64,000 bases of DNA from Candidatus Methanoperedens sp. (GTDB lineage: Archaea > Halobacteriota > Methanosarcinia > Methanosarcinales > Methanoperedenaceae): assembly GCA_027460585.1 (NCBI GenBank), contig JAPZAP010000052.1, positions 1-64,000 of the forward strand. The letters are read 5' to 3'. Every line of letters begins with the position of its first letter. Position 1 is the stretch's first letter. The notes below the pieces were generated by a model. It was given only the letters and a program-made list of their open reading frames with translations. It was not told the origin of the DNA and searched no databases. The position numbers were made by a program, and so were the translations under genes. Of the stretch, positions 1 through 64,000 are shown one piece after another.

Positions 1-5
1 ATTTC

Positions 6-52
6 CACGGATATTGGTATCCGTGCGCATCCGTGTAATCCGTGTCATCCGT
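6..52 (-). repeat. ACGGAT-type direct-repeat element with hairpin
   Basis: Read on the minus strand, three ACGGAT words spaced about 10 bp apart run into a perfect 8-bp hairpin (arms 6-13 and 18-25, loop TTGG). The same arrangement occurs at 2121-2163 and 4222-4265, and the tandem words alone recur at 62488-62518. No coding potential is apparent. The function is unknown. Confidence 0.7.
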
Positions 53-102
53 GTGCTATCGTGGATGCTGATTGACTCAAACATGCCCCGAAGCAACCTT
101 CA

Positions 103-210
103 AGAAATTCCAAGGGCGGCGCGCTCCCCATGCCCCTCATAGCGGCCCTGGGCTACGTCCGATGCATTGTTCTCGCCGGGAATCAATCGAGTCGATGCGC
201 GCCGAGCTTT
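103..210 (+). repeat. Isolated GC-rich hairpin block of the composite repeat
   Basis: This is a solo copy of the GC-rich half of the composite unit arrayed at 1003-2075. It begins with GAAATTCCAAGGGCGGCGCG and ends with GATGCGCGCCGAG. The outer words CGGCGCGC and GCGCGCCG are inverse complements. It is diverged in the middle relative to the array copies. Open frames across it read through repeat sequence and are not convincing genes. I see nothing else in 211-329. Confidence 0.65.
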
Positions 211-329
211 TAACCTCACGAAGAGAATGGGAATGGTGTACTGAATCCGAGGGAAGAAAAGCCTTTGGAATTAGCGGTAATATCAGCCTCCGAAAAATAG
301 ATATGATATCAAAATGATATAATATTGTA

Positions 330-569
330 ATGACAGAAACTCAGGTTATTTTCAGGCTTGAAAAAAGATTGCTTAAAGAGTTTGACGAAACTCTGAAAAT
401 GTCTGGATTTAAGACACGGAATGAATGGTTTCGGGCTTCAATAAGGACATTCCTTGAAGATGTTGAAAGGAAAAAAGTTCTACGGAAATTAAGGAAACTC
501 GAAGTAAAAGGATTAGGGGAAACAGATATTGAAGAGATGGTAAATGAATGGCGGTCTGAGAAGAAATAA
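330..569 (+). CDS. Ribbon-helix-helix antitoxin-like protein
   Basis: This 79-residue protein opens with a short beta-strand (TQVIFRLE), then two helices with a FKTRNEWFRASIR-type segment, the pattern of RHH/CopG DNA-binding domains. The charged C-terminal tail (residues 45-79, rich in K, R and E) would be the toxin-binding part. The stop codon TAA abuts the ATG of the PIN-domain gene with no spacer, so the two are almost certainly co-translated as a VapBC-like pair. Antitoxins of this type usually repress their own promoter, and the AT-rich stretch just upstream could hold it. Family assignment is by pattern only. Confidence 0.75.
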   Translation: MTETQVIFRLEKRLLKEFDETLKMSGFKTRNEWFRASIRTFLEDVERKKVLRKLRKLEVKGLGETDIEEMVNEWRSEKK

Positions 570-995
570 ATGATAATTATTGATACAAATGTCCTGCTGT
601 CATTTCTTCTCACAAACGGCATAACCCGCAGAATAATAGCGGAGAATCCAGATGTATTTATAACTCCTGAATATTGTTTTGAAGAACTATGGGAGCATAG
701 AGGACGATGGAATAGGAAAGACCTCCCTGAAAGTGAATTGCTTAAAGTTGTTAACGATGTAAAGAGATTGTTTGTAATAGCTGTACCCCCTGATGTCTAC
801 AATCCATTTATTTCAGAGGGGGAAAAACTTACGGATGATAAAGAGGACGCACCTATTATCGCGCTTGCTTTATCTGTGGACAATGAAGGAATCTGGACGT
901 ACAATACAAAACATTTCAAACAGGAGGTATTTAGTGAACGCATAAGGGTATTGTCAACAAAAGATGTCATAAAGTTATATCCTTTAAAAGAATGA
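570..995 (+). CDS. PIN-domain ribonuclease toxin (VapC-like)
   Basis: This 141-residue PIN domain carries the first acidic residue in IIIDTN (D5), the conserved Glu region at E38/E39 and a third acid in KEDAPIIALAL (D93). The last acidic position, usually Asp before the final strand, reads YNTKHF here, with Asn near residue 112; this is an unusual active site but seen in some PIN families. PIN toxins cleave RNA in the presence of Mg2+. It directly follows the RHH gene (TAA-ATG), the usual antitoxin-toxin order. The gene ends just before the composite repeat array, so the pair is flanked by repeats on both sides. Confidence 0.8.
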   Translation: MIIIDTNVLLSFLLTNGITRRIIAENPDVFITPEYCFEELWEHRGRWNRKDLPESELLKVVNDVKRLFVIAVPPDVYNPFISEGEKLTDDKEDAPIIALALSVDNEGIWTYNTKHFKQEVFSERIRVLSTKDVIKLYPLKE

Positions 996-1002
996 AATCC
1001 CT

Positions 1003-2075
1003 AGGCGGCGCGCTCCCCATGTCCTCATAGCCGCCCCAGGGTCACGTGCGCTGTGACTCGCCGGGAATCCAGCAAGAATAGGCGCGCTGGAAATCATCAG
1101 AGTTGATGCGCGCCGAGGTGTCAGTGAAAAAAAGAGTCTTGGCAATATGAAACCGCAGATAAACGCAGATGCACGCAGATTTAATATGACATGCCGGCGC
1201 AAACATCAGTCCTAAAAAAGCCTTCATGCTTTGCGATCTTTGCGTACTTTGCGGTGAAAAGTCTGATTTATTTATCAACATTTTAATATAATTTTCTGGG
1301 CGCGCGAATCTGTCCCGATGCAGCTTTCGTGAAATTCCAAGGGCGGCGCGCTCCCCATGTCCCCATAGCCGCCCCAGGGTCACGTCCGCTGTTACGCGCC
1401 GGGAAATCAAGCGATTGGGGCGCGCTGGAAATCAAACCTATTGATGCGCGCCGAGGTGTTAGCATAAAAACATGTCACAGCTATTTGAAACCGCAGATAA
1501 TCGCAGATAAACGCAGATTAAATACGATATGCCGGCGCAAACAAGTCTTAAAAAATCCTTCCTGCTTTGCTATCTTTGCATATTTTGCGGTGATAAGTCT
1601 AATTTATTTATCAACATATTAATATATTTTTATGGGCGCGCGAATCTGTCCCGATGCAGCTTTAGTGAAATTCCAAGGGCGGCGCGCTCCCCATCTCCTC
1701 ATAGCCGCCCCAGGGTCACGTCCGCTGTTACGCGCCGGAAATCAATTAGGCGATGCGCGCCGAGGTGTCGGCGAAAAAAAGAGTCATAGCAATATGAAAC
1801 CGCAGATAAACGCAGATGCACGCAGATTTAATATGACATGCCAGCGCAAACATTAGTCCTAAAAAGCCTTCATACTTTGCGATCTTTGCGTACTTTGCGG
1901 TGAAAAGTCTAATTTATTTATCAACATATTAATATATTTTTATGGGCGCGCGAATCTGTCCCCGATGCAGCTTTCGTGAAATTCCAAGGGCGGCGCGCTC
2001 CCCCTGTCCTCACAGCCGCCCCGTGGTCACGTCCGCTGTTACGCGCCGGGAATCAACCGAATCGATGCGCGCAGA
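1003..2075 (+). repeat. Tandem array of a 311-338 bp composite repeat (three units plus a half)
   Basis: Units start near 1003, 1341, 1677 and 1988. Each holds four parts in order. The first is a GC-rich block of about 90-120 bp with a GGGCGGC/GCCGCCC stem (1341-1347 with 1368-1374 in unit 2) and outer CGGCGCGC/GCGCGCCG words. The second is three CGCAGAT words at 10-bp spacing (near 1154, 1492 and 1801). The third is three TTTGCG words at 9-bp spacing ending in GCGGTGAAAAG. The fourth is an AT-rich tail ending in GGGCGCGCGAATCTGTCCCGA. The last unit is cut after its GC-rich block. This explains the gene-free stretch 996-2379; open frames inside are repeat artefacts. No transposase is present. 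Confidence 0.85.
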
Positions 2076-2120
2076 AGTTTAATTCACATGATGGATTTAT
2101 GGAAAAACAATGTCATTAGA

Positions 2121-2163
2121 CACGGATTTCACGGATTTACACGGATTGTGGATTAATCTGTGT
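2121..2163 (+). repeat. ACGGAT-type direct-repeat element with hairpin
   Basis: Three CACGGAT words at 9-10 bp spacing are followed by an imperfect hairpin whose arms (2139-2147 and 2155-2163) include the last word; one position is a G-T pair. It lies between the composite array and a diverged GC-rich block. Confidence 0.65.
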
Positions 2164-2195
2164 AATTCTGGTCTGAACTTGAGATTAGTGAAATC

Positions 2196-2287
2196 CCCAG
2201 GCTGCGCGCTCCCCATGTCCTCATAGCCGCCCCTGTGTAACGTTCGCCTTGACGCGCCGGGAATAAATCGAGTCCATGCGCGCCGAT
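2196..2287 (+). repeat. Diverged solo copy of the GC-rich hairpin block
   Basis: The segment contains GCGCGCTCCCCATGTCCTCA, then AGCCGCCCCTG and GACGCGCCGGGAAT, matching the GC-rich half of the array units with substitutions (CCAGGCTGCGCG in place of CCAAGGGCGGCGCG). The GGGCGGC/GCCGCCC stem is weakened, so this is probably an older copy. Confidence 0.6.
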
Positions 2288-2379
2288 GTTGCAGTCATCA
2301 TAACCCGCCTTGGAAATTCGGACCCGCGGATAAAGTTACTCGAAATGGTTAAGATCAAAGCATTTTATATTAGCTTCAA

Positions 2380-3132
2380 ATGAAGGACGATATCAAGCTG
2401 ACATGGAAAGATGTTGTAAAAGAAGCTCTCTTAAAGACAGGCAAATCTGGGCATTTGGAGGATATCAATTCGCAAATAGAGGGGCACTGGAAGACTGAAA
2501 CAAATCCGACATGGAGAGACACTGTAAGACGTACATTACAACAGTACAGCATTTTTTATCAGGAAGAAAAAGGAAGCGGGGTTTGGCATCTGAGGGAAGA
2601 AAAACCGTTTGAAGAATTTGATCCAAAGAAGAACCCGACTCCTCTGCACGAAGATGTGCAGGGAATGCTGCTTGAACTCGGAAGGATTTATGATTATGAA
2701 ACTTCTGCTGCTGTCAATGATGCTAAGAAGAATTTCATGAATAGACCACTAGAAGAAGTCGCAACAATGAAAGAATTTCCAGAACAGTTTTCTTATCCAA
2801 AAATTGTAGATATTGTTAGCCGTATTGATGTGATGTGGTTTAGCAAAAATACGGATTTTCCGGTTCCAGTCTATGCTTTTGAGATAGAACACACAACGGA
2901 TGTAACAAAAGGTCTTGCAAGACTTCACGACCTTTACAACTCCGGGCAGAGAACAAAACTATATATTATCTTACCTTCTGAAAAAATACCAAAATTTGAT
3001 AAAGAAATTGGACGCTCACTCTTCACGGATATAAAAAAAATATGTAAGGTAAAAACTTATGAGCCACTAATTGCTCTTTACAATCTGGCAATAGAGCATG
3101 ATTTAAGGAAAATGGATTTCTTTGAAGATTAG
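2380..3132 (+). CDS. HARE-HTH protein with a nuclease-like C-terminal domain (possible restriction endonuclease)
   Basis: Residues 8 to about 73 match the HARE-HTH winged-helix pattern (TWKDVVKEALLKTGKSGHL through GSGVWHLRE), a module often joined to restriction and chromatin enzymes. The C-terminal half has RID (D150) and, 18 residues on, FEIEHT (E168, E170), followed by a helix and a YIILPSE strand. This order resembles a variant PD-(D/E)xK nuclease fold with ExE in place of ExK. The DNA methyltransferase gene starts 157 bp downstream on the same strand, so a type II restriction-modification pair is the natural reading. The nuclease role is inferred; a non-catalytic DNA-binding role is possible. 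Confidence 0.6.
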   Translation: MKDDIKLTWKDVVKEALLKTGKSGHLEDINSQIEGHWKTETNPTWRDTVRRTLQQYSIFYQEEKGSGVWHLREEKPFEEFDPKKNPTPLHEDVQGMLLELGRIYDYETSAAVNDAKKNFMNRPLEEVATMKEFPEQFSYPKIVDIVSRIDVMWFSKNTDFPVPVYAFEIEHTTDVTKGLARLHDLYNSGQRTKLYIILPSEKIPKFDKEIGRSLFTDIKKICKVKTYEPLIALYNLAIEHDLRKMDFFED

Positions 3133-3194
3133 AGTCATTTACTAAATTTTATTGGATTCCGTAATTTTTTGAATATTTCAATTATTCTAATTTC

Positions 3195-3264
3195 ACTTAC
3201 AACTTACTTCCACCTTACTTACAACTTAATTATATTCATACAATTAGATCCTATAATTTATATA
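3195..3264 (+). promoter_or_regulatory. Direct repeats and TATA-like box before the methyltransferase gene
   Basis: ACTTACAACTTA occurs twice (3195-3206 and 3217-3228), 22 bp apart, about two helical turns. A TATA-like TTTATATA lies at 3257-3264, about 26-33 bp before the TTG start at 3290, so the transcript could be leaderless. The repeats could be an operator controlling methyltransferase expression. No regulator is identified. Confidence 0.35.
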
Positions 3265-3289
3265 TTAGTAAATAGATCAATATCGATCC

Positions 3290-4189
3290 TTGAACGATAT
3301 CACAAGGACCGACTACAAACAATTCCTCCAATCCCACACGGAAGTGGAAATCGGGGAAATAAAAATAAAACTCCACTCCAACTGGAAGATCTCGCAATTC
3401 GCCCCCTACACCTTCACGCCCGAAACCACCACCGTCTGGAGCTTCCCCGACCGCGGCGACTGGGCGACGCACGTCGGGAATTACAGGGGCAACTGGTCGC
3501 CATACATTCCGCGCAACCTTATCCTGCGCTACACCGCGCCCGGTGACCTTGTGCTTGACCAGATGATGGGGTCAGGCACGACGCTTGTGGAATGTAAACT
3601 CCTGGGACGGCGCGCTGTGGGTGTGGACATAAACCCGGATGCGGTTATGGTGGCGCGAAACAGGCTGGACTTTTCTTACGCGCCGCTGGATGCTGATTAT
3701 GTGGCGCCGGAGATAAGGACTTATGCCGGAGATGCGCGCTCACTTGACCTTATCGGGAGCGAGACCATTGACCTCATCGCAACCCATCCGCCTTATGCCA
3801 GCATCATTCCCTATTGCCATGACCGCGAGGGCGACTTATCAAGTGTGCACAACATTGCTGAATTCGCGGACGAAATGAGGAAAGTCGCGGTTGAGTGCAT
3901 GCGCGTCCTCAAACCGGGAAAGCACTGCGCCATCCTCATGGGTGATTCACGGCGCAACAAGCATTTCATTCCAATAACGCCGCGGGTGCTGATGACTTTC
4001 CTTGAAGCAGGATTCATTCTCAGGGAGGACATTATCAAGATGCAGTGGAAGATGAAGAGCACGCGCGAGAAATGGTTTGGGAAGAAATATGATTTTTACC
4101 TGATAGGGCATGAGCACCTTTATGTTTTCAGGAAACCGGATGCAGGGGAGAGGACGACGAAGTTCAGGGAGAGCATGAAGTGGTGGTAG
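3290..4189 (+). CDS. DNA methyltransferase (N4-cytosine/N6-adenine type)
   Basis: This 299-residue protein transfers a methyl group from S-adenosylmethionine (SAM) to an exocyclic amino group in DNA. The SAM-binding motif I is DQMMGSGTT (residues 90-98), followed by GVDINPDA. The catalytic motif IV reads THPPY (165-169), a His variant of the S/D-PPY motif. The upstream DWATHVGNYRGNWSPYIPRN block is typical of the family. The start is TTG at 3290 with no clear Shine-Dalgarno site. It follows the HARE-HTH/nuclease-like gene and may protect host DNA from it. Pieces of closely related copies lie downstream at 4965-5230, 5756-5852 and 6415-6490, so this is the only intact member of a local gene family. 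Target sequence and base are not predictable here. Confidence 0.88.
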   Translation: MNDITRTDYKQFLQSHTEVEIGEIKIKLHSNWKISQFAPYTFTPETTTVWSFPDRGDWATHVGNYRGNWSPYIPRNLILRYTAPGDLVLDQMMGSGTTLVECKLLGRRAVGVDINPDAVMVARNRLDFSYAPLDADYVAPEIRTYAGDARSLDLIGSETIDLIATHPPYASIIPYCHDREGDLSSVHNIAEFADEMRKVAVECMRVLKPGKHCAILMGDSRRNKHFIPITPRVLMTFLEAGFILREDIIKMQWKMKSTREKWFGKKYDFYLIGHEHLYVFRKPDAGERTTKFRESMKWW

Positions 4190-4221
4190 ATGCTGTTTTT
4201 TTCATAATCCCGGAACACTGA

Positions 4222-4265
4222 TGACACGGATTCAACGGATTTCCACGGATCTGCACATTCCGTGG
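4222..4265 (+). repeat. ACGGAT-type direct-repeat element with hairpin
   Basis: Words CACGGAT, AACGGAT and CACGGAT at 9-10 bp spacing lead into a perfect 7-bp stem CCACGGA/TCCGTGG (4243-4249 with 4259-4265). It sits just downstream of the methyltransferase stop codon. Confidence 0.65.
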
Positions 4266-4322
4266 TCCACTGGCATTCTTCCGCGATTAGCACGCATCGC
4301 TTTCCTTAAAACTTATTCAGAG

Positions 4323-4580
4323 TTATGCTGTAACTTGGAAAGATTGTCCGATCGGCTGGAAATTAGCTACTTCTTTACGCTCTAATTTTCTCCGGATCCC
4401 TTCAAAGAGTTTAACCGTTTCCTGCGAATACAGGCGCTCCCCGCAGTGGAGACAAACATCAGCCTTAACTTTTAAGGTAGCTATATGTACGCCGCCTTTT
4501 ATCAATTTCTCAACCTCTTTCTCTTCAAGCTCACCGCCGCAAACGGGGCATTTTTCAAACGGTTTTGTTTGTTTCATCAT
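4323..4580 (-). CDS. YgiT-type zinc-finger protein, likely antitoxin
   Basis: The chosen start (4580) gives about 85 residues. It opens MMKQTKPFEKCPVCGGELEE and later has CLHCGERLYS, the two Cys pairs of a YgiT/MqsA-type zinc-binding domain. An AAGGAG site lies 3 bp before this ATG, and the ATG overlaps the upstream stop as ATGA; an earlier ATG at 4604 is possible but lacks such support. These proteins are usually antitoxins lacking or carrying a separate HTH. No HTH is visible here. Its partner is the DUF4258 gene directly upstream. Both lie opposite to the methyltransferase pieces on either side. Confidence 0.8.
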   Translation of the reverse strand: MMKQTKPFEKCPVCGGELEEKEVEKLIKGGVHIATLKVKADVCLHCGERLYSQETVKLFEGIRRKLERKEVANFQPIGQSFQVTA

Positions 4581-4885
4581 TTTCTCCTTTGCCAGTTTAT
4601 CCATCTGGAAGGGGCAGGTCTGTATACTGTAATAAGCACTGCATATTTTGTTTCTCCATTATATGCCCAGACCGTGTGTACTGGCTCATTTTCAAATGTA
4701 TTACCATATATTAAGCAACTCGGATAAGGTTTATCGTCTGGATAGTCTTCGATGATTTTGCCCATAAGAACTGAGAACAGAATCTCATCATAAGAAAGGT
4801 TGTCATTTCGAGCCTCCTCATCTGCGTGATCAGTTATACGAACAGAACCCTTCCGAACAGCACTTTGGATATCCGCGATTTCCAT
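4577..4885 (-). CDS. DUF4258 protein, likely RelE/MqsR-like toxin
   Basis: This 102-residue protein has the DUF4258 pattern: an N-terminal helix (IADIQSAVRKGSVRITDHADEEARND) with the conserved His in ITDHA, then YDEILFSVLMGKIIEDYPDDKPYPSCLIYG and terminal strands ending VLITVYRP. The family is thought to share the RelE/ParE-like toxin fold. It is encoded just upstream of, and overlaps by 4 bp, the YgiT-type gene, the toxin-antitoxin order seen in mqsRA-like modules. Toxin activity is inferred from context. Confidence 0.75.
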   Translation of the reverse strand: MEIADIQSAVRKGSVRITDHADEEARNDNLSYDEILFSVLMGKIIEDYPDDKPYPSCLIYGNTFENEPVHTVWAYNGETKYAVLITVYRPAPSRWINWQRRK

Positions 4886-4964
4886 TTATAAACACCTTTT
4901 GAAAAGCTTCTACCATTTTAGTACTCATAAACTCTATCCTTTTATTGAAATCCTTCCAACTGGT

Positions 4965-5230
4965 ACTGCGCCATCCTCATGGGTGATTCGCGGCGCAACA
5001 AGCATTTTATTCCAATAACGCCGCGGGTGCTGATGAGCTTCCTTGAGCCGGGGTTCATACTACGCGAAGATATAATCAAGATGCAGTGGAAGATGAAAAG
5101 CACACGAGAAAAGTGGTTCGGGAAGAAATATGATTTTTACCTGATAGGGCATGAGCATCTTTATGTTTTCAGGAAACCAGATGCAGGGGAGAGGACGACG
5201 AAGTTCAGGGAGAGCATGAAGTGGTGGTAG
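4965..5230 (+). pseudogene. Methyltransferase gene fragment, C-terminal part
   Basis: This stretch aligns without gaps to 3924-4189 of the intact methyltransferase gene and ends at the same stop codon. It encodes residues equivalent to 212-299 with only two amino-acid changes (Thr to Ser, Ala to Pro), while most nucleotide differences are synonymous. It therefore derives from a selected paralogous copy rather than a very recent duplication. Homology starts abruptly after TCCTTCCAACTGGT. It lacks motifs I and IV and cannot be active. Confidence 0.9.
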
Positions 5231-5298
5231 ACCATTCTTCAAGTCTGCAAATCCTTAAAGGGTTATTATGCATAAAAGACAAAATTAAGGTTTTGTAG

Positions 5299-5562
5299 AT
5301 GGTGAATGGCATTATTAGAGTATCCGAACATGCGTTGAAAAGAACAGAAGAGCGAGAGATAGATATTGAACTTATTCAACAAGTCATAAAAGACCCTCTT
5401 GAAATAATAGACGTCAAATTTGGGAGAAAAGCGGCTTATAGGGAACTCAATGATTATTATTTGGTCGTTATTTTTGAACAGCAGAAGGATGAAATAGTTG
5501 TAGTAACAGTATTAAAAGTAGATGACGTGAGATTGAATAGATATGGCTTCAATAGAATTTGA
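5299..5562 (+). CDS. DUF4258 protein, likely toxin-like
   Basis: This 87-residue DUF4258-type protein has IRVSEHALKRTEEREI with the conserved His and Arg residues in the first helix, an IKDPLEIIDVKFG turn, and terminal strands YYLVVIFEQ and IVVVTVLKVD. It is only distantly similar to the DUF4258 protein on the minus strand at 4577-4885. It overlaps the start of the DUF2283 gene by 20 bp. This coupling is common for the two families and suggests a toxin-antitoxin-like pair, though activity is unproven. The module lies between two methyltransferase fragments. Confidence 0.75.
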   Translation: MVNGIIRVSEHALKRTEEREIDIELIQQVIKDPLEIIDVKFGRKAAYRELNDYYLVVIFEQQKDEIVVVTVLKVDDVRLNRYGFNRI

Positions 5563-5749
5563 CTCGGAAGTTAATGCGATGTATATTCGCTTTAAAAAAG
5601 GAAAAGTGGATAAATCTGAACCATTAGCTGACAATGTTATTGTTGATGTTGATAAAAATGGAAATGCAATAGGCATTGAAATTTTACTTCCAAAGCAGGA
5701 TATAAGAGTGTCACATATGGTTTCTGAAGCTTTGAAAGCAATAGCTTAA
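5543..5749 (+). CDS. DUF2283 protein
   Basis: This 68-residue protein matches the DUF2283 pattern: DSEVNAMYIRFKKGKV, then a VIVDVDKNGNAIGIEILLP core strand pair. The family is small and widespread, typically next to DUF4258 genes, and is suspected to be the antitoxin partner. The ATG at 5543 lies inside the DUF4258 reading frame (20-bp overlap). Seven bases after its stop the next methyltransferase fragment begins. Confidence 0.8.
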   Translation: MASIEFDSEVNAMYIRFKKGKVDKSEPLADNVIVDVDKNGNAIGIEILLPKQDIRVSHMVSEALKAIA

Positions 5750-5755
5750 AAAATC

Positions 5756-5852
5756 ACAGGGGCAACCGGTCGCCATACATCCCGCGCAACCTCATTTTGC
5801 GCTACACACAGCCCGACGAGCTTGTGCTTGACCAGATGATGGGTTCGGGTAC
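5756..5852 (+). pseudogene. Methyltransferase gene fragment, SAM-binding part
   Basis: The segment matches about 3483-3579 of the intact gene and encodes the equivalent of residues 65-97, up to the DQMMGSGT SAM motif. Trp of NWSPY is changed to Arg. Homology stops abruptly after GGGTTCGGGTAC. There is no start or stop codon of its own. Confidence 0.85.
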
Positions 5853-5902
5853 TGGAATAACGCGCTATATTCGAAAGAAGGGGAAGTTTTGAGACAGGGC
5901 AA

Positions 5903-5910
5903 GTATATAA
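5903..5910 (+). promoter_or_regulatory. TATA-like box for hicBA
   Basis: GTATATAA at 5903-5910 lies about 40 bp before the hicB ATG, consistent with an archaeal TATA box and a start site near 5930-5935. A second TATA-like TATATAAT at 5928-5935 is also present. Position-based inference only. Confidence 0.3.
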
Positions 5911-5949
5911 AGAATTAAATTGTATGCTATATAATCGTAAAATCGTATT

Positions 5950-6186
5950 ATGGAACTAACTGCAATAATCAAAAAAGGAGAAAAGCAATTTGTAGCTTTG
6001 TGCCCTGAAATAGATGTTGTGAGCCAGGGCTTTTCGATTGAAGAAGCGCTGAATAATCTTAAAGAAGCAGTGGAAGTTTACATTGAAGAGATGGGCCTTC
6101 CTGAAGAAATAAAGCAAAGTGATACATTGATCGCTCATTTTGAGGTGTTTCCATATGGGAAAACTGCCCGTGCTGTCAGGGCTTGA
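5950..6186 (+). CDS. hicB: HicB-type antitoxin
   Basis: This 78-residue protein has the HicB partial RNase H-like fold: KKGEKQFVALCPEIDVVSQG, then SIEEALNNLKEAVEVYIEE. There is no C-terminal HTH or RHH domain, so it is a short HicB. HicB proteins bind and neutralise HicA. The hicA frame begins 32 bp before the hicB stop, so the order is antitoxin first and translation is coupled. Confidence 0.85.
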   Translation: MELTAIIKKGEKQFVALCPEIDVVSQGFSIEEALNNLKEAVEVYIEEMGLPEEIKQSDTLIAHFEVFPYGKTARAVRA

Positions 6187-6382
6187 TTTGATCAAGATCC
6201 TGAAAAAAATTGGTTTTGAACCGGTGAGACAGAAAGGAAGTCATGTAGTTCTTGTCAATAACAGCGGCGGCCCAAAAAGAGCTATAGTTGTTCCAAACCA
6301 TACGGAAATCGACCAGGGAACTCTGCTTGAAATTATCAGACAAGCAGGTTTGAAAAGGGACGATTTTGAGAAATTATTGTGA
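6155..6382 (+). CDS. hicA: HicA-type mRNA interferase toxin
   Basis: The start at 6155 gives a protein of 75 residues opening MGKLPVLSGLDLIKILKKIG; GAGGTG at 6142-6147 is well spaced for it, which favours it over the ATG at 6140. The HicA signature is clear: helix IKILKKIGF, the catalytic-His strand QKGSHVVL, then IVVPNHTEIDQGTLLEIIRQAGL. HicA is a double-stranded-RNA-binding-fold ribonuclease that degrades mRNA when not bound by HicB. The pair sits between methyltransferase fragments. Confidence 0.88.
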   Translation: MGKLPVLSGLDLIKILKKIGFEPVRQKGSHVVLVNNSGGPKRAIVVPNHTEIDQGTLLEIIRQAGLKRDDFEKLL

Positions 6383-6414
6383 ATTTAAGTTGTAAATACA
6401 TATTCTTCCCATCC

Positions 6415-6490
6415 ATCCCCTCACCTTCACCCCCAACCACCACCGTCTGGAGCTTCCCCGACCGTGGTGACTGGGCGACGCATGTTGGGA
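6415..6490 (+). pseudogene. Methyltransferase gene fragment, N-terminal part
   Basis: CACCACCGTCTGGAGCTTCC and the flanking bases match about 3403-3479 of the intact gene (residues 38-63, including TTVWSFPDRGDWATH), with a small deletion near its left end. Homology ends at GTTGGGA. In the intact gene that point is only about 3 bp from the left edge of the 5756-5852 fragment, yet here the pieces are in the opposite order. I see nothing recognisable in 6493-6587. Confidence 0.8.
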
Positions 6491-6587
6491 TATCTTCCAT
6501 TGGCTTCTTTTCGATTTCGGACTTGTTCCATTCAAAAAATTGACGACAAAAATGTCATCCCATTAGATGAAAACGATATCGAGCAAG

Positions 6588-7034
6588 CTATGATAATCGA
6601 AGTTTCATCAGACGGGCATTTTCAGCATCGTTATAATATTTTTCAGCAATTTCGTACTGGAAAAACCCATGTCTTTCATAGAATTTTTTTGCTCTTATAT
6701 TGCCCCACCTGACCTCAAGGATTATTTCATCCAAATGCATTTCCTTGAAGAGGTGGATTATTTCATTTAAAAGGGAGCTGCCTATCCTTCTTCTCTGGTA
6801 TAACGGATGGACTGCAAGCGAGAATATCCGACCAACGCCTTCCACAGCTTGAAATCCCGCAACATAACCTACAATAAAACCATTAATTTCTGCAACAATG
6901 AAAGTTTCAGGATAATTTTCGTAAAACTGCATGTAAAGGTAAGGGTCATGCTCGTTAAAAACCCTCCTTTCGATATCAATGACCCACTGGAAATCGATTG
7001 GCTGGAATTTTCTGATGATGATCAAATATGTCAC
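6588..7034 (-). CDS. GNAT-family N-acetyltransferase (RimI-like)
   Basis: This 148-residue protein shows the GNAT order: IRKFQPIDFQWVIDIERRVF at the N-terminus, FIVAEINGFIVGYVAG (strands 2-4), IFSLAVHPLYQRRRIGSSLL (motif A, the acetyl-CoA pyrophosphate loop) and NIRAKKFYERHGF (motif B). It resembles archaeal RimI-type protein N-terminal acetyltransferases, but the substrate is not known. The start is GTG at 7034, and it is divergent from truD with a 126-bp palindrome-rich gap. Confidence 0.85.
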   Translation of the reverse strand: MTYLIIIRKFQPIDFQWVIDIERRVFNEHDPYLYMQFYENYPETFIVAEINGFIVGYVAGFQAVEGVGRIFSLAVHPLYQRRRIGSSLLNEIIHLFKEMHLDEIILEVRWGNIRAKKFYERHGFFQYEIAEKYYNDAENARLMKLRLS

Positions 7035-7058
7035 CTGACTCTTAACCTAAAAGCGCAT

Positions 7059-7155
7059 AGGATTATATTAATCCTGCATATATAGGGCAACAATCAAATT
7101 CTATTTGATGGTTTGAAACTTTGTTTTAATAATTTGAGACAGTAAAAGTTTCAAA
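7059..7155. promoter_or_regulatory. Three perfect palindromes between the GNAT gene and truD
   Basis: AGGATTA-TAT-TAATCCT lies at 7059-7075 and overlaps a TATA-like TTATATTA. ATCAAAT-TCT-ATTTGAT lies at 7093-7109. TTTGAAACTTT at 7112-7122 pairs with AAAGTTTCAAA at 7145-7155, ending 5 bp before the truD ATG. All arms are exact. The first could be an operator on a promoter; the third could form a leader hairpin controlling truD translation. Confidence 0.45.
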
Positions 7156-7160
7156 TTTTC

Positions 7161-8453
7161 ATGGAGGACATAATTATTTCAGATGAAACGATAGGGATCA
7201 GTCTCTACTGCACCAAAACTCCGGGGATTGGCGGTGTTATACGCCAGGAAATCGAGGATTTTTTTGTTGAAGAACTCACGAACAGGATTGAAAACACGAA
7301 TGGGCAATACCTGATAGCAGAGCTGACAAAGAAAAACTGGGATATCCACCATCTTGTGCGCGACCTCGCCCGGATATTGAGGATCAGCCAGTCACGCTTT
7401 GGCTGGGCAGGAACAAAAGATAAACGTGCCATTACAAAACAGAAAATATGTATCTGGGATTTGAGCGAAGCTGAACTTGCAAAGGTGAACTTAAAAGACA
7501 TTGAATTAAAACCAATAGGTCGATCAAATAAGAAAGTGAGTCTCGGAGACCTCTGGGGAAATCGTTTCAGGATAACGATCCGAAATATTGAACTCTCACC
7601 TGAGGAAACCCGCGCCCGAGTAGATACCATAACTAAAGAACTCGAAATTGGCGCCCCCAATTTCTTCGGGGTGCAGAGGTTCGGGGAAAACAGGCCTGTG
7701 ACGCACGTAGTTGGTGAAGCGATGCTTCGGGGAGAGATCAAAGAGGCAGCGCTTACCTATATTGCAAGACCTTTTCCCGAAGAAAATGAGGAAATCAGGA
7801 AAGCTCGCCAGTTCGTATGGGAAACAGGGGATTTTAAGGAAGGACTGAAAATATATCCTATTCATTTCCAGTATGAAAGAGCTATGATGAACCATCTGAT
7901 CGCTCATCCCGATGATTATGCGGGAGCTTTTAGGGCTTTGTCGCCAAAATTGATGGAACTGTTCCTGCATGCATACCAGTCGTATATTTTTAACAGGATA
8001 TTGAGCAGGCGCATTGAATCCGGCATGTCTATTGATGAGGCTTTTGACGGGGATATCGTATGTTTCAAGAATGAAATGGGATTGCCGGATCATTCCCGGC
8101 TCCAGAAAGTAACGTTTGGTAACCTTGACGGTATAAATAACCTGGTAAACCGGGGACGGGCATTCGTGACTGCGCCTATTGTGGGATACGACACCCAGTT
8201 CGCGCAGGGCGCTACTGGTGAGATCGAGCAGGCGATCGTTGCTGAATTGAAAGTTGATCTTGAAGGTTTCAAAGTACCGACTATGCCTGAGTTATCATCA
8301 AAGGGTTTGCGCCGTGAGATAATCGTGCCTTTTAAACCGGAATTGAGCGTTGAAGAGGATGAACTCAATATCGGGAAAACGAAAGTTGTACTTGGATTTT
8401 CATTGCAAAAGGGAAGTTATGCGACTACGATTTTGAGAGAGTATATGAAGTAA
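7161..8453 (+). CDS. truD: tRNA pseudouridine(13) synthase TruD
   Basis: This 430-residue enzyme converts a uridine to pseudouridine in tRNA (position 13 in the bacterial enzyme; archaeal members may act at other sites). The catalytic motif is AGTKDKRA, with the nucleophile Asp87. NFFGVQRFG (near residue 173) is the second TruD signature, and LFLHAYQSYIFNRIL belongs to the family core. The length fits archaeal and eukaryotic TruD/Pus7, longer than the E. coli protein because of an inserted TRUD domain (about residues 168-380). The start ATG follows a long inverted repeat. purA follows after 47 bp. Confidence 0.95.
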   Translation: MEDIIISDETIGISLYCTKTPGIGGVIRQEIEDFFVEELTNRIENTNGQYLIAELTKKNWDIHHLVRDLARILRISQSRFGWAGTKDKRAITKQKICIWDLSEAELAKVNLKDIELKPIGRSNKKVSLGDLWGNRFRITIRNIELSPEETRARVDTITKELEIGAPNFFGVQRFGENRPVTHVVGEAMLRGEIKEAALTYIARPFPEENEEIRKARQFVWETGDFKEGLKIYPIHFQYERAMMNHLIAHPDDYAGAFRALSPKLMELFLHAYQSYIFNRILSRRIESGMSIDEAFDGDIVCFKNEMGLPDHSRLQKVTFGNLDGINNLVNRGRAFVTAPIVGYDTQFAQGATGEIEQAIVAELKVDLEGFKVPTMPELSSKGLRREIIVPFKPELSVEEDELNIGKTKVVLGFSLQKGSYATTILREYMK

Positions 8454-8500
8454 ATCAGGTAAACTTATCATATTTCCCGCAGATAAAGAATGAAAAATAT

Positions 8501-9766
8501 ATGTTCACAATAATCACAGGCGCTCAGTTCGGGGACGAAGGAAAAGGAAAGATAGTGGATATGATGGCATGCGAATATGATGTTGTCGCAAGGTTCCAGG
8601 GCGGCGATAATGCAGGCCATACAGTTGTCGCAGAAGGCAAGACCTACAAACTGCATCTTATCCCATCCGGAGTGCTTTTCGGCGCGCGCCTCCTGATCGG
8701 GCCGGGTACTGTGATGAATCCCGGGATATTGATGGAAGAGCTTGCCATGCTCTCGGAAAATGGCGTTGAAGTGCCGCCCTCAAGGCTTGGCATCGATGCC
8801 AAGACAAGCATAATAATGCCATATCATGTAGCGCTTGATGGTCTTCGTGAATCAAAACGCGCCGTGAAAATAGGAACCACGAACAGGGGAATCGGTTTTG
8901 CCTATGTCGATAAAGTGGGGCGAGAAGAGATACAGATGGCGGATATTGCGGACAGGATTCGTTTCCTGCAGAAGCTTGATGAAATAGCCCCTCTTAAAGA
9001 GAACGCCATTAAAGAAATGGGGGGAGACCCAAAGATAGCCCGCTCAGAAGTTCAGGAGTATCTCAAGATCGGACAAAGATTGAAACCTTATATCACCGAT
9101 GTTTCAAAAGAGATTAACCAGGCGCTAAAGGAAGGTAAAAAAGTCCTTGCCGAAGGGGCGCAGGGAACGCATCTTGATATAATTCACGGAACGCAAAAAT
9201 TCGTCACCTCTTCAAGCACAGTAGCAGGTTCGGCGTGTGCTGCCCTAGGTGTTGGGCCAACTAAAGTGAATGAAGTTCTGGGAGTTGTAAAAGCTTACAT
9301 CACAAGAGTCGGGGAAGGTCCTCTTCCCACAGAGCAGAAAAATGAAACAGGCGAGCACCTGCGCGAGAAAGGCGGGGAATTCGGGACAACGACCGGCCGT
9401 CCCAGGAGATGTGGATGGTTTGACATGCCTCTCGCGCAAAAAGCCATCAATCTCAATGGATATACGTCCATGGCTCTCACTAAACTGGACGTACTTTCAG
9501 GTCTTGATCCTGTAAAACTTTGCACAGGATATGAACTGGATGGAAAGAAACTCGATTATATGCCAGAGCTTTCCCATGATGTCGCAAGGTGCAAGCCTAT
9601 CTATGTCGATATCCCTGGATGGCATGAAGATATCTCGAATACCGAGGATTTTACTGACCTTCCTGAAAACGCAAGGGAGTATGTGCAAAAGCTTGAAGAT
9701 TTAATGGGCGTTAAAATAAAATATATATCTGTGGGGCCGGGCCGAAAGCAAACTTTTATGAAATAG
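8501..9766 (+). CDS. purA: Adenylosuccinate synthetase
   Basis: This enzyme joins IMP and aspartate with GTP hydrolysis, the first step from IMP to AMP. The N-terminal GAQFGDEGKGK P-loop contains the catalytic Asp12, and GGDNAGHTVV supplies His40. IGTTNRGIGFAYVDKVGR matches the GTTxRGIGPAYxDK region, with Phe at the usual Pro, and TTTGRPRRCGWFD matches the C-terminal signature. At 421 residues it is the full-length type, not the shortened form found in some archaea. No Shine-Dalgarno site is obvious at 8501. Confidence 0.96.
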   Translation: MFTIITGAQFGDEGKGKIVDMMACEYDVVARFQGGDNAGHTVVAEGKTYKLHLIPSGVLFGARLLIGPGTVMNPGILMEELAMLSENGVEVPPSRLGIDAKTSIIMPYHVALDGLRESKRAVKIGTTNRGIGFAYVDKVGREEIQMADIADRIRFLQKLDEIAPLKENAIKEMGGDPKIARSEVQEYLKIGQRLKPYITDVSKEINQALKEGKKVLAEGAQGTHLDIIHGTQKFVTSSSTVAGSACAALGVGPTKVNEVLGVVKAYITRVGEGPLPTEQKNETGEHLREKGGEFGTTTGRPRRCGWFDMPLAQKAINLNGYTSMALTKLDVLSGLDPVKLCTGYELDGKKLDYMPELSHDVARCKPIYVDIPGWHEDISNTEDFTDLPENAREYVQKLEDLMGVKIKYISVGPGRKQTFMK

Positions 9767-9881
9767 GAATTTCAGGCGTGTGCCGCCACAAACCTTTTTT
9801 CCATTTGACATATGTTGAATAGTTCACTCAATTGAACCACAGTTCATTGTATTAAACGCAAGTTCAGTATAGATGACTATT

Positions 9882-10223
9882 CTATGAAAATAATTCCAAA
9901 AGTTGTTGCTTTATTTCTTCAATTTTTCCTTCTTTTAACCGTGCAACAACTTTTCTTACAATATTTTTTTCAACCGTATATAGCGAGTCAATTTTTACAA
10001 AGCTTGGTTCTATGTCAATAGTCCCTTCTGCCACGTCATCTTTCAGTATTATTAAATCCCATTTTCTATCTCTGCCTCTGGATGTTATCCTCAGTAACAC
10101 AATGTCAATGGATTCTTCATTATATTCTGAATTGCTAATCACCAAAGCTGGTCTGAACTTTGCCTCTTTCAAGTTGCTATAGGAAAAATCAACGAGTACA
10201 ACGCTTCCCTGTTTTAGTCTCAT
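9882..10223 (-). CDS. MazF/PemK-family toxin
   Basis: This 113-residue protein starts MRLKQGSVVLVDFSYSNLKEAKFRPALVIS, the typical PemK/MazF opening in which the basic residue before PALVIS contributes to catalysis. It continues with a VLLRITS strand and an IEPSFVKIDSLYTV segment. MazF-like toxins cleave mRNA. The AbrB-type antitoxin gene lies 6 bp upstream in the same direction. The pair is inserted between the housekeeping genes purA and the VAT ATPase, opposite in strand. Confidence 0.85.
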   Translation of the reverse strand: MRLKQGSVVLVDFSYSNLKEAKFRPALVISNSEYNEESIDIVLLRITSRGRDRKWDLIILKDDVAEGTIDIEPSFVKIDSLYTVEKNIVRKVVARLKEGKIEEIKQQLLELFS

Positions 10224-10229
10224 TTTGTA

Positions 10230-10448
10230 TTATTCCTTGGTGATTCTTTTAGCTGCGTATTCTTTCCAGGCATCATCTTCGTTTTCCCAGTCGATTTTTT
10301 TAGGCAGTATATCCACTTTTTGAAGTATGACCTTCCCGGTTTCGATGGTCACATCGAGATAATCGCCTACATCAATATTTAATTTCTGCCGAATAGACTT
10401 TGGAAGTGTTAATAGTCCTTTTGATGATACTTTTACTAATTCGCTCAT
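10230..10448 (-). CDS. AbrB/SpoVT-type antitoxin
   Basis: This 72-residue protein carries the swapped-hairpin AbrB domain: VKVSSKGLLTLPKSIRQKLNIDVGDYLDVTIETGKVILQK. The C-terminal tail (EDDAWKEYAAKRITKE) would contact the toxin. It precedes the MazF-like gene by 6 bp, the usual antitoxin-first order, and probably represses its own promoter. Confidence 0.87.
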   Translation of the reverse strand: MSELVKVSSKGLLTLPKSIRQKLNIDVGDYLDVTIETGKVILQKVDILPKKIDWENEDDAWKEYAAKRITKE

Positions 10449-10668
10449 GTCTTAGATGTTAGAATTCTAAGATATTAAGCTTTTCGTGGAGCCTTAATTT
10501 CATCCTGAGAACATATTTTATTTCCGTTGCCCATCTCTGCTATCTTTATGGTCTTTGTTGATACCTTCAGGTCTCCAACCAACGAACCGCAACGAACTTA
10601 TGTTGAAATGGTTCTCATTTTATTCAAAAGTTGGACTTTCATGCCACCAAGCCAAGGGTTGATGTGTG

Positions 10669-10828
10669 CGAAATTCCGAGGCTGTCAAAAAGTTTGGTGT
10701 TGGGGGCTATCATAAAATATTTGAAAATAAAAAACCGCAGATGAACGCGGATGAACGCAGATTTATGATAGCGTATTTACGATTTATAATATTGTAACAC
10801 CAAAAGATTTGACACCCACGAAATTCCG
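10669..10828. mobile_element. Small palindromic element with nested CGCAGAT repeat (MITE-like candidate)
   Basis: The 140 bp between two copies of CGAAATTCCG (10669-10678 and 10819-10828) have imperfect terminal inverted repeats of 24 bp, about 18 of which match (10679-10702 against 10795-10818). A perfect internal inverted repeat GCTATCATAAA/TTTATGATAGC lies at 10706-10716 and 10762-10772. Its interior holds three CGCAGAT-like words at 10-11 bp spacing. The flanking 10-bp direct repeat could be a target-site duplication. There is no ORF inside. The rest of the gene-free stretch 10449-10916 shows nothing recognisable. Confidence 0.5.
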
Positions 10829-10916
10829 TTAAGCTTTTCTTCAAGTAAAAACTATCTATAATTGTGCGACTTTTCAAGAGAATTCATGAAATGAAACTTG
10901 TACTACAGGGGGCAAC

Positions 10917-13184
10917 ATGGAACAATCAATCAGGTTGAAAGTAGCTGAAGCAGACCAGCGGGACGTAGGGAAAGGAATTGTCAGGATAGATGAGAAGTTC
11001 CGAAACGACATAGGGCTCAATATATTTGATGTTGTTGAATTAAAAAGTGAAGAACGATCAACATCTGCGATCGTGGGAAGGGCATATCCGCAGGATGAAG
11101 GGCTTGATGTCATAAGAATGGACGGGCTGATTCGCACAAATGCCCGGACAAGCCTTGGGGAATATGTGGAAGTGGCAAAAGCGAATTGGAAAGAAGCAAA
11201 AAAGGTCACGCTTGCCCCTGTTACGCAAAATATCCATATTTACGCTCCCAGTGAAAGCCTTCGTGCGATATTCCATAACAGGACAGTCTCAAAAGGCGAT
11301 ATCATTTCAACCACAAGCGTGCGGCGGCCGAGAGAATCTTTTGGCAATGATGTTATGTTCGAGCAGGTATTCCCGGAATTCTTTGGAGGTTCATTTGGTC
11401 TTGGTGAGATAAAACTCCATGTTGTTGCGACCTCACCTTCGGGAATAGTAAAGATCACCGATGTTACCGAAGTGGAACTCCTTCCTGAAGCAGTAGCTCT
11501 TCCCCAGGAAATACCTGAAGTAATGTATGAAGACCTCGGAGGCATAAAACCAGCGCTCAGTAAGATCAGGGAAATAATAGAACTGCCTCTTAAACATCCG
11601 GAGCTTTTCAGCCGCCTCGGGATCGATGCGCCAAAAGGAGTGCTTTTGCATGGTCCGCCGGGGACAGGAAAAACCATGCTGGCAAAAGCAGTTGCCAATG
11701 AAAGCGAAGCGTATTTTATTACAATAAACGGGCCTGAGATAATGTCCAAATATTATGGGGAAAGTGAGCACAAATTACGTGAGGCTTTTGATGTAGCTGA
11801 GAAAAATGCCCCTGCTATAATATTTATCGATGAAATAGACAGCATCGCCCCGAAGCGCGCCGAAGTGACTGGCGAAGTTGAACGGCGCGTCGTAGCGCAG
11901 CTTCTTTCTCTCATGGATGGGCTAAAATCAAGGAAGAATGTGATTGTCATTGGCGCGACTAACCGGCCCGAAGCACTTGATATGGCGCTTCGCCGCCCGG
12001 GCAGGTTTGACCGCGAGATAGAACTTCGTGCTCCCGATCGTGAAGGGAGGTTTGAGATATTCCAGATACATACACGGGGGATGCCACTTGAGGAGGACGT
12101 GAAACTTGATGACCTTGCCGATCGGACATATGGTTTTGTGGGCGCCGATATCGCAGCTTTATGCCGTGAAGCAGCAATGACCTCGCTTCGCCGGGTGCTT
12201 CCTGAAATAGACCTTGAGCAGAAAGAAATTCCTAAAGAGACACTTGATAAGCTGGTTATTAAAGGTTCAGATTTTGAAGATGTGATGAAAGAAGTCCAGC
12301 CCTCAGCGCTTCGGGAAATACTATTTGAAATACCCAACGTTTCCTGGAATGACATCGGAGGGCTTGAAAATGTGAAAGAACTGCTGTCCGAGGCTGTGGA
12401 ATGGCCTCTGAGGTACGGTGAATCATTCAAGCGGATAGGTGTTGAAGCTCCCAAAGGGGTTCTTCTCTACGGGCCGCCAGGCACTGGAAAGACACTTCTT
12501 GCAAAAGCCATCGCGAACGAAAGTGAGGCAAATTTTATTACCGTTAAGGGGAGCGATATTTTATCGAAATGGTATGGCGAATCGGAAAAGCATATCGCCG
12601 AGATCTTCAAGAAAGCGCGGCAGGTTGCGCCTGTTATCATATTCCTTGATGAGCTTGATGCTCTTGCTCCGGTGAGGGGTTCGGCTGAGGGTGAGCCGCA
12701 TGCCACAGAAAGGATCGTCAATCAATTACTTTCGGAACTTGACGGTCTTGAGGAACTCAGGGGTGTCGTTGTAATAGGTGCGACGAACAGGCCTGATATA
12801 ATCGATCCTGCCCTTCTTCGACCCGGAAGGTTCGATGAAATGATCCTTGTGCCTGTTCCCGATCCAAAGACAAGATCTGAGATATTTAAAGTCCATACGA
12901 AGAAGATGGCACTTGCCGATGACGTAAATACAGGACAGCTTGTAAGGATAACTGAAAATTTCACCGGCGCGGATATAGCGTCAGTATGCAAGAAAGCTGG
13001 ACGCTTTGCCATGCGTGAGAACATCAACGCCGAAAAAGTGAACCAGAAGCATTTCCTTTCTGCCGTTGAAGATACTGGCCCTTCAGTGACGCCGGATATT
13101 ATGAGCTATTATGAAAAGCTAAAGGATGAATTGAGAAAGAAGCGCTCAAAACAGATAGAGCTAAGTCCAGGGATATATGCATAA
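10917..13184 (+). CDS. cdc48: VAT/CDC48-family AAA+ ATPase
   Basis: This 755-residue protein unfolds substrates, probably feeding the proteasome. It has an N-domain (about 1-190) with double-psi barrel features and two AAA+ modules. D1 has Walker A GPPGTGKT at 246-253 and Walker B IIFIDEID with D305/E306. D2 has Walker A at 519-526 and Walker B IIFLDELD with D578/E579. Pore loops are KYYGESE and KWYGESE, the D2 aromatic pair (Trp-Tyr) being typical of archaeal VAT. AGGGGG at 10907-10912 is a ribosome site for the ATG. The length is close to that of Thermoplasma VAT. Confidence 0.95.
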   Translation: MEQSIRLKVAEADQRDVGKGIVRIDEKFRNDIGLNIFDVVELKSEERSTSAIVGRAYPQDEGLDVIRMDGLIRTNARTSLGEYVEVAKANWKEAKKVTLAPVTQNIHIYAPSESLRAIFHNRTVSKGDIISTTSVRRPRESFGNDVMFEQVFPEFFGGSFGLGEIKLHVVATSPSGIVKITDVTEVELLPEAVALPQEIPEVMYEDLGGIKPALSKIREIIELPLKHPELFSRLGIDAPKGVLLHGPPGTGKTMLAKAVANESEAYFITINGPEIMSKYYGESEHKLREAFDVAEKNAPAIIFIDEIDSIAPKRAEVTGEVERRVVAQLLSLMDGLKSRKNVIVIGATNRPEALDMALRRPGRFDREIELRAPDREGRFEIFQIHTRGMPLEEDVKLDDLADRTYGFVGADIAALCREAAMTSLRRVLPEIDLEQKEIPKETLDKLVIKGSDFEDVMKEVQPSALREILFEIPNVSWNDIGGLENVKELLSEAVEWPLRYGESFKRIGVEAPKGVLLYGPPGTGKTLLAKAIANESEANFITVKGSDILSKWYGESEKHIAEIFKKARQVAPVIIFLDELDALAPVRGSAEGEPHATERIVNQLLSELDGLEELRGVVVIGATNRPDIIDPALLRPGRFDEMILVPVPDPKTRSEIFKVHTKKMALADDVNTGQLVRITENFTGADIASVCKKAGRFAMRENINAEKVNQKHFLSAVEDTGPSVTPDIMSYYEKLKDELRKKRSKQIELSPGIYA

Positions 13185-13213
13185 TATTATAAAATAATAA
13201 ATTGCGGGGGTTT

Positions 13214-14221
13214 ATGATAAAGGAAGGAGTTTTATTCGAGAAGTTGCCTGACAATAAGGTAAAATGCCAGGTTTGTTCCCACCGATGTATTATCGCAGAT
13301 GGAAAATTTGGGATTTGCAGGACAAGGCAGAATAAGAATGGAAAGATTTACACTCTGATATATAATACCGTTTCAAGTGAAGCTGTTGACCCGATCGAGA
13401 AAAAGCCCCTGTATCATTTCATGCCCGGAACGCTTTCTTATTCTCTTGGCTCGATAGGGTGTAATTTCAGGTGCCAGCATTGCCAGAACTGGAACATATC
13501 GCAGGTGACGCCTGGAGAGTCTTATACGATGGAAATAACCCCGGAGGCTGCTATCAAACGGGCGCTGGCATCAGGTTCAAAGTCGATCTCATGGACTTAC
13601 AACGAACCCGCCATCTGGCATGAATATACGTATGACAGCGCCGTACTTGCCAAAATTGCGGGTTTAAAAACGATATATGTGACCAACGGCTTTATTACTC
13701 CAGAAGCGCTTCGGCGCATTGCTCCTTATCTTGATGCATATCGTGTTGATATCAAATCCTTCTCGGATGATTTCTACAGGAAAATATGCGGTGCAAAACT
13801 TGCGCCAGTTCTTGAATCCACAAAGCTTGCAAAAGAGTTGGGGATGCATATTGAAACTGTAACGCTTGTAATTCCTTCGAAGAACGATTCACCCGAAGAG
13901 ATCACACAGATCGTGCGCTGGGTGCATGAAAATCTGGGAGTTGACACTCCAATGCATTTTACGAGGTTCCATCCAATGTATAATATGGATGATCTTGAGC
14001 CAACGCCAGTGGACACTCTTGAAATGGCTTATGAAATAGCAAAAAAAGTTGGTATGAGGTTTGTATATCTGGGAAATGTGGCAGGGCACAGGTATGAGAA
14101 CACTTATTGCCCGAAGTGCAATGCTTTGCTGATTGACCGAATGGGGTACAGGGCGAGTGAAGTCAGGATAAAGGATGGAAAATGCCCGGAGTGCGGGGAG
14201 AGCATAGCGATCGTGGAATAG
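13214..14221 (+). CDS. amrS: AmmeMemoRadiSam-type radical SAM enzyme (AmrS family)
   Basis: This enzyme belongs to the radical SAM family formerly annotated as pyruvate-formate-lyase activating enzyme-like. The 4Fe-4S motif is CNFRCQHC. An N-terminal Cys cluster (CQVCSHRC and GICRTR) and a C-terminal zinc-ribbon-like pair (CPKCNALL, CPECGES) flank the barrel. The family co-occurs with AMMECR1 and Memo proteins; neither is in this window, and the substrate is unknown. I take the ATG at 13214, close behind a GGGGG stretch. A TTG at 13202 in the same frame would add four residues. Confidence 0.85.
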   Translation: MIKEGVLFEKLPDNKVKCQVCSHRCIIADGKFGICRTRQNKNGKIYTLIYNTVSSEAVDPIEKKPLYHFMPGTLSYSLGSIGCNFRCQHCQNWNISQVTPGESYTMEITPEAAIKRALASGSKSISWTYNEPAIWHEYTYDSAVLAKIAGLKTIYVTNGFITPEALRRIAPYLDAYRVDIKSFSDDFYRKICGAKLAPVLESTKLAKELGMHIETVTLVIPSKNDSPEEITQIVRWVHENLGVDTPMHFTRFHPMYNMDDLEPTPVDTLEMAYEIAKKVGMRFVYLGNVAGHRYENTYCPKCNALLIDRMGYRASEVRIKDGKCPECGESIAIVE

Positions 14222-14231
14222 TGATCTTCGA

Positions 14232-15140
14232 TCACAATTTTTCCAGATATCTTTCAGCAGAAACAGCAGCTATCGCCCCGTCACCCACAGCTGTCGTTAT
14301 CTGGCGAAGAGGAGTAACCCTGCAATCACCTGCAACAAATATCCCTTTAACTGATGTTTCCATTTTATCATTTGCGATTATAAATCCCCACTCATCTTTT
14401 TTAACATCTGCATATGCGGTATTGGGGATCAAACCCACATATATGAACACACCGTCTGTTTTTAATTCTGATGTGGCATTTGTCTTTACGTTCCTTAAAA
14501 TGACCTTCTCGACTATTTTTTTCCCCACTATCTCTTCAAGTATGCAATCCCAGACAAAACTGATCCTGGGATTTGAAAATGCATGCTCCTGGTTTATCTT
14601 TTCTGCTCGAAGCTCGTTGCGCCTGTGCACTATAGTGACCTTTTTTGCCATCTTTGTAAGATAAATGGCTTCAGTTATGGCTGAATCTCCTCCGCCGATA
14701 ACTACAACTTCCTTATCCCTGAAAAAAAAACCATCGCATGTGGCGCAATAGGAAACACCTCTTCCTGTGAAATCAATTTCCCCTTTTACACCGAGCTTTT
14801 TTGGGGTGGTACCGGAAGCTATTATGACAGACTTTGTCTCTATGTCGCCTTCTGATGTCTTAACAGTCTTGGTTTTTCCATTGTCTTCAATTGAACTCAC
14901 TTCAAACAGGGTTTTCATTTCAAGCCCGAATTTACGGGCTTGTTCTTCGAATTTACTTGCAAGGTCTGCACCTGATATCTCAAGAAAACCCGGAAAGTTC
15001 TCAACGAGATCAGTAACTATGATCTGGCCTCCTATTCCCATTTTTTCAATAAGGACTGCATCAAGCATGGCTCTTTTTACATATATGCCTGCAGTCAGGC
15101 CTGCAGGACCTCCTCCGATTATTACGACGTCATGTACCAT
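14232..15140 (-). CDS. trxB: Thioredoxin reductase
   Basis: This 302-residue flavoprotein passes electrons from NAD(P)H through FAD to a CxxC pair. FAD binding is shown by GGGPAGLTAGIY (residues 9-20), the redox pair is CATC (C132 and C135), and the second nucleotide-binding loop is VIGGGDSAITEA. The C-terminal VKGIFVAGDCR segment completes the FAD site. It lies 11 bp downstream of AglB on the same strand and converges with the radical SAM gene, with only 10 bp between stops. Confidence 0.93.
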   Translation of the reverse strand: MVHDVVIIGGGPAGLTAGIYVKRAMLDAVLIEKMGIGGQIIVTDLVENFPGFLEISGADLASKFEEQARKFGLEMKTLFEVSSIEDNGKTKTVKTSEGDIETKSVIIASGTTPKKLGVKGEIDFTGRGVSYCATCDGFFFRDKEVVVIGGGDSAITEAIYLTKMAKKVTIVHRRNELRAEKINQEHAFSNPRISFVWDCILEEIVGKKIVEKVILRNVKTNATSELKTDGVFIYVGLIPNTAYADVKKDEWGFIIANDKMETSVKGIFVAGDCRVTPLRQITTAVGDGAIAAVSAERYLEKL

Positions 15141-15151
15141 ATTTGTTCATC

Positions 15152-17692
15152 CTAAACGAGGTCAAGATTTATAGTCCCGCCTTCGAGAACATCTTTTTCA
15201 CTTATTTCGACCTGTTTTGAAATATTGCCTGCTGTCACTGTATAAGCGCCGGTTGGTTTTGTGTCGAATTGAGTCTCACCGGATATTGGGCCAAGAGTCG
15301 AGTAAGGAACTATTAATTCATATGTTCCATTAGAAGATGTTACCTGTTTATATTGAACTGTTCTTCCGATATTTGTTTGTATAGTATTGGTGACGGTAAT
15401 GTCAGTGTTTGGAGGCGCATTTCCAGTTATTTTTGCTCCCTTAACATGTTCGAATATTTTTGCATATCCGGAATCCTCAACAGGGATTAAGCTGGCTCTA
15501 TTCAATGTATTATAAATAGATTTATATGCCTTTTCCTCGTTTCCTCCTGAAGTATAGGGATTTGGAGTTGATTCGTGCACCAGCCTGTAGTTTCGCAGCC
15601 CATTCGTGTCAAAGATATGAAGTTTTGACTCCATAGTATTGTAATATTTCGTTGAAGGCCAATATTGAGTTCCCTGGGAGGTTTGAACCGCCTCATAATA
15701 TCCCTGGTCAGTATAATCCCATTCTGCGATCGTTGGCTGGATCGAATATGCCATATATGCATTGCTTACAACATACCGCGCTCCTGGCTTTCCATTAATG
15801 CCCAGATCATCAAGTATTTTATTTGCTTCATCTTCTGTTTGTGCGATCAGGAATGTTGAAGCTCCCGGTGCATGATTGGCACCTCCGCCAATGCCTGCCT
15901 GGAATGGGTTCGCATTGGGGATCCTGTGTCCCCAGTATGTGATGATATGACCGTAATCCCACCAGCTCATGACGCCGTAATCATTTTTGGAGTAGTTATA
16001 TTTCTGGCCCGGGAGGGGTTTTTCATAAATTGAATAATACGGTAGATCAGGCTGCGGGGTATTATCTTTCATCCATGTAAGCGCATCATGCCATTCATAA
16101 AATCCTGATGAAACGGCGCCCCATTTTGCCTGGTCCATAGTTGTTTGATATGGAGATGCGCCGGATGGGAGGAAAGCTGTTACAGCAATCACAAGAATTA
16201 ATGAGAGTATATGTTGTACGCGTATCTTTTTCAGGCATTCAAGAATATCGTTTGATTTGAACTGTTTCCAGTCCGCAAAGTCTAAAAATCTGGAGCCGAG
16301 AACGCCTGAGAGGATGGCTATGTTCACCGCATAATAATATGTGAACCGGTTCTGGGCTAACATTATGCCAAGAACGAAGACGCTCCAGATGACAAGTAAT
16401 GTGTATTCTGCTTTGGATTTTTTTATTGCATAATAACAAAGAAGAAGAAGGGCAATATACGAAAGAATATAATTATACCCGAAATTCCCAACTGCGGCTG
16501 CATAGCTGATAGGGGAAGCTTCTGCTATAGTTAAACCTCCGCCGGAAAGTCCTCCAAAAAGATAATCCAAGCGGCCCACTGTACCATCATAAAGACCGGG
16601 TGTCAAAATTTTCATGAGTATTAATCCCATAAAAATCGCAACCAATACGAATATTAAATAATGATATCCTTTATATTCCCTTTTATTCATTTCCCTGGAA
16701 ACAAGACTCATGAAAGCAAAAACTACCGCTAAGCCTCCGGTTACTGCCAGATGCAGCATCGAATAATAAAAAGCATTAAAACCATTGCTTAATTCAACAT
16801 AGGGAATTACCATCAACATTGCTGTAAAATATGCAATTATACCCACGACACCCAGATATTCGGTAGATTTTCCTTTGAAATGATCTATGATATACTGGAC
16901 TACCATAAAGATACCAAACACGACTGCGAAAAACACTCCCGTTGTCCATATCAATAGGTACGTTCCAAAGGATATTCCGGCAAGAAGGGAATAAATTACT
17001 GGGATCTTTAATGCTGCCCAATCCCTGTTAAGCCAGTGATCGAAAGTGATGTTCTCCGATTTCTTTATTGCCATAATGAAAAACATCATCATAAGTGTGG
17101 TGAAAAAAACTTCAGCAACATGATGATCGGTGAATCCAAGAACTGACCTGGAAAGGAATTGTCCCGGCAATATTGCAATCAAGAAAGCCCCTATAAGGCC
17201 GGCTTTGTTATCGATTAGCTCTCTGCCAATAAAAAATACCGGGAATACCACCAGCGCGCCCAAAACTGCCGGGAAAAAAGCGCCGATCGTATCAACAGTA
17301 GTTTGGGCAGGCATTCCGCCGCTGGATACAAATCCAGCGACCAGGGAAAAGAATGCGATCATTTGATCAAAAAGCGGGCCCCAGCTCAACTGGCTTCCAT
17401 AGGGATACCTTGTAAATGCATCAAAAAATATACGGTGAGGGAAAAAATGAATCGTGTTCTCCACAAGCCTCATCTGGAAAACAGAGTCATCCATTGCAAA
17501 GCCCACGATCCCCTGCTGGAATACGGTTTTTATGGGGGTAATCCCTCTTATATAGAATGAGAACAGGAATATTGCAATAAGGATAACATATGAAAGAGAT
17601 TTTACTGTAAAAAATCTTTCAGTCATTTGCTTATCGTCTTTCTTTATTTCAGTTTTTTCCTTATACTTATTATTGGATCTAACTTTCGCCAA
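15152..17692 (-). CDS. aglB: Oligosaccharyltransferase AglB/STT3
   Basis: This 846-residue membrane enzyme moves lipid-linked glycan onto Asn of secreted proteins. About a dozen hydrophobic segments cover residues 30-510. The metal-binding acidic motif MDDS lies near residues 67-70 and FTDHHVAE near 187-194. The sequon-binding WWDYG is at 577-581. The last ~90 residues form a beta-rich domain resembling carboxypeptidase-regulatory folds (TGAYTVTAGNISKQVE). The start is TTG at 17692; an ATG at 17626 (MTERFFTV) is an alternative. It heads the glycan island downstream and is the likely acceptor enzyme for its products. Confidence 0.94.
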   Translation of the reverse strand: MAKVRSNNKYKEKTEIKKDDKQMTERFFTVKSLSYVILIAIFLFSFYIRGITPIKTVFQQGIVGFAMDDSVFQMRLVENTIHFFPHRIFFDAFTRYPYGSQLSWGPLFDQMIAFFSLVAGFVSSGGMPAQTTVDTIGAFFPAVLGALVVFPVFFIGRELIDNKAGLIGAFLIAILPGQFLSRSVLGFTDHHVAEVFFTTLMMMFFIMAIKKSENITFDHWLNRDWAALKIPVIYSLLAGISFGTYLLIWTTGVFFAVVFGIFMVVQYIIDHFKGKSTEYLGVVGIIAYFTAMLMVIPYVELSNGFNAFYYSMLHLAVTGGLAVVFAFMSLVSREMNKREYKGYHYLIFVLVAIFMGLILMKILTPGLYDGTVGRLDYLFGGLSGGGLTIAEASPISYAAAVGNFGYNYILSYIALLLLCYYAIKKSKAEYTLLVIWSVFVLGIMLAQNRFTYYYAVNIAILSGVLGSRFLDFADWKQFKSNDILECLKKIRVQHILSLILVIAVTAFLPSGASPYQTTMDQAKWGAVSSGFYEWHDALTWMKDNTPQPDLPYYSIYEKPLPGQKYNYSKNDYGVMSWWDYGHIITYWGHRIPNANPFQAGIGGGANHAPGASTFLIAQTEDEANKILDDLGINGKPGARYVVSNAYMAYSIQPTIAEWDYTDQGYYEAVQTSQGTQYWPSTKYYNTMESKLHIFDTNGLRNYRLVHESTPNPYTSGGNEEKAYKSIYNTLNRASLIPVEDSGYAKIFEHVKGAKITGNAPPNTDITVTNTIQTNIGRTVQYKQVTSSNGTYELIVPYSTLGPISGETQFDTKPTGAYTVTAGNISKQVEISEKDVLEGGTINLDLV

Positions 17693-17770
17693 AGTGCACC
17701 TCAGGGTTGGATTATAAGTGGATGTAGCAATTAATAAAGTTTGTGTAATATCATAGTTTCATAAATTGGA

Positions 17771-18979
17771 TTATTTGTCTTTCACTTCCTCTACTCGTAC
17801 TTCCTTTATCTGCTCCCACTTGTGACTGCTGCCAAAAAAGAAGAGTTTCACTGCACCTTTGAATAATGCTAATTGAAGTTGAAGAAATGATAAAATCGTA
17901 ATTAGAATACTTTTGAAATTTGACTTTTTTCCTTCATTGCATTCTAGTCCAAATTTTCGATAGACCCCAATTGCATAACTAAAAATAATAATAATAGCTA
18001 TTATCGTTATCAATAATGTCTGTACTGGCTCATAATAAAATGAAAGAATCATAAAAAAGAATGTAAATATAAGTATGAACGGAAATAAGACGTGAATAAT
18101 AAATTCAGCCGGAAAAATCATCTTTCCAAACAACCCGTAATTATCTGCAAAAAGCATATTCCTGTGCTTTATGAAGGATTGGATCAGCCCCTGGGCTCTT
18201 CTTTCTTTTTGCTTTAATCGTATACTGTTTCTTGTTGGCACGCGTTCAAAAAAAGTGGCTTCAGGAATATAAACTGCCCTGTAGCCTTTTTTAATCACCT
18301 GTAAAGCCATTTCTGTATCATCAGCAACAGAATTTATCGATGGCGGCTCTATGATACTCGACCTGAATACCATAAGAGGACCATTAAAAATCATTGTGGA
18401 GGCTATACTGCTCTCATAAAATCTCAAAGTATCAAAAAACGTTCTGTAAGCCTGTTCAGAAATTTTTGAGGCAGATTCTTTTCCAACTAACGATAATTTC
18501 CCTGTTGCCGCTCCTATTGAAGAATCTGCAAAAAGTGGTACAATTTTTTCAAGAACATCCTTGTTCAACATCGCGTCAGCATCTGTGATCAAGAACAAAT
18601 CTCCTTTAGCATGTTTAAATGCTAAAGACAATGCATGAGCTTTGCCCATCCTTTCTTGTTGAGTTAAAAGTGTGATGTTCTTGAAATTGTTGACTATTTT
18701 AACAGTATTATCAGTCGAAGCCGAATCCACCACTATGATTTCTCGTTTTTCTTCAGGATATTCTAACTCAAATGTATTATTGATCTTGTTCCCTATCATT
18801 AATTCTTCATTGTAAACAGGAATTATTATAGAAACCATTGGTTTATAATACAGATCCTGTTTGATTCCCGGAAATTTATTTTTATACTTTATAAGCACAT
18901 TACAATATCTGAGAAACCACAATGAAAATAATGATATTAATAATAATAAAAAGGAAAATATAGTGAAAAATATATTCAT
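17771..18979 (-). CDS. Membrane-bound family 2 glycosyltransferase
   Basis: This 402-residue protein has an N-terminal membrane segment (1-25), then a GT-A domain with VSIIIPVYNEE, VDSASTDNT and the nucleotide-metal motif ITDADA, and a family-2 processive-type region (VADDTEMALQVIKKGYR, then LKQKERRAQG, equivalent to the QxxRW segment). C-terminal hydrophobic segments (about 285-375) anchor it. The domain order resembles cellulose/hyaluronan-synthase-like enzymes, so a processive or lipid-linked sugar transferase is likely. It is 3 bp downstream of a radical SAM gene. Confidence 0.85.
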   Translation of the reverse strand: MNIFFTIFSFLLLLISLFSLWFLRYCNVLIKYKNKFPGIKQDLYYKPMVSIIIPVYNEELMIGNKINNTFELEYPEEKREIIVVDSASTDNTVKIVNNFKNITLLTQQERMGKAHALSLAFKHAKGDLFLITDADAMLNKDVLEKIVPLFADSSIGAATGKLSLVGKESASKISEQAYRTFFDTLRFYESSIASTMIFNGPLMVFRSSIIEPPSINSVADDTEMALQVIKKGYRAVYIPEATFFERVPTRNSIRLKQKERRAQGLIQSFIKHRNMLFADNYGLFGKMIFPAEFIIHVLFPFILIFTFFFMILSFYYEPVQTLLITIIAIIIIFSYAIGVYRKFGLECNEGKKSNFKSILITILSFLQLQLALFKGAVKLFFFGSSHKWEQIKEVRVEEVKDK

Positions 18980-18982
18980 TGC

Positions 18983-20455
18983 TTAACCTATTACTTTTAT
19001 CAATCTGGAAAGTTTTCTATACATGAAACGGATATCGTCCATATTTCTCAATTGCATTAATCTATGTACAATATTAAAGTAAAATATCTCTCTTTTAATC
19101 ATATGCAACATGAATCGCCTATATGCTTTTTTCTGCAATTCGAGCAATTCCCCTGAAGAGAATTCCCCGGTCGATATCATTGATGATTGCACCATGAGAG
19201 TTCTTAGATCATAATCCTTAATGTACTCATTATTCTTGCAGATTTCATAAAGTTCTGTACCAGGGTATGGTGTCGCAATGAAGAAATTTGCGCTGTCCAG
19301 ATCTATTTTTGTGGCAAAATTAATTGTATCTTCCATTGTTTTTTTGGTTTCTCCTGGCATTCCTATAATGAAAAAACCGTGAGTCCAAATGCCATTTTCT
19401 CGTATCTTTCTGACTATATCTCTCACCTTTTCAAGCTTGAGGGGCTTTTTTATTATTTTTCTAAGAACCTGTTCATTACCGGATTCGATTCCAAGGTTTA
19501 GCTGATAGCAACCGGACTTCTTCATAAGCTTTATTAAATCTTCATCCAACTTCCAGATAGCAACACCATTGGGAGTGGTCCAAGTTATGTCCAGCTTTTT
19601 GTCAATAATTCCCTGGAATATCATTCTTGCTCTTTCGCGATCAAATGTCAGGTTATCATCTTCAAAATGTATCTCCCTGATACCGTATTCCTTCACTAGA
19701 TGCTGTATCTCAAGAAGCACGTTTTCAGGGCTCCTGGGCCTCCAGCTTTTCCCCCACACTGAATGTATTGAGCAATAAACACATTTTCCAGGACACCCCC
19801 GACTGGTTATTATACTGGCGTATCTACTTCTTTTAAGACCACCATGTGATTCGCCGATCTCATAATATCTTTCCATTGGAAGAAGATGGCGCGCAGGGAA
19901 CGGGAGTGCATCGAGGTCTTTGATAAACCCTGTCTTAGCATTGACTCTCACAGTTCCGTTGATCCTGTATCCAAGCCCATCTATCATTTGGATATCACTT
20001 TTCTTCTCCAGGGCCCCTGCCAGTTCAAGAAGCGTTTCTTCTCCTTCCCCGATCACCACGAAATCTACATTCTCATACCTGAGCACATCATGTGGAACAG
20101 AGGATGGGTGCGCCCCGCCCATCACCACAAACATATTACTATTAATGTCCTTTGCGATATCCGCCACCTTCAGGGCTTCTGGGAACATCATGGAAAACAT
20201 GCATGATACCCCCACAATGTCAGGTGAAAAAACGCGTATTCTCTGTTCTATCTCCTGCCAGTTCAGTCCCAGGTGGACGAATCCGTCATGCCTGAGTGGT
20301 GAATCATAGCCCTCAACAATGCAATCAAGTAGCTGAACGGAATGCCCATTCGTCTCAAGTACCGAAGCCAGATAAGCGATACCAAGAGGGGGTGTTACAC
20401 CGTAAAGTCCCTTATCCTTGACCATCAATGGTGGAAGTATGAGCATGATCTTCAT
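18983..20455 (-). CDS. B12-binding radical SAM protein
   Basis: This 490-residue protein has an N-terminal cobalamin-binding domain (about 1-150: LPPLMVKDKG, PPLGIAYLASVLE, GGAHPSSVP, VVIGEGEETLLELA). The radical SAM domain follows with CPGKCVYC (C221, C225, C228). The DxHxxG cobalamin loop is not evident. Family members perform methylations or ring rearrangements in lipid, hopanoid and antibiotic pathways. The substrate here is unknown; the setting suggests a lipid carrier or sugar. It is the closest relative in the window to the 30938-32453 protein (LDCxxxG and WGxxxRxRS regions match). Confidence 0.88.
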   Translation of the reverse strand: MKIMLILPPLMVKDKGLYGVTPPLGIAYLASVLETNGHSVQLLDCIVEGYDSPLRHDGFVHLGLNWQEIEQRIRVFSPDIVGVSCMFSMMFPEALKVADIAKDINSNMFVVMGGAHPSSVPHDVLRYENVDFVVIGEGEETLLELAGALEKKSDIQMIDGLGYRINGTVRVNAKTGFIKDLDALPFPARHLLPMERYYEIGESHGGLKRSRYASIITSRGCPGKCVYCSIHSVWGKSWRPRSPENVLLEIQHLVKEYGIREIHFEDDNLTFDRERARMIFQGIIDKKLDITWTTPNGVAIWKLDEDLIKLMKKSGCYQLNLGIESGNEQVLRKIIKKPLKLEKVRDIVRKIRENGIWTHGFFIIGMPGETKKTMEDTINFATKIDLDSANFFIATPYPGTELYEICKNNEYIKDYDLRTLMVQSSMISTGEFSSGELLELQKKAYRRFMLHMIKREIFYFNIVHRLMQLRNMDDIRFMYRKLSRLIKVIG

Positions 20456-20527
20456 ATATTTTCATGCTAACTAACCGTGTTGATAATATAAACTTTATTT
20501 ATGATGCCTGCACATGGGCACATTAGA

Positions 20528-21652
20528 ATGAAAATAATTCAGGTCTGTCCCACTTATCTGCCTGACATAGGAGGCATTGCCACACATGTGAAGGAACTTA
20601 GCGAGATGCTGGTAAAGATGGGACATGATGTGGAAGTGGTGTGCACCGATCCCTCACAAAAGCTCCCGAAAAATGAGGTGATCAATGGAGTGAGAGTTTC
20701 ACGCTTCTGGGCATTCGCCCCTGGCGAAGCATATTATTTCTCACCCGGGATGTATTTCTATCTCAGGTCAACCGAATGCGATGTCATACATGCGCACAAC
20801 TATCATTCGTTCCAGGCGCTCTTCGCTGCCCTGGCGGGAAAGAAAAAGTTCATATTCACCCCGCATACATTCGGCTTTTCAAGATCACTCTTCAGGAATT
20901 TTCTTCACAAGCTCTACAGGCCGATTGGTTCTTATATATTTGATTCGGCTGATACTGTTATCTCTACCGCCCAGTTCGAAAGGAACTGGCTGTCGCAAAC
21001 ATTTCGAATCTCGGACTCAAAATTGATTTATATCCCGCTTCCCATCAATCCTGCCCGCACAATAGTGAATAGACAAACAAGCGGAGTAAAAAGGATCGGG
21101 TATTTCGGAAGATTATCGATTGAAAAGAACCTCAAGGTACTCATTTCGGCTTTCAAGCTCCTTAGAACTAAAAAAAGCGATATCGAGTTATTCATCGCAG
21201 GGGACGGGCCCATAAGGAATGAGCTTGAAGAATCTGCTAAGGGTATCGAGGGAGTGGCATTTCTCGGAAGGCTGCCACAATCAGAACTTGAAAGTTTTAT
21301 ACAAACGCTGGATATCTTTGTCCTCCCATCTATTTTCGAGGTTTCGCCAAGAGCAGTGATAGAAGCAATGTCACGCAATATCCCTGTGGTGACCACACCT
21401 GTTGGTGAACTTCCGCAGGTATTTGAACACGGAAAACACTGCATGTTCATAAAGATCGATGATCCGGTAGATACAGCTGAAAAGATCATGCTTCTAATGG
21501 AAGACAGGCAGCTTGCAGAGAAGATAGCACAAGCCGGAAGGGTGCTTGTGGAAGAACGATATGACATCAAAAAAGTTATTCTTGAATATCTAAGGATATA
21601 TGGGGCTATCTCTTCATCTCGAGAACATATGCCACGCGCTCACCGTTCTTGA
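20528..21652 (+). CDS. Family 4 glycosyltransferase
   Basis: This GT-B protein of about 374 residues opens MKIIQVCPTYLPDIGGIATH, with the glycine loop for sugar-acceptor binding. It carries VIHAHNYHS, IGYFGRLSIEKNLKVLI and FVLPSIFEVSPRAVIEAMSRNIPVV, the EX7E-like nucleotide-sugar motif of family 4. It probably adds a hexose to a lipid-linked glycan on the cytoplasmic side. The in-frame ATG at 20501 would add nine residues without family similarity, so I start at 20528. Its 3' end overlaps the convergent membrane-protein gene by 47 bp. Confidence 0.9.
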   Translation: MKIIQVCPTYLPDIGGIATHVKELSEMLVKMGHDVEVVCTDPSQKLPKNEVINGVRVSRFWAFAPGEAYYFSPGMYFYLRSTECDVIHAHNYHSFQALFAALAGKKKFIFTPHTFGFSRSLFRNFLHKLYRPIGSYIFDSADTVISTAQFERNWLSQTFRISDSKLIYIPLPINPARTIVNRQTSGVKRIGYFGRLSIEKNLKVLISAFKLLRTKKSDIELFIAGDGPIRNELEESAKGIEGVAFLGRLPQSELESFIQTLDIFVLPSIFEVSPRAVIEAMSRNIPVVTTPVGELPQVFEHGKHCMFIKIDDPVDTAEKIMLLMEDRQLAEKIAQAGRVLVEERYDIKKVILEYLRIYGAISSSREHMPRAHRS

Positions 21653-23294
21653 TAGATTTCAATATCTGCACTTGTGTGGTCAGGTTCTTATATTCATTGG
21701 TGAAGATATACGCATCCACATTGCTAAGAAGCACAATGTACCCGTCTTTTGGTTGTTCGGAGTCCAATGTCTCAATCCTTATGTCACATCGCCCTTTGAA
21801 ACATAGCAACCATCCGAAAACGTCTGAATCGATCTGTCCACCGCCAACTTTCTGGCGCTCCCCGGTGGATATATAATATACCGTTGAATTCCGGGGTGCA
21901 GTTGCAGTCAAATAGTCCACAGCTTCCCTGAAGCTGTTCTGGGAATCCGAAACCATATTATGATAGTTATTTGTATTTCCGATCTGTGTGGGCACGGCAG
22001 AAAGCTGCACTATGACCACCAGCACAATTACTGCTATATTTGCATAATTGAAGATGCGTGAAATGGTGTTCTTCGGTCTTGGTCCCGAATATATATATTT
22101 CAAAAACTCCCAGAGTGTTACCCCCAGGAACAGTGACATCCCGATATTCGGCTCTGCCAGATACGTTGGCTGCACGACCTGCGAAGTGAGAAGCAGCGGT
22201 GCAAAACTGACACCGAACCATGCGATACCAATGCGCTGGATGGTGTTTCCAAGCATAAAACCAATAGCCAATAGCAGCATTACGATTATCCCACTCGATA
22301 ACGAGTACAGTGCTCCCATTTGTGAGGCGATATAAACGGTTGTGATGATGGATACGGAAACCACATTCTTAATTAGTTCTACAGGAATCCCACCATATGC
22401 ATCTTTCGCGAACTTCCTGAAATAGAACGTTCCAATAATTCCAAGGAAGAATATGTACGGGTTCTTGAGCTGCCATGAGAGTTCCTGCTCGACATAAAAG
22501 ACGAGTCGCTCCTTTACGCGCTCGCTTATGGGTGCGCTGGCAGAAACGCTTACCTCGGGTGAAATATATACCATAATCACATACAATAGCAGCACTGGAA
22601 GAAGGTTTACTGCAATTGCGATCACACGATTTTTTACCCCCATTTCCTTCTTGTGCAATAGATAGATGATATTTACAGCAGGGATAATAACCATGCTTGG
22701 CTCTTTGGAAAAGAAGGCAAATATACCGAAAATGATCGCAAGTATAAGGCTCATCCTCTCTTTTTTCTCAAAGAAATGAATTGAATAGTACAAACTCGCA
22801 TTAATAAAGAAGATCTCGGCTATGGAAGTAGTGTAGTTCATCTTCCATACCAAAATAAAGCTTGCATCCAGGAAAAGATATAGCAAGACTGCAAGCATTC
22901 CAGCCGCCCTGCTGTGCAGCATACGGATGAGGAGATACAGGAACAACATGGCACCGGCAAAGAGCGCGCCGTTCATCAGATAATAATAAGCCTCGTTCGA
23001 GCCCCATAGAGCATAACCGATGTAATAAATAACATTGATCGTTGGCCTCAGTCCAGTCCCCATTTTGTCAGTCAATAAGCCGGAAATATTGTTGAAATGC
23101 TGCTGTGCATAATGCACCCATACGATATCGTCAGGATAATCAGGTATATAGTACTGTGAAATCGCAGCGCGCAGAGGATTGATCATCGATAGCAGGATGA
23201 CGATCGGTATAAATATATCAAATCTGGAAAGCCACCCGCTTTCTTCCTTTTTTATATATTTGGATCTGTTCTTCAAGTTCCCTCTTCTCATCAC
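21606..23294 (-). CDS. GT-C-like integral membrane protein
   Basis: This 562-residue protein has roughly ten hydrophobic segments between residues 25 and 420 and an extracytoplasmic C-terminal domain. Right after the first segment comes PDYPDDIVWVHYAQQHF, an acidic loop like the first external loop of GT-C lipid-linked-sugar transferases (GT39/PMT-like). FFSKEPSMVI lies in the middle. No family can be named with confidence. The neighbours suggest sugar transfer from dolichyl-phosphate sugars. Confidence 0.7.
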   Translation of the reverse strand: MMRRGNLKNRSKYIKKEESGWLSRFDIFIPIVILLSMINPLRAAISQYYIPDYPDDIVWVHYAQQHFNNISGLLTDKMGTGLRPTINVIYYIGYALWGSNEAYYYLMNGALFAGAMLFLYLLIRMLHSRAAGMLAVLLYLFLDASFILVWKMNYTTSIAEIFFINASLYYSIHFFEKKERMSLILAIIFGIFAFFSKEPSMVIIPAVNIIYLLHKKEMGVKNRVIAIAVNLLPVLLLYVIMVYISPEVSVSASAPISERVKERLVFYVEQELSWQLKNPYIFFLGIIGTFYFRKFAKDAYGGIPVELIKNVVSVSIITTVYIASQMGALYSLSSGIIVMLLLAIGFMLGNTIQRIGIAWFGVSFAPLLLTSQVVQPTYLAEPNIGMSLFLGVTLWEFLKYIYSGPRPKNTISRIFNYANIAVIVLVVIVQLSAVPTQIGNTNNYHNMVSDSQNSFREAVDYLTATAPRNSTVYYISTGERQKVGGGQIDSDVFGWLLCFKGRCDIRIETLDSEQPKDGYIVLLSNVDAYIFTNEYKNLTTQVQILKSIKNGERVAYVLEMKR

Positions 23295-23310
23295 ATATGC
23301 AATATCTTTC

Positions 23311-24006
23311 TTATACCTTTTGCTCGCATCGGATACTCATCAGGTTTGCGAACATGCGTGGAGCATGCTTCAGACTGAAGCGCGAATGTTCGCTGTGTTT
23401 CCACTCTATGGGCACTTCGAGGATCGAGAATCCATGTTTTTTGATGCGCCACAAAAGCTCCACGTCGAACTCAAAACCATTTGACCTGATCTTTGGTACT
23501 ACCAAATCCACAGTTTTTTTCTTGAAAGCTTTAGCCCCGCATTGCGTATCCCTTATTCCGAGGTTGAACATCAGGTTCACCATAACATTGAACACCCTGC
23601 TGATCACTTCTCGCTTTAACGGCTGATGTCGTGTTATCATTGCCCCCGGCGCTCGCCTCGAGCCTATGGCGCAGTCAACTGTATCAAGGGCACCGATGAT
23701 CCTGTCCAGGTCAGATGGGGAGACCGAGTCATCAGCATCCACAAAGGCCAGAATAGTCCCTCGTGCGGCCTTGAATCCCTCTACGATACCGCCGCCTTTC
23801 CCCAGCCTCGTTCCAAATTCAAGAAGATGTATGCCCGGGAATTTCGCGATCATATTCTGCACGATGGTTGCTGTGCGATCGCTTCCATCAGCTACCACGA
23901 TGAGTTCGCAATCCCTGTATTTTTCAAAGAAATATTCTACATACAGCTCCAACATACCTTGGATTCGCTTTTCTTCGTTATATGCCGGGACTATTATGGA
24001 GATCAT
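23311..24006 (-). CDS. Dolichyl-phosphate glucose/mannose synthase-like GT2
   Basis: This 231-residue GT-A protein starts ISIIVPAYNEEKRI, has VVADGSDRT, GKGGGIVEGFKAARG, the metal motif FVDADDS and CGAKAFKKKTVD near the C-terminus. The pattern matches dolichyl-phosphate beta-glucosyltransferases of the Alg5 type. There are no membrane segments. It would load a sugar on dolichyl phosphate for the GT-C-like protein encoded 16 bp downstream. Its ATG overlaps the upstream epimerase stop (ATGA). Confidence 0.86.
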   Translation of the reverse strand: MISIIVPAYNEEKRIQGMLELYVEYFFEKYRDCELIVVADGSDRTATIVQNMIAKFPGIHLLEFGTRLGKGGGIVEGFKAARGTILAFVDADDSVSPSDLDRIIGALDTVDCAIGSRRAPGAMITRHQPLKREVISRVFNVMVNLMFNLGIRDTQCGAKAFKKKTVDLVVPKIRSNGFEFDVELLWRIKKHGFSILEVPIEWKHSEHSRFSLKHAPRMFANLMSIRCEQKV

Positions 24007-24929
24007 TTACGATTCCTGAAAAAATTCAATGTGCTCTTCAGGCTCTCATTTAGTGGAACGGATGGTTCCCAGCCGGTTTCTTCCTTTATCTTCGTGTAAT
24101 CCCCATACATACTTGGAATATCATTCTTTCGCAAGAGCGATTTGTCCTTCAAAATCGTTATCTTGTGGTGGGGTATGAGCTTTACATATATATCAAGAAT
24201 GTCCGCGATGGAATGACCTGCTCCTGAACAGATATTGTAGATGCCGCCTTTTTCACTTTTCATCGCAAGAGCATAGAACGCCTCTGCAACATCAGAAATA
24301 TCAATAAAATCCCGGACTGGTTCCAGGTTGCCTGCATAGATTACAGGTTCATTAATTCCTTTTTCGATCTGTGCTATCTGCCTGGCAAATGACCCCACTG
24401 GAGTTCGTTCTGTAACATCAGCTCCAGTAGTATTAAATACCCTCCCAATGATGATATCAAAGCCCATATTCCTGAATACAAGAGCAACATTTGTCCGGCA
24501 GCACATGGATGCACCATATGGGGATGCTGGGTTTGGTATCGTCATCTCATTCACAGGCATCTTCTGCGCAATCCCGTATTCTGCAGCAGATCCGATAATG
24601 ACAATCCTTGGATTAAATTCCAATTCTTTAACTGATTCAAGAAGGTTCAATGTTGTCCTGACATTAGATGAAAAAAGGATATCCCAATCATTAGTATAGG
24701 CTGTACCAGCAAAATGGAAAATATAATCAGGCCTGATCTCGGAAAGAACACATTTTACTTTTTCACGATCGGATAGGTCGCATTCCACAGGAATGAAATG
24801 TTCAACAGTTCTGAGAGCTCTGTAAATCCCATATATCTGTGCATCGGGGCTTTTCTCCAGGATCACATGCAGAAAGTTCCTTCCAATAAAACCATTAATC
24901 CCTGTAATAATAATTTTTTTATTGTTCAT
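24003..24929 (-). CDS. NAD(P)-dependent sugar epimerase/reductase (RMD-like)
   Basis: This extended SDR protein of about 308 residues opens MNNKKIIITGINGFIGRNF (Rossmann GxxGxxG). The usual Tyr-Lys pair is altered: PASPYGASMCCR has Tyr but no Lys four residues later. The rest (GRVFNTTGADVTER, FARQIAQIEKG, EPVRDFIDISDVA) resembles GDP-4-keto-6-deoxymannose reductases (RMD). The missing Lys is odd and should be checked. A further ATG upstream (24989) would overlap the preceding gene by 71 bp, so 24929 is preferred. Confidence 0.78.
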   Translation of the reverse strand: MNNKKIIITGINGFIGRNFLHVILEKSPDAQIYGIYRALRTVEHFIPVECDLSDREKVKCVLSEIRPDYIFHFAGTAYTNDWDILFSSNVRTTLNLLESVKELEFNPRIVIIGSAAEYGIAQKMPVNEMTIPNPASPYGASMCCRTNVALVFRNMGFDIIIGRVFNTTGADVTERTPVGSFARQIAQIEKGINEPVIYAGNLEPVRDFIDISDVAEAFYALAMKSEKGGIYNICSGAGHSIADILDIYVKLIPHHKITILKDKSLLRKNDIPSMYGDYTKIKEETGWEPSVPLNESLKSTLNFFRNRK

Positions 24930-25632
24930 CTGGTAGGAATTGCCTTTTGTTGTGCTCGAATTCTTCCTGAGCGACCTGATAATCATCAACTCTTCCTATA
25001 TCAAGCCAGTAGCAATCGCTGGGATAGCAGTATATGTTTTCGCCTTCCTGTTTCATTCTCATCATAAGATCAGGCAAACCTATAGACTCGTTCTTTTTTA
25101 TATAATCCCTGCACTTCGCGTTCAGCACATTCACTCCCATGCTCACAAGGAATTGGTATGCTGGTTTTTCTATGTATTTATCAAGCCTGGAATCAGGCGT
25201 CATCTCGATGACTCCGTAATCGATCTTTGACTCTCGCTTGTGCAAGCTTATGGTCGCGATACCTTTTTTCTCAATGTGGAAATTGAAAAGCTGGCTGTAA
25301 TCGAGCGTTGTAAGGATATCCCCGTTCATCACCAGGAAATTTTCCCTGAGGTTATCTATCAATCCAAGGGCTCCTGCTGTGTTCAGGGGCTTGTATTCCC
25401 TCACATAATCAATATGTAAGCCCCACCGGGAACCGTCGCCGAAATATGCTTCTATGAGTTCGGCAAGATGTCCGGTCGAGATGACAATCTCATCAACGCT
25501 GTGCTTCTTTAATTGCCTTATTATTATCTCAAGAATTGGAACGTCCCCAACAGGAACGAGAGGTTTCGGGAACACTGTGGTATATGGTCGAAGTCTTGTC
25601 CCTTTGCCGCCTGCTAGTATTACTGCTTGCAT
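24919..25632 (-). CDS. Sugar-1-phosphate nucleotidyltransferase
   Basis: This 237-residue protein starts MQAVILAGGKGTRLRPYT, with FPKPLVPVGDVPILE, FLVMNGDILTTLDY and the C-terminal DCYWLDIGRVDDY segment. It is the short RmlA/GMP-type form without a left-handed helix domain. It would make an NDP-hexose (GDP-mannose or dTDP/UDP type not decidable). It is followed by the RMD-like gene (11-bp overlap) and preceded by a 4,6-dehydratase, so the three could make an NDP-6-deoxyhexose. Confidence 0.87.
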   Translation of the reverse strand: MQAVILAGGKGTRLRPYTTVFPKPLVPVGDVPILEIIIRQLKKHSVDEIVISTGHLAELIEAYFGDGSRWGLHIDYVREYKPLNTAGALGLIDNLRENFLVMNGDILTTLDYSQLFNFHIEKKGIATISLHKRESKIDYGVIEMTPDSRLDKYIEKPAYQFLVSMGVNVLNAKCRDYIKKNESIGLPDLMMRMKQEGENIYCYPSDCYWLDIGRVDDYQVAQEEFEHNKRQFLPDEQ

Positions 25633-25644
25633 ATCTATGTCTCC

Positions 25645-26637
25645 TCAAATATTATATATATTAGCTTTATATTTCTCCGGATGCTCCTGTACATATCGTA
25701 TGATCTCCTTCAGTCCATCCTCCAGAGTGTACATGGGTTCCCAGCCCACCAGTTCCCTGGCTTTACTGTTGTCGCAGAGCAGATTCATGACTTCGCTCTT
25801 TGAGGGACGCATGCGCTCATCATCGCTTATGATACTAATATCCGTTCCTGTAAGTTCCATAATGGTCTTTAATAAATCCCCGATGCTTATGCCTTCTCCC
25901 GATCCGATATTGATGACTTCCCCTATGGACCTGTCCGACTGTGCAATCTTCAGGAATCCATTCACAGTATCCTGCACGAACGTAAAGTCGCGCACCGGGC
26001 TCAGGAGCCCCATGTGAATTTCCTTCTTCCCGGCTAGAATCTGGGAGCATATGGCTGGAATGACCGCCCTTGCCGACTGGCGCGGACCGAACGTGTTGAA
26101 TGGCCGGATCGTAGCAACCGGCAGCTCAAAAGAATTATAATAACTTTCAGCCATCTTGTCTGCTGCAATCTTGCTGGCGGAATATGGGGATTGTCCCTGA
26201 AGAGGGTGTTTTTCATCGATAGGAGTGTATAAGGCTGTACCGTAAACTTCACTTGTGGATGTATGCACCACTTTCCTGATGTTCTCATCCCTGCACGCCT
26301 GCAACACGTTCAACGTCCCCTGGATGTTAGTGTCCACGAAATCTTTGGGGGCCAGATATGAATACGGGATAGCTATGAGCGCAGCCAGGTGGAACACCAT
26401 ATCGCATCCTTTAACTGCATTTCTCACGCAGAAAGGGTCCCTGATATCACCGGTGATTATCTCCACCTTTTCAAGTACATCGCGAGGTAAGAGTTCAAGA
26501 TTACCCCAATCGTTCCTTGAATTATAATGGACAAATGCCCTGACCTTTGCTTTTTTTCTGGCGAGCGCCTCCACCAGATGGCTTCCTATGAACCCTCCTG
26601 CACCTGTCACCAATACTTTGTTATCTTTCCAGAACAT
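25645..26637 (-). CDS. NDP-sugar 4,6-dehydratase (GDP-mannose dehydratase/LegB-like SDR)
   Basis: This 330-residue extended SDR has VTGAGGFIGSHLVEAL, HTSTSEVYG and the catalytic YSASK. FVHYNSRNDWGNLE and DFTFVQDTVNGF are typical of GDP-mannose 4,6-dehydratases and LegB-type enzymes. The product would be a 4-keto-6-deoxy sugar nucleotide. It sits directly upstream of the nucleotidyltransferase and RMD-like reductase, which fits a GDP-rhamnose- or fucose-like route, though the nucleotide is not certain. Confidence 0.85.
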   Translation of the reverse strand: MFWKDNKVLVTGAGGFIGSHLVEALARKKAKVRAFVHYNSRNDWGNLELLPRDVLEKVEIITGDIRDPFCVRNAVKGCDMVFHLAALIAIPYSYLAPKDFVDTNIQGTLNVLQACRDENIRKVVHTSTSEVYGTALYTPIDEKHPLQGQSPYSASKIAADKMAESYYNSFELPVATIRPFNTFGPRQSARAVIPAICSQILAGKKEIHMGLLSPVRDFTFVQDTVNGFLKIAQSDRSIGEVINIGSGEGISIGDLLKTIMELTGTDISIISDDERMRPSKSEVMNLLCDNSKARELVGWEPMYTLEDGLKEIIRYVQEHPEKYKANIYNI

Positions 26638-26640
26638 ATT

Positions 26641-27438
26641 TCACCATACCATTATGCTATTTGATATATAGAATTTTAGCAATCTCAAATATAATCGTAA
26701 TTTCATAAAATTAACTAAGAACCAGACTTTTATGCTTATATCCTTCCTACCCATCCAGTAATTAAGTATCTGTAATTGTTCTTTCACAAGTATATCCGTT
26801 TTCCGGCATAGATTATTTCCATGAATCCTGTATTTTGCAAGCGGTTTTTCATAGAAGTCTATATTATGCGATTCAGCTATCCTGAGGAACAATTCATAAT
26901 CTTCATCAATCATGTAACTGGCATCGAACATGCCGACTTCATCCATTATCTTTTTGCGCAGGACTACTGTTAATATGGCAATAAAATTATAGATCAATAA
27001 CCTATCAAATATGTTACCTCTATAAAATTTTTTCTTTTGTAGGTAATTTTCAATTAATTTACCATTACCATCGATGCTCAGTATGTCAGAATATACCATC
27101 GCCACATCCTGATGTGATTCCAGAAACCCTATCTGCTTTTCCAGTTTTTCAGGCAGCCACACATCATCACAGTCCAGAAAAGCTATGTACTCACCGCGCG
27201 CCTTCTCTATTGCAAGATTCCTGGCATACCCCAGGGGCACCGTCTTTTCTGCATGGAAATATTGCAGTTTCTCATCATAGCTCTTTGCGATCTCTGCGCT
27301 TTTATCTGTAGACGCATTGTCCCAGAAAATAATCTCCCAGTCCCCGTATGTCTGCGCATACACACTATCTATTGCCTCGCGAAGATACGTTGAGCTGTTA
27401 TAGCAGTTCATTATAACGCTCACTTTCGGGTCTGGCAC
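26641..27438 (-). CDS. Family 2 glycosyltransferase
   Basis: This 265-residue GT-A protein has VSVIMNCYNSSTYLREAIDS, WEIIFWDNASTDKSAEIA, IAFLDCDDVWLPEKLE (the DxD-type metal motif) and EDYELFLRIAE. There is one weak hydrophobic stretch at the C-terminus. The start is GTG (27438). It is encoded 4 bp from the DegT aminotransferase gene and likely transfers the sugar that the neighbouring CDP-sugar genes make. Donor and acceptor are unknown. Confidence 0.88.
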   Translation of the reverse strand: MPDPKVSVIMNCYNSSTYLREAIDSVYAQTYGDWEIIFWDNASTDKSAEIAKSYDEKLQYFHAEKTVPLGYARNLAIEKARGEYIAFLDCDDVWLPEKLEKQIGFLESHQDVAMVYSDILSIDGNGKLIENYLQKKKFYRGNIFDRLLIYNFIAILTVVLRKKIMDEVGMFDASYMIDEDYELFLRIAESHNIDFYEKPLAKYRIHGNNLCRKTDILVKEQLQILNYWMGRKDISIKVWFLVNFMKLRLYLRLLKFYISNSIMVW

Positions 27439-27442
27439 CGTA

Positions 27443-28558
27443 TTACACCTCTATACAGTGGATGAGTTCCTCACAGATGTAATCTACTTCCTGTTCCCTG
27501 ATACCCGGATGGAGCGGGAGTGTCAGAAGGCGGGGAAAAAGTATCTCTGTGACCGGAAGATTGTTACGGTGATAGAAGCTCAAAAGGTGGTTTGGCATAT
27601 AGTGCACACCGGTCTGGATGCCAGAAGCCAGCAATTTCTCTCTGATCTTATCTCGATCAACATTTTTTAATTTTATTACGAATATATGAGGCACGATATT
27701 TTCCATATCCTGATTAAGCAGTTCAATTGAATTACATTTCAAAAGGTTTTTGCGGTACCTATTTGCAAGTTTTCTTCGTAGTGATGAGAACTCAGGCAGT
27801 CTTTTCATCTGCTCAATTCCTATGGCTGCCATAATATTGCTCATATGATAGCGAAAACCCTGGTTATTCACATCAAACTCCCAGCTCCTCTCCCCCCTGT
27901 ACCTTTTCTCCGTATCCTTTTCCACGCCCAAAAGGCGTGCATCTCGCACTTTCCGGAGTACATCCTCATCATCCGTTACAATTGCCCCACCTTCTCCGCA
28001 TGTGATGTTCTTGATTCCGTCAAAGCTGAAACATGCTATGTCCCCAAAACTTCCAACTTTCTTTTCATTATAATAACCTCCGAAAGCATGGCAGGCATCC
28101 TCAATGACACGCAGTCCGTTGTCATTTGCGAATTCATAAATCTCTTCCAGGTTGCCCAGACCTCCGGCATAATGCACTGGCATTACAGCCTTCGTTCTTT
28201 CTGTCAGGCGCTTCCTGGCATCATTCACGTCTAAAGTAATCGTATCCGGATCTACCTCACAGGCAACAGGTATTGCGCCAGTTGCTGATATTGTCTGAAA
28301 TGAGGCTACATAGGTGAGAGACTGCACCAGCACTTCATCACCCTGGCCGATCCCCAATGCCTGCATTGACAAATGCAAAGCAGCCGTACCTGTGTTCACG
28401 CACACCACCGGTCTCCCCAGGAAATCGTGCAATATATTCTCGAATTCCTGCACTTCCTTTCCCATTCCCAGATACTCCCGGTCGAGCACACCCATCACAG
28501 CTTTTTTTTCGGCCTCACCGATCATGGATTTTGAAAGACGGATGACCTTGTCCATCAT
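27443..28558 (-). CDS. DegT/DnrJ-type sugar aminotransferase
   Basis: This 371-residue PLP enzyme has NTGTAALHLSMQA, VIEDACHAFGG and the PLP Lys in SFDGIKNITCGEGGA. Because Lys is present, it is an aminotransferase and not an E1/ColD-type dehydratase where His replaces it. I place the start at 28558, whose ATG overlaps the upstream stop (ATGA); an upstream ATG would overlap rfbF by 40 bp. With rfbF and rfbG upstream it likely aminates a CDP-4-keto-6-deoxyhexose, possibly after keto shift by the cupin protein. Confidence 0.88.
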   Translation of the reverse strand: MMDKVIRLSKSMIGEAEKKAVMGVLDREYLGMGKEVQEFENILHDFLGRPVVCVNTGTAALHLSMQALGIGQGDEVLVQSLTYVASFQTISATGAIPVACEVDPDTITLDVNDARKRLTERTKAVMPVHYAGGLGNLEEIYEFANDNGLRVIEDACHAFGGYYNEKKVGSFGDIACFSFDGIKNITCGEGGAIVTDDEDVLRKVRDARLLGVEKDTEKRYRGERSWEFDVNNQGFRYHMSNIMAAIGIEQMKRLPEFSSLRRKLANRYRKNLLKCNSIELLNQDMENIVPHIFVIKLKNVDRDKIREKLLASGIQTGVHYMPNHLLSFYHRNNLPVTEILFPRLLTLPLHPGIREQEVDYICEELIHCIEV

Positions 28559-29328
28559 TCCCACACTTTCCATCGTGCCTTTCCTGTCTGCCAAAGCTCT
28601 TCCAATACGTTCTTATCCCGCACAGTGTCCATGCACTGCCAGAATCCATCATGCAGATATGCTTTAAGTTGTCCTGAACGCGCTGTGCTCTCCAAAGGTC
28701 CCTCTTCCAGGACTGTTGAATCCCCTTCTATAAGATCAAGGAACTCAGGCTCAAGAACAAAAAAGCCGCCGTTGATCCAACCCTGTGTTGTTTGTGGCTT
28801 TTCCTTGAAAGACATCACATTATTCTCCTTCGAGATTACAAGTTCCCCGAACCTGGCTGCAGGATGCACTGCAGTGATAGTCGCCATCTTGCCGTGTTTC
28901 TTATGGAATTCGACCAACTTTGCGATGTCGATATTAGCCACACCATCACCATATGTGAGCATAAACGTTTTATCCCCGATATATTCCGCAAGGCGCTTTA
29001 CACGTCCACCCGTCATCGAACTTGAGCCCGTATCCACAAGGGTGACTTTCCAGTCCACGGTCTTTTTCTTATTATAATTCGCACTTCCGTTTGAAAGATC
29101 GATGGTGAAGTCAGACTTTAGCGAATAGTAATTCAGGAAGTAGTCCTTGATCACTTCTCCTTTGTATCCAAGTGCTATCACGAAGTCCTTGTATCCATAA
29201 TGCGCATAGATGTTCATGATGTGCCACAGTATCGGCTGCCCTGCGATCTCCACCATCGGCTTTGGCACAAGATCTGTGTACTCTGATAGACGGGTACCGA
29301 ATCCGCCTGCGAGGATTACTATTTTCAT
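28555..29328 (-). CDS. rfbF: Glucose-1-phosphate cytidylyltransferase
   Basis: This 257-residue enzyme makes CDP-glucose from CTP and glucose-1-phosphate. MKIVILAGGFGTRLSEYTDL, PKPMVEIAGQPILWHIM, the CTP-type ALGYKGEVIKDYF segment, MLTYGDGVANIDI and KPQTTQGWINGGFFVLEPE are characteristic of RfbF rather than RmlA. It overlaps the cupin gene by 4 bp upstream and the aminotransferase by 4 bp downstream. The product feeds RfbG (29767-30873). Confidence 0.94.
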   Translation of the reverse strand: MKIVILAGGFGTRLSEYTDLVPKPMVEIAGQPILWHIMNIYAHYGYKDFVIALGYKGEVIKDYFLNYYSLKSDFTIDLSNGSANYNKKKTVDWKVTLVDTGSSSMTGGRVKRLAEYIGDKTFMLTYGDGVANIDIAKLVEFHKKHGKMATITAVHPAARFGELVISKENNVMSFKEKPQTTQGWINGGFFVLEPEFLDLIEGDSTVLEEGPLESTARSGQLKAYLHDGFWQCMDTVRDKNVLEELWQTGKARWKVWE

Positions 29329-29774
29329 ATTCTATCCTTTTCCCATTCATAACCAATATTATTTTCGAAAGCATCCTGTCGATCTACTTCATCCGGGTCA
29401 TGTGGTATGTTCGCTATGTTCAAAAGCATATTTAATCCCTTCCCCAACCCTTTGAACCCCATCCAGGTCATCGGTGGAACCGTCAAACGCTGGTAATTGC
29501 TGTGGGAAAGGACTATTTCAGAGATTTTTCCACATGTCGAAGACTCCGGTCTATCATCATATATTACGAATTTGATCTCACCGACCGGAACTACCAGATT
29601 AAGTGTCATTTTTCGATGGCGCTTCCAGGCTTTGACCGAACCTTTATTGACCGTGGAAAAATACGCCTCTCCAAATCCGGAAAATGATGGTTCTGTGACC
29701 TTTATCGCATGCAGGACATCGCCATTTTCACCTGGGATTATCCGAAGAGGAGTGAGAATAACTCCATCAATCAT
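29325..29774 (-). CDS. Cupin-type dTDP-4-dehydrorhamnose 3,5-epimerase-like protein
   Basis: This 149-residue single-domain cupin has LTPLRIIPGENGDVLHAIKV, FSTVNKGSVKAWKRHRKMT with a candidate catalytic His, LVVPVGEIKFVIYDDRP and TVPPMTWMGFKGLG. It resembles short RmlC-like proteins found in CDP-sugar and capsule clusters. It may epimerise or isomerise the CDP-4-keto-6-deoxyglucose produced by RfbG. It is shorter than RmlC (about 180). It is coupled on both sides (8-bp and 4-bp overlaps), so it belongs to this module. Confidence 0.8.
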   Translation of the reverse strand: MIDGVILTPLRIIPGENGDVLHAIKVTEPSFSGFGEAYFSTVNKGSVKAWKRHRKMTLNLVVPVGEIKFVIYDDRPESSTCGKISEIVLSHSNYQRLTVPPMTWMGFKGLGKGLNMLLNIANIPHDPDEVDRQDAFENNIGYEWEKDRI

Positions 29775-30873
29775 TGCCGCTCACCCAAATCAATTTTCTT
29801 TCTGCTGCCATTTTGACATAATCCTCAATCTGGTCACAGGTCGTGTTGAAAACATCCTCTTTTTGTTCATAATACGTTTTATACCAGTCAACAGTGAACT
29901 TAACAGTCTCCTGAAAATTCATATTCGCTTTCCATCCAAGCATGTGCAGCGCTTTGTCGCAGCATAGTTTCAGGAGAGTGGCTTCCTTTTCATCCCTGTT
30001 CGGCTGGATTACATCCACTCCTCCCTTCCAGCTTTTTTGCATCTGCGCTATCAGCTCGCCGACTGTATAATTCTGGTCTGCCGGTGGTCCGAAATTGAAT
30101 GGTTCTCCGTTCAGTTTCGCATCTTCAGTGAGCTTCTGTCCAACACGAAGATAGCCGCTGAGAGGTTCAAGCACATGCTGCCATGGTCGCGTCGCCCCCG
30201 GATTTCGTACAGTCACATGCTTTCCTGATGACCATGCTCTCATACAATCTGGAACAATTCTGTCCCGTGCCCAATCCCCTCCCCCAATGACATTTCCTGC
30301 CCTGACAGATGTAACTTTTACATTACTTTCTTCCTTATTGAAAAAAGAATTAGCATAGGTTTTTATCACAAGTTCAGCTGCACCTTTCGATGCGCTATAT
30401 GGGTCATCGCCGCCTAAGGCATCGGTTTCCCTGTAGCCCCATATCCATTCCACATTGTCATAGCACTTATCGCTTGTGATCATGACAGCGCTGCATGGAT
30501 GGTTTACCTGCTTAAGTGCCTCGAGCACATTCATTGTACCGAGCACATTTGTCCTGATCGTCAGCACAGGGTCGTTGTATGATACCCGGACGAGGGATTG
30601 AGCAGCCAGATGGAACACAAAATCAGGTCTTATTGTGGAAATAACCTTTTTGACTTCTTCGAAATCGCAGATGTCTTTTTCTACATATTTGATCCGGTCT
30701 TTCAAGTTCGCAGCTTCGAAATGGGATGGTTGCGTGGGGACACCGTTAGATAAGCCGTATACGTCTGCGCCGAGCTTGTGCAGCCAAGCACTGAGCCATG
30801 AGCCTTTAAAGCCGGTGTTGCCTGTGACAAGAACTTTTTTGTCAAGGTAGATTTCATTGAAGAGAGAGATCAT
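29767..30873 (-). CDS. rfbG: CDP-glucose 4,6-dehydratase
   Basis: This 368-residue extended SDR has VTGNTGFKGSWLSAWLHKLG (the FKGSW form is diagnostic for RfbG), HLAAQSLVRVSYNDP, the YSASK catalytic pair and WARDRIVPDCMRAW with ATRPWQHVLEPLSGYL. It makes CDP-4-keto-6-deoxyglucose, the branch point to CDP-3,6-dideoxyhexoses and CDP-amino sugars. No RfbH-type dehydratase occurs in the window, so amination by the DegT protein is likelier than 3-deoxygenation. Confidence 0.94.
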   Translation of the reverse strand: MISLFNEIYLDKKVLVTGNTGFKGSWLSAWLHKLGADVYGLSNGVPTQPSHFEAANLKDRIKYVEKDICDFEEVKKVISTIRPDFVFHLAAQSLVRVSYNDPVLTIRTNVLGTMNVLEALKQVNHPCSAVMITSDKCYDNVEWIWGYRETDALGGDDPYSASKGAAELVIKTYANSFFNKEESNVKVTSVRAGNVIGGGDWARDRIVPDCMRAWSSGKHVTVRNPGATRPWQHVLEPLSGYLRVGQKLTEDAKLNGEPFNFGPPADQNYTVGELIAQMQKSWKGGVDVIQPNRDEKEATLLKLCCDKALHMLGWKANMNFQETVKFTVDWYKTYYEQKEDVFNTTCDQIEDYVKMAAERKLIWVSGND

Positions 30874-30937
30874 TGTTCATTACCGGATTCATAAACTAAT
30901 CGCATTCGTATTATAAATATTCTTTTTTGCATTAAAG

Positions 30938-32323
30938 TCATAATGTTCTTTTCAGATATTTCAATGTTGATATCGGATTTCTCAGTTTTTCAATGAATTT
31001 TTTCAATAATACACCGGGATTATCCATAGTACTCCTGATGCTGAGATATATATATGCTTTCAATAGTATCCTCCTCAGGTCATGTTCATCCCATTCAGGA
31101 GTTCTTATTATGAAACTCCGGATAAATAGGTCATCCAGAGTAAATCTATGAATGAAATATCCTTTTTGCATACATTCATCAAAAAGTTTGGTGCCCGGAT
31201 ATGGAGTTGCTACTGAAATATGGGGAGAATAGCATCTGCAATAAGCGGCAAAGCGTATGGACGTCCACATATCAGTCAGTTTTTCGCCAGGCATCCCTAT
31301 CACGAGGAACATCCCGTAATCCATGCCAATTTTTCTGCAATATGTTGTCAATCTCACAACTTTATTCAATTTTAATGGTTTATGTATGATATTATTCAGA
31401 ACATATTGTGATCCGCTCTCTACAGGGAAGTTCAATTTTATGCATCCGGATTGCTTCATGAGGTCCAGCATTTCTTCATCCATTGACCATACTCCGACCC
31501 CATTCGGTGTATCCCATATAAAATTGAATCCCTCGCCTATCATACGGGAAAATAGTTCCTTTGCCCTTTTTGGATTTGCAGTTACATTATCGTCCTCGAA
31601 CATCAATTCCTCGACACCGTACCTGCCCCGCAAAAGGCGCATCTCTTCAATAACATTGTCCACTGACCTTAATCTGTATCGATTCCCCCACACCTTATAC
31701 GCACTGCAAAATGTACATTTTGCCGGGCATCCGCGGGATGTTATGATCGGAGAGAATCGTTTCTTGTGTCGCATACCATGAGATGCAGTTAGTCCAAAAT
31801 ATCTCTCAAGTTCCATAATATGATAAGCTGGAAAAGGTATTGAATCCAGATCGGTTATCCATTTATTCTTTTCATTCTGGATAAGTTTCCCATCTGATTT
31901 CCAACCCAGACCATCGATCGATTTTAGATCCGTATCTTGAATTAGTGCCTGGATCAGGGTTTTGAATGACTCCTCGCCTTCTCCGATAAGAATAAAATCA
32001 CAATTCTGGTCTTTTAAGATTTCTGTCGGGCATACGGTCACATGCGGACCACCAGCTATTGTTATGCACTCAGGATGGATTCTTTTGACAAGAGCAAGAA
32101 GATGGTGATAAATTTTATATTGTCTGCTGAACTGGCAGTTAATTCCTACAATGTCGGGCTTATATTCGCGGATATAATATTCGATATCCTTATCAGATAA
32201 ACCCACTTTTATTAGCATGTCATCTACCTTTTCTTCATGATCCCACCCGCGAATGAGACAATCGAGGATACTGACATTAAGCCCCATATTCTCGATAACA
32301 GCTGCGAGGTACCCCAGTCCCAT
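30938..32323 (-). CDS. B12-binding radical SAM protein, N-terminus frameshifted at a G7 tract
   Basis: From the first in-frame ATG this reads 461 residues with IAGGPHVTVCPTE, LIGEGEESFKTL, the radical SAM motif CPAKCTFC (C199, C203, C206) and WGNRYRLRS. This start cuts off the first strand of the cobalamin domain. The missing part (KKVLLIVPPAYTFKSPRD and PLPP) is encoded directly upstream in frame, but no start codon precedes it before a stop. An ATG at 32453, abutting the stop of the upstream gene (TAA-ATG), would enter this frame if the seven-G run at 32410-32416 were one base shorter. The intact gene is therefore probably 30938-32453. Function is unknown; it is related to 18983-20455. Confidence 0.85.
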   Translation of the reverse strand: MGLGYLAAVIENMGLNVSILDCLIRGWDHEEKVDDMLIKVGLSDKDIEYYIREYKPDIVGINCQFSRQYKIYHHLLALVKRIHPECITIAGGPHVTVCPTEILKDQNCDFILIGEGEESFKTLIQALIQDTDLKSIDGLGWKSDGKLIQNEKNKWITDLDSIPFPAYHIMELERYFGLTASHGMRHKKRFSPIITSRGCPAKCTFCSAYKVWGNRYRLRSVDNVIEEMRLLRGRYGVEELMFEDDNVTANPKRAKELFSRMIGEGFNFIWDTPNGVGVWSMDEEMLDLMKQSGCIKLNFPVESGSQYVLNNIIHKPLKLNKVVRLTTYCRKIGMDYGMFLVIGMPGEKLTDMWTSIRFAAYCRCYSPHISVATPYPGTKLFDECMQKGYFIHRFTLDDLFIRSFIIRTPEWDEHDLRRILLKAYIYLSIRSTMDNPGVLLKKFIEKLRNPISTLKYLKRTL

Positions 32324-32409
32324 TGGAGGTAGTGGATTGATATCACGTGGAGACTTAAAGGTATATGCGGGAGGGACTATCAGTAAAACTTTCTTAATAT
32401 TTATAAAAA

Positions 32410-32416
32410 CCCCCCC
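32410..32416 (-). other. Seven-G homopolymer causing an apparent frameshift
   Basis: Minus-strand GGGGGGG lies about 12 codons after the probable ATG at 32453. With seven G the frame from 32453 stops at TAA after 19 codons. With six G it reads through into the cobalamin-binding domain. This is either a sequencing indel or a slippage-prone on/off tract. Confidence 0.7.
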
Positions 32417-32453
32417 TATCAGGAGTGTATTCTCGAATTTTATTAGTTACCAT

Positions 32454-34304
32454 TTATCGATCCTTCTTAATACCAAGAAAAGGTAATAAAGTTTCTTCAT
32501 TTACAGGTGTGAAGAAAATGCTGCGTACTTTTCTACCCATTTCCATATATCTTGTTTTTTCATTTTGATCTAAATCAAGATATTTTTCAATAGCTTCTAC
32601 CAATTCAGCAGGAGAAAAACATTCGGTAATAATATCCAGATTCAAATTGGCTAATATATTCTGGTTTAATGCTGTTTGTCTTGCAAGAAAGATTACCGGT
32701 ATTCCTTTCGCTGCTGCTTCTACCATAGAACCCGAGTTTGACCCGACCACCATCGAAGCGTGCTCCAGGGCATCTGGTAGATTCCCTTTATAAATAACAA
32801 ACCGTTTCGGCCATTTATATTCGCCAAATGCCTGTATCAATTCTTCATTTTTATAATCAGGATGTGGCTTAATCAAAAGAGGAACATCACCCCTGATTTG
32901 TTCCAATACTTCATTTAATGTTTCCAATAGTTCAACTCCTTCTGCTATATTGAAGGATAGCAGGATAAGAATTTTATCCGGTTCCTGTTTAAAATCATCG
33001 ATTTTTTCTTTAAAAACATGTGAATATCTCAGGGCAGCCGCAGGATAACATGGAATTGTTCTGGTAAAAGCTCTGGCAACCTGGCATTGGTATTGGCTTG
33101 TTTCCAGCAGGATATTAGGGACTAAACCTGCATCAGCCTCGGATTGAGATGGGAAAAGACTTATAAAGTTAGGACTGTGAATAAACATTTGCGCTCCGAT
33201 TATTTCTGAGTGCGGGAAAGCCTTTCTCACCCCGGCTATTAGCCCTTTATCAATGGCCTGGTTCTCATACCAATTTATGATCAGCCCGGGCTGCAAACCG
33301 GATTGTCCAAGCCGTAGGAACAAATGGTATATCAACATGGCTTCCATACCAGAAGTGGTTAATTTGACCTTAAGTTCTTCTTTTAATATATTATCAAGAT
33401 CAAACCCAAGAAATTGTTCCGCCTTGATTTTTTGTTTTAACGTCTTGAAAGGAAAAACCATGACTGAAATATAATCGGAAAATCGCAAGAAATTTTCACG
33501 TAAAATAAAATGGGTTTTGCATTTACGCATTTTTAGATAAATTGAAAAATAGTTATAGCCAAAACCTGATAATACTGGATGAACCAATACACACAACCCT
33601 TTTTTGGACAAAAATTCATGCAGATAAGGGAAATAACGGTCTTTGAATGATCCATTTTCTGAGAAACTGTTATTATGAACATATGTATCTACGATCACAG
33701 GCTGGATAGTATTAATTTTCCTACCTTGATTCATCATACCTGTAATGTATGATGCACATAGGCGAAGTAACATGTTATTCATGAAATTACCTATTTTGAC
33801 GAAATTAGATAACTGATTAAATAAAGTTTTAATCTTAGCGCGGTTGTGGTGCAAAATTTTAATCTTAATATTTTTCCCATACGCCCAGCTTTGTATGTCT
33901 CTGGCAAGACAAATGGATTCTATCACTATTAACTCAGGCATTTTTTCCTGCCTTTCCAATTCATCGAGCATAACCATGTAGCATGAGTACAGGAAAAGGT
34001 TGCTCTCATAAGGATTCCGTGATGAAATAGTGCCAAACCACCACTCTATGTTTTTTCCATAAAGTCTATTCAGGTCATCAATCCACCGAACATGTGGAAG
34101 TCTGATATCATTTGCGATATCATTTAGAAGCCGGACCGTATCGATACGCTTATACTGCTTTCCTAATTCCTGCTCAATATTGCGTCTCTTAAAGAAATCC
34201 TGGCCCAAATAAACCCATGGAATAGGTTCACCACCATGGAACTGATTTTTTATACTTGAAGCATCATCGCATGGAAATGCAAGTACTAAATGATTTTTTA
34301 GCAT
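32454..34304 (-). CDS. Large surface-carbohydrate biosynthesis protein with GT-B-like C-terminus
   Basis: This 616-residue soluble protein has a C-terminal third that looks like a GT-B nucleotide-sugar domain: DVPLLIKPHPDYKNEE, ASMVVGSNSGSMVEAAAKG and IPVIFLARQ, as in CDP-glycerol transferase and sialyltransferase-like families. The N-terminal part has no recognised motif, with WVYLGQDFFKRRNIEQELGK near residue 30. It resembles the family of roughly 600-residue surface-carbohydrate proteins described in spirochaete and Geobacter clusters; this is by memory, not search. Its stop abuts the probable start of the radical SAM gene. Confidence 0.65.
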   Translation of the reverse strand: MLKNHLVLAFPCDDASSIKNQFHGGEPIPWVYLGQDFFKRRNIEQELGKQYKRIDTVRLLNDIANDIRLPHVRWIDDLNRLYGKNIEWWFGTISSRNPYESNLFLYSCYMVMLDELERQEKMPELIVIESICLARDIQSWAYGKNIKIKILHHNRAKIKTLFNQLSNFVKIGNFMNNMLLRLCASYITGMMNQGRKINTIQPVIVDTYVHNNSFSENGSFKDRYFPYLHEFLSKKGLCVLVHPVLSGFGYNYFSIYLKMRKCKTHFILRENFLRFSDYISVMVFPFKTLKQKIKAEQFLGFDLDNILKEELKVKLTTSGMEAMLIYHLFLRLGQSGLQPGLIINWYENQAIDKGLIAGVRKAFPHSEIIGAQMFIHSPNFISLFPSQSEADAGLVPNILLETSQYQCQVARAFTRTIPCYPAAALRYSHVFKEKIDDFKQEPDKILILLSFNIAEGVELLETLNEVLEQIRGDVPLLIKPHPDYKNEELIQAFGEYKWPKRFVIYKGNLPDALEHASMVVGSNSGSMVEAAAKGIPVIFLARQTALNQNILANLNLDIITECFSPAELVEAIEKYLDLDQNEKTRYMEMGRKVRSIFFTPVNEETLLPFLGIKKDR

Positions 34305-34316
34305 ATTATAATTACT

Positions 34317-35012
34317 CTATCTAAGAATTGCTATTATGTTGCAGGGCGCACTATCCACTCCATCTATCTGCCATGGAAGGACTATTAGTGTACATAATCT
34401 TTCTTGCGTCACGATATCAAGTTTCATATCCTCAATCAATAACAATGGCTTCCCAAAACCAGTTTTTTCAACAAATGCGGCTCTATGCGCTTCTCGCCCT
34501 TCGTTCCTGTACTGGAATGAGGAGATAGAGATGCTATCGATCCCAATACAACGAATGGAGGGATATTCCTCGCGTATCCATCGAATTGTTTCCGGGGCTA
34601 TTCCTGGATTATCGGTCCTATACCTTTTTTCATTCCTGAATCGCCCGAATCCCGTACGCAGAAGTAGGCAATCGCTCATTTGAAGCTGATAAGAAACAGT
34701 TCTAAGATCATCCCGTGATATCAGTTCAGCGCCTTCCTTCGGGCAATCAACTATAGCAGGATGGTTGAATATTAGCTCATCTAACGCGTATCCTGTGATT
34801 AGTTTACCCTTATCCACAAAATGCCTGGGGGCATCTATGTGAGTTCCAGTATGATTAAATAAAGATATGGTATAACTGTTGCTTGTATCGCCGTTTGCGA
34901 TCTGGCTGAACGGAATTAACACGGGTCCTGGAGCACTTCCATACATGGGTGTGGCTGCATTTATCGGATATGATAGAATCTCATATCTTGGAGCTGAGTT
35001 CATAAAAATCAT
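34317..35012 (-). CDS. Cyclase-family metal-dependent hydrolase (kynurenine formamidase-like)
   Basis: This 231-residue protein has the family signature NHTGTHIDAPRHF (HxGTHxDxPxHF, metal ligands), VDCPKEGAELISRDDL and a GIDSISISSFQ segment followed by HRAAFVEK. Members include arylformamidases and enzymes acting on cyclic substrates. It is an unusual component of a sugar cluster and could open or close a lactone, lactam or formamide on the sugar made by this gene run. It overlaps the HAD gene by up to 32 bp; ATG at 35003 is an alternative start. Confidence 0.85.
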   Translation of the reverse strand: MIFMNSAPRYEILSYPINAATPMYGSAPGPVLIPFSQIANGDTSNSYTISLFNHTGTHIDAPRHFVDKGKLITGYALDELIFNHPAIVDCPKEGAELISRDDLRTVSYQLQMSDCLLLRTGFGRFRNEKRYRTDNPGIAPETIRWIREEYPSIRCIGIDSISISSFQYRNEGREAHRAAFVEKTGFGKPLLLIEDMKLDIVTQERLCTLIVLPWQIDGVDSAPCNIIAILR

Positions 35013-35631
35013 GTATATTTGGAACAGGAAGTTCCAATAATGGATTATTCAATTGATCATTAATTCTTGCTAAAAATGGTACCTTTGCCTTATCAGCTTC
35101 TCTGTAATCGGTTATTGTATCCCCAACAAATATAACTTCTTCCTTTTTCAGTTTCTCGCTCTTGAGAATATGCGTTATTATTTCTGATTTTGTGGCAGGA
35201 CTTCCGTATATCCCTCTGAAATATCCTGATATGCCGCGGGCATCCACAATGGTTCGCAATTCCTCTTCCGGCGTCCCTGAAGCAATGAATAACCTCGAAT
35301 TTTTTGATCTTTCCCTGATAAACTCAAGCGCTCCGGGAACGTAAGGGCATTTTTTCACTTCTTCGACAACAAGTTCTGAAAATTTTTCTCCAAGCTGTTT
35401 TGATGTCGCTTCATCAAATGGCTTTTTCAATATATTTCTATAAATATGTTCGAATTTCTTATACCTTGACACTCCTCCATTTTGTTGATGATATTCGACG
35501 ATTTCATCCACATGAACAGGGTATATTTTGAATAGCTCCCGAAATGCCTGCGTCTTTATATCAAAGGACTCAATAATGACCCCATCAAAATCAAAAATTA
35601 TTGCCTTGACCATAACGCTCTTACTCATCAT
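34981..35631 (-). CDS. HAD-superfamily phosphatase
   Basis: This 216-residue HAD hydrolase has motif I IIFDFDGVIIES, motif II LFIASGTPEEEL, Lys in SEKLKKEEVIFVGDTITDYREA (motifs III/IV). A cap domain lies between motifs I and II (about 20-85), as in phosphoglycolate phosphatase/beta-phosphoglucomutase types. In this run it is the best candidate to dephosphorylate a sugar-acid phosphate before CMP activation, the role KdsC plays in Kdo synthesis, though it is not a capless KdsC. The ATG at 35613 (MVKAIIFDF) is an alternative start. Confidence 0.85.
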   Translation of the reverse strand: MMSKSVMVKAIIFDFDGVIIESFDIKTQAFRELFKIYPVHVDEIVEYHQQNGGVSRYKKFEHIYRNILKKPFDEATSKQLGEKFSELVVEEVKKCPYVPGALEFIRERSKNSRLFIASGTPEEELRTIVDARGISGYFRGIYGSPATKSEIITHILKSEKLKKEEVIFVGDTITDYREADKAKVPFLARINDQLNNPLLELPVPNIHDFYELSSKI

Positions 35632-36529
35632 TTATAAGCAAACCACTGATCTCTTTATAATGATGATGTTTTTTATAAATCTCATCAAGGCACTGCAATA
35701 GCCCCTGACCCATATCGAGATAATATTTGCTCACGTATTTTTTTGCAATCTTCGGGCTGAATGAGTAAGGCGTGATTTCATAATGAAGCTTGGATTTTGC
35801 AGGCAGGAATTCCATATCTATGCGGTTTCCAAGGATCTCATTGATCATTTTCATCATTTCTTTGATCTTCATCCGCTGATAACCTGTGATAATAACATAT
35901 TCATTTTCAAATTCATTTGACAGGATGTCAACGCTGCATCTTGCTGCATCCTCGACATGTACATACTCTCTCAATTCTTCACCATCGCCATATCGTGTCA
36001 TCCTGCCTTCGGTGATTGCCTGTTTCAATGTTCTATATATCCAGTTATCTTCACCGGCCCTGGGGCCATACAGGGAACCATATCTCAGGATTGTGTATGG
36101 CAGCCCGTATTCTTCAAAATAATTCTCTATTATCAGTTCGCATGCCTGTTTGCTGCATCTGTATATCGATCCTGTCTTGCTGTAAACATATAGGCTGCTT
36201 GCAAAAACAAACCTTTTTATATTGTTTTCCCTGCAAGCATCCAGAATGATAGTATTTCCCAGAATATTTAACTCAACTGTCTCTACAGGCTTTTCTTTTG
36301 CTTTTTCAATATCAGCCATCCCTGCGAAATTATACACTACATCGCAGCCTGAAATTGCATTTTGTACTGCAATTTTATCCATTATATTCCCCTGGATCAT
36401 TTCCTGCCCTGTTTTCAGATAAGGAGAAGGCTTCATGTCAAAGATGGCCACTTCATAACCCGCCTTCAAAATTGCATCTGCCACATGGCTTCCGAGAAAC
36501 CCGGAACCGCCAAAAACTATTGCTTTCAT
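35621..36529 (-). CDS. NAD-dependent sugar epimerase/dehydratase
   Basis: This 302-residue extended SDR opens MKAIVFGGSGFLGSHVADAI, with FAGMADIEKAKEKPVETVELN, FVFASSLYVYSKTGSIYRCSKQA (the catalytic Tyr-Lys pair YRCSK) and LREYVHVEDAARCSV. The substrate sugar nucleotide is not predictable. It overlaps the HAD gene and the dehydrogenase gene (4 bp), in the same run as the KdsB-like and aldolase genes. Confidence 0.85.
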   Translation of the reverse strand: MKAIVFGGSGFLGSHVADAILKAGYEVAIFDMKPSPYLKTGQEMIQGNIMDKIAVQNAISGCDVVYNFAGMADIEKAKEKPVETVELNILGNTIILDACRENNIKRFVFASSLYVYSKTGSIYRCSKQACELIIENYFEEYGLPYTILRYGSLYGPRAGEDNWIYRTLKQAITEGRMTRYGDGEELREYVHVEDAARCSVDILSNEFENEYVIITGYQRMKIKEMMKMINEILGNRIDMEFLPAKSKLHYEITPYSFSPKIAKKYVSKYYLDMGQGLLQCLDEIYKKHHHYKEISGLLINDE

Positions 36530-37455
36530 AAACCCAACTCCTTAAGGGCATTTATAAGATTATTTACTGTCTCCAGTTCCATCTGTTTTCGCGTTTCTAC
36601 AGCTGATGAGCCCATATGGCTTGTGAGAACAACATTATCAAATTCCGTCAAAGGACCTTTGTATGGCTCCTTTTCAAAAGTATCGATTGCAGCGCCGTTT
36701 ATGAGACCATTTCTTAGAGCCTCCACGAGCGCTCCCTCGTCTATCAGGCCACCCCTTGAAGTATTTATTATTATAGCCTCTTTTTTCATCAAAGATAATT
36801 CCTTTTTTCCGATTATATGAATGGTCTTATCTGATAAAGGCAGGTGCAGGGAAACGACATCGCTATGGGAAAGAACCTCATCCAATGGTGCGAGAGTTAT
36901 TTTATTCAAAGAGATATAATCATGATCCGGATAAGGCTCGTATGCATATACTTTCATCTCGAATGGTTGCAGAAGCTTCACGACCTTTTTGCCAATTCTT
37001 CCAAGGCCGATAATACCCAGAGTCTTGTCATACAGAAGTTTACCCATTAGCTGTGACCAGTTGTTCTTTCTTAGATTCCTATCGGCCTCATTCACCCTCC
37101 TGCAAAGGTTCAGCATCAGGGCAAGTGTAAGTTCAGCAACTGCCTGGGATGGAGCTTCGGGTGTGCTCCTGACGATGACCCCCAGTTTCTTTGCAGCCTC
37201 AAGATCGATATTGTCCAGCCCGACACCGTATCTGGATATTACTTTTAACTTTGGTGCTTTTTTCAGTAAGTCTGCTGTAATCTTCTCTGTTCCGGCGATC
37301 AGGCCTACAGCATCCTTTATTAATCCCTCAAACTCTTCGAACTCAAGTTTCCTGCCGTATGGATTCAGGACTGGCTTATATCCATTTTGTTCAAGAATTT
37401 CCATAGGATCTCGATTTATCTTTCCAAACGAAGCGCTTGAAATCAGAATTTTCAT
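36526..37455 (-). CDS. D-2-hydroxyacid dehydrogenase (SerA-like)
   Basis: This protein of about 309 residues has the NAD-binding loop GIIGLGRIGKKVVKLL and catalytic Arg in INTSRGGLIDEGALVEAL, Glu in AIDTFEKEP and His in VVLTSHMGSSAVE. It lacks the C-terminal ACT domain of long SerA proteins. It interconverts a 2-keto acid and a D-2-hydroxy acid. In this run it may act on the ulosonic acid or on a 3-carbon precursor. A TTG at 37467 overlaps the radical SAM stop; the ATG at 37455 is taken. Confidence 0.88.
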   Translation of the reverse strand: MKILISSASFGKINRDPMEILEQNGYKPVLNPYGRKLEFEEFEGLIKDAVGLIAGTEKITADLLKKAPKLKVISRYGVGLDNIDLEAAKKLGVIVRSTPEAPSQAVAELTLALMLNLCRRVNEADRNLRKNNWSQLMGKLLYDKTLGIIGLGRIGKKVVKLLQPFEMKVYAYEPYPDHDYISLNKITLAPLDEVLSHSDVVSLHLPLSDKTIHIIGKKELSLMKKEAIIINTSRGGLIDEGALVEALRNGLINGAAIDTFEKEPYKGPLTEFDNVVLTSHMGSSAVETRKQMELETVNNLINALKELGL

Positions 37456-37460
37456 ATAAC

Positions 37461-38951
37461 CTACCAATATTTTTCAGCGTATTCTTGCGCCATCATTGCA
37501 AACATCCTGTTACCTTCTTCTGTAAACTTCTCGGCGATTTTTATATCATCAAATCTGCTTTTTGGCATTTTGATGTATAACGGGAAAGTTCTCAATAAAC
37601 CTCGTATTGATTCTTTTGATAACTGGGGCATATCAAGGGCCGGATAGACGATCGAATGCGTTTCTACATTTTCAGTAATATATCCTTTTTTGAGGGCTGT
37701 TTCTTTCAAAACAGTTCCGTGATAAGGTACAAAAATAAATGCGCTGATGCTATCAGCATGGATTTTCCGGTTTAGATTTATCGTGTCGAAAACCATTTCA
37801 CGGGTCTCATCCGGAAAACCGATAATGTTATTTACGGTAATTGGTATTTTATATTTTTTCAATATATTAAAAGCATTAATTACCTGCATATTTGTGAAAG
37901 GCTTGTTCAGCACCTTTTTCCGGAATTCCTCGTTTCCATGTTCAAGTCCGATGGATATCCTGTCGCATCCCATCCTTTCAAGCCTGCTGATCTTAAAATC
38001 GGATATAGTTTCTATTCTTGATTGACACCAGAAAGGGATTTTTATCTCTTCAATATATCTCCTGGCAAATTCATCAAATTTTGCATCGGGCATTGCAAGG
38101 AACGTCTCAGAATTGAAAAATATGTATTCGGCCTTGTAACGGTCAATATAATATTTCATCTCATCAATAATCCTGTCAAGGGATTTCATTCTATAATAAT
38201 TACAACCCGTTTCTTTTTTGTATAATGCCCTCAGGTGAGGCGCTGCGCAGAACTGGCAGCTGTAAGGACAACCCCTATCGATCTCGACTGGGACCATCCT
38301 GAAAACTTTTCCCTGCATTGGCCTGAAGAACCGTTTTTCTTCAAACATGGAAAAGTCGTTGTAAGGGATTTTATCCAGATCTACAAGTTTCCTCATGCCA
38401 TTTTTAATAATTGTTCCATCTTTTTTAGACCAGATATTCTTTATGTTCTCAACTGGGATTCCATCTTCCAGATGCTTGCACAGCTCAGGTAATGCTTCTT
38501 CCCCCTCCCCACAGCAGATATAATCTATCTCATCATGCGATAAAACACCAGCTGGTGAAAAAATGACGTGCACTCCGCCTGCACAAACAGGAATATCAAT
38601 ATCCGAAATATTCTTTAATAATTCGATGGCCAGATGTAATGTGTCATCTACTATCGTTATCGCTATAAGATCAGGTTTATAACTCTCAACTTTTTTCCTG
38701 AAGTCATCATATACATCCGTATCTTTGTAATGGAGACCGAATTTTGACAGGTCAAAGGGCCGGAGTTGTAATATTTCAACTCTTTGTTCATCTATACTCT
38801 TTTGCTCAGTTTTATAAAATGTAGTATCAAATATATCCACATCGAATCCCTTTTGTTTAAGAGATGCACTCAGTATGGAGATGTTGCTTGGAAGCAGATT
38901 GATCATCTGGAGATTCGGGTAAACAAGTAATACTTTGAATTTATCAGACAT
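37461..38951 (-). CDS. B12-binding radical SAM protein
   Basis: With the ATG at 38951 (preceded by GAGG 8 bp upstream) the protein has 496 residues. The cobalamin domain includes KVLLVYPNLQMINLLPSN, AGGVHVIFSPAGVL and ICCGEGEEALPELC. The radical SAM motif is CPYSCQFC, at residues 228, 232 and 235. A C-terminal helical region follows. It is more divergent than the other three in the window and may have a different substrate. It is embedded in the ulosonate-like run, suggesting modification of that sugar. Confidence 0.87.
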   Translation of the reverse strand: MSDKFKVLLVYPNLQMINLLPSNISILSASLKQKGFDVDIFDTTFYKTEQKSIDEQRVEILQLRPFDLSKFGLHYKDTDVYDDFRKKVESYKPDLIAITIVDDTLHLAIELLKNISDIDIPVCAGGVHVIFSPAGVLSHDEIDYICCGEGEEALPELCKHLEDGIPVENIKNIWSKKDGTIIKNGMRKLVDLDKIPYNDFSMFEEKRFFRPMQGKVFRMVPVEIDRGCPYSCQFCAAPHLRALYKKETGCNYYRMKSLDRIIDEMKYYIDRYKAEYIFFNSETFLAMPDAKFDEFARRYIEEIKIPFWCQSRIETISDFKISRLERMGCDRISIGLEHGNEEFRKKVLNKPFTNMQVINAFNILKKYKIPITVNNIIGFPDETREMVFDTINLNRKIHADSISAFIFVPYHGTVLKETALKKGYITENVETHSIVYPALDMPQLSKESIRGLLRTFPLYIKMPKSRFDDIKIAEKFTEEGNRMFAMMAQEYAEKYW

Positions 38952-38965
38952 TTGATTTTCCTCAG

Positions 38966-39799
38966 TTACCAATCCCTGTATAGACTGCTCCATATATTAT
39001 CCCTTTTCAAAATAACGCCATAGAATCCTTCATAATCGTTCATTTTCCATAAGTATTTCATTAAATACAGAATATTTCTTTTGGGATATTGATAATAAAT
39101 TTTCTCGGATACGATATCCCATCCAGAATGCTTAAAGATAAGCTTCCAGTCTTCTGGCGAGAATTCAAAAATATGTGTATTCTCAGCTGACATGTTTTTC
39201 TTGATATTTTGCCTGATGTGATGCAATGCTACCCTGCTCTTCCTGACAAAAGGCACACTGACAACGAAATACTGGCAGCTTGTTTTTTCAGAAAGCTGAT
39301 GCAAGAATTTTATCGGATCCGTAAGATGCTCCAACATTTCAAAAGAAAGAAAAATATCTGCATTGATGGAATGCGTGTGAAGGTCTTCTGCCCTTGAAAA
39401 AACCGCTTCAAGACCTTTGGTTTTTATCTTATTTACAGCGGTATTATCAAGATTGACGCTTATGCATCGTATATTTTCATGAATATTCTTAATATATTGT
39501 ATATGGGTTCCTGACGAATCACCAATATCAACGACAGTGAGCGGGATCTTGTTTGCCAGGGATATCGCCTCATTTGTAAGGGACATCTGGAAAGAGTGCA
39601 TTCCCCTTACATTTGTAACCAGGTATCTGGTGTCCAGTTTGAAGCATGAATACTGATCCGAAATATCAGGTACGATTTTTTCAAGCCGCATGAATAAACT
39701 GGAAAGATTCTGTTCTGCTAATGCAGATCTCAATGATTTTAAATACAAAGCATTAAAAACATCAGAACGAAAATCAGAAAAAATATTTTTAATCTTCAT
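38966..39799 (-). CDS. SAM-dependent methyltransferase (class I)
   Basis: This 277-residue protein has a weak motif I, LTVVDIGDSSGTHIQYI, followed by CISVNLDN and FLSFEMLEHLTDP, the usual Rossmann methyltransferase order. No further family can be named. It overlaps the KdsB-like gene by 11 bp, so it is translated with it. It may methylate a sugar of the glycan. Confidence 0.75.
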   Translation of the reverse strand: MKIKNIFSDFRSDVFNALYLKSLRSALAEQNLSSLFMRLEKIVPDISDQYSCFKLDTRYLVTNVRGMHSFQMSLTNEAISLANKIPLTVVDIGDSSGTHIQYIKNIHENIRCISVNLDNTAVNKIKTKGLEAVFSRAEDLHTHSINADIFLSFEMLEHLTDPIKFLHQLSEKTSCQYFVVSVPFVRKSRVALHHIRQNIKKNMSAENTHIFEFSPEDWKLIFKHSGWDIVSEKIYYQYPKRNILYLMKYLWKMNDYEGFYGVILKRDNIWSSLYRDW

Positions 39800-40559
39800 A
39801 ATCCGATACTAATTTATCCTCAGCCATCAAATCTTCAACGACTTTTAGATCTTCCGGGGTATCCACACTATATGTAATAACCTCTGTCGGAACCATTTTC
39901 ACTCTGTATCCATGTTCCATCGCCCTTAACATATCCACGGATTCAACGATTTCAAGCGGAGTTGGTTCAAGATTATTGAACTTGATTAGGAAATCCCTTG
40001 CAAAAGGAATTATGCAGACCTGCTTGTTCATAGGAATATCTTTCGCACCTTTTTTCCTTGATGGGATTGGCTCTCTAGAAAAGTACATGGCAAAATTCTC
40101 CCTGTCCACCACGACCTTCACTTCGTTTGGGTCTTCGTGCTCTTCCCTGTCCATCAGCGGCGCCATGAGATTCACACAAACAATAGATGGATCATCAAGC
40201 ATGGGCTTGATGGCATCATCGATCATCTCAGGTGTAAGCATGGGTTCATCTCCCTGGATGTTTACAACAATATCCAATTTCGTTTTCATCTGCTTTTCTA
40301 TCTTTAAGGCCGCTTCTGCGACCCTGTCAGTCCCTCTCTCATGACTACTTGATGTCATAATCGCCTTTCCCCCGATGGATTCGACATAATCATAAATCTC
40401 CTTATCACATGTCGCTACATAAACCTCATCAAGCAATTTGCTCATCTTTGATCTCATAAGGACATGCCCAACCATTGGTATGCCGCATATCTTTGCCAGT
40501 GGTTTTCCTGGAAATCGACTCGATGACATACGGGCGGGAATAATACCTGCGATTTTCAT
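39789..40559 (-). CDS. KdsB-like CMP-sugar acid cytidylyltransferase
   Basis: This 256-residue protein begins MKIAGIIPARMSSSRFPGKP and has GIPMVGHVLMRS, VYVATCDKEIYDYVES, SSHERGTDRVAEAA and VVNIQGDEPMLTPEMID, the CMP-Kdo synthetase signatures. It activates a 3-deoxy-2-ulosonic acid with CTP. Kdo itself is rare in archaea, and no KdsA is visible. The HpcH/HpaI aldolase at the head of this run is the likely source of the keto-deoxy acid. It overlaps the methyltransferase genes on both sides (11 and 4 bp). Confidence 0.88.
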   Translation of the reverse strand: MKIAGIIPARMSSSRFPGKPLAKICGIPMVGHVLMRSKMSKLLDEVYVATCDKEIYDYVESIGGKAIMTSSSHERGTDRVAEAALKIEKQMKTKLDIVVNIQGDEPMLTPEMIDDAIKPMLDDPSIVCVNLMAPLMDREEHEDPNEVKVVVDRENFAMYFSREPIPSRKKGAKDIPMNKQVCIIPFARDFLIKFNNLEPTPLEIVESVDMLRAMEHGYRVKMVPTEVITYSVDTPEDLKVVEDLMAEDKLVSDYED

Positions 40560-41512
40560 TCTGACACCTTCTTTTTGAAGAATCCTCTCATTAGATCGCC
40601 CTGCATAGAATCGTCCAGGAGTTTCTGGAGCTCATTTATATGTGAAAGGTTAATAGTGTTGCCTAATTCAAGCCTGTTCAAAGTACTGATATCCAGACCA
40701 TTGGAAATTATCTCAACAGGTGAAAAACCAGCCTTTTCTGTAATCTCTTTGAAACTTCTTAAGGAAAAAAGCATCAAGTGCCTATCCCCTTCGATGATCC
40801 TGTCAACTGATTTCAATGTTCTTTCATAATACCTTACAAGTACAGAATCCGCAGAAGGGACTTCAAGAACAAGTAATCCATCATCATTCAGTAGTTCATA
40901 AGCCTTTTCAAGTACTTTCCTGGGTTCGAAGAAATGTTCCAGTACGCCCCAGAGCATTATGAGGTCGTATTTTTCTGAAGAATCAAAGTCAAAGATGCTT
41001 TTATTAACGATCTTAAGACCAAACTCTGTTCTTGAATAGTTAGCCGCAAATTCATTGAATTCGATACCAAGTGAATCCCATCCTCTCTCCTTGAATACGC
41101 TTAGCACTTCACCCAGCCCAGACCCTATATCCATCACATTTCCGGGTTTATCAAAAAATCGCATTATCTGGTTATACTTATTCACTGCAAGCACATTTCG
41201 CCTGTAATCTATTGATGGAATGAGTTTGATCTTATAAAACTCAGTATAATCTTTTTCATTATAAAGGTCATGAGCAAATGACTCTTTAAATCTTGGATTC
41301 ACATAGACCATTTGGCAGTTTTTGCATCTCACATGTGTGAATCGGTTGACTGGGAATGAATTTGATATCTCTGAACTGCCGCAGTTGTAGCAGCTAGTTT
41401 CTTCAAAGTATTTTGAGATCGGTTTTCCGTTCACAAAATATTTCTCCAGTATTTTGTTAAAATAAATATGAAGTTTATCGATATTCTGATTTATCTTTTT
41501 TTCATCGATCAT
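40556..41512 (-). CDS. Class I methyltransferase with N-terminal Cys cluster
   Basis: This 318-residue protein has a putative zinc ribbon SCYNCGSSE and RCKNCQMVYVNPRF (about residues 40-75), then motif I VMDIGSGLGEVLSVFKERG, GIEFNEFAANY and LWGVLEHFFEPR. This is the layout of many sugar C- or O-methyltransferases in polysaccharide clusters. It starts with a TAATG overlap behind the aldolase gene. The acceptor is unknown. Confidence 0.85.
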   Translation of the reverse strand: MIDEKKINQNIDKLHIYFNKILEKYFVNGKPISKYFEETSCYNCGSSEISNSFPVNRFTHVRCKNCQMVYVNPRFKESFAHDLYNEKDYTEFYKIKLIPSIDYRRNVLAVNKYNQIMRFFDKPGNVMDIGSGLGEVLSVFKERGWDSLGIEFNEFAANYSRTEFGLKIVNKSIFDFDSSEKYDLIMLWGVLEHFFEPRKVLEKAYELLNDDGLLVLEVPSADSVLVRYYERTLKSVDRIIEGDRHLMLFSLRSFKEITEKAGFSPVEIISNGLDISTLNRLELGNTINLSHINELQKLLDDSMQGDLMRGFFKKKVSE

Positions 41513-42279
41513 TACAATCCTTCTCTCAATGATTTTAGCTGTTCTCTACAGGATGTTCCCAGGAATAATGAATCCAGACTGAAAGCTATGAACGTGTATC
41601 CTTTTTTGGTGCTCTCAATGACGAGTCGATAATCCGGCTGTATAACATGCATTCCAAGAGGGACTTTCATTTTCTTGCATACTTGCTCCACTCGTTTTAA
41701 GGCCGCAAGCACATCTGGATGCGTGAAATTTCCAGGTACTCCCAGGGATCCTGATAAATCATATGGTCCTATTATACAGCCGTCCACTCCATCCACAGAG
41801 AGAATCGATTCAAGGTTTCGAACAGATTCGATATGTTCCACCTGGACGATCACTACCGACTGTTCATTAACAGTTGCAGCATAATCATCAAAATCAAAAC
41901 CATATCCCTGCGCTCTTGCCAGCCCCACGCCGCGCGTGCCGAATGGTGGATATTTTACAGCTTTTACCGCCGCTTGCGCTTGTTCCCTGGTATTGACCAT
42001 CGGCACAATAACACCATATGCGCCCGCATCCATTACCCGCTTGATCAGGTTCGGGTTGTTCTCGCCCACCCTTACGAGTGGAACTACTCCTTTACTCTCG
42101 ATAACCTGAATCATTTGTTGGACGACGTCGAGTGTGATTACACTGTGCTCGATATCGATTGTAAGCCACTCAAAACCGGATTGGGCCATTATTTCCGGGA
42201 TATTGTTGTTAGCAAGAGTTATCCAGCTTCCTACGGTCAATTCATTTTTTTTTAATTTATTTTTTAGTGGATTTAGCAT
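41512..42279 (-). CDS. HpcH/HpaI-family pyruvate aldolase
   Basis: This 255-residue TIM-barrel class II aldolase has TVGSWITLANNNIPEIMAQS, WLTIDIEHSV, VPLVRVGENNP, AGAYGVIVPMVNT, TRGVGLARAQGYG and the metal-pyruvate residues in VQVEHIESVRNL and GCIIGPYDLSGSLG. Family members join or split pyruvate and an aldehyde to form 2-keto-3-deoxy acids. It is first in the minus-strand run that ends at 34317 and precedes the KdsB-like gene, so it may build, not degrade, a ulosonic acid. Confidence 0.87.
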   Translation of the reverse strand: MLNPLKNKLKKNELTVGSWITLANNNIPEIMAQSGFEWLTIDIEHSVITLDVVQQMIQVIESKGVVPLVRVGENNPNLIKRVMDAGAYGVIVPMVNTREQAQAAVKAVKYPPFGTRGVGLARAQGYGFDFDDYAATVNEQSVVIVQVEHIESVRNLESILSVDGVDGCIIGPYDLSGSLGVPGNFTHPDVLAALKRVEQVCKKMKVPLGMHVIQPDYRLVIESTKKGYTFIAFSLDSLFLGTSCREQLKSLREGL

Positions 42280-42417
42280 GATTTAGGACTATTACTACTA
42301 TTGTTAATATTAAATTTCCTGTACCGTGGTTATTATTTTTATTGTGAGTAACTGCTTTTCAATAGAAAAACAATAATCCCAGATAAATTTTTAAACGTAA
42401 AGGATATTATTGCATCA

Positions 42418-43296
42418 ATGAAGATTATTGCGGTTATTCCGGCATATAATGAGGAAATAGCTATTGGAAGCGTAGTTTTGAAGACAAGACCTCATGTAGA
42501 TGAAGTATTTGTTGTGGACGCATCAACGGATTACACAGCCTGGATTGCGAAGGCGGCGGGTGCTGTTGTAATAAAGCAGGAAAAAAAGGAAGGGTATGGA
42601 GCAGCTTTAAGATACTGTTTCAAGGCCGGAAAGGATTCAAATGCGGATGTTATGGTTATACTGGACGCTGACGGGCAGCATAATCCGGAAGATATTGACA
42701 GGATGATCCAGCCTGTATTGAATGGTACTGCTGACATTGTAATAGGATCAAGGTTTACGGGTGAAATTAAGAGTGATATTCCTGCCTACCGCAGGATAGG
42801 AATGAAGATTATTGATGCTATCGCAAATCGAAGTATAAAGACATCAGACAGCCAGAGCGGATTCCGGGCATATTCCAGAAAAGCGATCGAGTCGATCAAC
42901 ATAAGTGAGAATGGTATGGGTGCAGGCGCCGAGATATTGATAGACGGTGCATCAAAACAGCTGAGTATAACTGAGGTCCCGATAAAAGTAAGGTATGATG
43001 TTGGTAAATCATCACAGCATCCTGTTGTCCAGGGTATAAGCACAGTCAAATCCCTTATATGGTTTTTTGCCGAACGTCATGTCCTGTTATCTTTTGGGGC
43101 AGTGGGGATCGTGATGTTGCTGATCGGGGTGTCGATGGGATTTATAGTTATAGAATTGTATAGAGTAAAGTTGCAACTAGCCGTAGGTTTGGCACTTATC
43201 TCGGTCATGTCGAGTCTTATCGGTATGTACATGCTCTTTACAGGTATCATTTTGTATGTTGTAAAAGATTTAATAGAAAGGAGATTGAAGCTGTGA
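42418..43296 (+). CDS. Dolichyl-phosphate-sugar synthase-like GT2 with two membrane segments
   Basis: This 292-residue protein has KIIAVIPAYNEEIAIGSVV, ILDADGQHNPEDIDRM (metal motif DAD) and SGFRAYSRKAIESI. Two C-terminal membrane segments (about 222-250 and 258-285) resemble GtrB/DPM-type anchors. The usual DDGSTDGT is replaced by VDASTDYT. It likely moves a sugar to dolichyl phosphate. It is divergent from the aldolase gene across an AT-rich 138-bp gap, which probably holds both promoters, and overlaps the next gene by 4 bp. Confidence 0.87.
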   Translation: MKIIAVIPAYNEEIAIGSVVLKTRPHVDEVFVVDASTDYTAWIAKAAGAVVIKQEKKEGYGAALRYCFKAGKDSNADVMVILDADGQHNPEDIDRMIQPVLNGTADIVIGSRFTGEIKSDIPAYRRIGMKIIDAIANRSIKTSDSQSGFRAYSRKAIESINISENGMGAGAEILIDGASKQLSITEVPIKVRYDVGKSSQHPVVQGISTVKSLIWFFAERHVLLSFGAVGIVMLLIGVSMGFIVIELYRVKLQLAVGLALISVMSSLIGMYMLFTGIILYVVKDLIERRLKL

Positions 43297-44678
43297 AAAC
43301 GATCCTTATTAACCCTCCGCAAAAAACGAATTATCCGCAGCCACCTCTCGGATTGGCTGCAATTGCCTCGATTCTTGAGAAAAATAATTATCCTGTTGAG
43401 ATTATTGATGCCAATGTATCGCTGTCAACTGAAGAGGAAATTTCCGAAAAAGTAAAAAATGCAGACATTGTGGGCATAACAGCGATGACCCCACAGATCA
43501 ATTCCGCGATACATATCGTGAAAAAAATTAAGAAAAATTATCCCCATATCCGGATAATAGCAGGGGGGCCGCATGTGACCATTCTTCCCGAAGAAACGTT
43601 GGCCAGAGTCCCTGAAATTGACATAATCGTGCGGGGTGAAGGGGAAGAAACCATTGTAGATCTATATAATGCAATTGAGAACTCAAAAACCCTGGAAAAT
43701 GTGGACGGGATCACCTACAGGGAAAATAATGCCATTAAAAGCACCCCTGGCAGAAAGCCTATTATGGACCTTGACGTACTTCCTTTTTTGGCATATCACC
43801 TGCTTCCGATGGACAAGTATAAACCTCATCCCCCGCACGGGATAAAACTTCCTTTTATTGCAATGCTGACCAGCAGGGGTTGCCCGTACAACTGTATTTA
43901 TTGCTCAAAGCCGATATTCGGGAGTAAATTCAGGGCACAGAGCCCGAAAAGAACAGTGGATGAGATCGAGTATCTTAATAAACAATTCGGAATAAAAGAA
44001 ATTATGTTCTATGATGATTCTTTCACGCTTGATAAAAAAAGGGTTACACAGCTCACTGCCGAGATTAAAAGGCGCCGGCTTGATGTCCTGTGGGCGTGTG
44101 AAACCCGGGTGAACCTTGTCAATGAAGAAATTCTAAAAGAAATGAAAGATTCAGGATGTTACATGATGGCTTTCGGTTTAGAGTCAGGATCACAGGAAAT
44201 CCTGGATGACCTCAGAAAAGGCGTGACATTAGAACAAGTCAAGGATGCTATCAATCTAACGCACAAAGTCGGGATAAGTAGTATTGGTTATTTTATGATG
44301 GGAGCTCCAAAAGAGACTCCTCAGACTATCAGGAGTACAATTGATTTTGCTAAAAACCTTCAACTGGACTTCGCGCAGTTCTCAATAACCATACCTTTCC
44401 CGGGGACTGATTTATACAAATTATATCTGGGAAAAGGAAACGGAGAAATGAACTGGGACGATTTCATCTACGCCAGCCTTGGGTCTGCCAATACCCCGGT
44501 TTTTGAGACGGAACAGCTCACCAGGGAGGAACTGGCAAAATGGAATTCAAAAGCTTACAAGGAATTCTATTTGCGGTTTTCCTATGTCTGGAAAAGAATG
44601 ACAGGGATGAGATCATATAATGACCTGAAGATGAATTTGAAAGGATTTTCAATGTTCACAAACCTGATACGTGGATAA
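43293..44678 (+). CDS. B12-binding radical SAM protein
   Basis: This 461-residue protein starts at a GTG that overlaps the upstream stop (GTGA). The cobalamin domain has ILINPPQKTNYPQPPLGLAA, AGGPHVTILPEE and VRGEGEETIVDLY. The radical SAM motif is CPYNCIYC (C197, C201, C204). It resembles the BchE/HpnJ-like group acting on lipids and tetrapyrroles, but the substrate is not known. Because it is coupled to a dolichyl-phosphate-sugar synthase-like gene, a lipid-linked sugar or its carrier is a fair guess. Confidence 0.88.
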   Translation: MKTILINPPQKTNYPQPPLGLAAIASILEKNNYPVEIIDANVSLSTEEEISEKVKNADIVGITAMTPQINSAIHIVKKIKKNYPHIRIIAGGPHVTILPEETLARVPEIDIIVRGEGEETIVDLYNAIENSKTLENVDGITYRENNAIKSTPGRKPIMDLDVLPFLAYHLLPMDKYKPHPPHGIKLPFIAMLTSRGCPYNCIYCSKPIFGSKFRAQSPKRTVDEIEYLNKQFGIKEIMFYDDSFTLDKKRVTQLTAEIKRRRLDVLWACETRVNLVNEEILKEMKDSGCYMMAFGLESGSQEILDDLRKGVTLEQVKDAINLTHKVGISSIGYFMMGAPKETPQTIRSTIDFAKNLQLDFAQFSITIPFPGTDLYKLYLGKGNGEMNWDDFIYASLGSANTPVFETEQLTREELAKWNSKAYKEFYLRFSYVWKRMTGMRSYNDLKMNLKGFSMFTNLIRG

Positions 44679-45707
44679 TTATTTAGTAGTAAATTCAATA
44701 TCCTGCTCATTTATTTCATACTTAGTTAAGTTTTTTATAAAACTATAATAAGTAATGACAAAGGAAATTGCAAGTAATGCACTTAAGCAATATATGATAA
44801 CCCTTGATAGAATTGCAATAACCACAGCATCAGGCAGGGCCAGACCCCCAGATTGCAGCAAAACAACGAGGGAAAAATCGGTTGTTCCTATGCCGCCTGG
44901 AAGCATGCTGAGTATTCCAATCATATATGATATCGTAAAAGAATAGAAAAAATATACAAAAGACATCTTTTCCCCGATTGCAAATACAAGTAAGTACACT
45001 CCAAAGACACCAGTTAACTGGCTGAAGAGAGTGAAAATAAGAGATTTGTTCAATAATCCTTTTTTAGTGATCAGCTCTTTTGTGGATTCGACCAATCCTG
45101 CCAGTTTCATCAGGAAAGGCAGTGCAAATCCAAAATATTCTGGCTTTAAATTACTGATCAGAGGAACTTTTTTGAGAAAAATTTGGGTTAATGTCATTGA
45201 CAAAAACATCAAAAAAAATACTATTAATAATAAATATAAAACAATGGTTACAAAAGAATCCTGCTGCAATGACAGTGCCATGACTATAAAGTAAACGGGA
45301 ACAAGTGAAAGTATATATATAAAATCAGATAGTGTTTCAATATTTACTGCCGCAACAACAGACTTGAATTGCAGGCATTCAATACTTTTGAGAATCGGGA
45401 CTTTTATGTAATATCCGCTTTTAACAGGTGTTACCAGATTTAGGAGATTACCAAGAGAACTTATTCCTACCAACATCCCGAATTTCCTGGTTTTATTAGC
45501 ACCGATTTCTTTTGATATCATATTCCACCGCAGAGCAAGAATTATCATTGAGGCGAATATGAAGAATATTGATAAAAATAAAAAAAAGATATTGATCGAT
45601 TTAAGAACATCCAGAATATCGCCAAATTGCCTGGAAATTGCAAGATAGACCAGTGCTATTATTATAAAACCAGCGGATAATAAGGATAGCAGCATTTTTT
45701 TTTTCAT
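44679..45707 (-). CDS. Lysylphosphatidylglycerol synthase-type membrane protein (UPF0104)
   Basis: This 342-residue protein has about eight hydrophobic segments across its length. ALRWNMISKEIG, FGMLVGISSLGNLLNLVTPVKSGYYIKV and SMLPGGIGTTDFSLVVLL are typical of the UPF0104/LPG-synthase transmembrane family, which includes the archaeal AglD C-terminal part. It may act in lipid-linked glycan flipping or transfer. It converges with the radical SAM gene (no spacer). Confidence 0.82.
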   Translation of the reverse strand: MKKKMLLSLLSAGFIIIALVYLAISRQFGDILDVLKSINIFFLFLSIFFIFASMIILALRWNMISKEIGANKTRKFGMLVGISSLGNLLNLVTPVKSGYYIKVPILKSIECLQFKSVVAAVNIETLSDFIYILSLVPVYFIVMALSLQQDSFVTIVLYLLLIVFFLMFLSMTLTQIFLKKVPLISNLKPEYFGFALPFLMKLAGLVESTKELITKKGLLNKSLIFTLFSQLTGVFGVYLLVFAIGEKMSFVYFFYSFTISYMIGILSMLPGGIGTTDFSLVVLLQSGGLALPDAVVIAILSRVIIYCLSALLAISFVITYYSFIKNLTKYEINEQDIEFTTK

Positions 45708-45745
45708 TTCTCTCCTATTGTTATTCCAGTTAGAAAAATGCTTCC

Positions 45746-47689
45746 TTATGTTTGAATATTATAAATTGTTGCTATTTTATTATCACTTAATTCAATGTTA
45801 CCTTCAAATACAGATTTTTCCAGTATATAATTATATGTAGGCATCCGGTTGAATTTTGAGATATCCACAAAAGCCCTGCTGTTCTTGGTAATATTGTTTC
45901 GCAGTAGTTCATCTTTGAAGGATTCGTCAGGATAATGGATAAATATTATACGCGAGATATTATTTTTCTGCAATTGCGAGGCTATACTATTTTGATATGT
46001 AATATTTTCCCTTTTCATGTGATATGCAAAATTGGGCAATGAAATACTACGCGTACCGGTCAGTGCAGGCATATCAAGGTAGGTATCATTTTTATATATC
46101 CTGTCGCTATTGAAGATAAGAACAGTTCCACCCTGGATAGATTCATCCAGTGTCAACATGTCTGTGAAACAACATTTTGCTTCATAAGTGGGTTCTGAAT
46201 GGGACATACCGTGTCCGATAAGGCCTATAACCAATATAAACACTATTATATATAATATGTGATTCAAGTATATACGGTCAAAATATTTTTGAATTTTCAA
46301 ATAGTTAAATATTTTGATTATTGCCAGGGTTGAGAAAAAAACCAGTAATGCGTTGAACAGGTGCAGGTAATATCTTGAGTCATTGTACACTGGAGTTAAA
46401 CTGAAGAAAATAGCGATGTATAAGACTATTGAAAATATTATGAATCGATTAAATCTATCCTTTTTTGAGGTTATTATCAGATATATAATCCCCAAGAAAA
46501 GGCTCGGGTATAAAAAATTTATATTGTTATGATATCCTGTTTCCATTATGTAGCTTATGAAACCGGGGGAGTCAGGACTTTCTACTGATAAAACCAGATC
46601 ATTTCCAAAAATATGCTGGAATAAAATATATGCAGGATTCCTGTAATAATATGTATTCCTGATATACCAGGCAATTACCGGTAAGAAAATGATACTTAAT
46701 TTCAATAAACCAATACGGAAATATATTTTTTTTATACAGGGATATCCGAAGACCAATATAAAAGAAATAAAGATTGTAAGAATTAATATTAACACGGTAT
46801 CCCTGATAGATGCAATAAGCATCAAACTGAATAAAGCAAGATAGAGATACGGATATGATTTATATTTAAGATATAAAAATATATTGTAGAATGCAAGTAT
46901 AATGAATGGGATAAGGTATGTTTCCCTTATCACCATGGTCTGCAATGAAAAAAATTGTGGGGCCATAAATAATAATCCGATAGCCACCCAATAATAACGA
47001 TCGAGTTCGTATTCTTTCAGCCATGCAACAAGAATAAGCTGTGTTATAAAAATAAAATACAATGGTATACCCGCAACAGCATAAATACCGAAATCCCCGA
47101 AAAGTCCCAGTAAATACCCGATCAGGACATATCCTCCGGAAATATACGAAATGGAGTAAAAAGGACTTTGTAATGAAAATCCGGGAAGATAATGTAATGA
47201 AGATAATATTTCACTCCACGGGATATATGCATAAATCGTATCATCGCCATCAGAAAAGGCATAATATATTTGATATAAATTGAAACGGCCAAAACTGTAC
47301 CTGTAGTTCAATAAATTATGAAAGCTATCTAATTGGGGACTTATTAGAAAAAGATATAATAAAATTGTAGATACTAAAATAAGAGAGATTTCTAATAGGT
47401 TTGACTTTCCAGCAGCCTCATCCAATTTAAAAGTCCTGGATTTGGTAAAATAATATATTATAATTATAATAAATACGAGTAATGGCAGTGCGTAGAAAGT
47501 TCCTAATATGGAAGATAATATCAATAAAGAAAATGTTACAAACATCGATATTGTAGTCGAATAAGTCAGAGACTTAAATGTAAATATACGTCCAAATGCC
47601 AGTAAATGGTACATTAAAGACGGCAATAATAATATGAAAAATCCGAATAATACAAATATCAGCTTCGGGACTAACTGAAGATAATCCAT
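45746..47689 (-). CDS. Integral membrane protein, GT-C-like
   Basis: This 647-residue protein has around twelve hydrophobic segments and a ~140-residue extracytoplasmic C-terminal domain. After the third segment an external loop has FHNLLNYRYSFGRF and FSDGDDTIYAYIPWSEILSS, where the acidic DGDD could serve as the GT-C catalytic/metal loop. No family is recognised. The Wzx-like flippase gene is just upstream and the LPG-synthase-like gene downstream, so lipid-linked glycan assembly or polymerisation is likely. Confidence 0.65.
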   Translation of the reverse strand: MDYLQLVPKLIFVLFGFFILLLPSLMYHLLAFGRIFTFKSLTYSTTISMFVTFSLLILSSILGTFYALPLLVFIIIIIYYFTKSRTFKLDEAAGKSNLLEISLILVSTILLYLFLISPQLDSFHNLLNYRYSFGRFNLYQIYYAFSDGDDTIYAYIPWSEILSSLHYLPGFSLQSPFYSISYISGGYVLIGYLLGLFGDFGIYAVAGIPLYFIFITQLILVAWLKEYELDRYYWVAIGLLFMAPQFFSLQTMVIRETYLIPFIILAFYNIFLYLKYKSYPYLYLALFSLMLIASIRDTVLILILTIFISFILVFGYPCIKKIYFRIGLLKLSIIFLPVIAWYIRNTYYYRNPAYILFQHIFGNDLVLSVESPDSPGFISYIMETGYHNNINFLYPSLFLGIIYLIITSKKDRFNRFIIFSIVLYIAIFFSLTPVYNDSRYYLHLFNALLVFFSTLAIIKIFNYLKIQKYFDRIYLNHILYIIVFILVIGLIGHGMSHSEPTYEAKCCFTDMLTLDESIQGGTVLIFNSDRIYKNDTYLDMPALTGTRSISLPNFAYHMKRENITYQNSIASQLQKNNISRIIFIHYPDESFKDELLRNNITKNSRAFVDISKFNRMPTYNYILEKSVFEGNIELSDNKIATIYNIQT

Positions 47690-47754
47690 GCGCTTAGATT
47701 AAAACACACAATATAAATAAGTTGTTAAAATTACATTACCTTTCGGGATGCTTT

Positions 47755-49227
47755 TTAAAGCCAGTTTGGCCATGGAAGCCTCAGTTTTACTGTAATATCG
47801 CGCAGTTCATTACATATTTTTTTATCCAGTTTCAATATCAGAAAACTATATATTATCCCACCAGCAGCCACAGCCAATAATGTAACCCATATATTAGAGA
47901 GATGTATAAACATGCGATATAAACCTACGAGCACAGCCATAGCCGTAGTTGCCATCAGGATGTTCTTCAAGCTGCTGTGTTCAACTTTTATCGAAATGAT
48001 CCTGGAAAGTGCGCGCCGCGCCAGGAAGACATTAAAGATCATTGACAGCAGTGTGGCAATTGCAGCTCCCTTTATGCCATATAGCGGAATAAATATTATA
48101 TTCAGCAGGACATTTGCTATCCCCGATATGGCAGTTACCTTAAATGAATCTTTTGGGTGATCTAAAGCATCAAGATACATTGTGAAAAAATACTGGAACA
48201 CATTGACCACCTGGACTGCAAGTAAGATGATAAGTGCAGTGTAGCCGGAAGAAAACTCCGCGCCATATAAATAATATAGTAACTTGTCACCCAGCAAAAT
48301 CCCCCCGGCAAGAACGGGTAATGCCAGTAAGAGCGAGTAGCTCAATGCACGTGCCAACGACTCCTCCACTCGATTTATTTCACCGCTTTTTCCCCACTGG
48401 CTCACAGATGGCCATAAAATATTTCGCAGCGCATTTGTTGTAAATGTTGCCACCATGGTAAACTGCATTACTACCCTGTATACTCCCACATCCGAGTATT
48501 CCATAAAATGACCTATAAGGATTGTGTCTGCCTGCAAGAAGACCATTGCACCGCCTGAACTCAAAAAAAGCCAGAATGCAAAAACAAACAGGCTTTTTAT
48601 ATGCCGCCTTTTGAAAGGAGCAAAATGCAGATCGAAAAAATGGAACTCTATTATTCCCCCGATAAACAATCCTGCAACAACTCCCCCGGCAAGACCATAG
48701 GCGCCGAACCCAAAATAAATCGCTGCGACCTGAATAATTACGCTTGAAATATTGGTTATCGTATTACACGTTGATCTTATTCCCATTTTCATGCGGCCTG
48801 CAACTCCAATACTGACAGCTCCCGTAATTGCATTGGCAATCAGGACAATTAAAAGCCAGTTAAATAACCCCGAATTATTTAAATCAACGAATAAACTGCG
48901 AGCTATACTCAAAACAAGCACGACAGCTACAATAAAAACAGAACGTATCACAAAAAATGCAGTAAAATAAGCATCCTGCTCTTCGCCTTCACTTATACGT
49001 TTAATAGCCGCACCCCCAATCCCGCCGTCAATGAACATGCCCATAATCCCATAATATGACATGAAAAGGAAAAAAGCTCCAAGGACGCTAGCCCCCACTG
49101 AATGAGCAAAATATATGGTGCTGGCAAAACCTATTCCTGAAAATGCCAGCAGGTTCAGGAGGGATATAATGCCCTGCCTTTGTATGGCGCCAACCTTCAT
49201 GACACGGGAAAAAAATGAATCTGACAT
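47755..49227 (-). CDS. Wzx-type oligosaccharide flippase (MOP family)
   Basis: This 490-residue protein has about 12-14 membrane segments in the MOP/polysaccharide-transporter pattern: SLLNLLAFSGIGFASTIYFAHS at the N-terminus, GIGGAAIKRISEGEE, FLQADTILIGHFMEYSDVGVY (the typical DxxxLG-type loop) and a C-terminal ALSRIISIK region. It would move lipid-linked oligosaccharide across the membrane to AglB. The ATG at 49227 is taken; a TTG at 49236 overlaps the upstream stop. Confidence 0.88.
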   Translation of the reverse strand: MSDSFFSRVMKVGAIQRQGIISLLNLLAFSGIGFASTIYFAHSVGASVLGAFFLFMSYYGIMGMFIDGGIGGAAIKRISEGEEQDAYFTAFFVIRSVFIVAVVLVLSIARSLFVDLNNSGLFNWLLIVLIANAITGAVSIGVAGRMKMGIRSTCNTITNISSVIIQVAAIYFGFGAYGLAGGVVAGLFIGGIIEFHFFDLHFAPFKRRHIKSLFVFAFWLFLSSGGAMVFLQADTILIGHFMEYSDVGVYRVVMQFTMVATFTTNALRNILWPSVSQWGKSGEINRVEESLARALSYSLLLALPVLAGGILLGDKLLYYLYGAEFSSGYTALIILLAVQVVNVFQYFFTMYLDALDHPKDSFKVTAISGIANVLLNIIFIPLYGIKGAAIATLLSMIFNVFLARRALSRIISIKVEHSSLKNILMATTAMAVLVGLYRMFIHLSNIWVTLLAVAAGGIIYSFLILKLDKKICNELRDITVKLRLPWPNWL

Positions 49228-49232
49228 GACGC

Positions 49233-51062
49233 TCAACGGTTAACATTATTTGTAGATATCTGGCTTTTGATATGATCGGAAATAATTTTTTCCGGGGGAG
49301 TCGTCAATGAAGGAAAACAATATTGTTCGACCAATTCACTATCATATTTTGATGCTAATTTATTATCTTTTAATTTCCTGATAACATCTTCAAATTCAGA
49401 ATCATTTGAAATAAGGTAAAAAAGCCTGCAAAAATCTTCCAGAACATTCTGGTTAATAAATTGTTTATGGCTCCAATAGACCACAGGAACATCAAGCCCC
49501 ATCAAAAGGGGTGTTAATGCTGAACCTATGTATTCCATCAGGACCATATCGTAATCCCCAAGCAAGAATTCCACATTTGGCTGGATTATTATTTTGCCAG
49601 AGGTAAGGTCATGATACCTCAGCATCTCTTTGAAATAATTTATATATTTATTATTTGGAAAAATTTTCAAGTGAGCTTCAATCTCATATTTTTTGAATAT
49701 TTTAAACATTTGATTATGTTTATTAAATATTTCAAAATCATTTTCTTCACCAGTCAATGTTTTATATGCATTTGCCGGATAATGCCCTATTATGACCAGT
49801 ACTTTCTTATTTTTCCCATTTTTCTTGCCGGGCAGATAACGGATATAATCAAATATTTTGCAGCTTCCCCCCATGAATAATTCGGTGTTCTCAGGTTTAA
49901 TACTATTCAACAATTCATATTGTTTTCTTGACCTTAAAACTAATGTTTTTTTGATATTTTCATTAAATTCAATATACCTGTTGAATTCAAGAATATCGGG
50001 ACTGAATTCAATCCCGTCGCCGTGCTGGAAATTAAAAACTGGTATTTTATTTTCGTTTGATAAATAAGCTGTGATATTTTCCAGGATATCAACTTGTCCT
50101 ATTGAAAAAAACATACACAAGGGCTTAAATTCCAGGATATTCAAATTCATTTGATCAATGAAAGATGAAATAAAAGGGATAACATCACGCTGGTAAACTT
50201 TTAAGATATTCAAGAACGTTTCATTTTTCAAAGTTGTCAGGTTTCTTATGGAATCATTTTCTGTTTCAATAAAGTCCGGTATGTTGTCCTTTTTATCGAG
50301 TTTAGCCTCTTTAATTATTTTAATGGGATTTATAAAATGATATTCGCCCATAAACGGCAGCAAATAGGAGGGTTCATAATTAATATCAATTGAAAAAATG
50401 ATTTTTTTATTTCTATTTAATATAATGTAATATCTATTTTTTAAATAAGTACTAAAATAATTCGCAGCCAGGCCTTTATTTGAACTCATTAAAACTGAAA
50501 GATAATAACTGATTTTACCAGGATTTATTAGTGTATCCATTGATCTGGAATATATCATTTCTGGTAACAATCCTTCCTGCAGTAATCCCAATATTAAAAA
50601 GTCCCTGTTCTTAATGATACTGAATGGCTCAAAAAAGTCAATGCCAATGCTGACTTTATAATTGTCAAGTTCTTCTTTTTTATGACTGGTATAAATTGAA
50701 AAATCCTGGTATTCATTTTTGAGTCTGGCTATAACCTCAGAAATAAAAAAGAAATCCGAAAAATATACTAAAAATAGGTAATAATTACCCATAAAAACCC
50801 TTGGATAATTTATTATTGGATCATATCTGGCATCAAGTTCTCTAAAAATCTCTTTCAAAACGTCAAGTTTTTCTTTTAAATTTTTCAGGTAATCTGCCCT
50901 GGTATAGAAATCATAAAAAGATAGGAATTTCAATCCCGACGTCTGCAACTTGGCCATACACTCAACATCAATGCATAGAATGTCTGCATTCGTACGGTCA
51001 AAATTTTTCAAAGTCTCAAGATCAATATCCTGTATAATGATCAATCGTTTTTTATCATGCAT
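49233..51062 (-). CDS. Large uncharacterised protein, possibly GT-B-like
   Basis: This 609-residue soluble protein of low GC (rich in Ile, Lys, Asn and Tyr) has a possible GT-B C-terminal half: VFNFQHGDGIEFSPD, KKVLVIIGHYP, EAHLKIFPNNKYINYF and LGDYDMVLMEYIGSALTPLLMG, which parallels the ligand region of the 32454-34304 protein (PHPDYKNEE and VGSNSGSMVEAAAKG). I do not recognise a family. It overlaps the WbqC-like gene by 8 bp and sits in the nonulosonate run, so transfer of that sugar is conceivable. Confidence 0.6.
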   Translation of the reverse strand: MHDKKRLIIIQDIDLETLKNFDRTNADILCIDVECMAKLQTSGLKFLSFYDFYTRADYLKNLKEKLDVLKEIFRELDARYDPIINYPRVFMGNYYLFLVYFSDFFFISEVIARLKNEYQDFSIYTSHKKEELDNYKVSIGIDFFEPFSIIKNRDFLILGLLQEGLLPEMIYSRSMDTLINPGKISYYLSVLMSSNKGLAANYFSTYLKNRYYIILNRNKKIIFSIDINYEPSYLLPFMGEYHFINPIKIIKEAKLDKKDNIPDFIETENDSIRNLTTLKNETFLNILKVYQRDVIPFISSFIDQMNLNILEFKPLCMFFSIGQVDILENITAYLSNENKIPVFNFQHGDGIEFSPDILEFNRYIEFNENIKKTLVLRSRKQYELLNSIKPENTELFMGGSCKIFDYIRYLPGKKNGKNKKVLVIIGHYPANAYKTLTGEENDFEIFNKHNQMFKIFKKYEIEAHLKIFPNNKYINYFKEMLRYHDLTSGKIIIQPNVEFLLGDYDMVLMEYIGSALTPLLMGLDVPVVYWSHKQFINQNVLEDFCRLFYLISNDSEFEDVIRKLKDNKLASKYDSELVEQYCFPSLTTPPEKIISDHIKSQISTNNVNR

Positions 51063-51765
51063 CGGATATCATTTTCCCGCTTTTGATGATGGCCAGACTA
51101 TTCTCTCCCTCATTAAATAATAAGTCAAGCACAGAAAGGTAAGGGATGAAATCGCCATAAAGCTGTTCATATATAGGATGGTTGAATTCCTGAAATGTTA
51201 TTGAAATCCCGTCCTTCTGAAATAAAGATTCATCCAAAAAATCTTGCGCTCCTTTTGCATCATATAAATGTTTTATGCCTGCTCTCTTACAGAGATTTAT
51301 GATCTTTTCTTCTTTTCCCATATTTTCTTCATTTAAATTTATTTCAGATGAAAAGATGATTTTTGTCTTTATGCCCAGGATATCGCACACTGCTCTGATG
51401 ATATCCACATTTAGATCCCGAAGAAGAGTATATTTCTTAGAATAGATATTATCAAAAACATCCCTGTAATCCTTGAAATATGGGGCTTTCTGGTATGCAA
51501 ATGTTATGGTCTTCCAGTGCTTCTCTAACGAATTTTCATTATCATAGGATATTTTAACATCACATATTCTTGTTTCCCTGCTACCTCTCTCTACAGGGAT
51601 AGTCAGCCAGATGACCCCGTTTGGGGTTTTTATCTGATTTCGCTGCTGCCATGATTTCTTAACAAATTGTACATGATCAAATACAAGATAAATATCGGAA
51701 GAATCGATCATTTCAAAATATCCCATCCAGGGCAAATAAGTAGGCTGCAATATTGTTCCATTCAT
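51055..51765 (-). CDS. WbqC-like family protein
   Basis: This 236-residue protein begins MNGTILQPTYLPWMGYFEMI and continues YLVFDHVQFVKKSWQQRNQIK and WLTIPVERG, the hallmark of the WbqC-like family found in O-antigen and glycan clusters. The biochemical role is unsettled. The start at 51765 gives an ATGA overlap with the upstream methyltransferase stop. Its presence next to NeuB/PseG-type genes suggests modification of the nonulosonic acid, possibly acylation, since no PseH is present. Confidence 0.88.
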   Translation of the reverse strand: MNGTILQPTYLPWMGYFEMIDSSDIYLVFDHVQFVKKSWQQRNQIKTPNGVIWLTIPVERGSRETRICDVKISYDNENSLEKHWKTITFAYQKAPYFKDYRDVFDNIYSKKYTLLRDLNVDIIRAVCDILGIKTKIIFSSEINLNEENMGKEEKIINLCKRAGIKHLYDAKGAQDFLDESLFQKDGISITFQEFNHPIYEQLYGDFIPYLSVLDLLFNEGENSLAIIKSGKMISDA

Positions 51766-52574
51766 TTTCTGCAACTCACAATAAAGAAAGTACCTCTGCT
51801 GATTTCATTAGCAAAATTATTTTTTAAAAACAATACTATTGTCCTTATAAGATTTCCACCCATGCTTTTGCCAAACCACCCCATCTGCCTCAGAAAAGGC
51901 ACATCATTTTCCCTAAACTGGTATAATTTGATATCCCTGAAATGTATTCCCAGATCGTTTTTAACTTTAAGGGGTGATAACGGATATTCGTTCGGAGTTA
52001 CACCCTTCTTCTTATTAACAAGGTGAAATGATAACCTGTAAGGTAAATTATAAAAATTAGATTCAACTGCTATCATTATTCCGCCTTTATTCAATACTCT
52101 GCGGATCTCTTTTAACACCACTTCATAATCCGGGAAATGATGTAAAACCCCGCATAAAAAACATATGTCAAAGCTATCGTCCTGGAAATCCAATCTGGTA
52201 ATATCACCAACCATGAATCCCGGCTTCTTTTTAATGCAGCCGGTGTCAAGCCAAGGGATCGTGGTATCTTCTGAGAGTTTTATTGCATCATTGATCAAAT
52301 TCGAGGATATATCAATACCTGTGACATCAAATCCTAAATTAGACAGAACGATCGAAGAAACACCTGCGCCGCATCCGAGATCAAGCACTTTGCCATTTTT
52401 CTTATAATCAAATCCTGACAGCCCTTTTATTACCATTTCCATGTATTCTTTTTCTCTAAAAGCAGAATATACTTTTTTTTCGTACTTCTGGTATTTATTT
52501 TTCGTTTGATCATCCCAGAATCTTTCCTCTTCTTTATGCTGCTGTCCGCCGGGATTTATTAATGTTCCATTCAT
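51762..52574 (-). CDS. SAM-dependent methyltransferase (class I)
   Basis: The protein of about 270 residues has motif I KVLDLGCGAGVSSIVLSNLG, GIDISSNLI and FDICFLCGVLHHFPD, the UbiE/Methyltransf_11 layout. An AGGAAGTGA stretch a few bases before the ATG at 52574 supports this start; a GTG at 52583 also overlaps the upstream stop. It likely methylates a sugar in this run. Confidence 0.86.
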   Translation of the reverse strand: MNGTLINPGGQQHKEEERFWDDQTKNKYQKYEKKVYSAFREKEYMEMVIKGLSGFDYKKNGKVLDLGCGAGVSSIVLSNLGFDVTGIDISSNLINDAIKLSEDTTIPWLDTGCIKKKPGFMVGDITRLDFQDDSFDICFLCGVLHHFPDYEVVLKEIRRVLNKGGIMIAVESNFYNLPYRLSFHLVNKKKGVTPNEYPLSPLKVKNDLGIHFRDIKLYQFRENDVPFLRQMGWFGKSMGGNLIRTIVLFLKNNFANEISRGTFFIVSCRK

Positions 52575-52579
52575 TATGT

Positions 52580-53590
52580 TCACTTCCTAAAATAACCCTT
52601 AATAATCTTTACTATCCTATCTGCTCCTTTTGCATCTATCAATTGTTTTGCATTCTTGCTTAAAAGCATTCTGTTTTTATGATCATTAATCAGATTATGA
52701 ACTGTATCTAGGACCGCTTCTTTATTTATTTTATCATATACACCAAAATTAATGGCAGCGTTAGTTTGTGCAAAAAACTCACATTCTGTGTTCTGGTCTT
52801 CGTTCTGGCATATGATGATGGCAGGAGTACCTACCGCACAGATTTCATACAGCATTGTTCCACCGCTGATCATAGCCAAGTCTGCTTCATCGATCAATTC
52901 ATCTATGTTATTTGCATTTATTTTGATCTTAATATTTTTATGTTCTTCAACGCTTTTTATTAATTCATTTTTGTAAGGATAAAGCATTCCGATAACTACG
53001 TTTGTATCGATTTCGATCTCTTTGATTATATTCACGATCTTCCCGGTGATATTATTGTTATCGCCCCCCCCAAAACACAGGAATAAAGATTCCACTTTTT
53101 CTTTTATCCGTTTCTTTTTTCCCGCATATTTTTCAAAAGCTTTTTTCAGAATCACATATTCTGCGCCGCTATAATATTGCGTCCCTGAAGAATATGCATG
53201 TTGTGTGCATGGGTTAAGGTTGGGATTTATCAGGATATCCGAATAAAATAAGGTCTTCGAACAATCGTCTATACTTACAACGATACAACCATTTTCTTTT
53301 AATGCGTGTATATATTGTTCTGGAATATTGGGAATATCCGTAATGATAATAGATTTATTTAGACACTTTTTATAATGTTTTATTTCCTCGACCATGCTAA
53401 CGGATAAAGGCAGGTCGATTGATCCATAACCACAGCTCCTGACACGGTCGCTTACGGCATTACTGGATGTAATGAAAGTTATGTCCATATCAGGTGCTAA
53501 ATCTTTTAATTTTTCTGCAAGTGCAAGGCAGCGCACTAAATGCCCCATTCCGAGTTCCGGCGCGGCTTTAACCCTGAAGAAAATATTCAT
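52580..53590 (-). CDS. pseG: PseG/SpsG-like UDP-sugar hydrolase
   Basis: The start at 53590 gives 336 residues beginning MNIFFRVKAAPELGMGHLVR. GMGHLVRCLALA is the PseG signature, with the conserved catalytic His. SLFLCFGGGDNNNITG and LAMISGGTMLYEICAVGTPAIII complete the GT-B-like fold. PseG removes UDP from UDP-2,4-diacetamido-2,4,6-trideoxy-L-altrose before condensation with PEP. It lacks the GNAT domain fused in some PseG/PseH proteins. It is next to SpsF- and NeuB-like genes, in the order known from Bacillus spsEFG. Confidence 0.88.
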   Translation of the reverse strand: MNIFFRVKAAPELGMGHLVRCLALAEKLKDLAPDMDITFITSSNAVSDRVRSCGYGSIDLPLSVSMVEEIKHYKKCLNKSIIITDIPNIPEQYIHALKENGCIVVSIDDCSKTLFYSDILINPNLNPCTQHAYSSGTQYYSGAEYVILKKAFEKYAGKKKRIKEKVESLFLCFGGGDNNNITGKIVNIIKEIEIDTNVVIGMLYPYKNELIKSVEEHKNIKIKINANNIDELIDEADLAMISGGTMLYEICAVGTPAIIICQNEDQNTECEFFAQTNAAINFGVYDKINKEAVLDTVHNLINDHKNRMLLSKNAKQLIDAKGADRIVKIIKGYFRK

Positions 53591-53594
53591 CCTG

Positions 53595-54326
53595 TCAACC
53601 TGTTTTTTGTTTGACATGCCGGTTTATTTCTGCAATTTCCGGATTCTCATCCAGGAAACTAATAATATCTTCCGAATTGAAATCCATCCGCGGTAAAAAG
53701 TGATTATATATATCCCTGACCACTTTGAGATCATCCAGCTCATCGACGCATAATCGGTAATCCCTTCGTTCTTTCATGGGGGATTTTTCAATACGGATAT
53801 TGAATTTATCCGGATTTTCAGTTATATATGTCATGACATGTTCCCTATAATATGTCTGGTCTTTGCCAGTATCTCTAAAACATTTTTTCAGGGCAGAATT
53901 ACTGATAAATTCAACATCACCCAGACCTCTCGGATAACCCTCAATAAAAATATAATCTGATCCCGGATATTCTTCATAAATATCCATTATTTTATTGATT
54001 ACTCCCGGATCTATTAAGGGACAATCTGCGGTGATCCTGATAACGGCACTGGCATTATAAAGCTTTGTAGCCTGTACGAACCTGGATAATACATCGGATT
54101 CATCACCATGGAAACAATCAACCTTACATGCCTGTGATACGAATCCAACTATATTATCCACCGGCATTTCAGTTGTAGCTACAACGATTTTTTCTAGTCT
54201 GCTCAATGATACTCTTTTGATCACATAATATAAAAGCGGATTACCTGCTATGGGAGCTACAACCTTTGCGGGGAGCCTTGAAGAATCCATCCTTGCCTGG
54301 ATAATACAGATAATATCATTTCTCAT
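53595..54326 (-). CDS. spsF: SpsF/PseF-like cytidylyltransferase
   Basis: This 243-residue protein starts MRNDIICIIQARMDSSRLPA and has VVATTEMPVDN, GDESDVLSRF and RITADCPLIDPGVI, features of the SpsF branch of CMP-sugar-acid synthetases. It would activate the nonulosonic acid made by NeuB with CTP. It starts in an ATGA overlap with the aminotransferase gene and ends next to PseG. Confidence 0.86.
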   Translation of the reverse strand: MRNDIICIIQARMDSSRLPAKVVAPIAGNPLLYYVIKRVSLSRLEKIVVATTEMPVDNIVGFVSQACKVDCFHGDESDVLSRFVQATKLYNASAVIRITADCPLIDPGVINKIMDIYEEYPGSDYIFIEGYPRGLGDVEFISNSALKKCFRDTGKDQTYYREHVMTYITENPDKFNIRIEKSPMKERRDYRLCVDELDDLKVVRDIYNHFLPRMDFNSEDIISFLDENPEIAEINRHVKQKTG

Positions 54327-55441
54327 AAACCGTCCTTCAAAGAATCCTTAAAACAATTAATTAGAAATTCAATCTCATTATCCGTTAATGAAGGATACAG
54401 CGGTACCGAAACCAGATGACTCATTGCATGTTCTGTCATGGGATATTTTTCCATCTTCCCTGATTTATAATAGTAGTGCAGCGGTGGGTACACACCCCGC
54501 CCGCCTTCAATACCATGCCTTAATAAGTATGCAAGTACATCTGTCGGATTTTTTTCCTTTAAATATACCATATATCTGAAAAATATATTGGGCTTATAAG
54601 ACGGGTCGGGCAGATCTATGCTTTCAATGGAAAGCAGCTCATCATTATATAATTTTGCCAATTCTTTTCTTCTTTTTATGAATTGTTTGATCTTCTTTAA
54701 TTGTGATATACCCAGTGCAGCATTCACTCCACTCATTTTATAATTATATCGTTCTTCAAAAGGATAGGTTGTACTTTTCTCAAACCTTAAAAATGGTTGT
54801 TCATAAGCATAGTCTGCCAGATATCTAATCCTGTCCAATGTATCTTTTGTGTTCGTAAGTATCATTCCCCCTTCACCGCATGCAAGCACTTTGGATTCGT
54901 GAAACGAAACTATTGAGATTGTTCCGAAGCTGCCCACGTTACGATCTTTATATACCGATCCTATGGCCTGTGTAGCATCTTCAATAACAGGTATCCCGGA
55001 ATCAATGATCTTATCTATTCGGGCAGGAGAACCAAAAAGGTGGGGCACGATTATTGCTTTTGTTCTTTTTGTAGTCCTCCTTGCAACATCTTCCGCGTCC
55101 ATGTTGTATTCCATGCGCTCCACATCAAAATCAATATCAGCAAAAACAGGTGTTGCCTGGACATAGTGTATCGCCTGCAATAATGAGATACAAGTGTACG
55201 AAGGGAGGATAACCTCGTCCCCTTTTTTCACATTTAACGCCCGTAATGCCAGATGGAGTGCCGCGGTTCCTGAATTTGTAGCAACTCCTCCCTCCACCCC
55301 GATATAACGGGCAAAATCTTCTTCAAATCTCCGGGCCAGTTTACCATATGAAAATTCTTTTTCAGATACTGCAAGTATCGTACTTTTTACGTCATCATCT
55401 TCTATCGTAGCTCTTACGAGAGGTATTTTGATATCCACCAT
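54323..55441 (-). CDS. DegT/DnrJ-type sugar aminotransferase (SpsC-like)
   Basis: This 372-residue PLP enzyme has ATNSGTAALHLALRALN, VIEDATQAIGS and the PLP-binding Lys in SFHESKVLACGEGGM. It lies between NeuB- and SpsF-type genes. A second DegT protein (57288-58421) is more PseC-like, so this one may aminate another position or sugar. The ATG at 55441 is taken; a GTG at 55450 overlaps the neuB stop. Confidence 0.88.
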   Translation of the reverse strand: MVDIKIPLVRATIEDDDVKSTILAVSEKEFSYGKLARRFEEDFARYIGVEGGVATNSGTAALHLALRALNVKKGDEVILPSYTCISLLQAIHYVQATPVFADIDFDVERMEYNMDAEDVARRTTKRTKAIIVPHLFGSPARIDKIIDSGIPVIEDATQAIGSVYKDRNVGSFGTISIVSFHESKVLACGEGGMILTNTKDTLDRIRYLADYAYEQPFLRFEKSTTYPFEERYNYKMSGVNAALGISQLKKIKQFIKRRKELAKLYNDELLSIESIDLPDPSYKPNIFFRYMVYLKEKNPTDVLAYLLRHGIEGGRGVYPPLHYYYKSGKMEKYPMTEHAMSHLVSVPLYPSLTDNEIEFLINCFKDSLKDGL

Positions 55442-55442
55442 T

Positions 55443-56564
55443 TCAGCCACCGTTCAATAGATCTTCCCATACGATACCTCTGCCGTATGATATATCCCTG
55501 TTCACTATTTTTCCCATAACCAATTTATAAAATCTCGGATGTATCCCGGCATTTAAATTTCTCTCAGATCTGAGTACCCTGATATTTTCATTTGACAATA
55601 TTTCTCCTTTTTTAATATTACGGATCGCATGAATGCTTCGCTTATCATTAGGATAAATATCACACTCTGAAGGAGCTATGATTTTCCTATAAATCCCTAA
55701 CACGGTATCAAGATTCTTCCTGCCGATCAGGTTTTGTGCATAAGCCAACCTGTCTTTGGTTTTTTCAACGTTCCTGATCTCTCGTACCATTTTCTTTAAT
55801 TCCAGGGGTTCCAATGCAAAAAAATGATCCGGGCCATCAAGTTTTTTAGATAATGTAAAATGCTTTTCTATAACATTGACATGAATGGCCGCTGCAGATA
55901 CCGGCGCAATTATCGGGTCCAATGTATGATCAGAAAAACCTACAGGAAGGTCAAATGCCTGCTTTAAGGTTTTTAGGACATTAAGATTACAATCTTCAAT
56001 GGGTGTGGGATATGCTGACACACAGTGAAGCAAAACAACATCTTTGTTCCCCCGGTCATAACAGGTGTCTATTGCTTCTTCTATATCTCCGAGCTTACTA
56101 ATGCCGGCTGACATTATAATAGGTTTTTTTTTCTTTGCAAGATATTCTAATAAAGGTATATGATTCAATTCAGGTGATGCGAGTTTATGTGCTTTGATAC
56201 CGATATTTTCCAGAGATTCGGCAGATTCTTCATCAAAACAGGAACATAAAAAAACCAGTGATTTTTTCTCGGAGTATTCTTTCAGAATTCCTAACCATTC
56301 TAGAGGAAGTTCCATTTTTTTTAAAATATCAAAAAAATCAACTTTGGCATTTTGCATCTCGATAAAACCGCAATTTTCAGGATAGAGCATTTCCGCTTTG
56401 AATAGCTGGAACTTTACCGCATCCGCCTCTGCATCTGCTGCAGCATCAATGAGCTTTTTTGCCTGCCCTAAATTACCGTTATGATTTGAGCCTGCTTCTG
56501 CGATAATAAATGTTGGTTCACCATCACCAATGTATTTAGCACCAATTTTGATTTTCCGCATCAT
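55443..56564 (-). CDS. neuB: NeuB/PseI-type nonulosonate synthase
   Basis: This 373-residue protein condenses a 6-carbon amino sugar with PEP to a 9-carbon sialic-acid-like acid. The TIM barrel has FIIAEAGSNHNGNLGQAKKLIDAA, KFQLFKAEML, LASPELNHIPLL, IMSAGISKLGDIEEA and GFSDHTLD, with a metal-binding His. The C-terminal SAF domain (about 300-370) has KRSIHAIRNIKKGEIL. Pseudaminate versus other nonulosonate specificity cannot be told by eye; PseB/PseC/PseG neighbours favour pseudaminate-like. Confidence 0.93.
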   Translation of the reverse strand: MMRKIKIGAKYIGDGEPTFIIAEAGSNHNGNLGQAKKLIDAAADAEADAVKFQLFKAEMLYPENCGFIEMQNAKVDFFDILKKMELPLEWLGILKEYSEKKSLVFLCSCFDEESAESLENIGIKAHKLASPELNHIPLLEYLAKKKKPIIMSAGISKLGDIEEAIDTCYDRGNKDVVLLHCVSAYPTPIEDCNLNVLKTLKQAFDLPVGFSDHTLDPIIAPVSAAAIHVNVIEKHFTLSKKLDGPDHFFALEPLELKKMVREIRNVEKTKDRLAYAQNLIGRKNLDTVLGIYRKIIAPSECDIYPNDKRSIHAIRNIKKGEILSNENIRVLRSERNLNAGIHPRFYKLVMGKIVNRDISYGRGIVWEDLLNGG

Positions 56565-57256
56565 TGCACCTGTTTCTCAACTATTATTATCCAGTCGGAA
56601 TTCTTCTTTTGCGAATTTGAAAAAGTAGTTTCAGTTTTTTCCACATTAATTATGTTAAATTGGCAAAATATTTCATTTATTTCATCTCTGTCCAGAAAGT
56701 GATTTATCATGCCTTTTTCATTTGTATCTTCGATGTCTAATATATATGTATTTTTCTCCAATTTCCTGCCTTTGCCGAACCTGTAATCATCATCAGTCCT
56801 TGTAAAAATAAGCGCTTTTCCTCCTTTTTTTAGCATTCGGTACATTTCTGATACTGCGTTTTTATAACTTTCCAGGTTAGCATAGTAAAATACGCCAAAT
56901 GAAATTATTCCGTCAAAAAAATTATCGGGAAATGGTTGTTTTTCCATATCCGCCTGATACAATGTTGCAGTTAATTTCTTATCAGCGACATCTTTTCTTA
57001 AGTGAATCAACCCCTCTTCTGAAAAATCCGTGGCATATGTTCCAAATCCTTCCTGTGCGAGGAAAATAGTATGCCTGCCTGCGCCACAACCCAGGTCCAG
57101 TATCTTTATATTTTTACGTTTATCAAATTCTCGTGGAAATTGGGTGAATATGAATCTAACACAATGCTCACTTGGATATTTAGGTCGAAATCTTTCGCTG
57201 GAATGCAAGTTATCCCATTTGTTTTCTTTTCCGGCCATGTTTTTCATAAATATCAT
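56561..57256 (-). CDS. SAM-dependent methyltransferase (class I)
   Basis: This 231-residue protein has KILDLGCGAGRHTIFLAQEG, ATDFSEEGLIHL and DGIISFGVFYYANLESYKNA, the Methyltransf_11/25 layout. It overlaps the neuB gene by 4 bp and so belongs to the nonulosonate run. A Met at 57238 (MAGKENKWDN) is an alternative start. Confidence 0.86.
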   Translation of the reverse strand: MIFMKNMAGKENKWDNLHSSERFRPKYPSEHCVRFIFTQFPREFDKRKNIKILDLGCGAGRHTIFLAQEGFGTYATDFSEEGLIHLRKDVADKKLTATLYQADMEKQPFPDNFFDGIISFGVFYYANLESYKNAVSEMYRMLKKGGKALIFTRTDDDYRFGKGRKLEKNTYILDIEDTNEKGMINHFLDRDEINEIFCQFNIINVEKTETTFSNSQKKNSDWIIIVEKQVQ

Positions 57257-57287
57257 AATACAAATTTTGAAGTTGTTTTACTGAATA

Positions 57288-58421
57288 TTAAATTTGATAA
57301 CTTTTTATTTTATCATATACATAACGTATGCTTTCTTCATCCATCCTAGGATATAGAGGTAGGGTAATTATCTTCTTAAAAACCTCTTCTGTATTTGGAA
57401 AATCTTTTGGATCCAGACCAAATACATTCCTGTAATAACTATGCTTGTATGCTGGTATATAATGAACATTTACTCCTATATTTTCAGTCCTCATGTAATT
57501 AAAAAAATCATTACGATTTACAGGTTCATCTAGTAAGATAGTATAAATATGCCATGCATGCCTAACATTCCCTTTTATCGCAGGCAGACGGATAAAATCA
57601 ACATTTTTGAAAAATTCATCATACGTCCTAGCAAGTTCATTTCGCTTCTGTATAAATCGATCCAGTTTCTTCAATTGCGAAATCCCAAGAGCCGCCTGGA
57701 AATCAGTAATCCTGTAATTTCTTCCGAGATACTTCATATCATACGCCCATGAAGCACTAGGCCCATATCTATCCATTGCGTTCTTATCAATCCCGTGGGT
57801 TCTCAGGAGAGATAATTTTTCATATAATTCTGTATGGTTCGTCGCAACAGCTCCCCCTTCACCTGTAGTTATATGCTTAACAGGATGGAAACTGAAAATT
57901 GTGAGATCCGCAAAATTCCCTATTTTCTTATTATCATATTCTGCACCCAATGCGTGGCAGGCATCCTCGATCAGATACAAATCAAACTCATCCGCAATTT
58001 CTTTTATCTCTTTTATATCGCATGGCTGCCCTGCATAATCCACGTAAATTATAGCCTTTGTATTTTTTGTGATCTTTCTTCGGATATCTTCCGGATCTAT
58101 GTTGAAAGTATCACTACATATATCTGCAAAAATGGGTTTGTGATTATTATAAATTATGGAATTTGACGTAGCCACAAACGTAAAAGGTGTAGTAATTATC
58201 TCGCTTCCAACTGGCAGATCAAGTGACTGGACCGCAATATCAAGCGCGCTTGTCCCGCTATTGACGGCAACACAATATTTGCATCCAATATATGCACAAA
58301 GCGCATCTTCAAATTCTTTTATCTTTGGACCTGTTGTGATCCAGTTACTTCTTAATACATTAGCAACTTCATTAATATCTTCTTCGTCGATCCAGTGCAT
58401 CCCATATGGTATAAAATCCAT
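57288..58421 (-). CDS. pseC: PseC-like UDP-sugar aminotransferase
   Basis: This 377-residue DegT enzyme has AVNSGTSALDIAVQSLD, LIEDACHALGAEYDNKKIG and SFHPVKHITTGEGGAV with the PLP Lys, the PseC form. It would aminate C4 of UDP-4-keto-6-deoxy-L-AltNAc from PseB. The start at 58421 overlaps the epimerase stop by one base (TAATG); an upstream ATG at 58448 is less likely. Confidence 0.87.
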   Translation of the reverse strand: MDFIPYGMHWIDEEDINEVANVLRSNWITTGPKIKEFEDALCAYIGCKYCVAVNSGTSALDIAVQSLDLPVGSEIITTPFTFVATSNSIIYNNHKPIFADICSDTFNIDPEDIRRKITKNTKAIIYVDYAGQPCDIKEIKEIADEFDLYLIEDACHALGAEYDNKKIGNFADLTIFSFHPVKHITTGEGGAVATNHTELYEKLSLLRTHGIDKNAMDRYGPSASWAYDMKYLGRNYRITDFQAALGISQLKKLDRFIQKRNELARTYDEFFKNVDFIRLPAIKGNVRHAWHIYTILLDEPVNRNDFFNYMRTENIGVNVHYIPAYKHSYYRNVFGLDPKDFPNTEEVFKKIITLPLYPRMDEESIRYVYDKIKSYQI

Positions 58422-59362
58422 TATTTTTCCACCGATTTCTTCATCCAATATTGTGTTTTACTGATCCCTTCTCTAAGTGAGTTGATTGGTTCCCATCCCA
58501 ACAACTTTCTGGTTTTTGAATGATCACATAAGAGTTTTGGTATCTCGCTTTGCGGATGTATATGCTTGATATTCCGGATTTTTCCTTTATCCTTACAGAT
58601 GAGTCCAGCGAGTTCATTTATTGTGATATCCTCACCAAGTCCTGCATTCAAGATCTCACCATTAACTGCATTTGAATACGAAGCCTGCACAACAAATTTT
58701 GCGCAATCTTCGACATACATTAAATCTCTAGTTTGCATTCCATCCCCATAAATATTGAGTATATCGCCTTTTAAATTTTTATGTATGAAAATGGAAACTA
58801 CTCCCCCCTCTCCGGTTGCCTTTTGATAAGGGCCGTATGTATTAAAGGGGCGCAGAATCACCGTAGGCAGACCATATGCGTGATAATAGGACTGTGTCAT
58901 GTTTTCTCCCGCAAGTTTTGCACCAGCATATGGTGATGCCGCTTTTGTCGGATGTGTTTCCGATATTGCACCATCCATTGATGCCTTGTCATACACCATG
59001 CATGTACTCATGAACACGAATTTAGTATTATGTTTTCTTGCTTCTTCCAGGACATTGAATGTGCCAATAACATCATTTTCAAAAGTTTTTCTTGGGTTGT
59101 CGATACTCTCTTGGACGATAATGCTGGCAGCCAGATGTATACAAATATCAAAATTATTATTAAATAATTCAGATAAGAGTCCTGAATCTTTAATGTCGCC
59201 TATTTTCACATAAAGATTGGAATTATTCCTGAACTCCTTAAGATTCTCTTCACTTCCATTTGAAAGGTCATCTATGATCCATACTTGATTACCATCATCA
59301 AGTAAAAGTTTGACTACCCATCTGCCTATGAAACCAGCGCCGCCTGTTACCAATATATTCAT
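58421..59362 (-). CDS. NAD-dependent sugar epimerase/dehydratase
   Basis: This 313-residue extended SDR has LVTGGAGFIGRWVVKLLLDDG, HLAASIIVQESIDNP and MSTCMVYDKASM with SPYAGAKLAGE, where the Tyr-Lys pair is YAGAK. ILRPFNTYGPYQKATGEGG suggests a UDP-glucose 4-epimerase-like enzyme. It lies between PseB and PseC genes but is not part of the known pathway; it may supply another sugar. Confidence 0.86.
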   Translation of the reverse strand: MNILVTGGAGFIGRWVVKLLLDDGNQVWIIDDLSNGSEENLKEFRNNSNLYVKIGDIKDSGLLSELFNNNFDICIHLAASIIVQESIDNPRKTFENDVIGTFNVLEEARKHNTKFVFMSTCMVYDKASMDGAISETHPTKAASPYAGAKLAGENMTQSYYHAYGLPTVILRPFNTYGPYQKATGEGGVVSIFIHKNLKGDILNIYGDGMQTRDLMYVEDCAKFVVQASYSNAVNGEILNAGLGEDITINELAGLICKDKGKIRNIKHIHPQSEIPKLLCDHSKTRKLLGWEPINSLREGISKTQYWMKKSVEK

Positions 59363-59376
59363 TTCACACCTTTGGA

Positions 59377-60429
59377 TTATATGATTCCATCGTTGAGCAA
59401 TATTGCTTTGATCTCTTCTTTGTTTATTGGCTTAGCATTTCTTGAAATGAAATCCTTTGATTTAATTGATGTAGCATTATATTTTGCCTTATCTAAGTTA
59501 GGAATCTCCTCAATCATCTCAGGAAGAATTATAAACATATCTTCCCTTTCAAGTGACCGGGAAGCTTCATCTTCAGTCATGAGTTCTTCATACATCTTTT
59601 CGCCTGGTTTTGTTCCAATAATTTCTATACCGATATCTTCTCTTCTATGGCCATACTTTGGAGCCAGTCCTTCTATTAACACTTCTGCTAAATCGGATAT
59701 ATTCACAACTGGCATTTTGAAAATAAACACCTCTCCACCCTGTGCCATTTCAGCGGATTTAAAAACAAGATCCACAGCCTGGGACATCGACATCATGAAG
59801 CGTGTCATGGTCGGATCTGTGATTGTTACAGGGCCACCATTTTTTATTTGTTGAGTAAATAAAGGAATAACTGAACCGCGAGATCCCATGACATTACCAA
59901 ATCGGACGCTGGAAAAAATGCATTTACGGGCACCTTTGTAATAATTCGCTGCAGTCATTAATTTTTCTGCAAGAAGCTTTGTTGCTCCCATGGTATTTGA
60001 TGGATTTACAGCTTTATCACTGCTTGTAAAAATAATCTTATTTACATTATTATCTATTGCCGCATCTATTATATTCTGCATCCCCAAAACATTTGTCTTC
60101 ACGGCCTCAAATGGATTATACTCACACGCCATTACATGCTTCAAAGCTGCAGTATGAAAAATTATATCAATGTTTTCAGCCGCTCGATCTAAACGTTCTT
60201 TATCCCGAACATCACCAAGCAGAAATCGGACGGAATCTTCATACTTTTTTAAATTATCTTTAAAATAATATCTCAACTCCTGCTGAAAATTAAATTGTTC
60301 TGTTTCATCTACATCATAAATTCGAACCGTGCTCGGTTCATGGTTTTTTAAAATATCCCATACGAGTTCTTTTCCAAGCGAACCTGTCCCGCCTGTAACA
60401 AGGATTTTCTTATTTTTAAACATATTCAT
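59377..60429 (-). CDS. pseB: PseB-like UDP-GlcNAc 4,6-dehydratase
   Basis: This 350-residue protein has VTGGTGSLGKELVWDILKNH, HTAALKHVMACEYNPFEAVK and FTSSDKAVNPSNTMGATKLLAEK, the FlaA1/PseB/CapD pattern with SSDKA and MGATK. TDPTMTRFMMSMSQAVDLV is typical of the inverting dehydratases. The product is UDP-2-acetamido-2,6-dideoxy-4-keto-L-hexose, the substrate of PseC. It lies first in the nonulosonate run, 14 bp upstream of the epimerase gene. Confidence 0.9.
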   Translation of the reverse strand: MNMFKNKKILVTGGTGSLGKELVWDILKNHEPSTVRIYDVDETEQFNFQQELRYYFKDNLKKYEDSVRFLLGDVRDKERLDRAAENIDIIFHTAALKHVMACEYNPFEAVKTNVLGMQNIIDAAIDNNVNKIIFTSSDKAVNPSNTMGATKLLAEKLMTAANYYKGARKCIFSSVRFGNVMGSRGSVIPLFTQQIKNGGPVTITDPTMTRFMMSMSQAVDLVFKSAEMAQGGEVFIFKMPVVNISDLAEVLIEGLAPKYGHRREDIGIEIIGTKPGEKMYEELMTEDEASRSLEREDMFIILPEMIEEIPNLDKAKYNATSIKSKDFISRNAKPINKEEIKAILLNDGII

Positions 60430-60488
60430 AACATTTAGTTTTCAATTTAAGTAGTGTAAATAAATACCATTCTTTATAATATTTTCTT

Positions 60489-61430
60489 TCATTGTCTACT
60501 ATTCCTTACAATATAATTAAAATACTCTATCGTCTCTCTCAACCCCTCCTCCAGCCCAACCTTCGGCTCCCACCCTAGCAATCCCATTGCCTTCCCAATA
60601 TCCGGTCTCCTCTGCTTCGGATCATCCACCGGAAGCTCCTTAAAAACTATCTTAGACCTGCCTCCGATCATCCCCAGAATTATCTGAGCAAACTCAAGTA
60701 TAGTATGCTCCTCCGGATTCCCGATATTCACAGGCAGCGTATAATCCGACATCATCAACCGATAAATTCCTTCAACTTCATCACTCACATAGCAAAAACT
60801 CCGGGTCTGCGAGCCGTCCCCATAGACCGTGATATCCTCACCGCGAAGCGCCTGCCCGATAAAATTCGGCACAACTCTCCCGTCATTGATACGCATCCTG
60901 GGCCCGTAAGTGTTAAAAATCCTCACGATCCTGGTATCCACTTTATGATATCGGTGATACGCCATTGTGATAGCTTCAGCATAGCGCTTTGCTTCGTCAT
61001 AAACCCCGCGCGGCCCGATCGGGTTAACGTTACCCCAGTATTCTTCAGTCTGAGGATTCACAAGCGGATCGCCATAAACCTCAGATGTTGAAGCAAGGAA
61101 AAACCGGGCACCTTTTTCTTTGGCAAGACCCAGCATGTTGTATGTTCCAAGCGCTCCAACCTTTAGCGTTTGGATTGGCAGCTCAAGATAATCGACCGGA
61201 GACGCCGGACTGGCCAGGTGGAATATGTAATCTATCTTATCTCCAAAATATATGGGTTTTGTAACATCATGTTTCAAGAATGTGAATCTTTCAGAGTGAA
61301 TGTGCTCGATATTGCGTGTATTGCCAGTGACTAGATTGTCTATGCAGATGACTTCGTGACCTTTCTCAAGAAGCAGATCGCACAGTTGTGAACCTAAGAA
61401 TCCCGCGCCGCCTGTTACTATTGTTTTCAT
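60489..61430 (-). CDS. UDP-glucuronate decarboxylase (UDP-xylose synthase)
   Basis: This 313-residue SDR makes UDP-xylose from UDP-glucuronate. [54 protein letters not shown] and [15 protein letters not shown] are the hallmarks of UXS. UDP-glucuronate would come from the UDP-glucose dehydrogenase encoded at 62593-63876. Its nucleotide usage is somewhat richer in GC than the adjacent pse-type genes. Confidence 0.94.
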
Positions 61431-61438
61431 GTTACCTT

Positions 61439-62443
61439 TTAGAATTCTATTGATGATAGATCACCTATATTAAGTGAATTATGTTTTCCATGAACGCTTG
61501 CTTCATCTCCTATAATTGAACGCTGGAGATTGACCTTTGAAATATGGGAATGTGAACCTATCACACTGTCAGAGATTATGCTACTTTCGATAATTGAATC
61601 ATCTGCAATGGAAGCATGAGGTCCGATGACAGAATTTATAATCGTTACATTATCACCTATCGCTACTGGCTGTATGATCACTGAGTCTTTCATATTGAAC
61701 ACGGGATCTATATCCTGTTTTTCATCCAGTAAGACCCTGTTCGTCTCAAGAAGGGATTCCGAGTGCCCGCAGTCATACCAGCTTGAAACCCTGAAGGTTT
61801 TGAGGCGGTAGCCTCTTGTTACCATTTCCTGCAATGCATCTGTGAGCTGGTATTCTCCTCGCGTGCGCAAGGTATTATTGATCATTTCTTCAAGTATGGA
61901 GAGAAGAACACGGGTCTCCTTTATGAAATAAACTCCTGCGATGCCAAGATTGGAGACCGGGTTTGAGGGTTTTTCTTCAAGCCTTTTGATGCATTTACCA
62001 TCAAGTTCTACGATCCCGTATTTTGATGGGTCTTCCACTTCACGGACACCAATAGACCCTGAACAACCACCATTGGTCATTTGTTGCTTGTAGAACTCAA
62101 AATAACCTGATTTGAATATCATATCGCCAAGAGCGATCATTATTTCAGAATTACCAATGGCTTCCCTTGCCGTATAAATAGAATGGCCAAGACCAAGCTG
62201 TTCATCCTGGTTCACGTATGTTATCTTGAAAATGTTCGAATAATGCTGGTCAATATAAGAAATGATTTGTTCTTTCTTATAACCTACAACAAGTATTACT
62301 TCTTCAGGTTCAACATCCATCATCCTGTCAAGAATATGACCGATGATGGGTTTTCCCGCAATATAGACCATAGGTTTGGGCTTTGTAAACGTATGCGGAA
62401 ATAGCCTCTTGCCTGCGCCAGCTGCTGGTATTACTATTTTCAT
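61439..62443 (-). CDS. Sugar-1-phosphate nucleotidyltransferase with left-handed helix domain
   Basis: This 334-residue protein has [46 protein letters not shown] and [15 protein letters not shown] in the catalytic domain. The C-terminal quarter (about 245-325) contains hexapeptide-like repeats ([20 protein letters not shown]). This is the long archaeal RmlA/UTP-glucose-1-P type; UDP- or dTDP-glucose is the likely product. It lies 9 bp upstream of the UDP-xylose synthase gene. Confidence 0.88.
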
Positions 62444-62487
62444 GCTTTGTATCCTATCATCTTATTATTCCATTCATTGTCTGTTCA

Positions 62488-62518
62488 AAATCCGTGAAAA
62501 TCCGTCTGATCCGTGTCA
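62488..62518 (-). repeat. ACGGAT-type direct repeat
   Basis: On the minus strand, TGACACGGAT, CAGACGGATT and TTCACGGATT occur at 10-11 bp spacing. They match the words at 6-52, 2121-2163 and 4222-4265, but here no hairpin follows directly. Confidence 0.6.
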
Positions 62519-62544
62519 ACCGTTGCGCCAGTTGACGTCGCCCA

Positions 62545-62568
62545 CACGTATGGCTCTTGCCATACGTG
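62545..62568. other. Perfect 10-bp hairpin between ugd and the nucleotidyltransferase gene
   Basis: CACGTATGGC and GCCATACGTG are exact inverse complements with a TCTT loop (AAGA on the minus strand). No T run follows, so it is not a classic terminator. It lies in the 149-bp gap between two minus-strand genes and may be an mRNA processing or folding signal, or part of the adjacent repeat element. Confidence 0.5.
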
Positions 62569-62592
62569 GAGATCCGTGTTCTATTCAAATGC

Positions 62593-63876
62593 TCACCAGC
62601 ATAATCCAACATAATCGACATCCTTTCGGGGACTTTGCATATGCCTTCCATCTATAACAAGCCTGTTTTTCATTACATTGAATTCCTTATCAAGTGATTT
62701 GAACTCACCCCATTCAGTCATAATGAGACACGCATCCGATCCGCGAAGCACATCGATAGCGGAATTGCAATATTCAATATCCGGGAAGATGCGTTTCATA
62801 CTTTCAATAGCCATTTTATCATATGCGCAAACTTGCGCCCCTTCTTCAATTAGCTCTTTGATCACAGGTATTGATCTTGATTCCCTGATATCATCCGTAT
62901 CATTCTTGAATGCTAGCCCAAGAACTGCAATCTTTTTTCCTTTAAGGTCAGGAAGCTTATTTTTCAGAAGCGTTATCATCCGCAATGGCTGTATTTCATT
63001 GACCGCCATCACTGATCTAAGAAGTGTTGGCTCATATCCAACATCATGAGCCTTTCCGATGAGGGCTTTTACGTCTTTTGGGAAGCATGAGCCCCCAAAG
63101 CCGGCGCCAGAATTGAGAAAATGAGGTCCGATCCTGAAATCCTTTCCGACTGCTTTCATGACTTCGTAAGTATCAATGCCAAGTTCTTTGCAGATATTCC
63201 CCACTTCATTAGAAAAGGATATTTTTGTAGCAAGAAAAGCATTGTTCACATATTTTATCATTTCGGCTGTGCGTGGATTCGTTCTTGTCACCTCGCAATT
63301 AATACCACTGTAAAGTGAAGCTACGATATCTCCTGATCTTTTGTCAAGAGAGCCGACCACGATCTTATCAGGATGCATAAAATCATGTACTGCTTTTCCT
63401 TCTCGAAGGAATTCCGGATTCATGGCGATCCCGAACTCGCCCAGTTTCTTGCCTGATTGATTCTCTATGATCGGAAGCACTCCCTTTTCGGTTGTTTCTG
63501 GTACTACTGTGCTTTTTACTACGATGACATGATAACCTTTTTTCTTACGCAGCGACTTGCCAATACTTGCACTTGCGGCTTTTACGATAGCAAGGTCGAT
63601 CTTGCCATCCTGATTGGATGGAGTTCCAACGCAAATGAAAGAAACTTCTGAATTATTGATCGCAAAATCATAATCCGATGTTGCACTCAGGTTCTTCCCA
63701 ACATGTTTTTCGAGTAGTTCTGATAGCCCATCTTCATAGATCGGCGGCACACCGCGATTAAGCATATCTATTTTTAACGGCTCAATGTCAACACATATCA
63801 CTTCATGTCCGAGTTCTGCAAAACATGCAGCACTCACAGTGCCAACGTATCCTGTCCCGATAACGGAAATTTTCAT
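62593..63876 (-). CDS. ugd: UDP-glucose 6-dehydrogenase
   Basis: This 427-residue protein oxidises UDP-glucose to UDP-glucuronate with two NAD+. It has MKISVIGTGYVGTVSAACFA (Rossmann loop), FICVGTPSNQDG, MNPEFLREGKAVHDF and the catalytic Cys in GFGGSCFPKD (C264). A GTG at 63885 overlapping the upstream stop (GTGA) would add three residues; I prefer ATG at 63876. It supplies the UDP-xylose synthase and other uronate steps. Confidence 0.94.
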   Translation of the reverse strand: MKISVIGTGYVGTVSAACFAELGHEVICVDIEPLKIDMLNRGVPPIYEDGLSELLEKHVGKNLSATSDYDFAINNSEVSFICVGTPSNQDGKIDLAIVKAASASIGKSLRKKKGYHVIVVKSTVVPETTEKGVLPIIENQSGKKLGEFGIAMNPEFLREGKAVHDFMHPDKIVVGSLDKRSGDIVASLYSGINCEVTRTNPRTAEMIKYVNNAFLATKISFSNEVGNICKELGIDTYEVMKAVGKDFRIGPHFLNSGAGFGGSCFPKDVKALIGKAHDVGYEPTLLRSVMAVNEIQPLRMITLLKNKLPDLKGKKIAVLGLAFKNDTDDIRESRSIPVIKELIEEGAQVCAYDKMAIESMKRIFPDIEYCNSAIDVLRGSDACLIMTEWGEFKSLDKEFNVMKNRLVIDGRHMQSPRKDVDYVGLCW

Positions 63877-63881
63877 ATGTT

Positions 63882-64000
63882 TCACAATTCCCCTTTTATC
63901 CTTCCTACCACACGTTTCTTCTTCTCAATAGCCGCTGCCGCCGCATTATCCACAGCTTGCTTCATCACATCAAAATTCTTCGGTGTTTTTTCACCGACAA
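63882..64000 (-). CDS. C-terminal end of an unidentified gene (partial)
   Basis: The minus strand is open from the window edge to TGA at 63882-63884, giving 38 residues with an Ala/Lys-rich helix (MKQAVDNAAAAAIEKKKRVV) near the C-terminus. The stop overlaps a GTG at the front of ugd, so it is likely part of the same operon. The family cannot be recognised from this piece. Confidence 0.6.
   Translation of the reverse strand, partial: VGEKTPKNFDVMKQAVDNAAAAAIEKKKRVVGRIKGEL

Follow-up and report, generated by a model that had tools for sequence, protein, structure and literature searches.

An HpcH/HpaI-type aldolase linked to CMP-transferases in archaea suggests a candidate PEP-independent route to CMP-activated 2-ulosonic acids

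The window, a 64,000-nucleotide stretch of Candidatus Methanoperedens DNA, carries ten tightly coupled genes, all on the minus strand (32454-42279), that probably form a dedicated biosynthetic cassette. Its product would be a CMP-activated 2-ulosonic acid destined for a surface or S-layer glycan, and an aldolase (Ald) would take the place of the PEP-dependent step. The clade to which the window's Ald belongs has 12 members, spread over four archaeal families, and each of the 12 has a CMP-transferase no more than 2.3 kb away; among 25 further archaeal aldolase loci there is none with such a neighbor. This association is far above chance. To our knowledge, the acid in the established CMP-Kdo and CMP-nonulosonic acid routes is made from PEP by enzymes of the KdsA or NeuB kind, whose genes are used in genome surveys to predict such sugars. 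We found no description of an aldolase-to-CMP-transferase route in the titles and abstract openings of the literature searched, the coverage of which is incomplete. If the aldolase does form the acid in vivo, a group of acidic surface sugars has escaped notice in archaea, bacteria, and viruses, and organisms now scored as free of ulosonic acids may in fact produce them.

The ten-gene run and its setting

Families were assigned to the run with Pfam and NCBIfam profiles. The genes are as follows:

41512..42279, minus strand: Ald, an HpcH/HpaI-type class II aldolase, proposed to form the ulosonic acid (PF03328, 123.9 bits; cut-off 25)
40556..41512, minus strand: MT1, a SAM methyltransferase with a cysteine-rich N-terminal stretch (PF13489, Methyltransf_23, 83.9 bits)
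39789..40559, minus strand: KdsB-type CMP-ulosonate cytidylyltransferase (TIGR00466, kdsB, 174.7 bits; cut-off 155.2)
38966..39799, minus strand: MT2, a SAM methyltransferase (PF13489, Methyltransf_23, 31.8 bits)
37461..38993, minus strand: B12-binding radical SAM protein (PF02310 and PF04055)
36526..37467, minus strand: DHG, a D-2-hydroxyacid dehydrogenase (PF02826/PF00389, 2-Hacid_dh_C and 2-Hacid_dh)
35621..36529, minus strand: extended SDR, sugar epimerase/dehydratase-like (PF01370, Epimerase, 154.9 bits)
34981..35631, minus strand: HAD-IA phosphatase (PF13419, HAD_2, 74.0 bits)
34317..35012, minus strand: cyclase-family (kynurenine-formamidase-like) metal hydrolase (PF04199, 88.5 bits)
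32454..34304, minus strand: GT-B-fold protein, candidate glycosyltransferase (AlphaFold2 model, pLDDT 87, pTM 0.89; Foldseek matches are GT-B enzymes)

The first-pass annotation had described the nine open reading frames between 34317 and 42279 as a coupled minus-strand run that lacks KdsA or any other PEP-dependent synthase. Their families and coordinates were confirmed, neighboring genes overlap or abut, and there is indeed no PEP-dependent synthase among the ten genes of the run, the tenth of which (32454-34304) follows the cyclase-family gene after a gap of 12 bp. The whole 18-64 kb region of the window is a glycan island.

Ald is the sole HpcH/HpaI protein found in the window genome, and it belongs to this family both by its Pfam score and by its His, Arg, and metal-ligand residues. 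H45, R70, E148, and D174 are invariant in an alignment of 12 aldolases, the first two being the counterparts of HpaI His45 and Arg70 (PMC8560999). It scores below the NCBIfam equivalog cut-offs for HpaI (205.5 versus 368.8), RhmA (174 versus 441), and GarL (170.9 versus 406.75).

Of the other enzymes, DHG falls below the phosphoglycerate dehydrogenase cut-off (TIGR01327, 284.3 versus 454), the solved structures closest to it are those of phosphoglycerate dehydrogenase and glyoxylate reductase, and its relatives include a probable 2-ketogluconate reductase; linked DHG copies share a GTE/GVE/GIE motif, and comparison of catalytic columns covered those of Arg and His. The HAD relatives carry a DFDG nucleophile motif. 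The cyclase-family hydrolase has the metal motif HTGTHIDAPRHF in its open reading frame and is thus a member of the cyclase superfamily, but it is not KynB itself, given its score of 60.4 against a cut-off of 223 bits for TIGR03035 (trp_arylform). It and the SDR are found in most archaeal cassettes. Homologues of the GT-B protein adjoin the cassette in most KdsB-type loci; the protein is below the cut-off for TIGR04326 (surface carbohydrate biosynthesis protein; 44.4 versus 250 bits), and because the fold search gave generic GT-B matches, none of them specifically CMP-sugar transferases, we claim no donor for it. MT1 homologues occur in the KdsB-type loci of genomes G223, G356, G049, and G453 (22-28% identity) and of G440 (76%), where a 78% identical copy of MT2 also adjoins the cassette. 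Copies of the B12 radical SAM protein lie beside the cassette in G262, G130, G061, and G223 (37-65% identical) and in G440 (83%).

Linkage of Ald to CMP-transferases

The clade of the window's Ald is supported in the tree at 98/94, and within it Ald and CMP-transferase are paired one to one. The partner is of the KdsB type in the window, G440, G453, G262, G223, G356, and G049, and NeuA/PseF-like in G130, G061, G032, G100, and G212. The linked archaeal cases number 14 when G023 and G301 are included, two genomes that were located via KdsB and in which linkage is therefore partly selected. In G262, G223, G212, and G301, the gene for the aldolase overlaps that for the CMP-transferase or lies almost directly against it.

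Similar arrangements are present beyond the archaea, to which the route had at first been confined. An alphaproteobacterial (Acuticoccus) plasmid carries Ald, CMP-transferase, DHG, HAD, and SDR genes in that order, and viral contig L121 has a four-gene cassette of overlapping genes, KdsB-DHG-Ald-HAD. A separate aldolase clade occurs with KdsB in G023, G301, and viral contig L141, a further viral aldolase clade adjoins NeuA-like genes, and in Leisingera a non-homologous aldolase adjoins KdsB and a HAD gene. The viral examples were located via aldolase alignment; a scan of the viral contigs with one KdsB protein gave no matches, and named phages yielded just two records, both of Staphylococcus phages without annotation (32.6% identity). 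In a scan of genome contigs, bacterial close relatives are mostly in catabolic-looking contexts with no CMP-transferase nearby, but several (L001, L003, and L023) are cut by contig ends, so these bacterial contexts are weak as negatives.

PEP-dependent synthases and other sources of the acid

The window's only NeuB lies 13 kb from the run, in a pseudaminic-acid-like locus with its own cytidylyltransferase:

55443..56564, minus strand: NeuB/PseI synthase, outside the cassette, in the separate pseudaminic-acid-like locus (TIGR03569, 309.7 bits; TIGR03586, 281.5 bits; both below the equivalog cut-offs)
53595..54326, minus strand: cytidylyltransferase of the same locus (PF02348 match at 53712-54311, 113.9 bits)

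KdsA (PF00793, DAHP_synth_1) has no match in the window genome, which is 84% complete, or in nine cassette relatives. NeuB and KdsA are both absent from four genomes with the Ald/CMP-transferase pair (G032, G100, G356, and G301); G032 is a complete chromosome on one contig (99% complete), and in G032, G100, and G356 the single clear PF02348 CMP-transferase adjoins Ald. As a positive control, KdsB adjoins KdsA, without Ald, in archaea G207, G091, G060, and G114. The Ald-linked KdsBs also differ in sequence from KdsA-linked ones. C-terminal-domain motifs that are invariant in seven canonical (KdsA-linked) KdsBs are replaced, with the window's KdsB having CII for the G-x-Y motif (G and Y) and VDMLR for LEQLR (LEQ). 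The replaced G-x-Y and LEQLR residues may contact the sugar; published work places Kdo binding in the KdsB C-terminal domain (PMC3149649).

These observations bear on whether the CMP-transferase could use an acid made by NeuB or KdsA, or a scavenged one, with Ald serving another branch such as sugar-acid turnover or supply of an acyl substituent. The NeuB at 13 kb in the window is consistent with this, as is the fact that the best NCBIfam equivalogs for Ald name catabolic enzymes. However, use of a NeuB-made sugar, which the first-pass annotation had listed as fatal to its proposal, is removed for the four genomes lacking both synthases; moreover, most genomes with NeuB have a CMP-transferase of its own nearby, the KdsB motifs differ as described, and the Ald pairing recurs with different CMP-transferase partners. 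We regard this explanation as improbable, and simple clustering by chance of unrelated sugar genes in a surface-polysaccharide island as still more so. The window's region is a glycan island throughout, as the latter would have it, but several archaeal families, viral contigs, and a plasmid from a bacterium all carry the combination of Ald, CMP-transferase, DHG, and HAD, in varying orders and orientations and with overlapping genes, and the 25 other archaeal loci for an aldolase have no CMP-transferase nearby.

An oxidative origin of the acid is also unlikely, if a shade less so than use of a NeuB- or KdsA-made acid. Here, oxidation of a sugar by the SDR would give a lactone, ring opening by the cyclase-family hydrolase would yield an aldonic acid, DHG would oxidize this at C2 to a 2-ulosonic acid (not 3-deoxy) for activation by KdsB, and Ald would be accessory. 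Two genomes fit this: G337, of the same genus, has the DHG-SDR-radical SAM-HAD-cyclase-GT part at 49-77% identity together with a window-type KdsB and no match to the window's Ald, and G186 has a window-type KdsB with DHG and SDR but no match to HpcH/HpaI, and is without NeuB and KdsA as well. The probable 2-ketogluconate reductase among DHG relatives and the retention of DHG in the L121 cassette point the same way. Against this, linkage to a CMP-transferase is universal in the Ald clade, the oxidation is thermodynamically unfavorable, and in G023, G301, L141, and L161, Ald adjoins KdsB and no DHG was found in the stretch, so that DHG cannot be the acid source there. G337 and G186 nonetheless indicate that a KdsB of this type may also be supplied with its acid in some other way.

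Proposed route and comparison with known systems

Replacement of a PEP-dependent synthase by Ald ahead of CMP activation is thus a reading well supported by a conserved and repeatedly assembled linkage and by genomes free of NeuB and KdsA. In place of the KdsA/NeuB step, Ald would build the 2-keto acid backbone by condensing a C3 keto acid with a free or phosphorylated sugar aldehyde, and the HAD enzyme would take off the phosphate. Preparation of the aldehyde or editing of the acid would fall to the SDR and, probably, to the cyclase-family hydrolase. The KdsB-type enzyme (NeuA-like in other archaea) would form the CMP-sugar, with the GT-B protein as a candidate for its transfer. Decoration is the likely task of the methyltransferases and the B12 radical SAM protein. 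While the aldolase-for-synthase core of the initial proposal stands, its "3-deoxy" product, which presupposes pyruvate as the donor, is not supported as worded: the donor could be pyruvate or hydroxypyruvate supplied by DHG, and the conserved DHG makes the latter a serious alternative, which leaves a 3-hydroxy acid possible. The roles given to the cyclase, the methyltransferases, and the B12 radical SAM protein are guesses, including the unusual modifications proposed for the cyclase and B12 radical SAM enzymes, each of which is missing from some cassettes. We note that a simple pyruvate-aldolase route offers no obvious step for DHG.

More tentatively, and with considerable doubt, the cassettes could represent a PEP-independent CMP-ulosonic acid route across archaea, bacteria, and viruses that recruited class II aldolases from catabolism, the form with DHG using hydroxypyruvate to make a 3-hydroxy 2-ulosonic acid. 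We know of no direct biosynthetic route to CMP-sugars of that class.

The run resembles the canonical CMP-Kdo pathway (KdsD, KdsA, KdsC, KdsB) in activation of a 2-ulosonic acid by a KdsB-family enzyme and in having a HAD phosphatase near KdsB, but its HAD is of the IA/HAD_2 type, its KdsB motifs are changed, and an aldolase is present instead of KdsA, which was not found in the 84% complete window genome. Nonulosonic (sialic, legionaminic, and pseudaminic) acid pathways, with NeuB/LegI/PseI and NeuA/LegF/PseF, likewise end in a CMP-activated ulosonic acid, and some Ald cassettes share their NeuA/PseF-like CMP-transferase; these pathways condense PEP with a sugar, as in Halorubrum sp. PV6 (PMC6137143), whereas NeuB is absent from the four genomes noted above. 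With the HpcH/HpaI aldolases (HpaI, RhmA/YfaU, GarL, and SwHKA), which are catabolic where NCBIfam equivalogs name them, Ald shares the fold family and catalytic residues, but it lies far under the HpaI, RhmA, and GarL cut-offs, in a CMP-transferase-linked clade of its own. Aldol additions by such enzymes are possible in vitro, and SwHKA accepts hydroxypyruvate too (PMC10099721).

The minus-strand gene run and its enzymes

Nine overlapping or abutting ORFs were read from the window sequence on the minus strand, and curated family models bear out the families named in the first-pass annotation. The run and a separate locus discussed below are as follows:

34317-42279, minus strand: HpcH/HpaI aldolase (Ald), methyltransferases MT1 and MT2, KdsB-type cytidylyltransferase, B12 radical SAM protein, D-2-hydroxyacid dehydrogenase (DHG), extended SDR, HAD phosphatase and cyclase-family hydrolase (Cyc), from curated models
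52580-60429: pseudaminic-acid-like locus with PseB-like, PseC, NeuB/PseI, cytidylyltransferase and PseG

A tenth gene (32454-34304) starts 12 bp beyond the run; its protein has no Pfam match, and an AlphaFold2 model (pLDDT 87, pTM 0.89) whose structural matches are GT-B enzymes makes it a candidate transferase. Ald is the sole HpcH/HpaI gene found in the source genome, whose archaeal assembly totals 2.47 Mb at 84% completeness. An AglB/STT3-like oligosaccharyltransferase gene with a WWDYG motif (15152-17692) suggests that the island serves protein N-glycosylation.

Ald and KdsB both look functional from their sequences. Residues H45, R70, E148 and D174 are unchanged in an alignment of twelve CMP-transferase-linked aldolases, the first two corresponding to HpaI His45 and Arg70 (PMC8560999), and the window KdsB scores above the TIGR00466 cut-off. 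The G and Y of G-x-Y and the LEQ of LEQLR do not vary across an alignment of seven canonical KdsBs, two of them bacterial fragments and the other five archaeal and KdsA-linked; at these positions window-type KdsBs carry C-x-I and VDM. The KdsB C-terminal domain houses the Kdo site (PMC3149649), and the altered positions may shape the sugar site.

Linkage of the aldolase to a CMP-transferase

A neighbourhood search, proposed with the original annotation, supports the pairing of aldolase and KdsB-like genes. In a sample of 394 genomes from the phylum, nine further aldolases were taken at ≥44% identity, and each has a CMP-transferase no more than 2.3 kb away; a fuller order-level scan added two same-genus aldolases, both linked. 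The 12 archaeal aldolases form one clade (support 98/94) and all are linked, with a CMP-transferase in none of 25 stretches fetched around other archaeal aldolases (a few short) and none of 27 bacterial loci, some ending at contig ends. The aldolase is constant whereas its partner varies, being KdsB-like in the window, G440, G453, G262, G223, G356 and G049, and NeuA/PseF-like in G130, G061, G032, G100 and G212. The two genes overlap or almost abut in G262, G223, G212 and G301. DHG, SDR, HAD and Cyc occur in most archaeal cassettes, in varying order and orientation; the G049 cassette has neither a Cyc nor an extended-SDR match, and DHG and SDR matches were not seen beside the pair in G023/G301.

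Source of the activated acid

We consider it likely that the run is an Ald-fed cassette for a CMP-activated 2-ulosonic acid, in place of a PEP-dependent synthase. Ald would join a C3 keto acid to a sugar aldehyde (phosphate), HAD would remove the phosphate, and KdsB would make a CMP-sugar to be consumed by a glycosyltransferase. The alternative, that NeuB feeds the KdsB-like enzyme, had been named as the refuting case; genome searches found neither NeuB nor KdsA in G032 (a single contig, 99% complete), G100, G356 or G301. The first three each have one clear PF02348 CMP-transferase gene, adjoining the aldolase, further matches in G032 and G100 being weak. Where present, NeuB usually has its own CMP-transferase close by, and the window NeuB (55443) sits in the pseudaminic-acid-like locus, whose PseC and PseG score above equivalog cut-offs. 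As a positive control, KdsA adjoins KdsB in G207, G091, G060 and G114, and the aldolase does not. In canonical archaeal Kdo loci of G060, G167 and G114 (L091, L093, L094), the KdsB ORFs (~400-460 aa) carry a KdsC-like HAD stretch before the KdsB region and look like KdsC-KdsB fusions.

Two genomes have a window-type KdsB, window-like at the G-x-Y and LEQ positions, without this aldolase. In G337 (same genus) the DHG-SDR-rSAM-HAD-Cyc-GT part is present, its proteins sharing 49-77% identity, but there is no match to the window-type aldolase; the neighbours of the G337 KdsB are other oxidoreductases and a xylose-isomerase-like protein. In G186 (L087, 9915-13674) a DHG and an SDR lie close to the KdsB, and searches of the genome gave no HpcH/HpaI match and neither NeuB nor KdsA. 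Either a substitute aldolase or an oxidative route via DHG could operate there, and these exceptions therefore keep our confidence in the Ald-fed explanation from rising further. The G337 (L098, 12729-14701) and G049 (L067, 10534-11967) islands also carry SIS isomerase and transaldolase-like genes that probably supply a heptose precursor.

The 3-deoxy product originally envisaged presupposes pyruvate as the donor. DHG has no obvious role if the donor is plain pyruvate; because its relatives interconvert 2-keto and 2-hydroxy acids and an HpcH/HpaI enzyme accepts hydroxypyruvate (PMC10099721), DHG may supply hydroxypyruvate to Ald, in which case the product would retain an oxygen at C3. A 3-deoxy acid built from pyruvate is nonetheless the favored, if tentative, product, and an acid built from hydroxypyruvate is a less likely alternative. 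The unusual modifications attributed to Cyc and the B12 radical SAM protein are guesses: Cyc could act as a lactonase or an amidase, and MT1, MT2 and the radical SAM protein could be decoration enzymes, but not one of these genes occurs in every cassette.

Bacterial and viral counterparts and known routes

The top plasmid match to Ald comes from Acuticoccus sp. I52.16.1, where it is followed in one operon by acylneuraminate cytidylyltransferase, DHG, HAD and SDR genes, in that order. One IMG/VR viral contig (L121) has overlapping KdsB-DHG-Ald-HAD genes, and many of the 61 aldolase loci on such contigs (L121-L181), possibly phage surface-sugar genes, adjoin NeuA-like or KdsB-like genes. The aldolase tree requires at least seven changes of CMP-transferase label, so the linkage has been gained or lost several times. 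An HMGL-like aldolase is also present in another fetched stretch (L090, 3086-4738).

Literature searches, whose coverage is incomplete and which are not proof, returned no description of the proposed aldolase way of making the acid, and we know of none for a CMP-activated 2-ulosonic acid; the end step, CMP activation, is already known. On a Leisingera caerulea plasmid (L185, 4371-7373), a stretch with no KdsA, KdsB is flanked, within one run, by genes for an 'aldolase catalytic domain-containing protein' and a HAD protein. This aldolase differs from Ald but occupies the same position next to KdsB, and the run is possibly a second non-PEP route.
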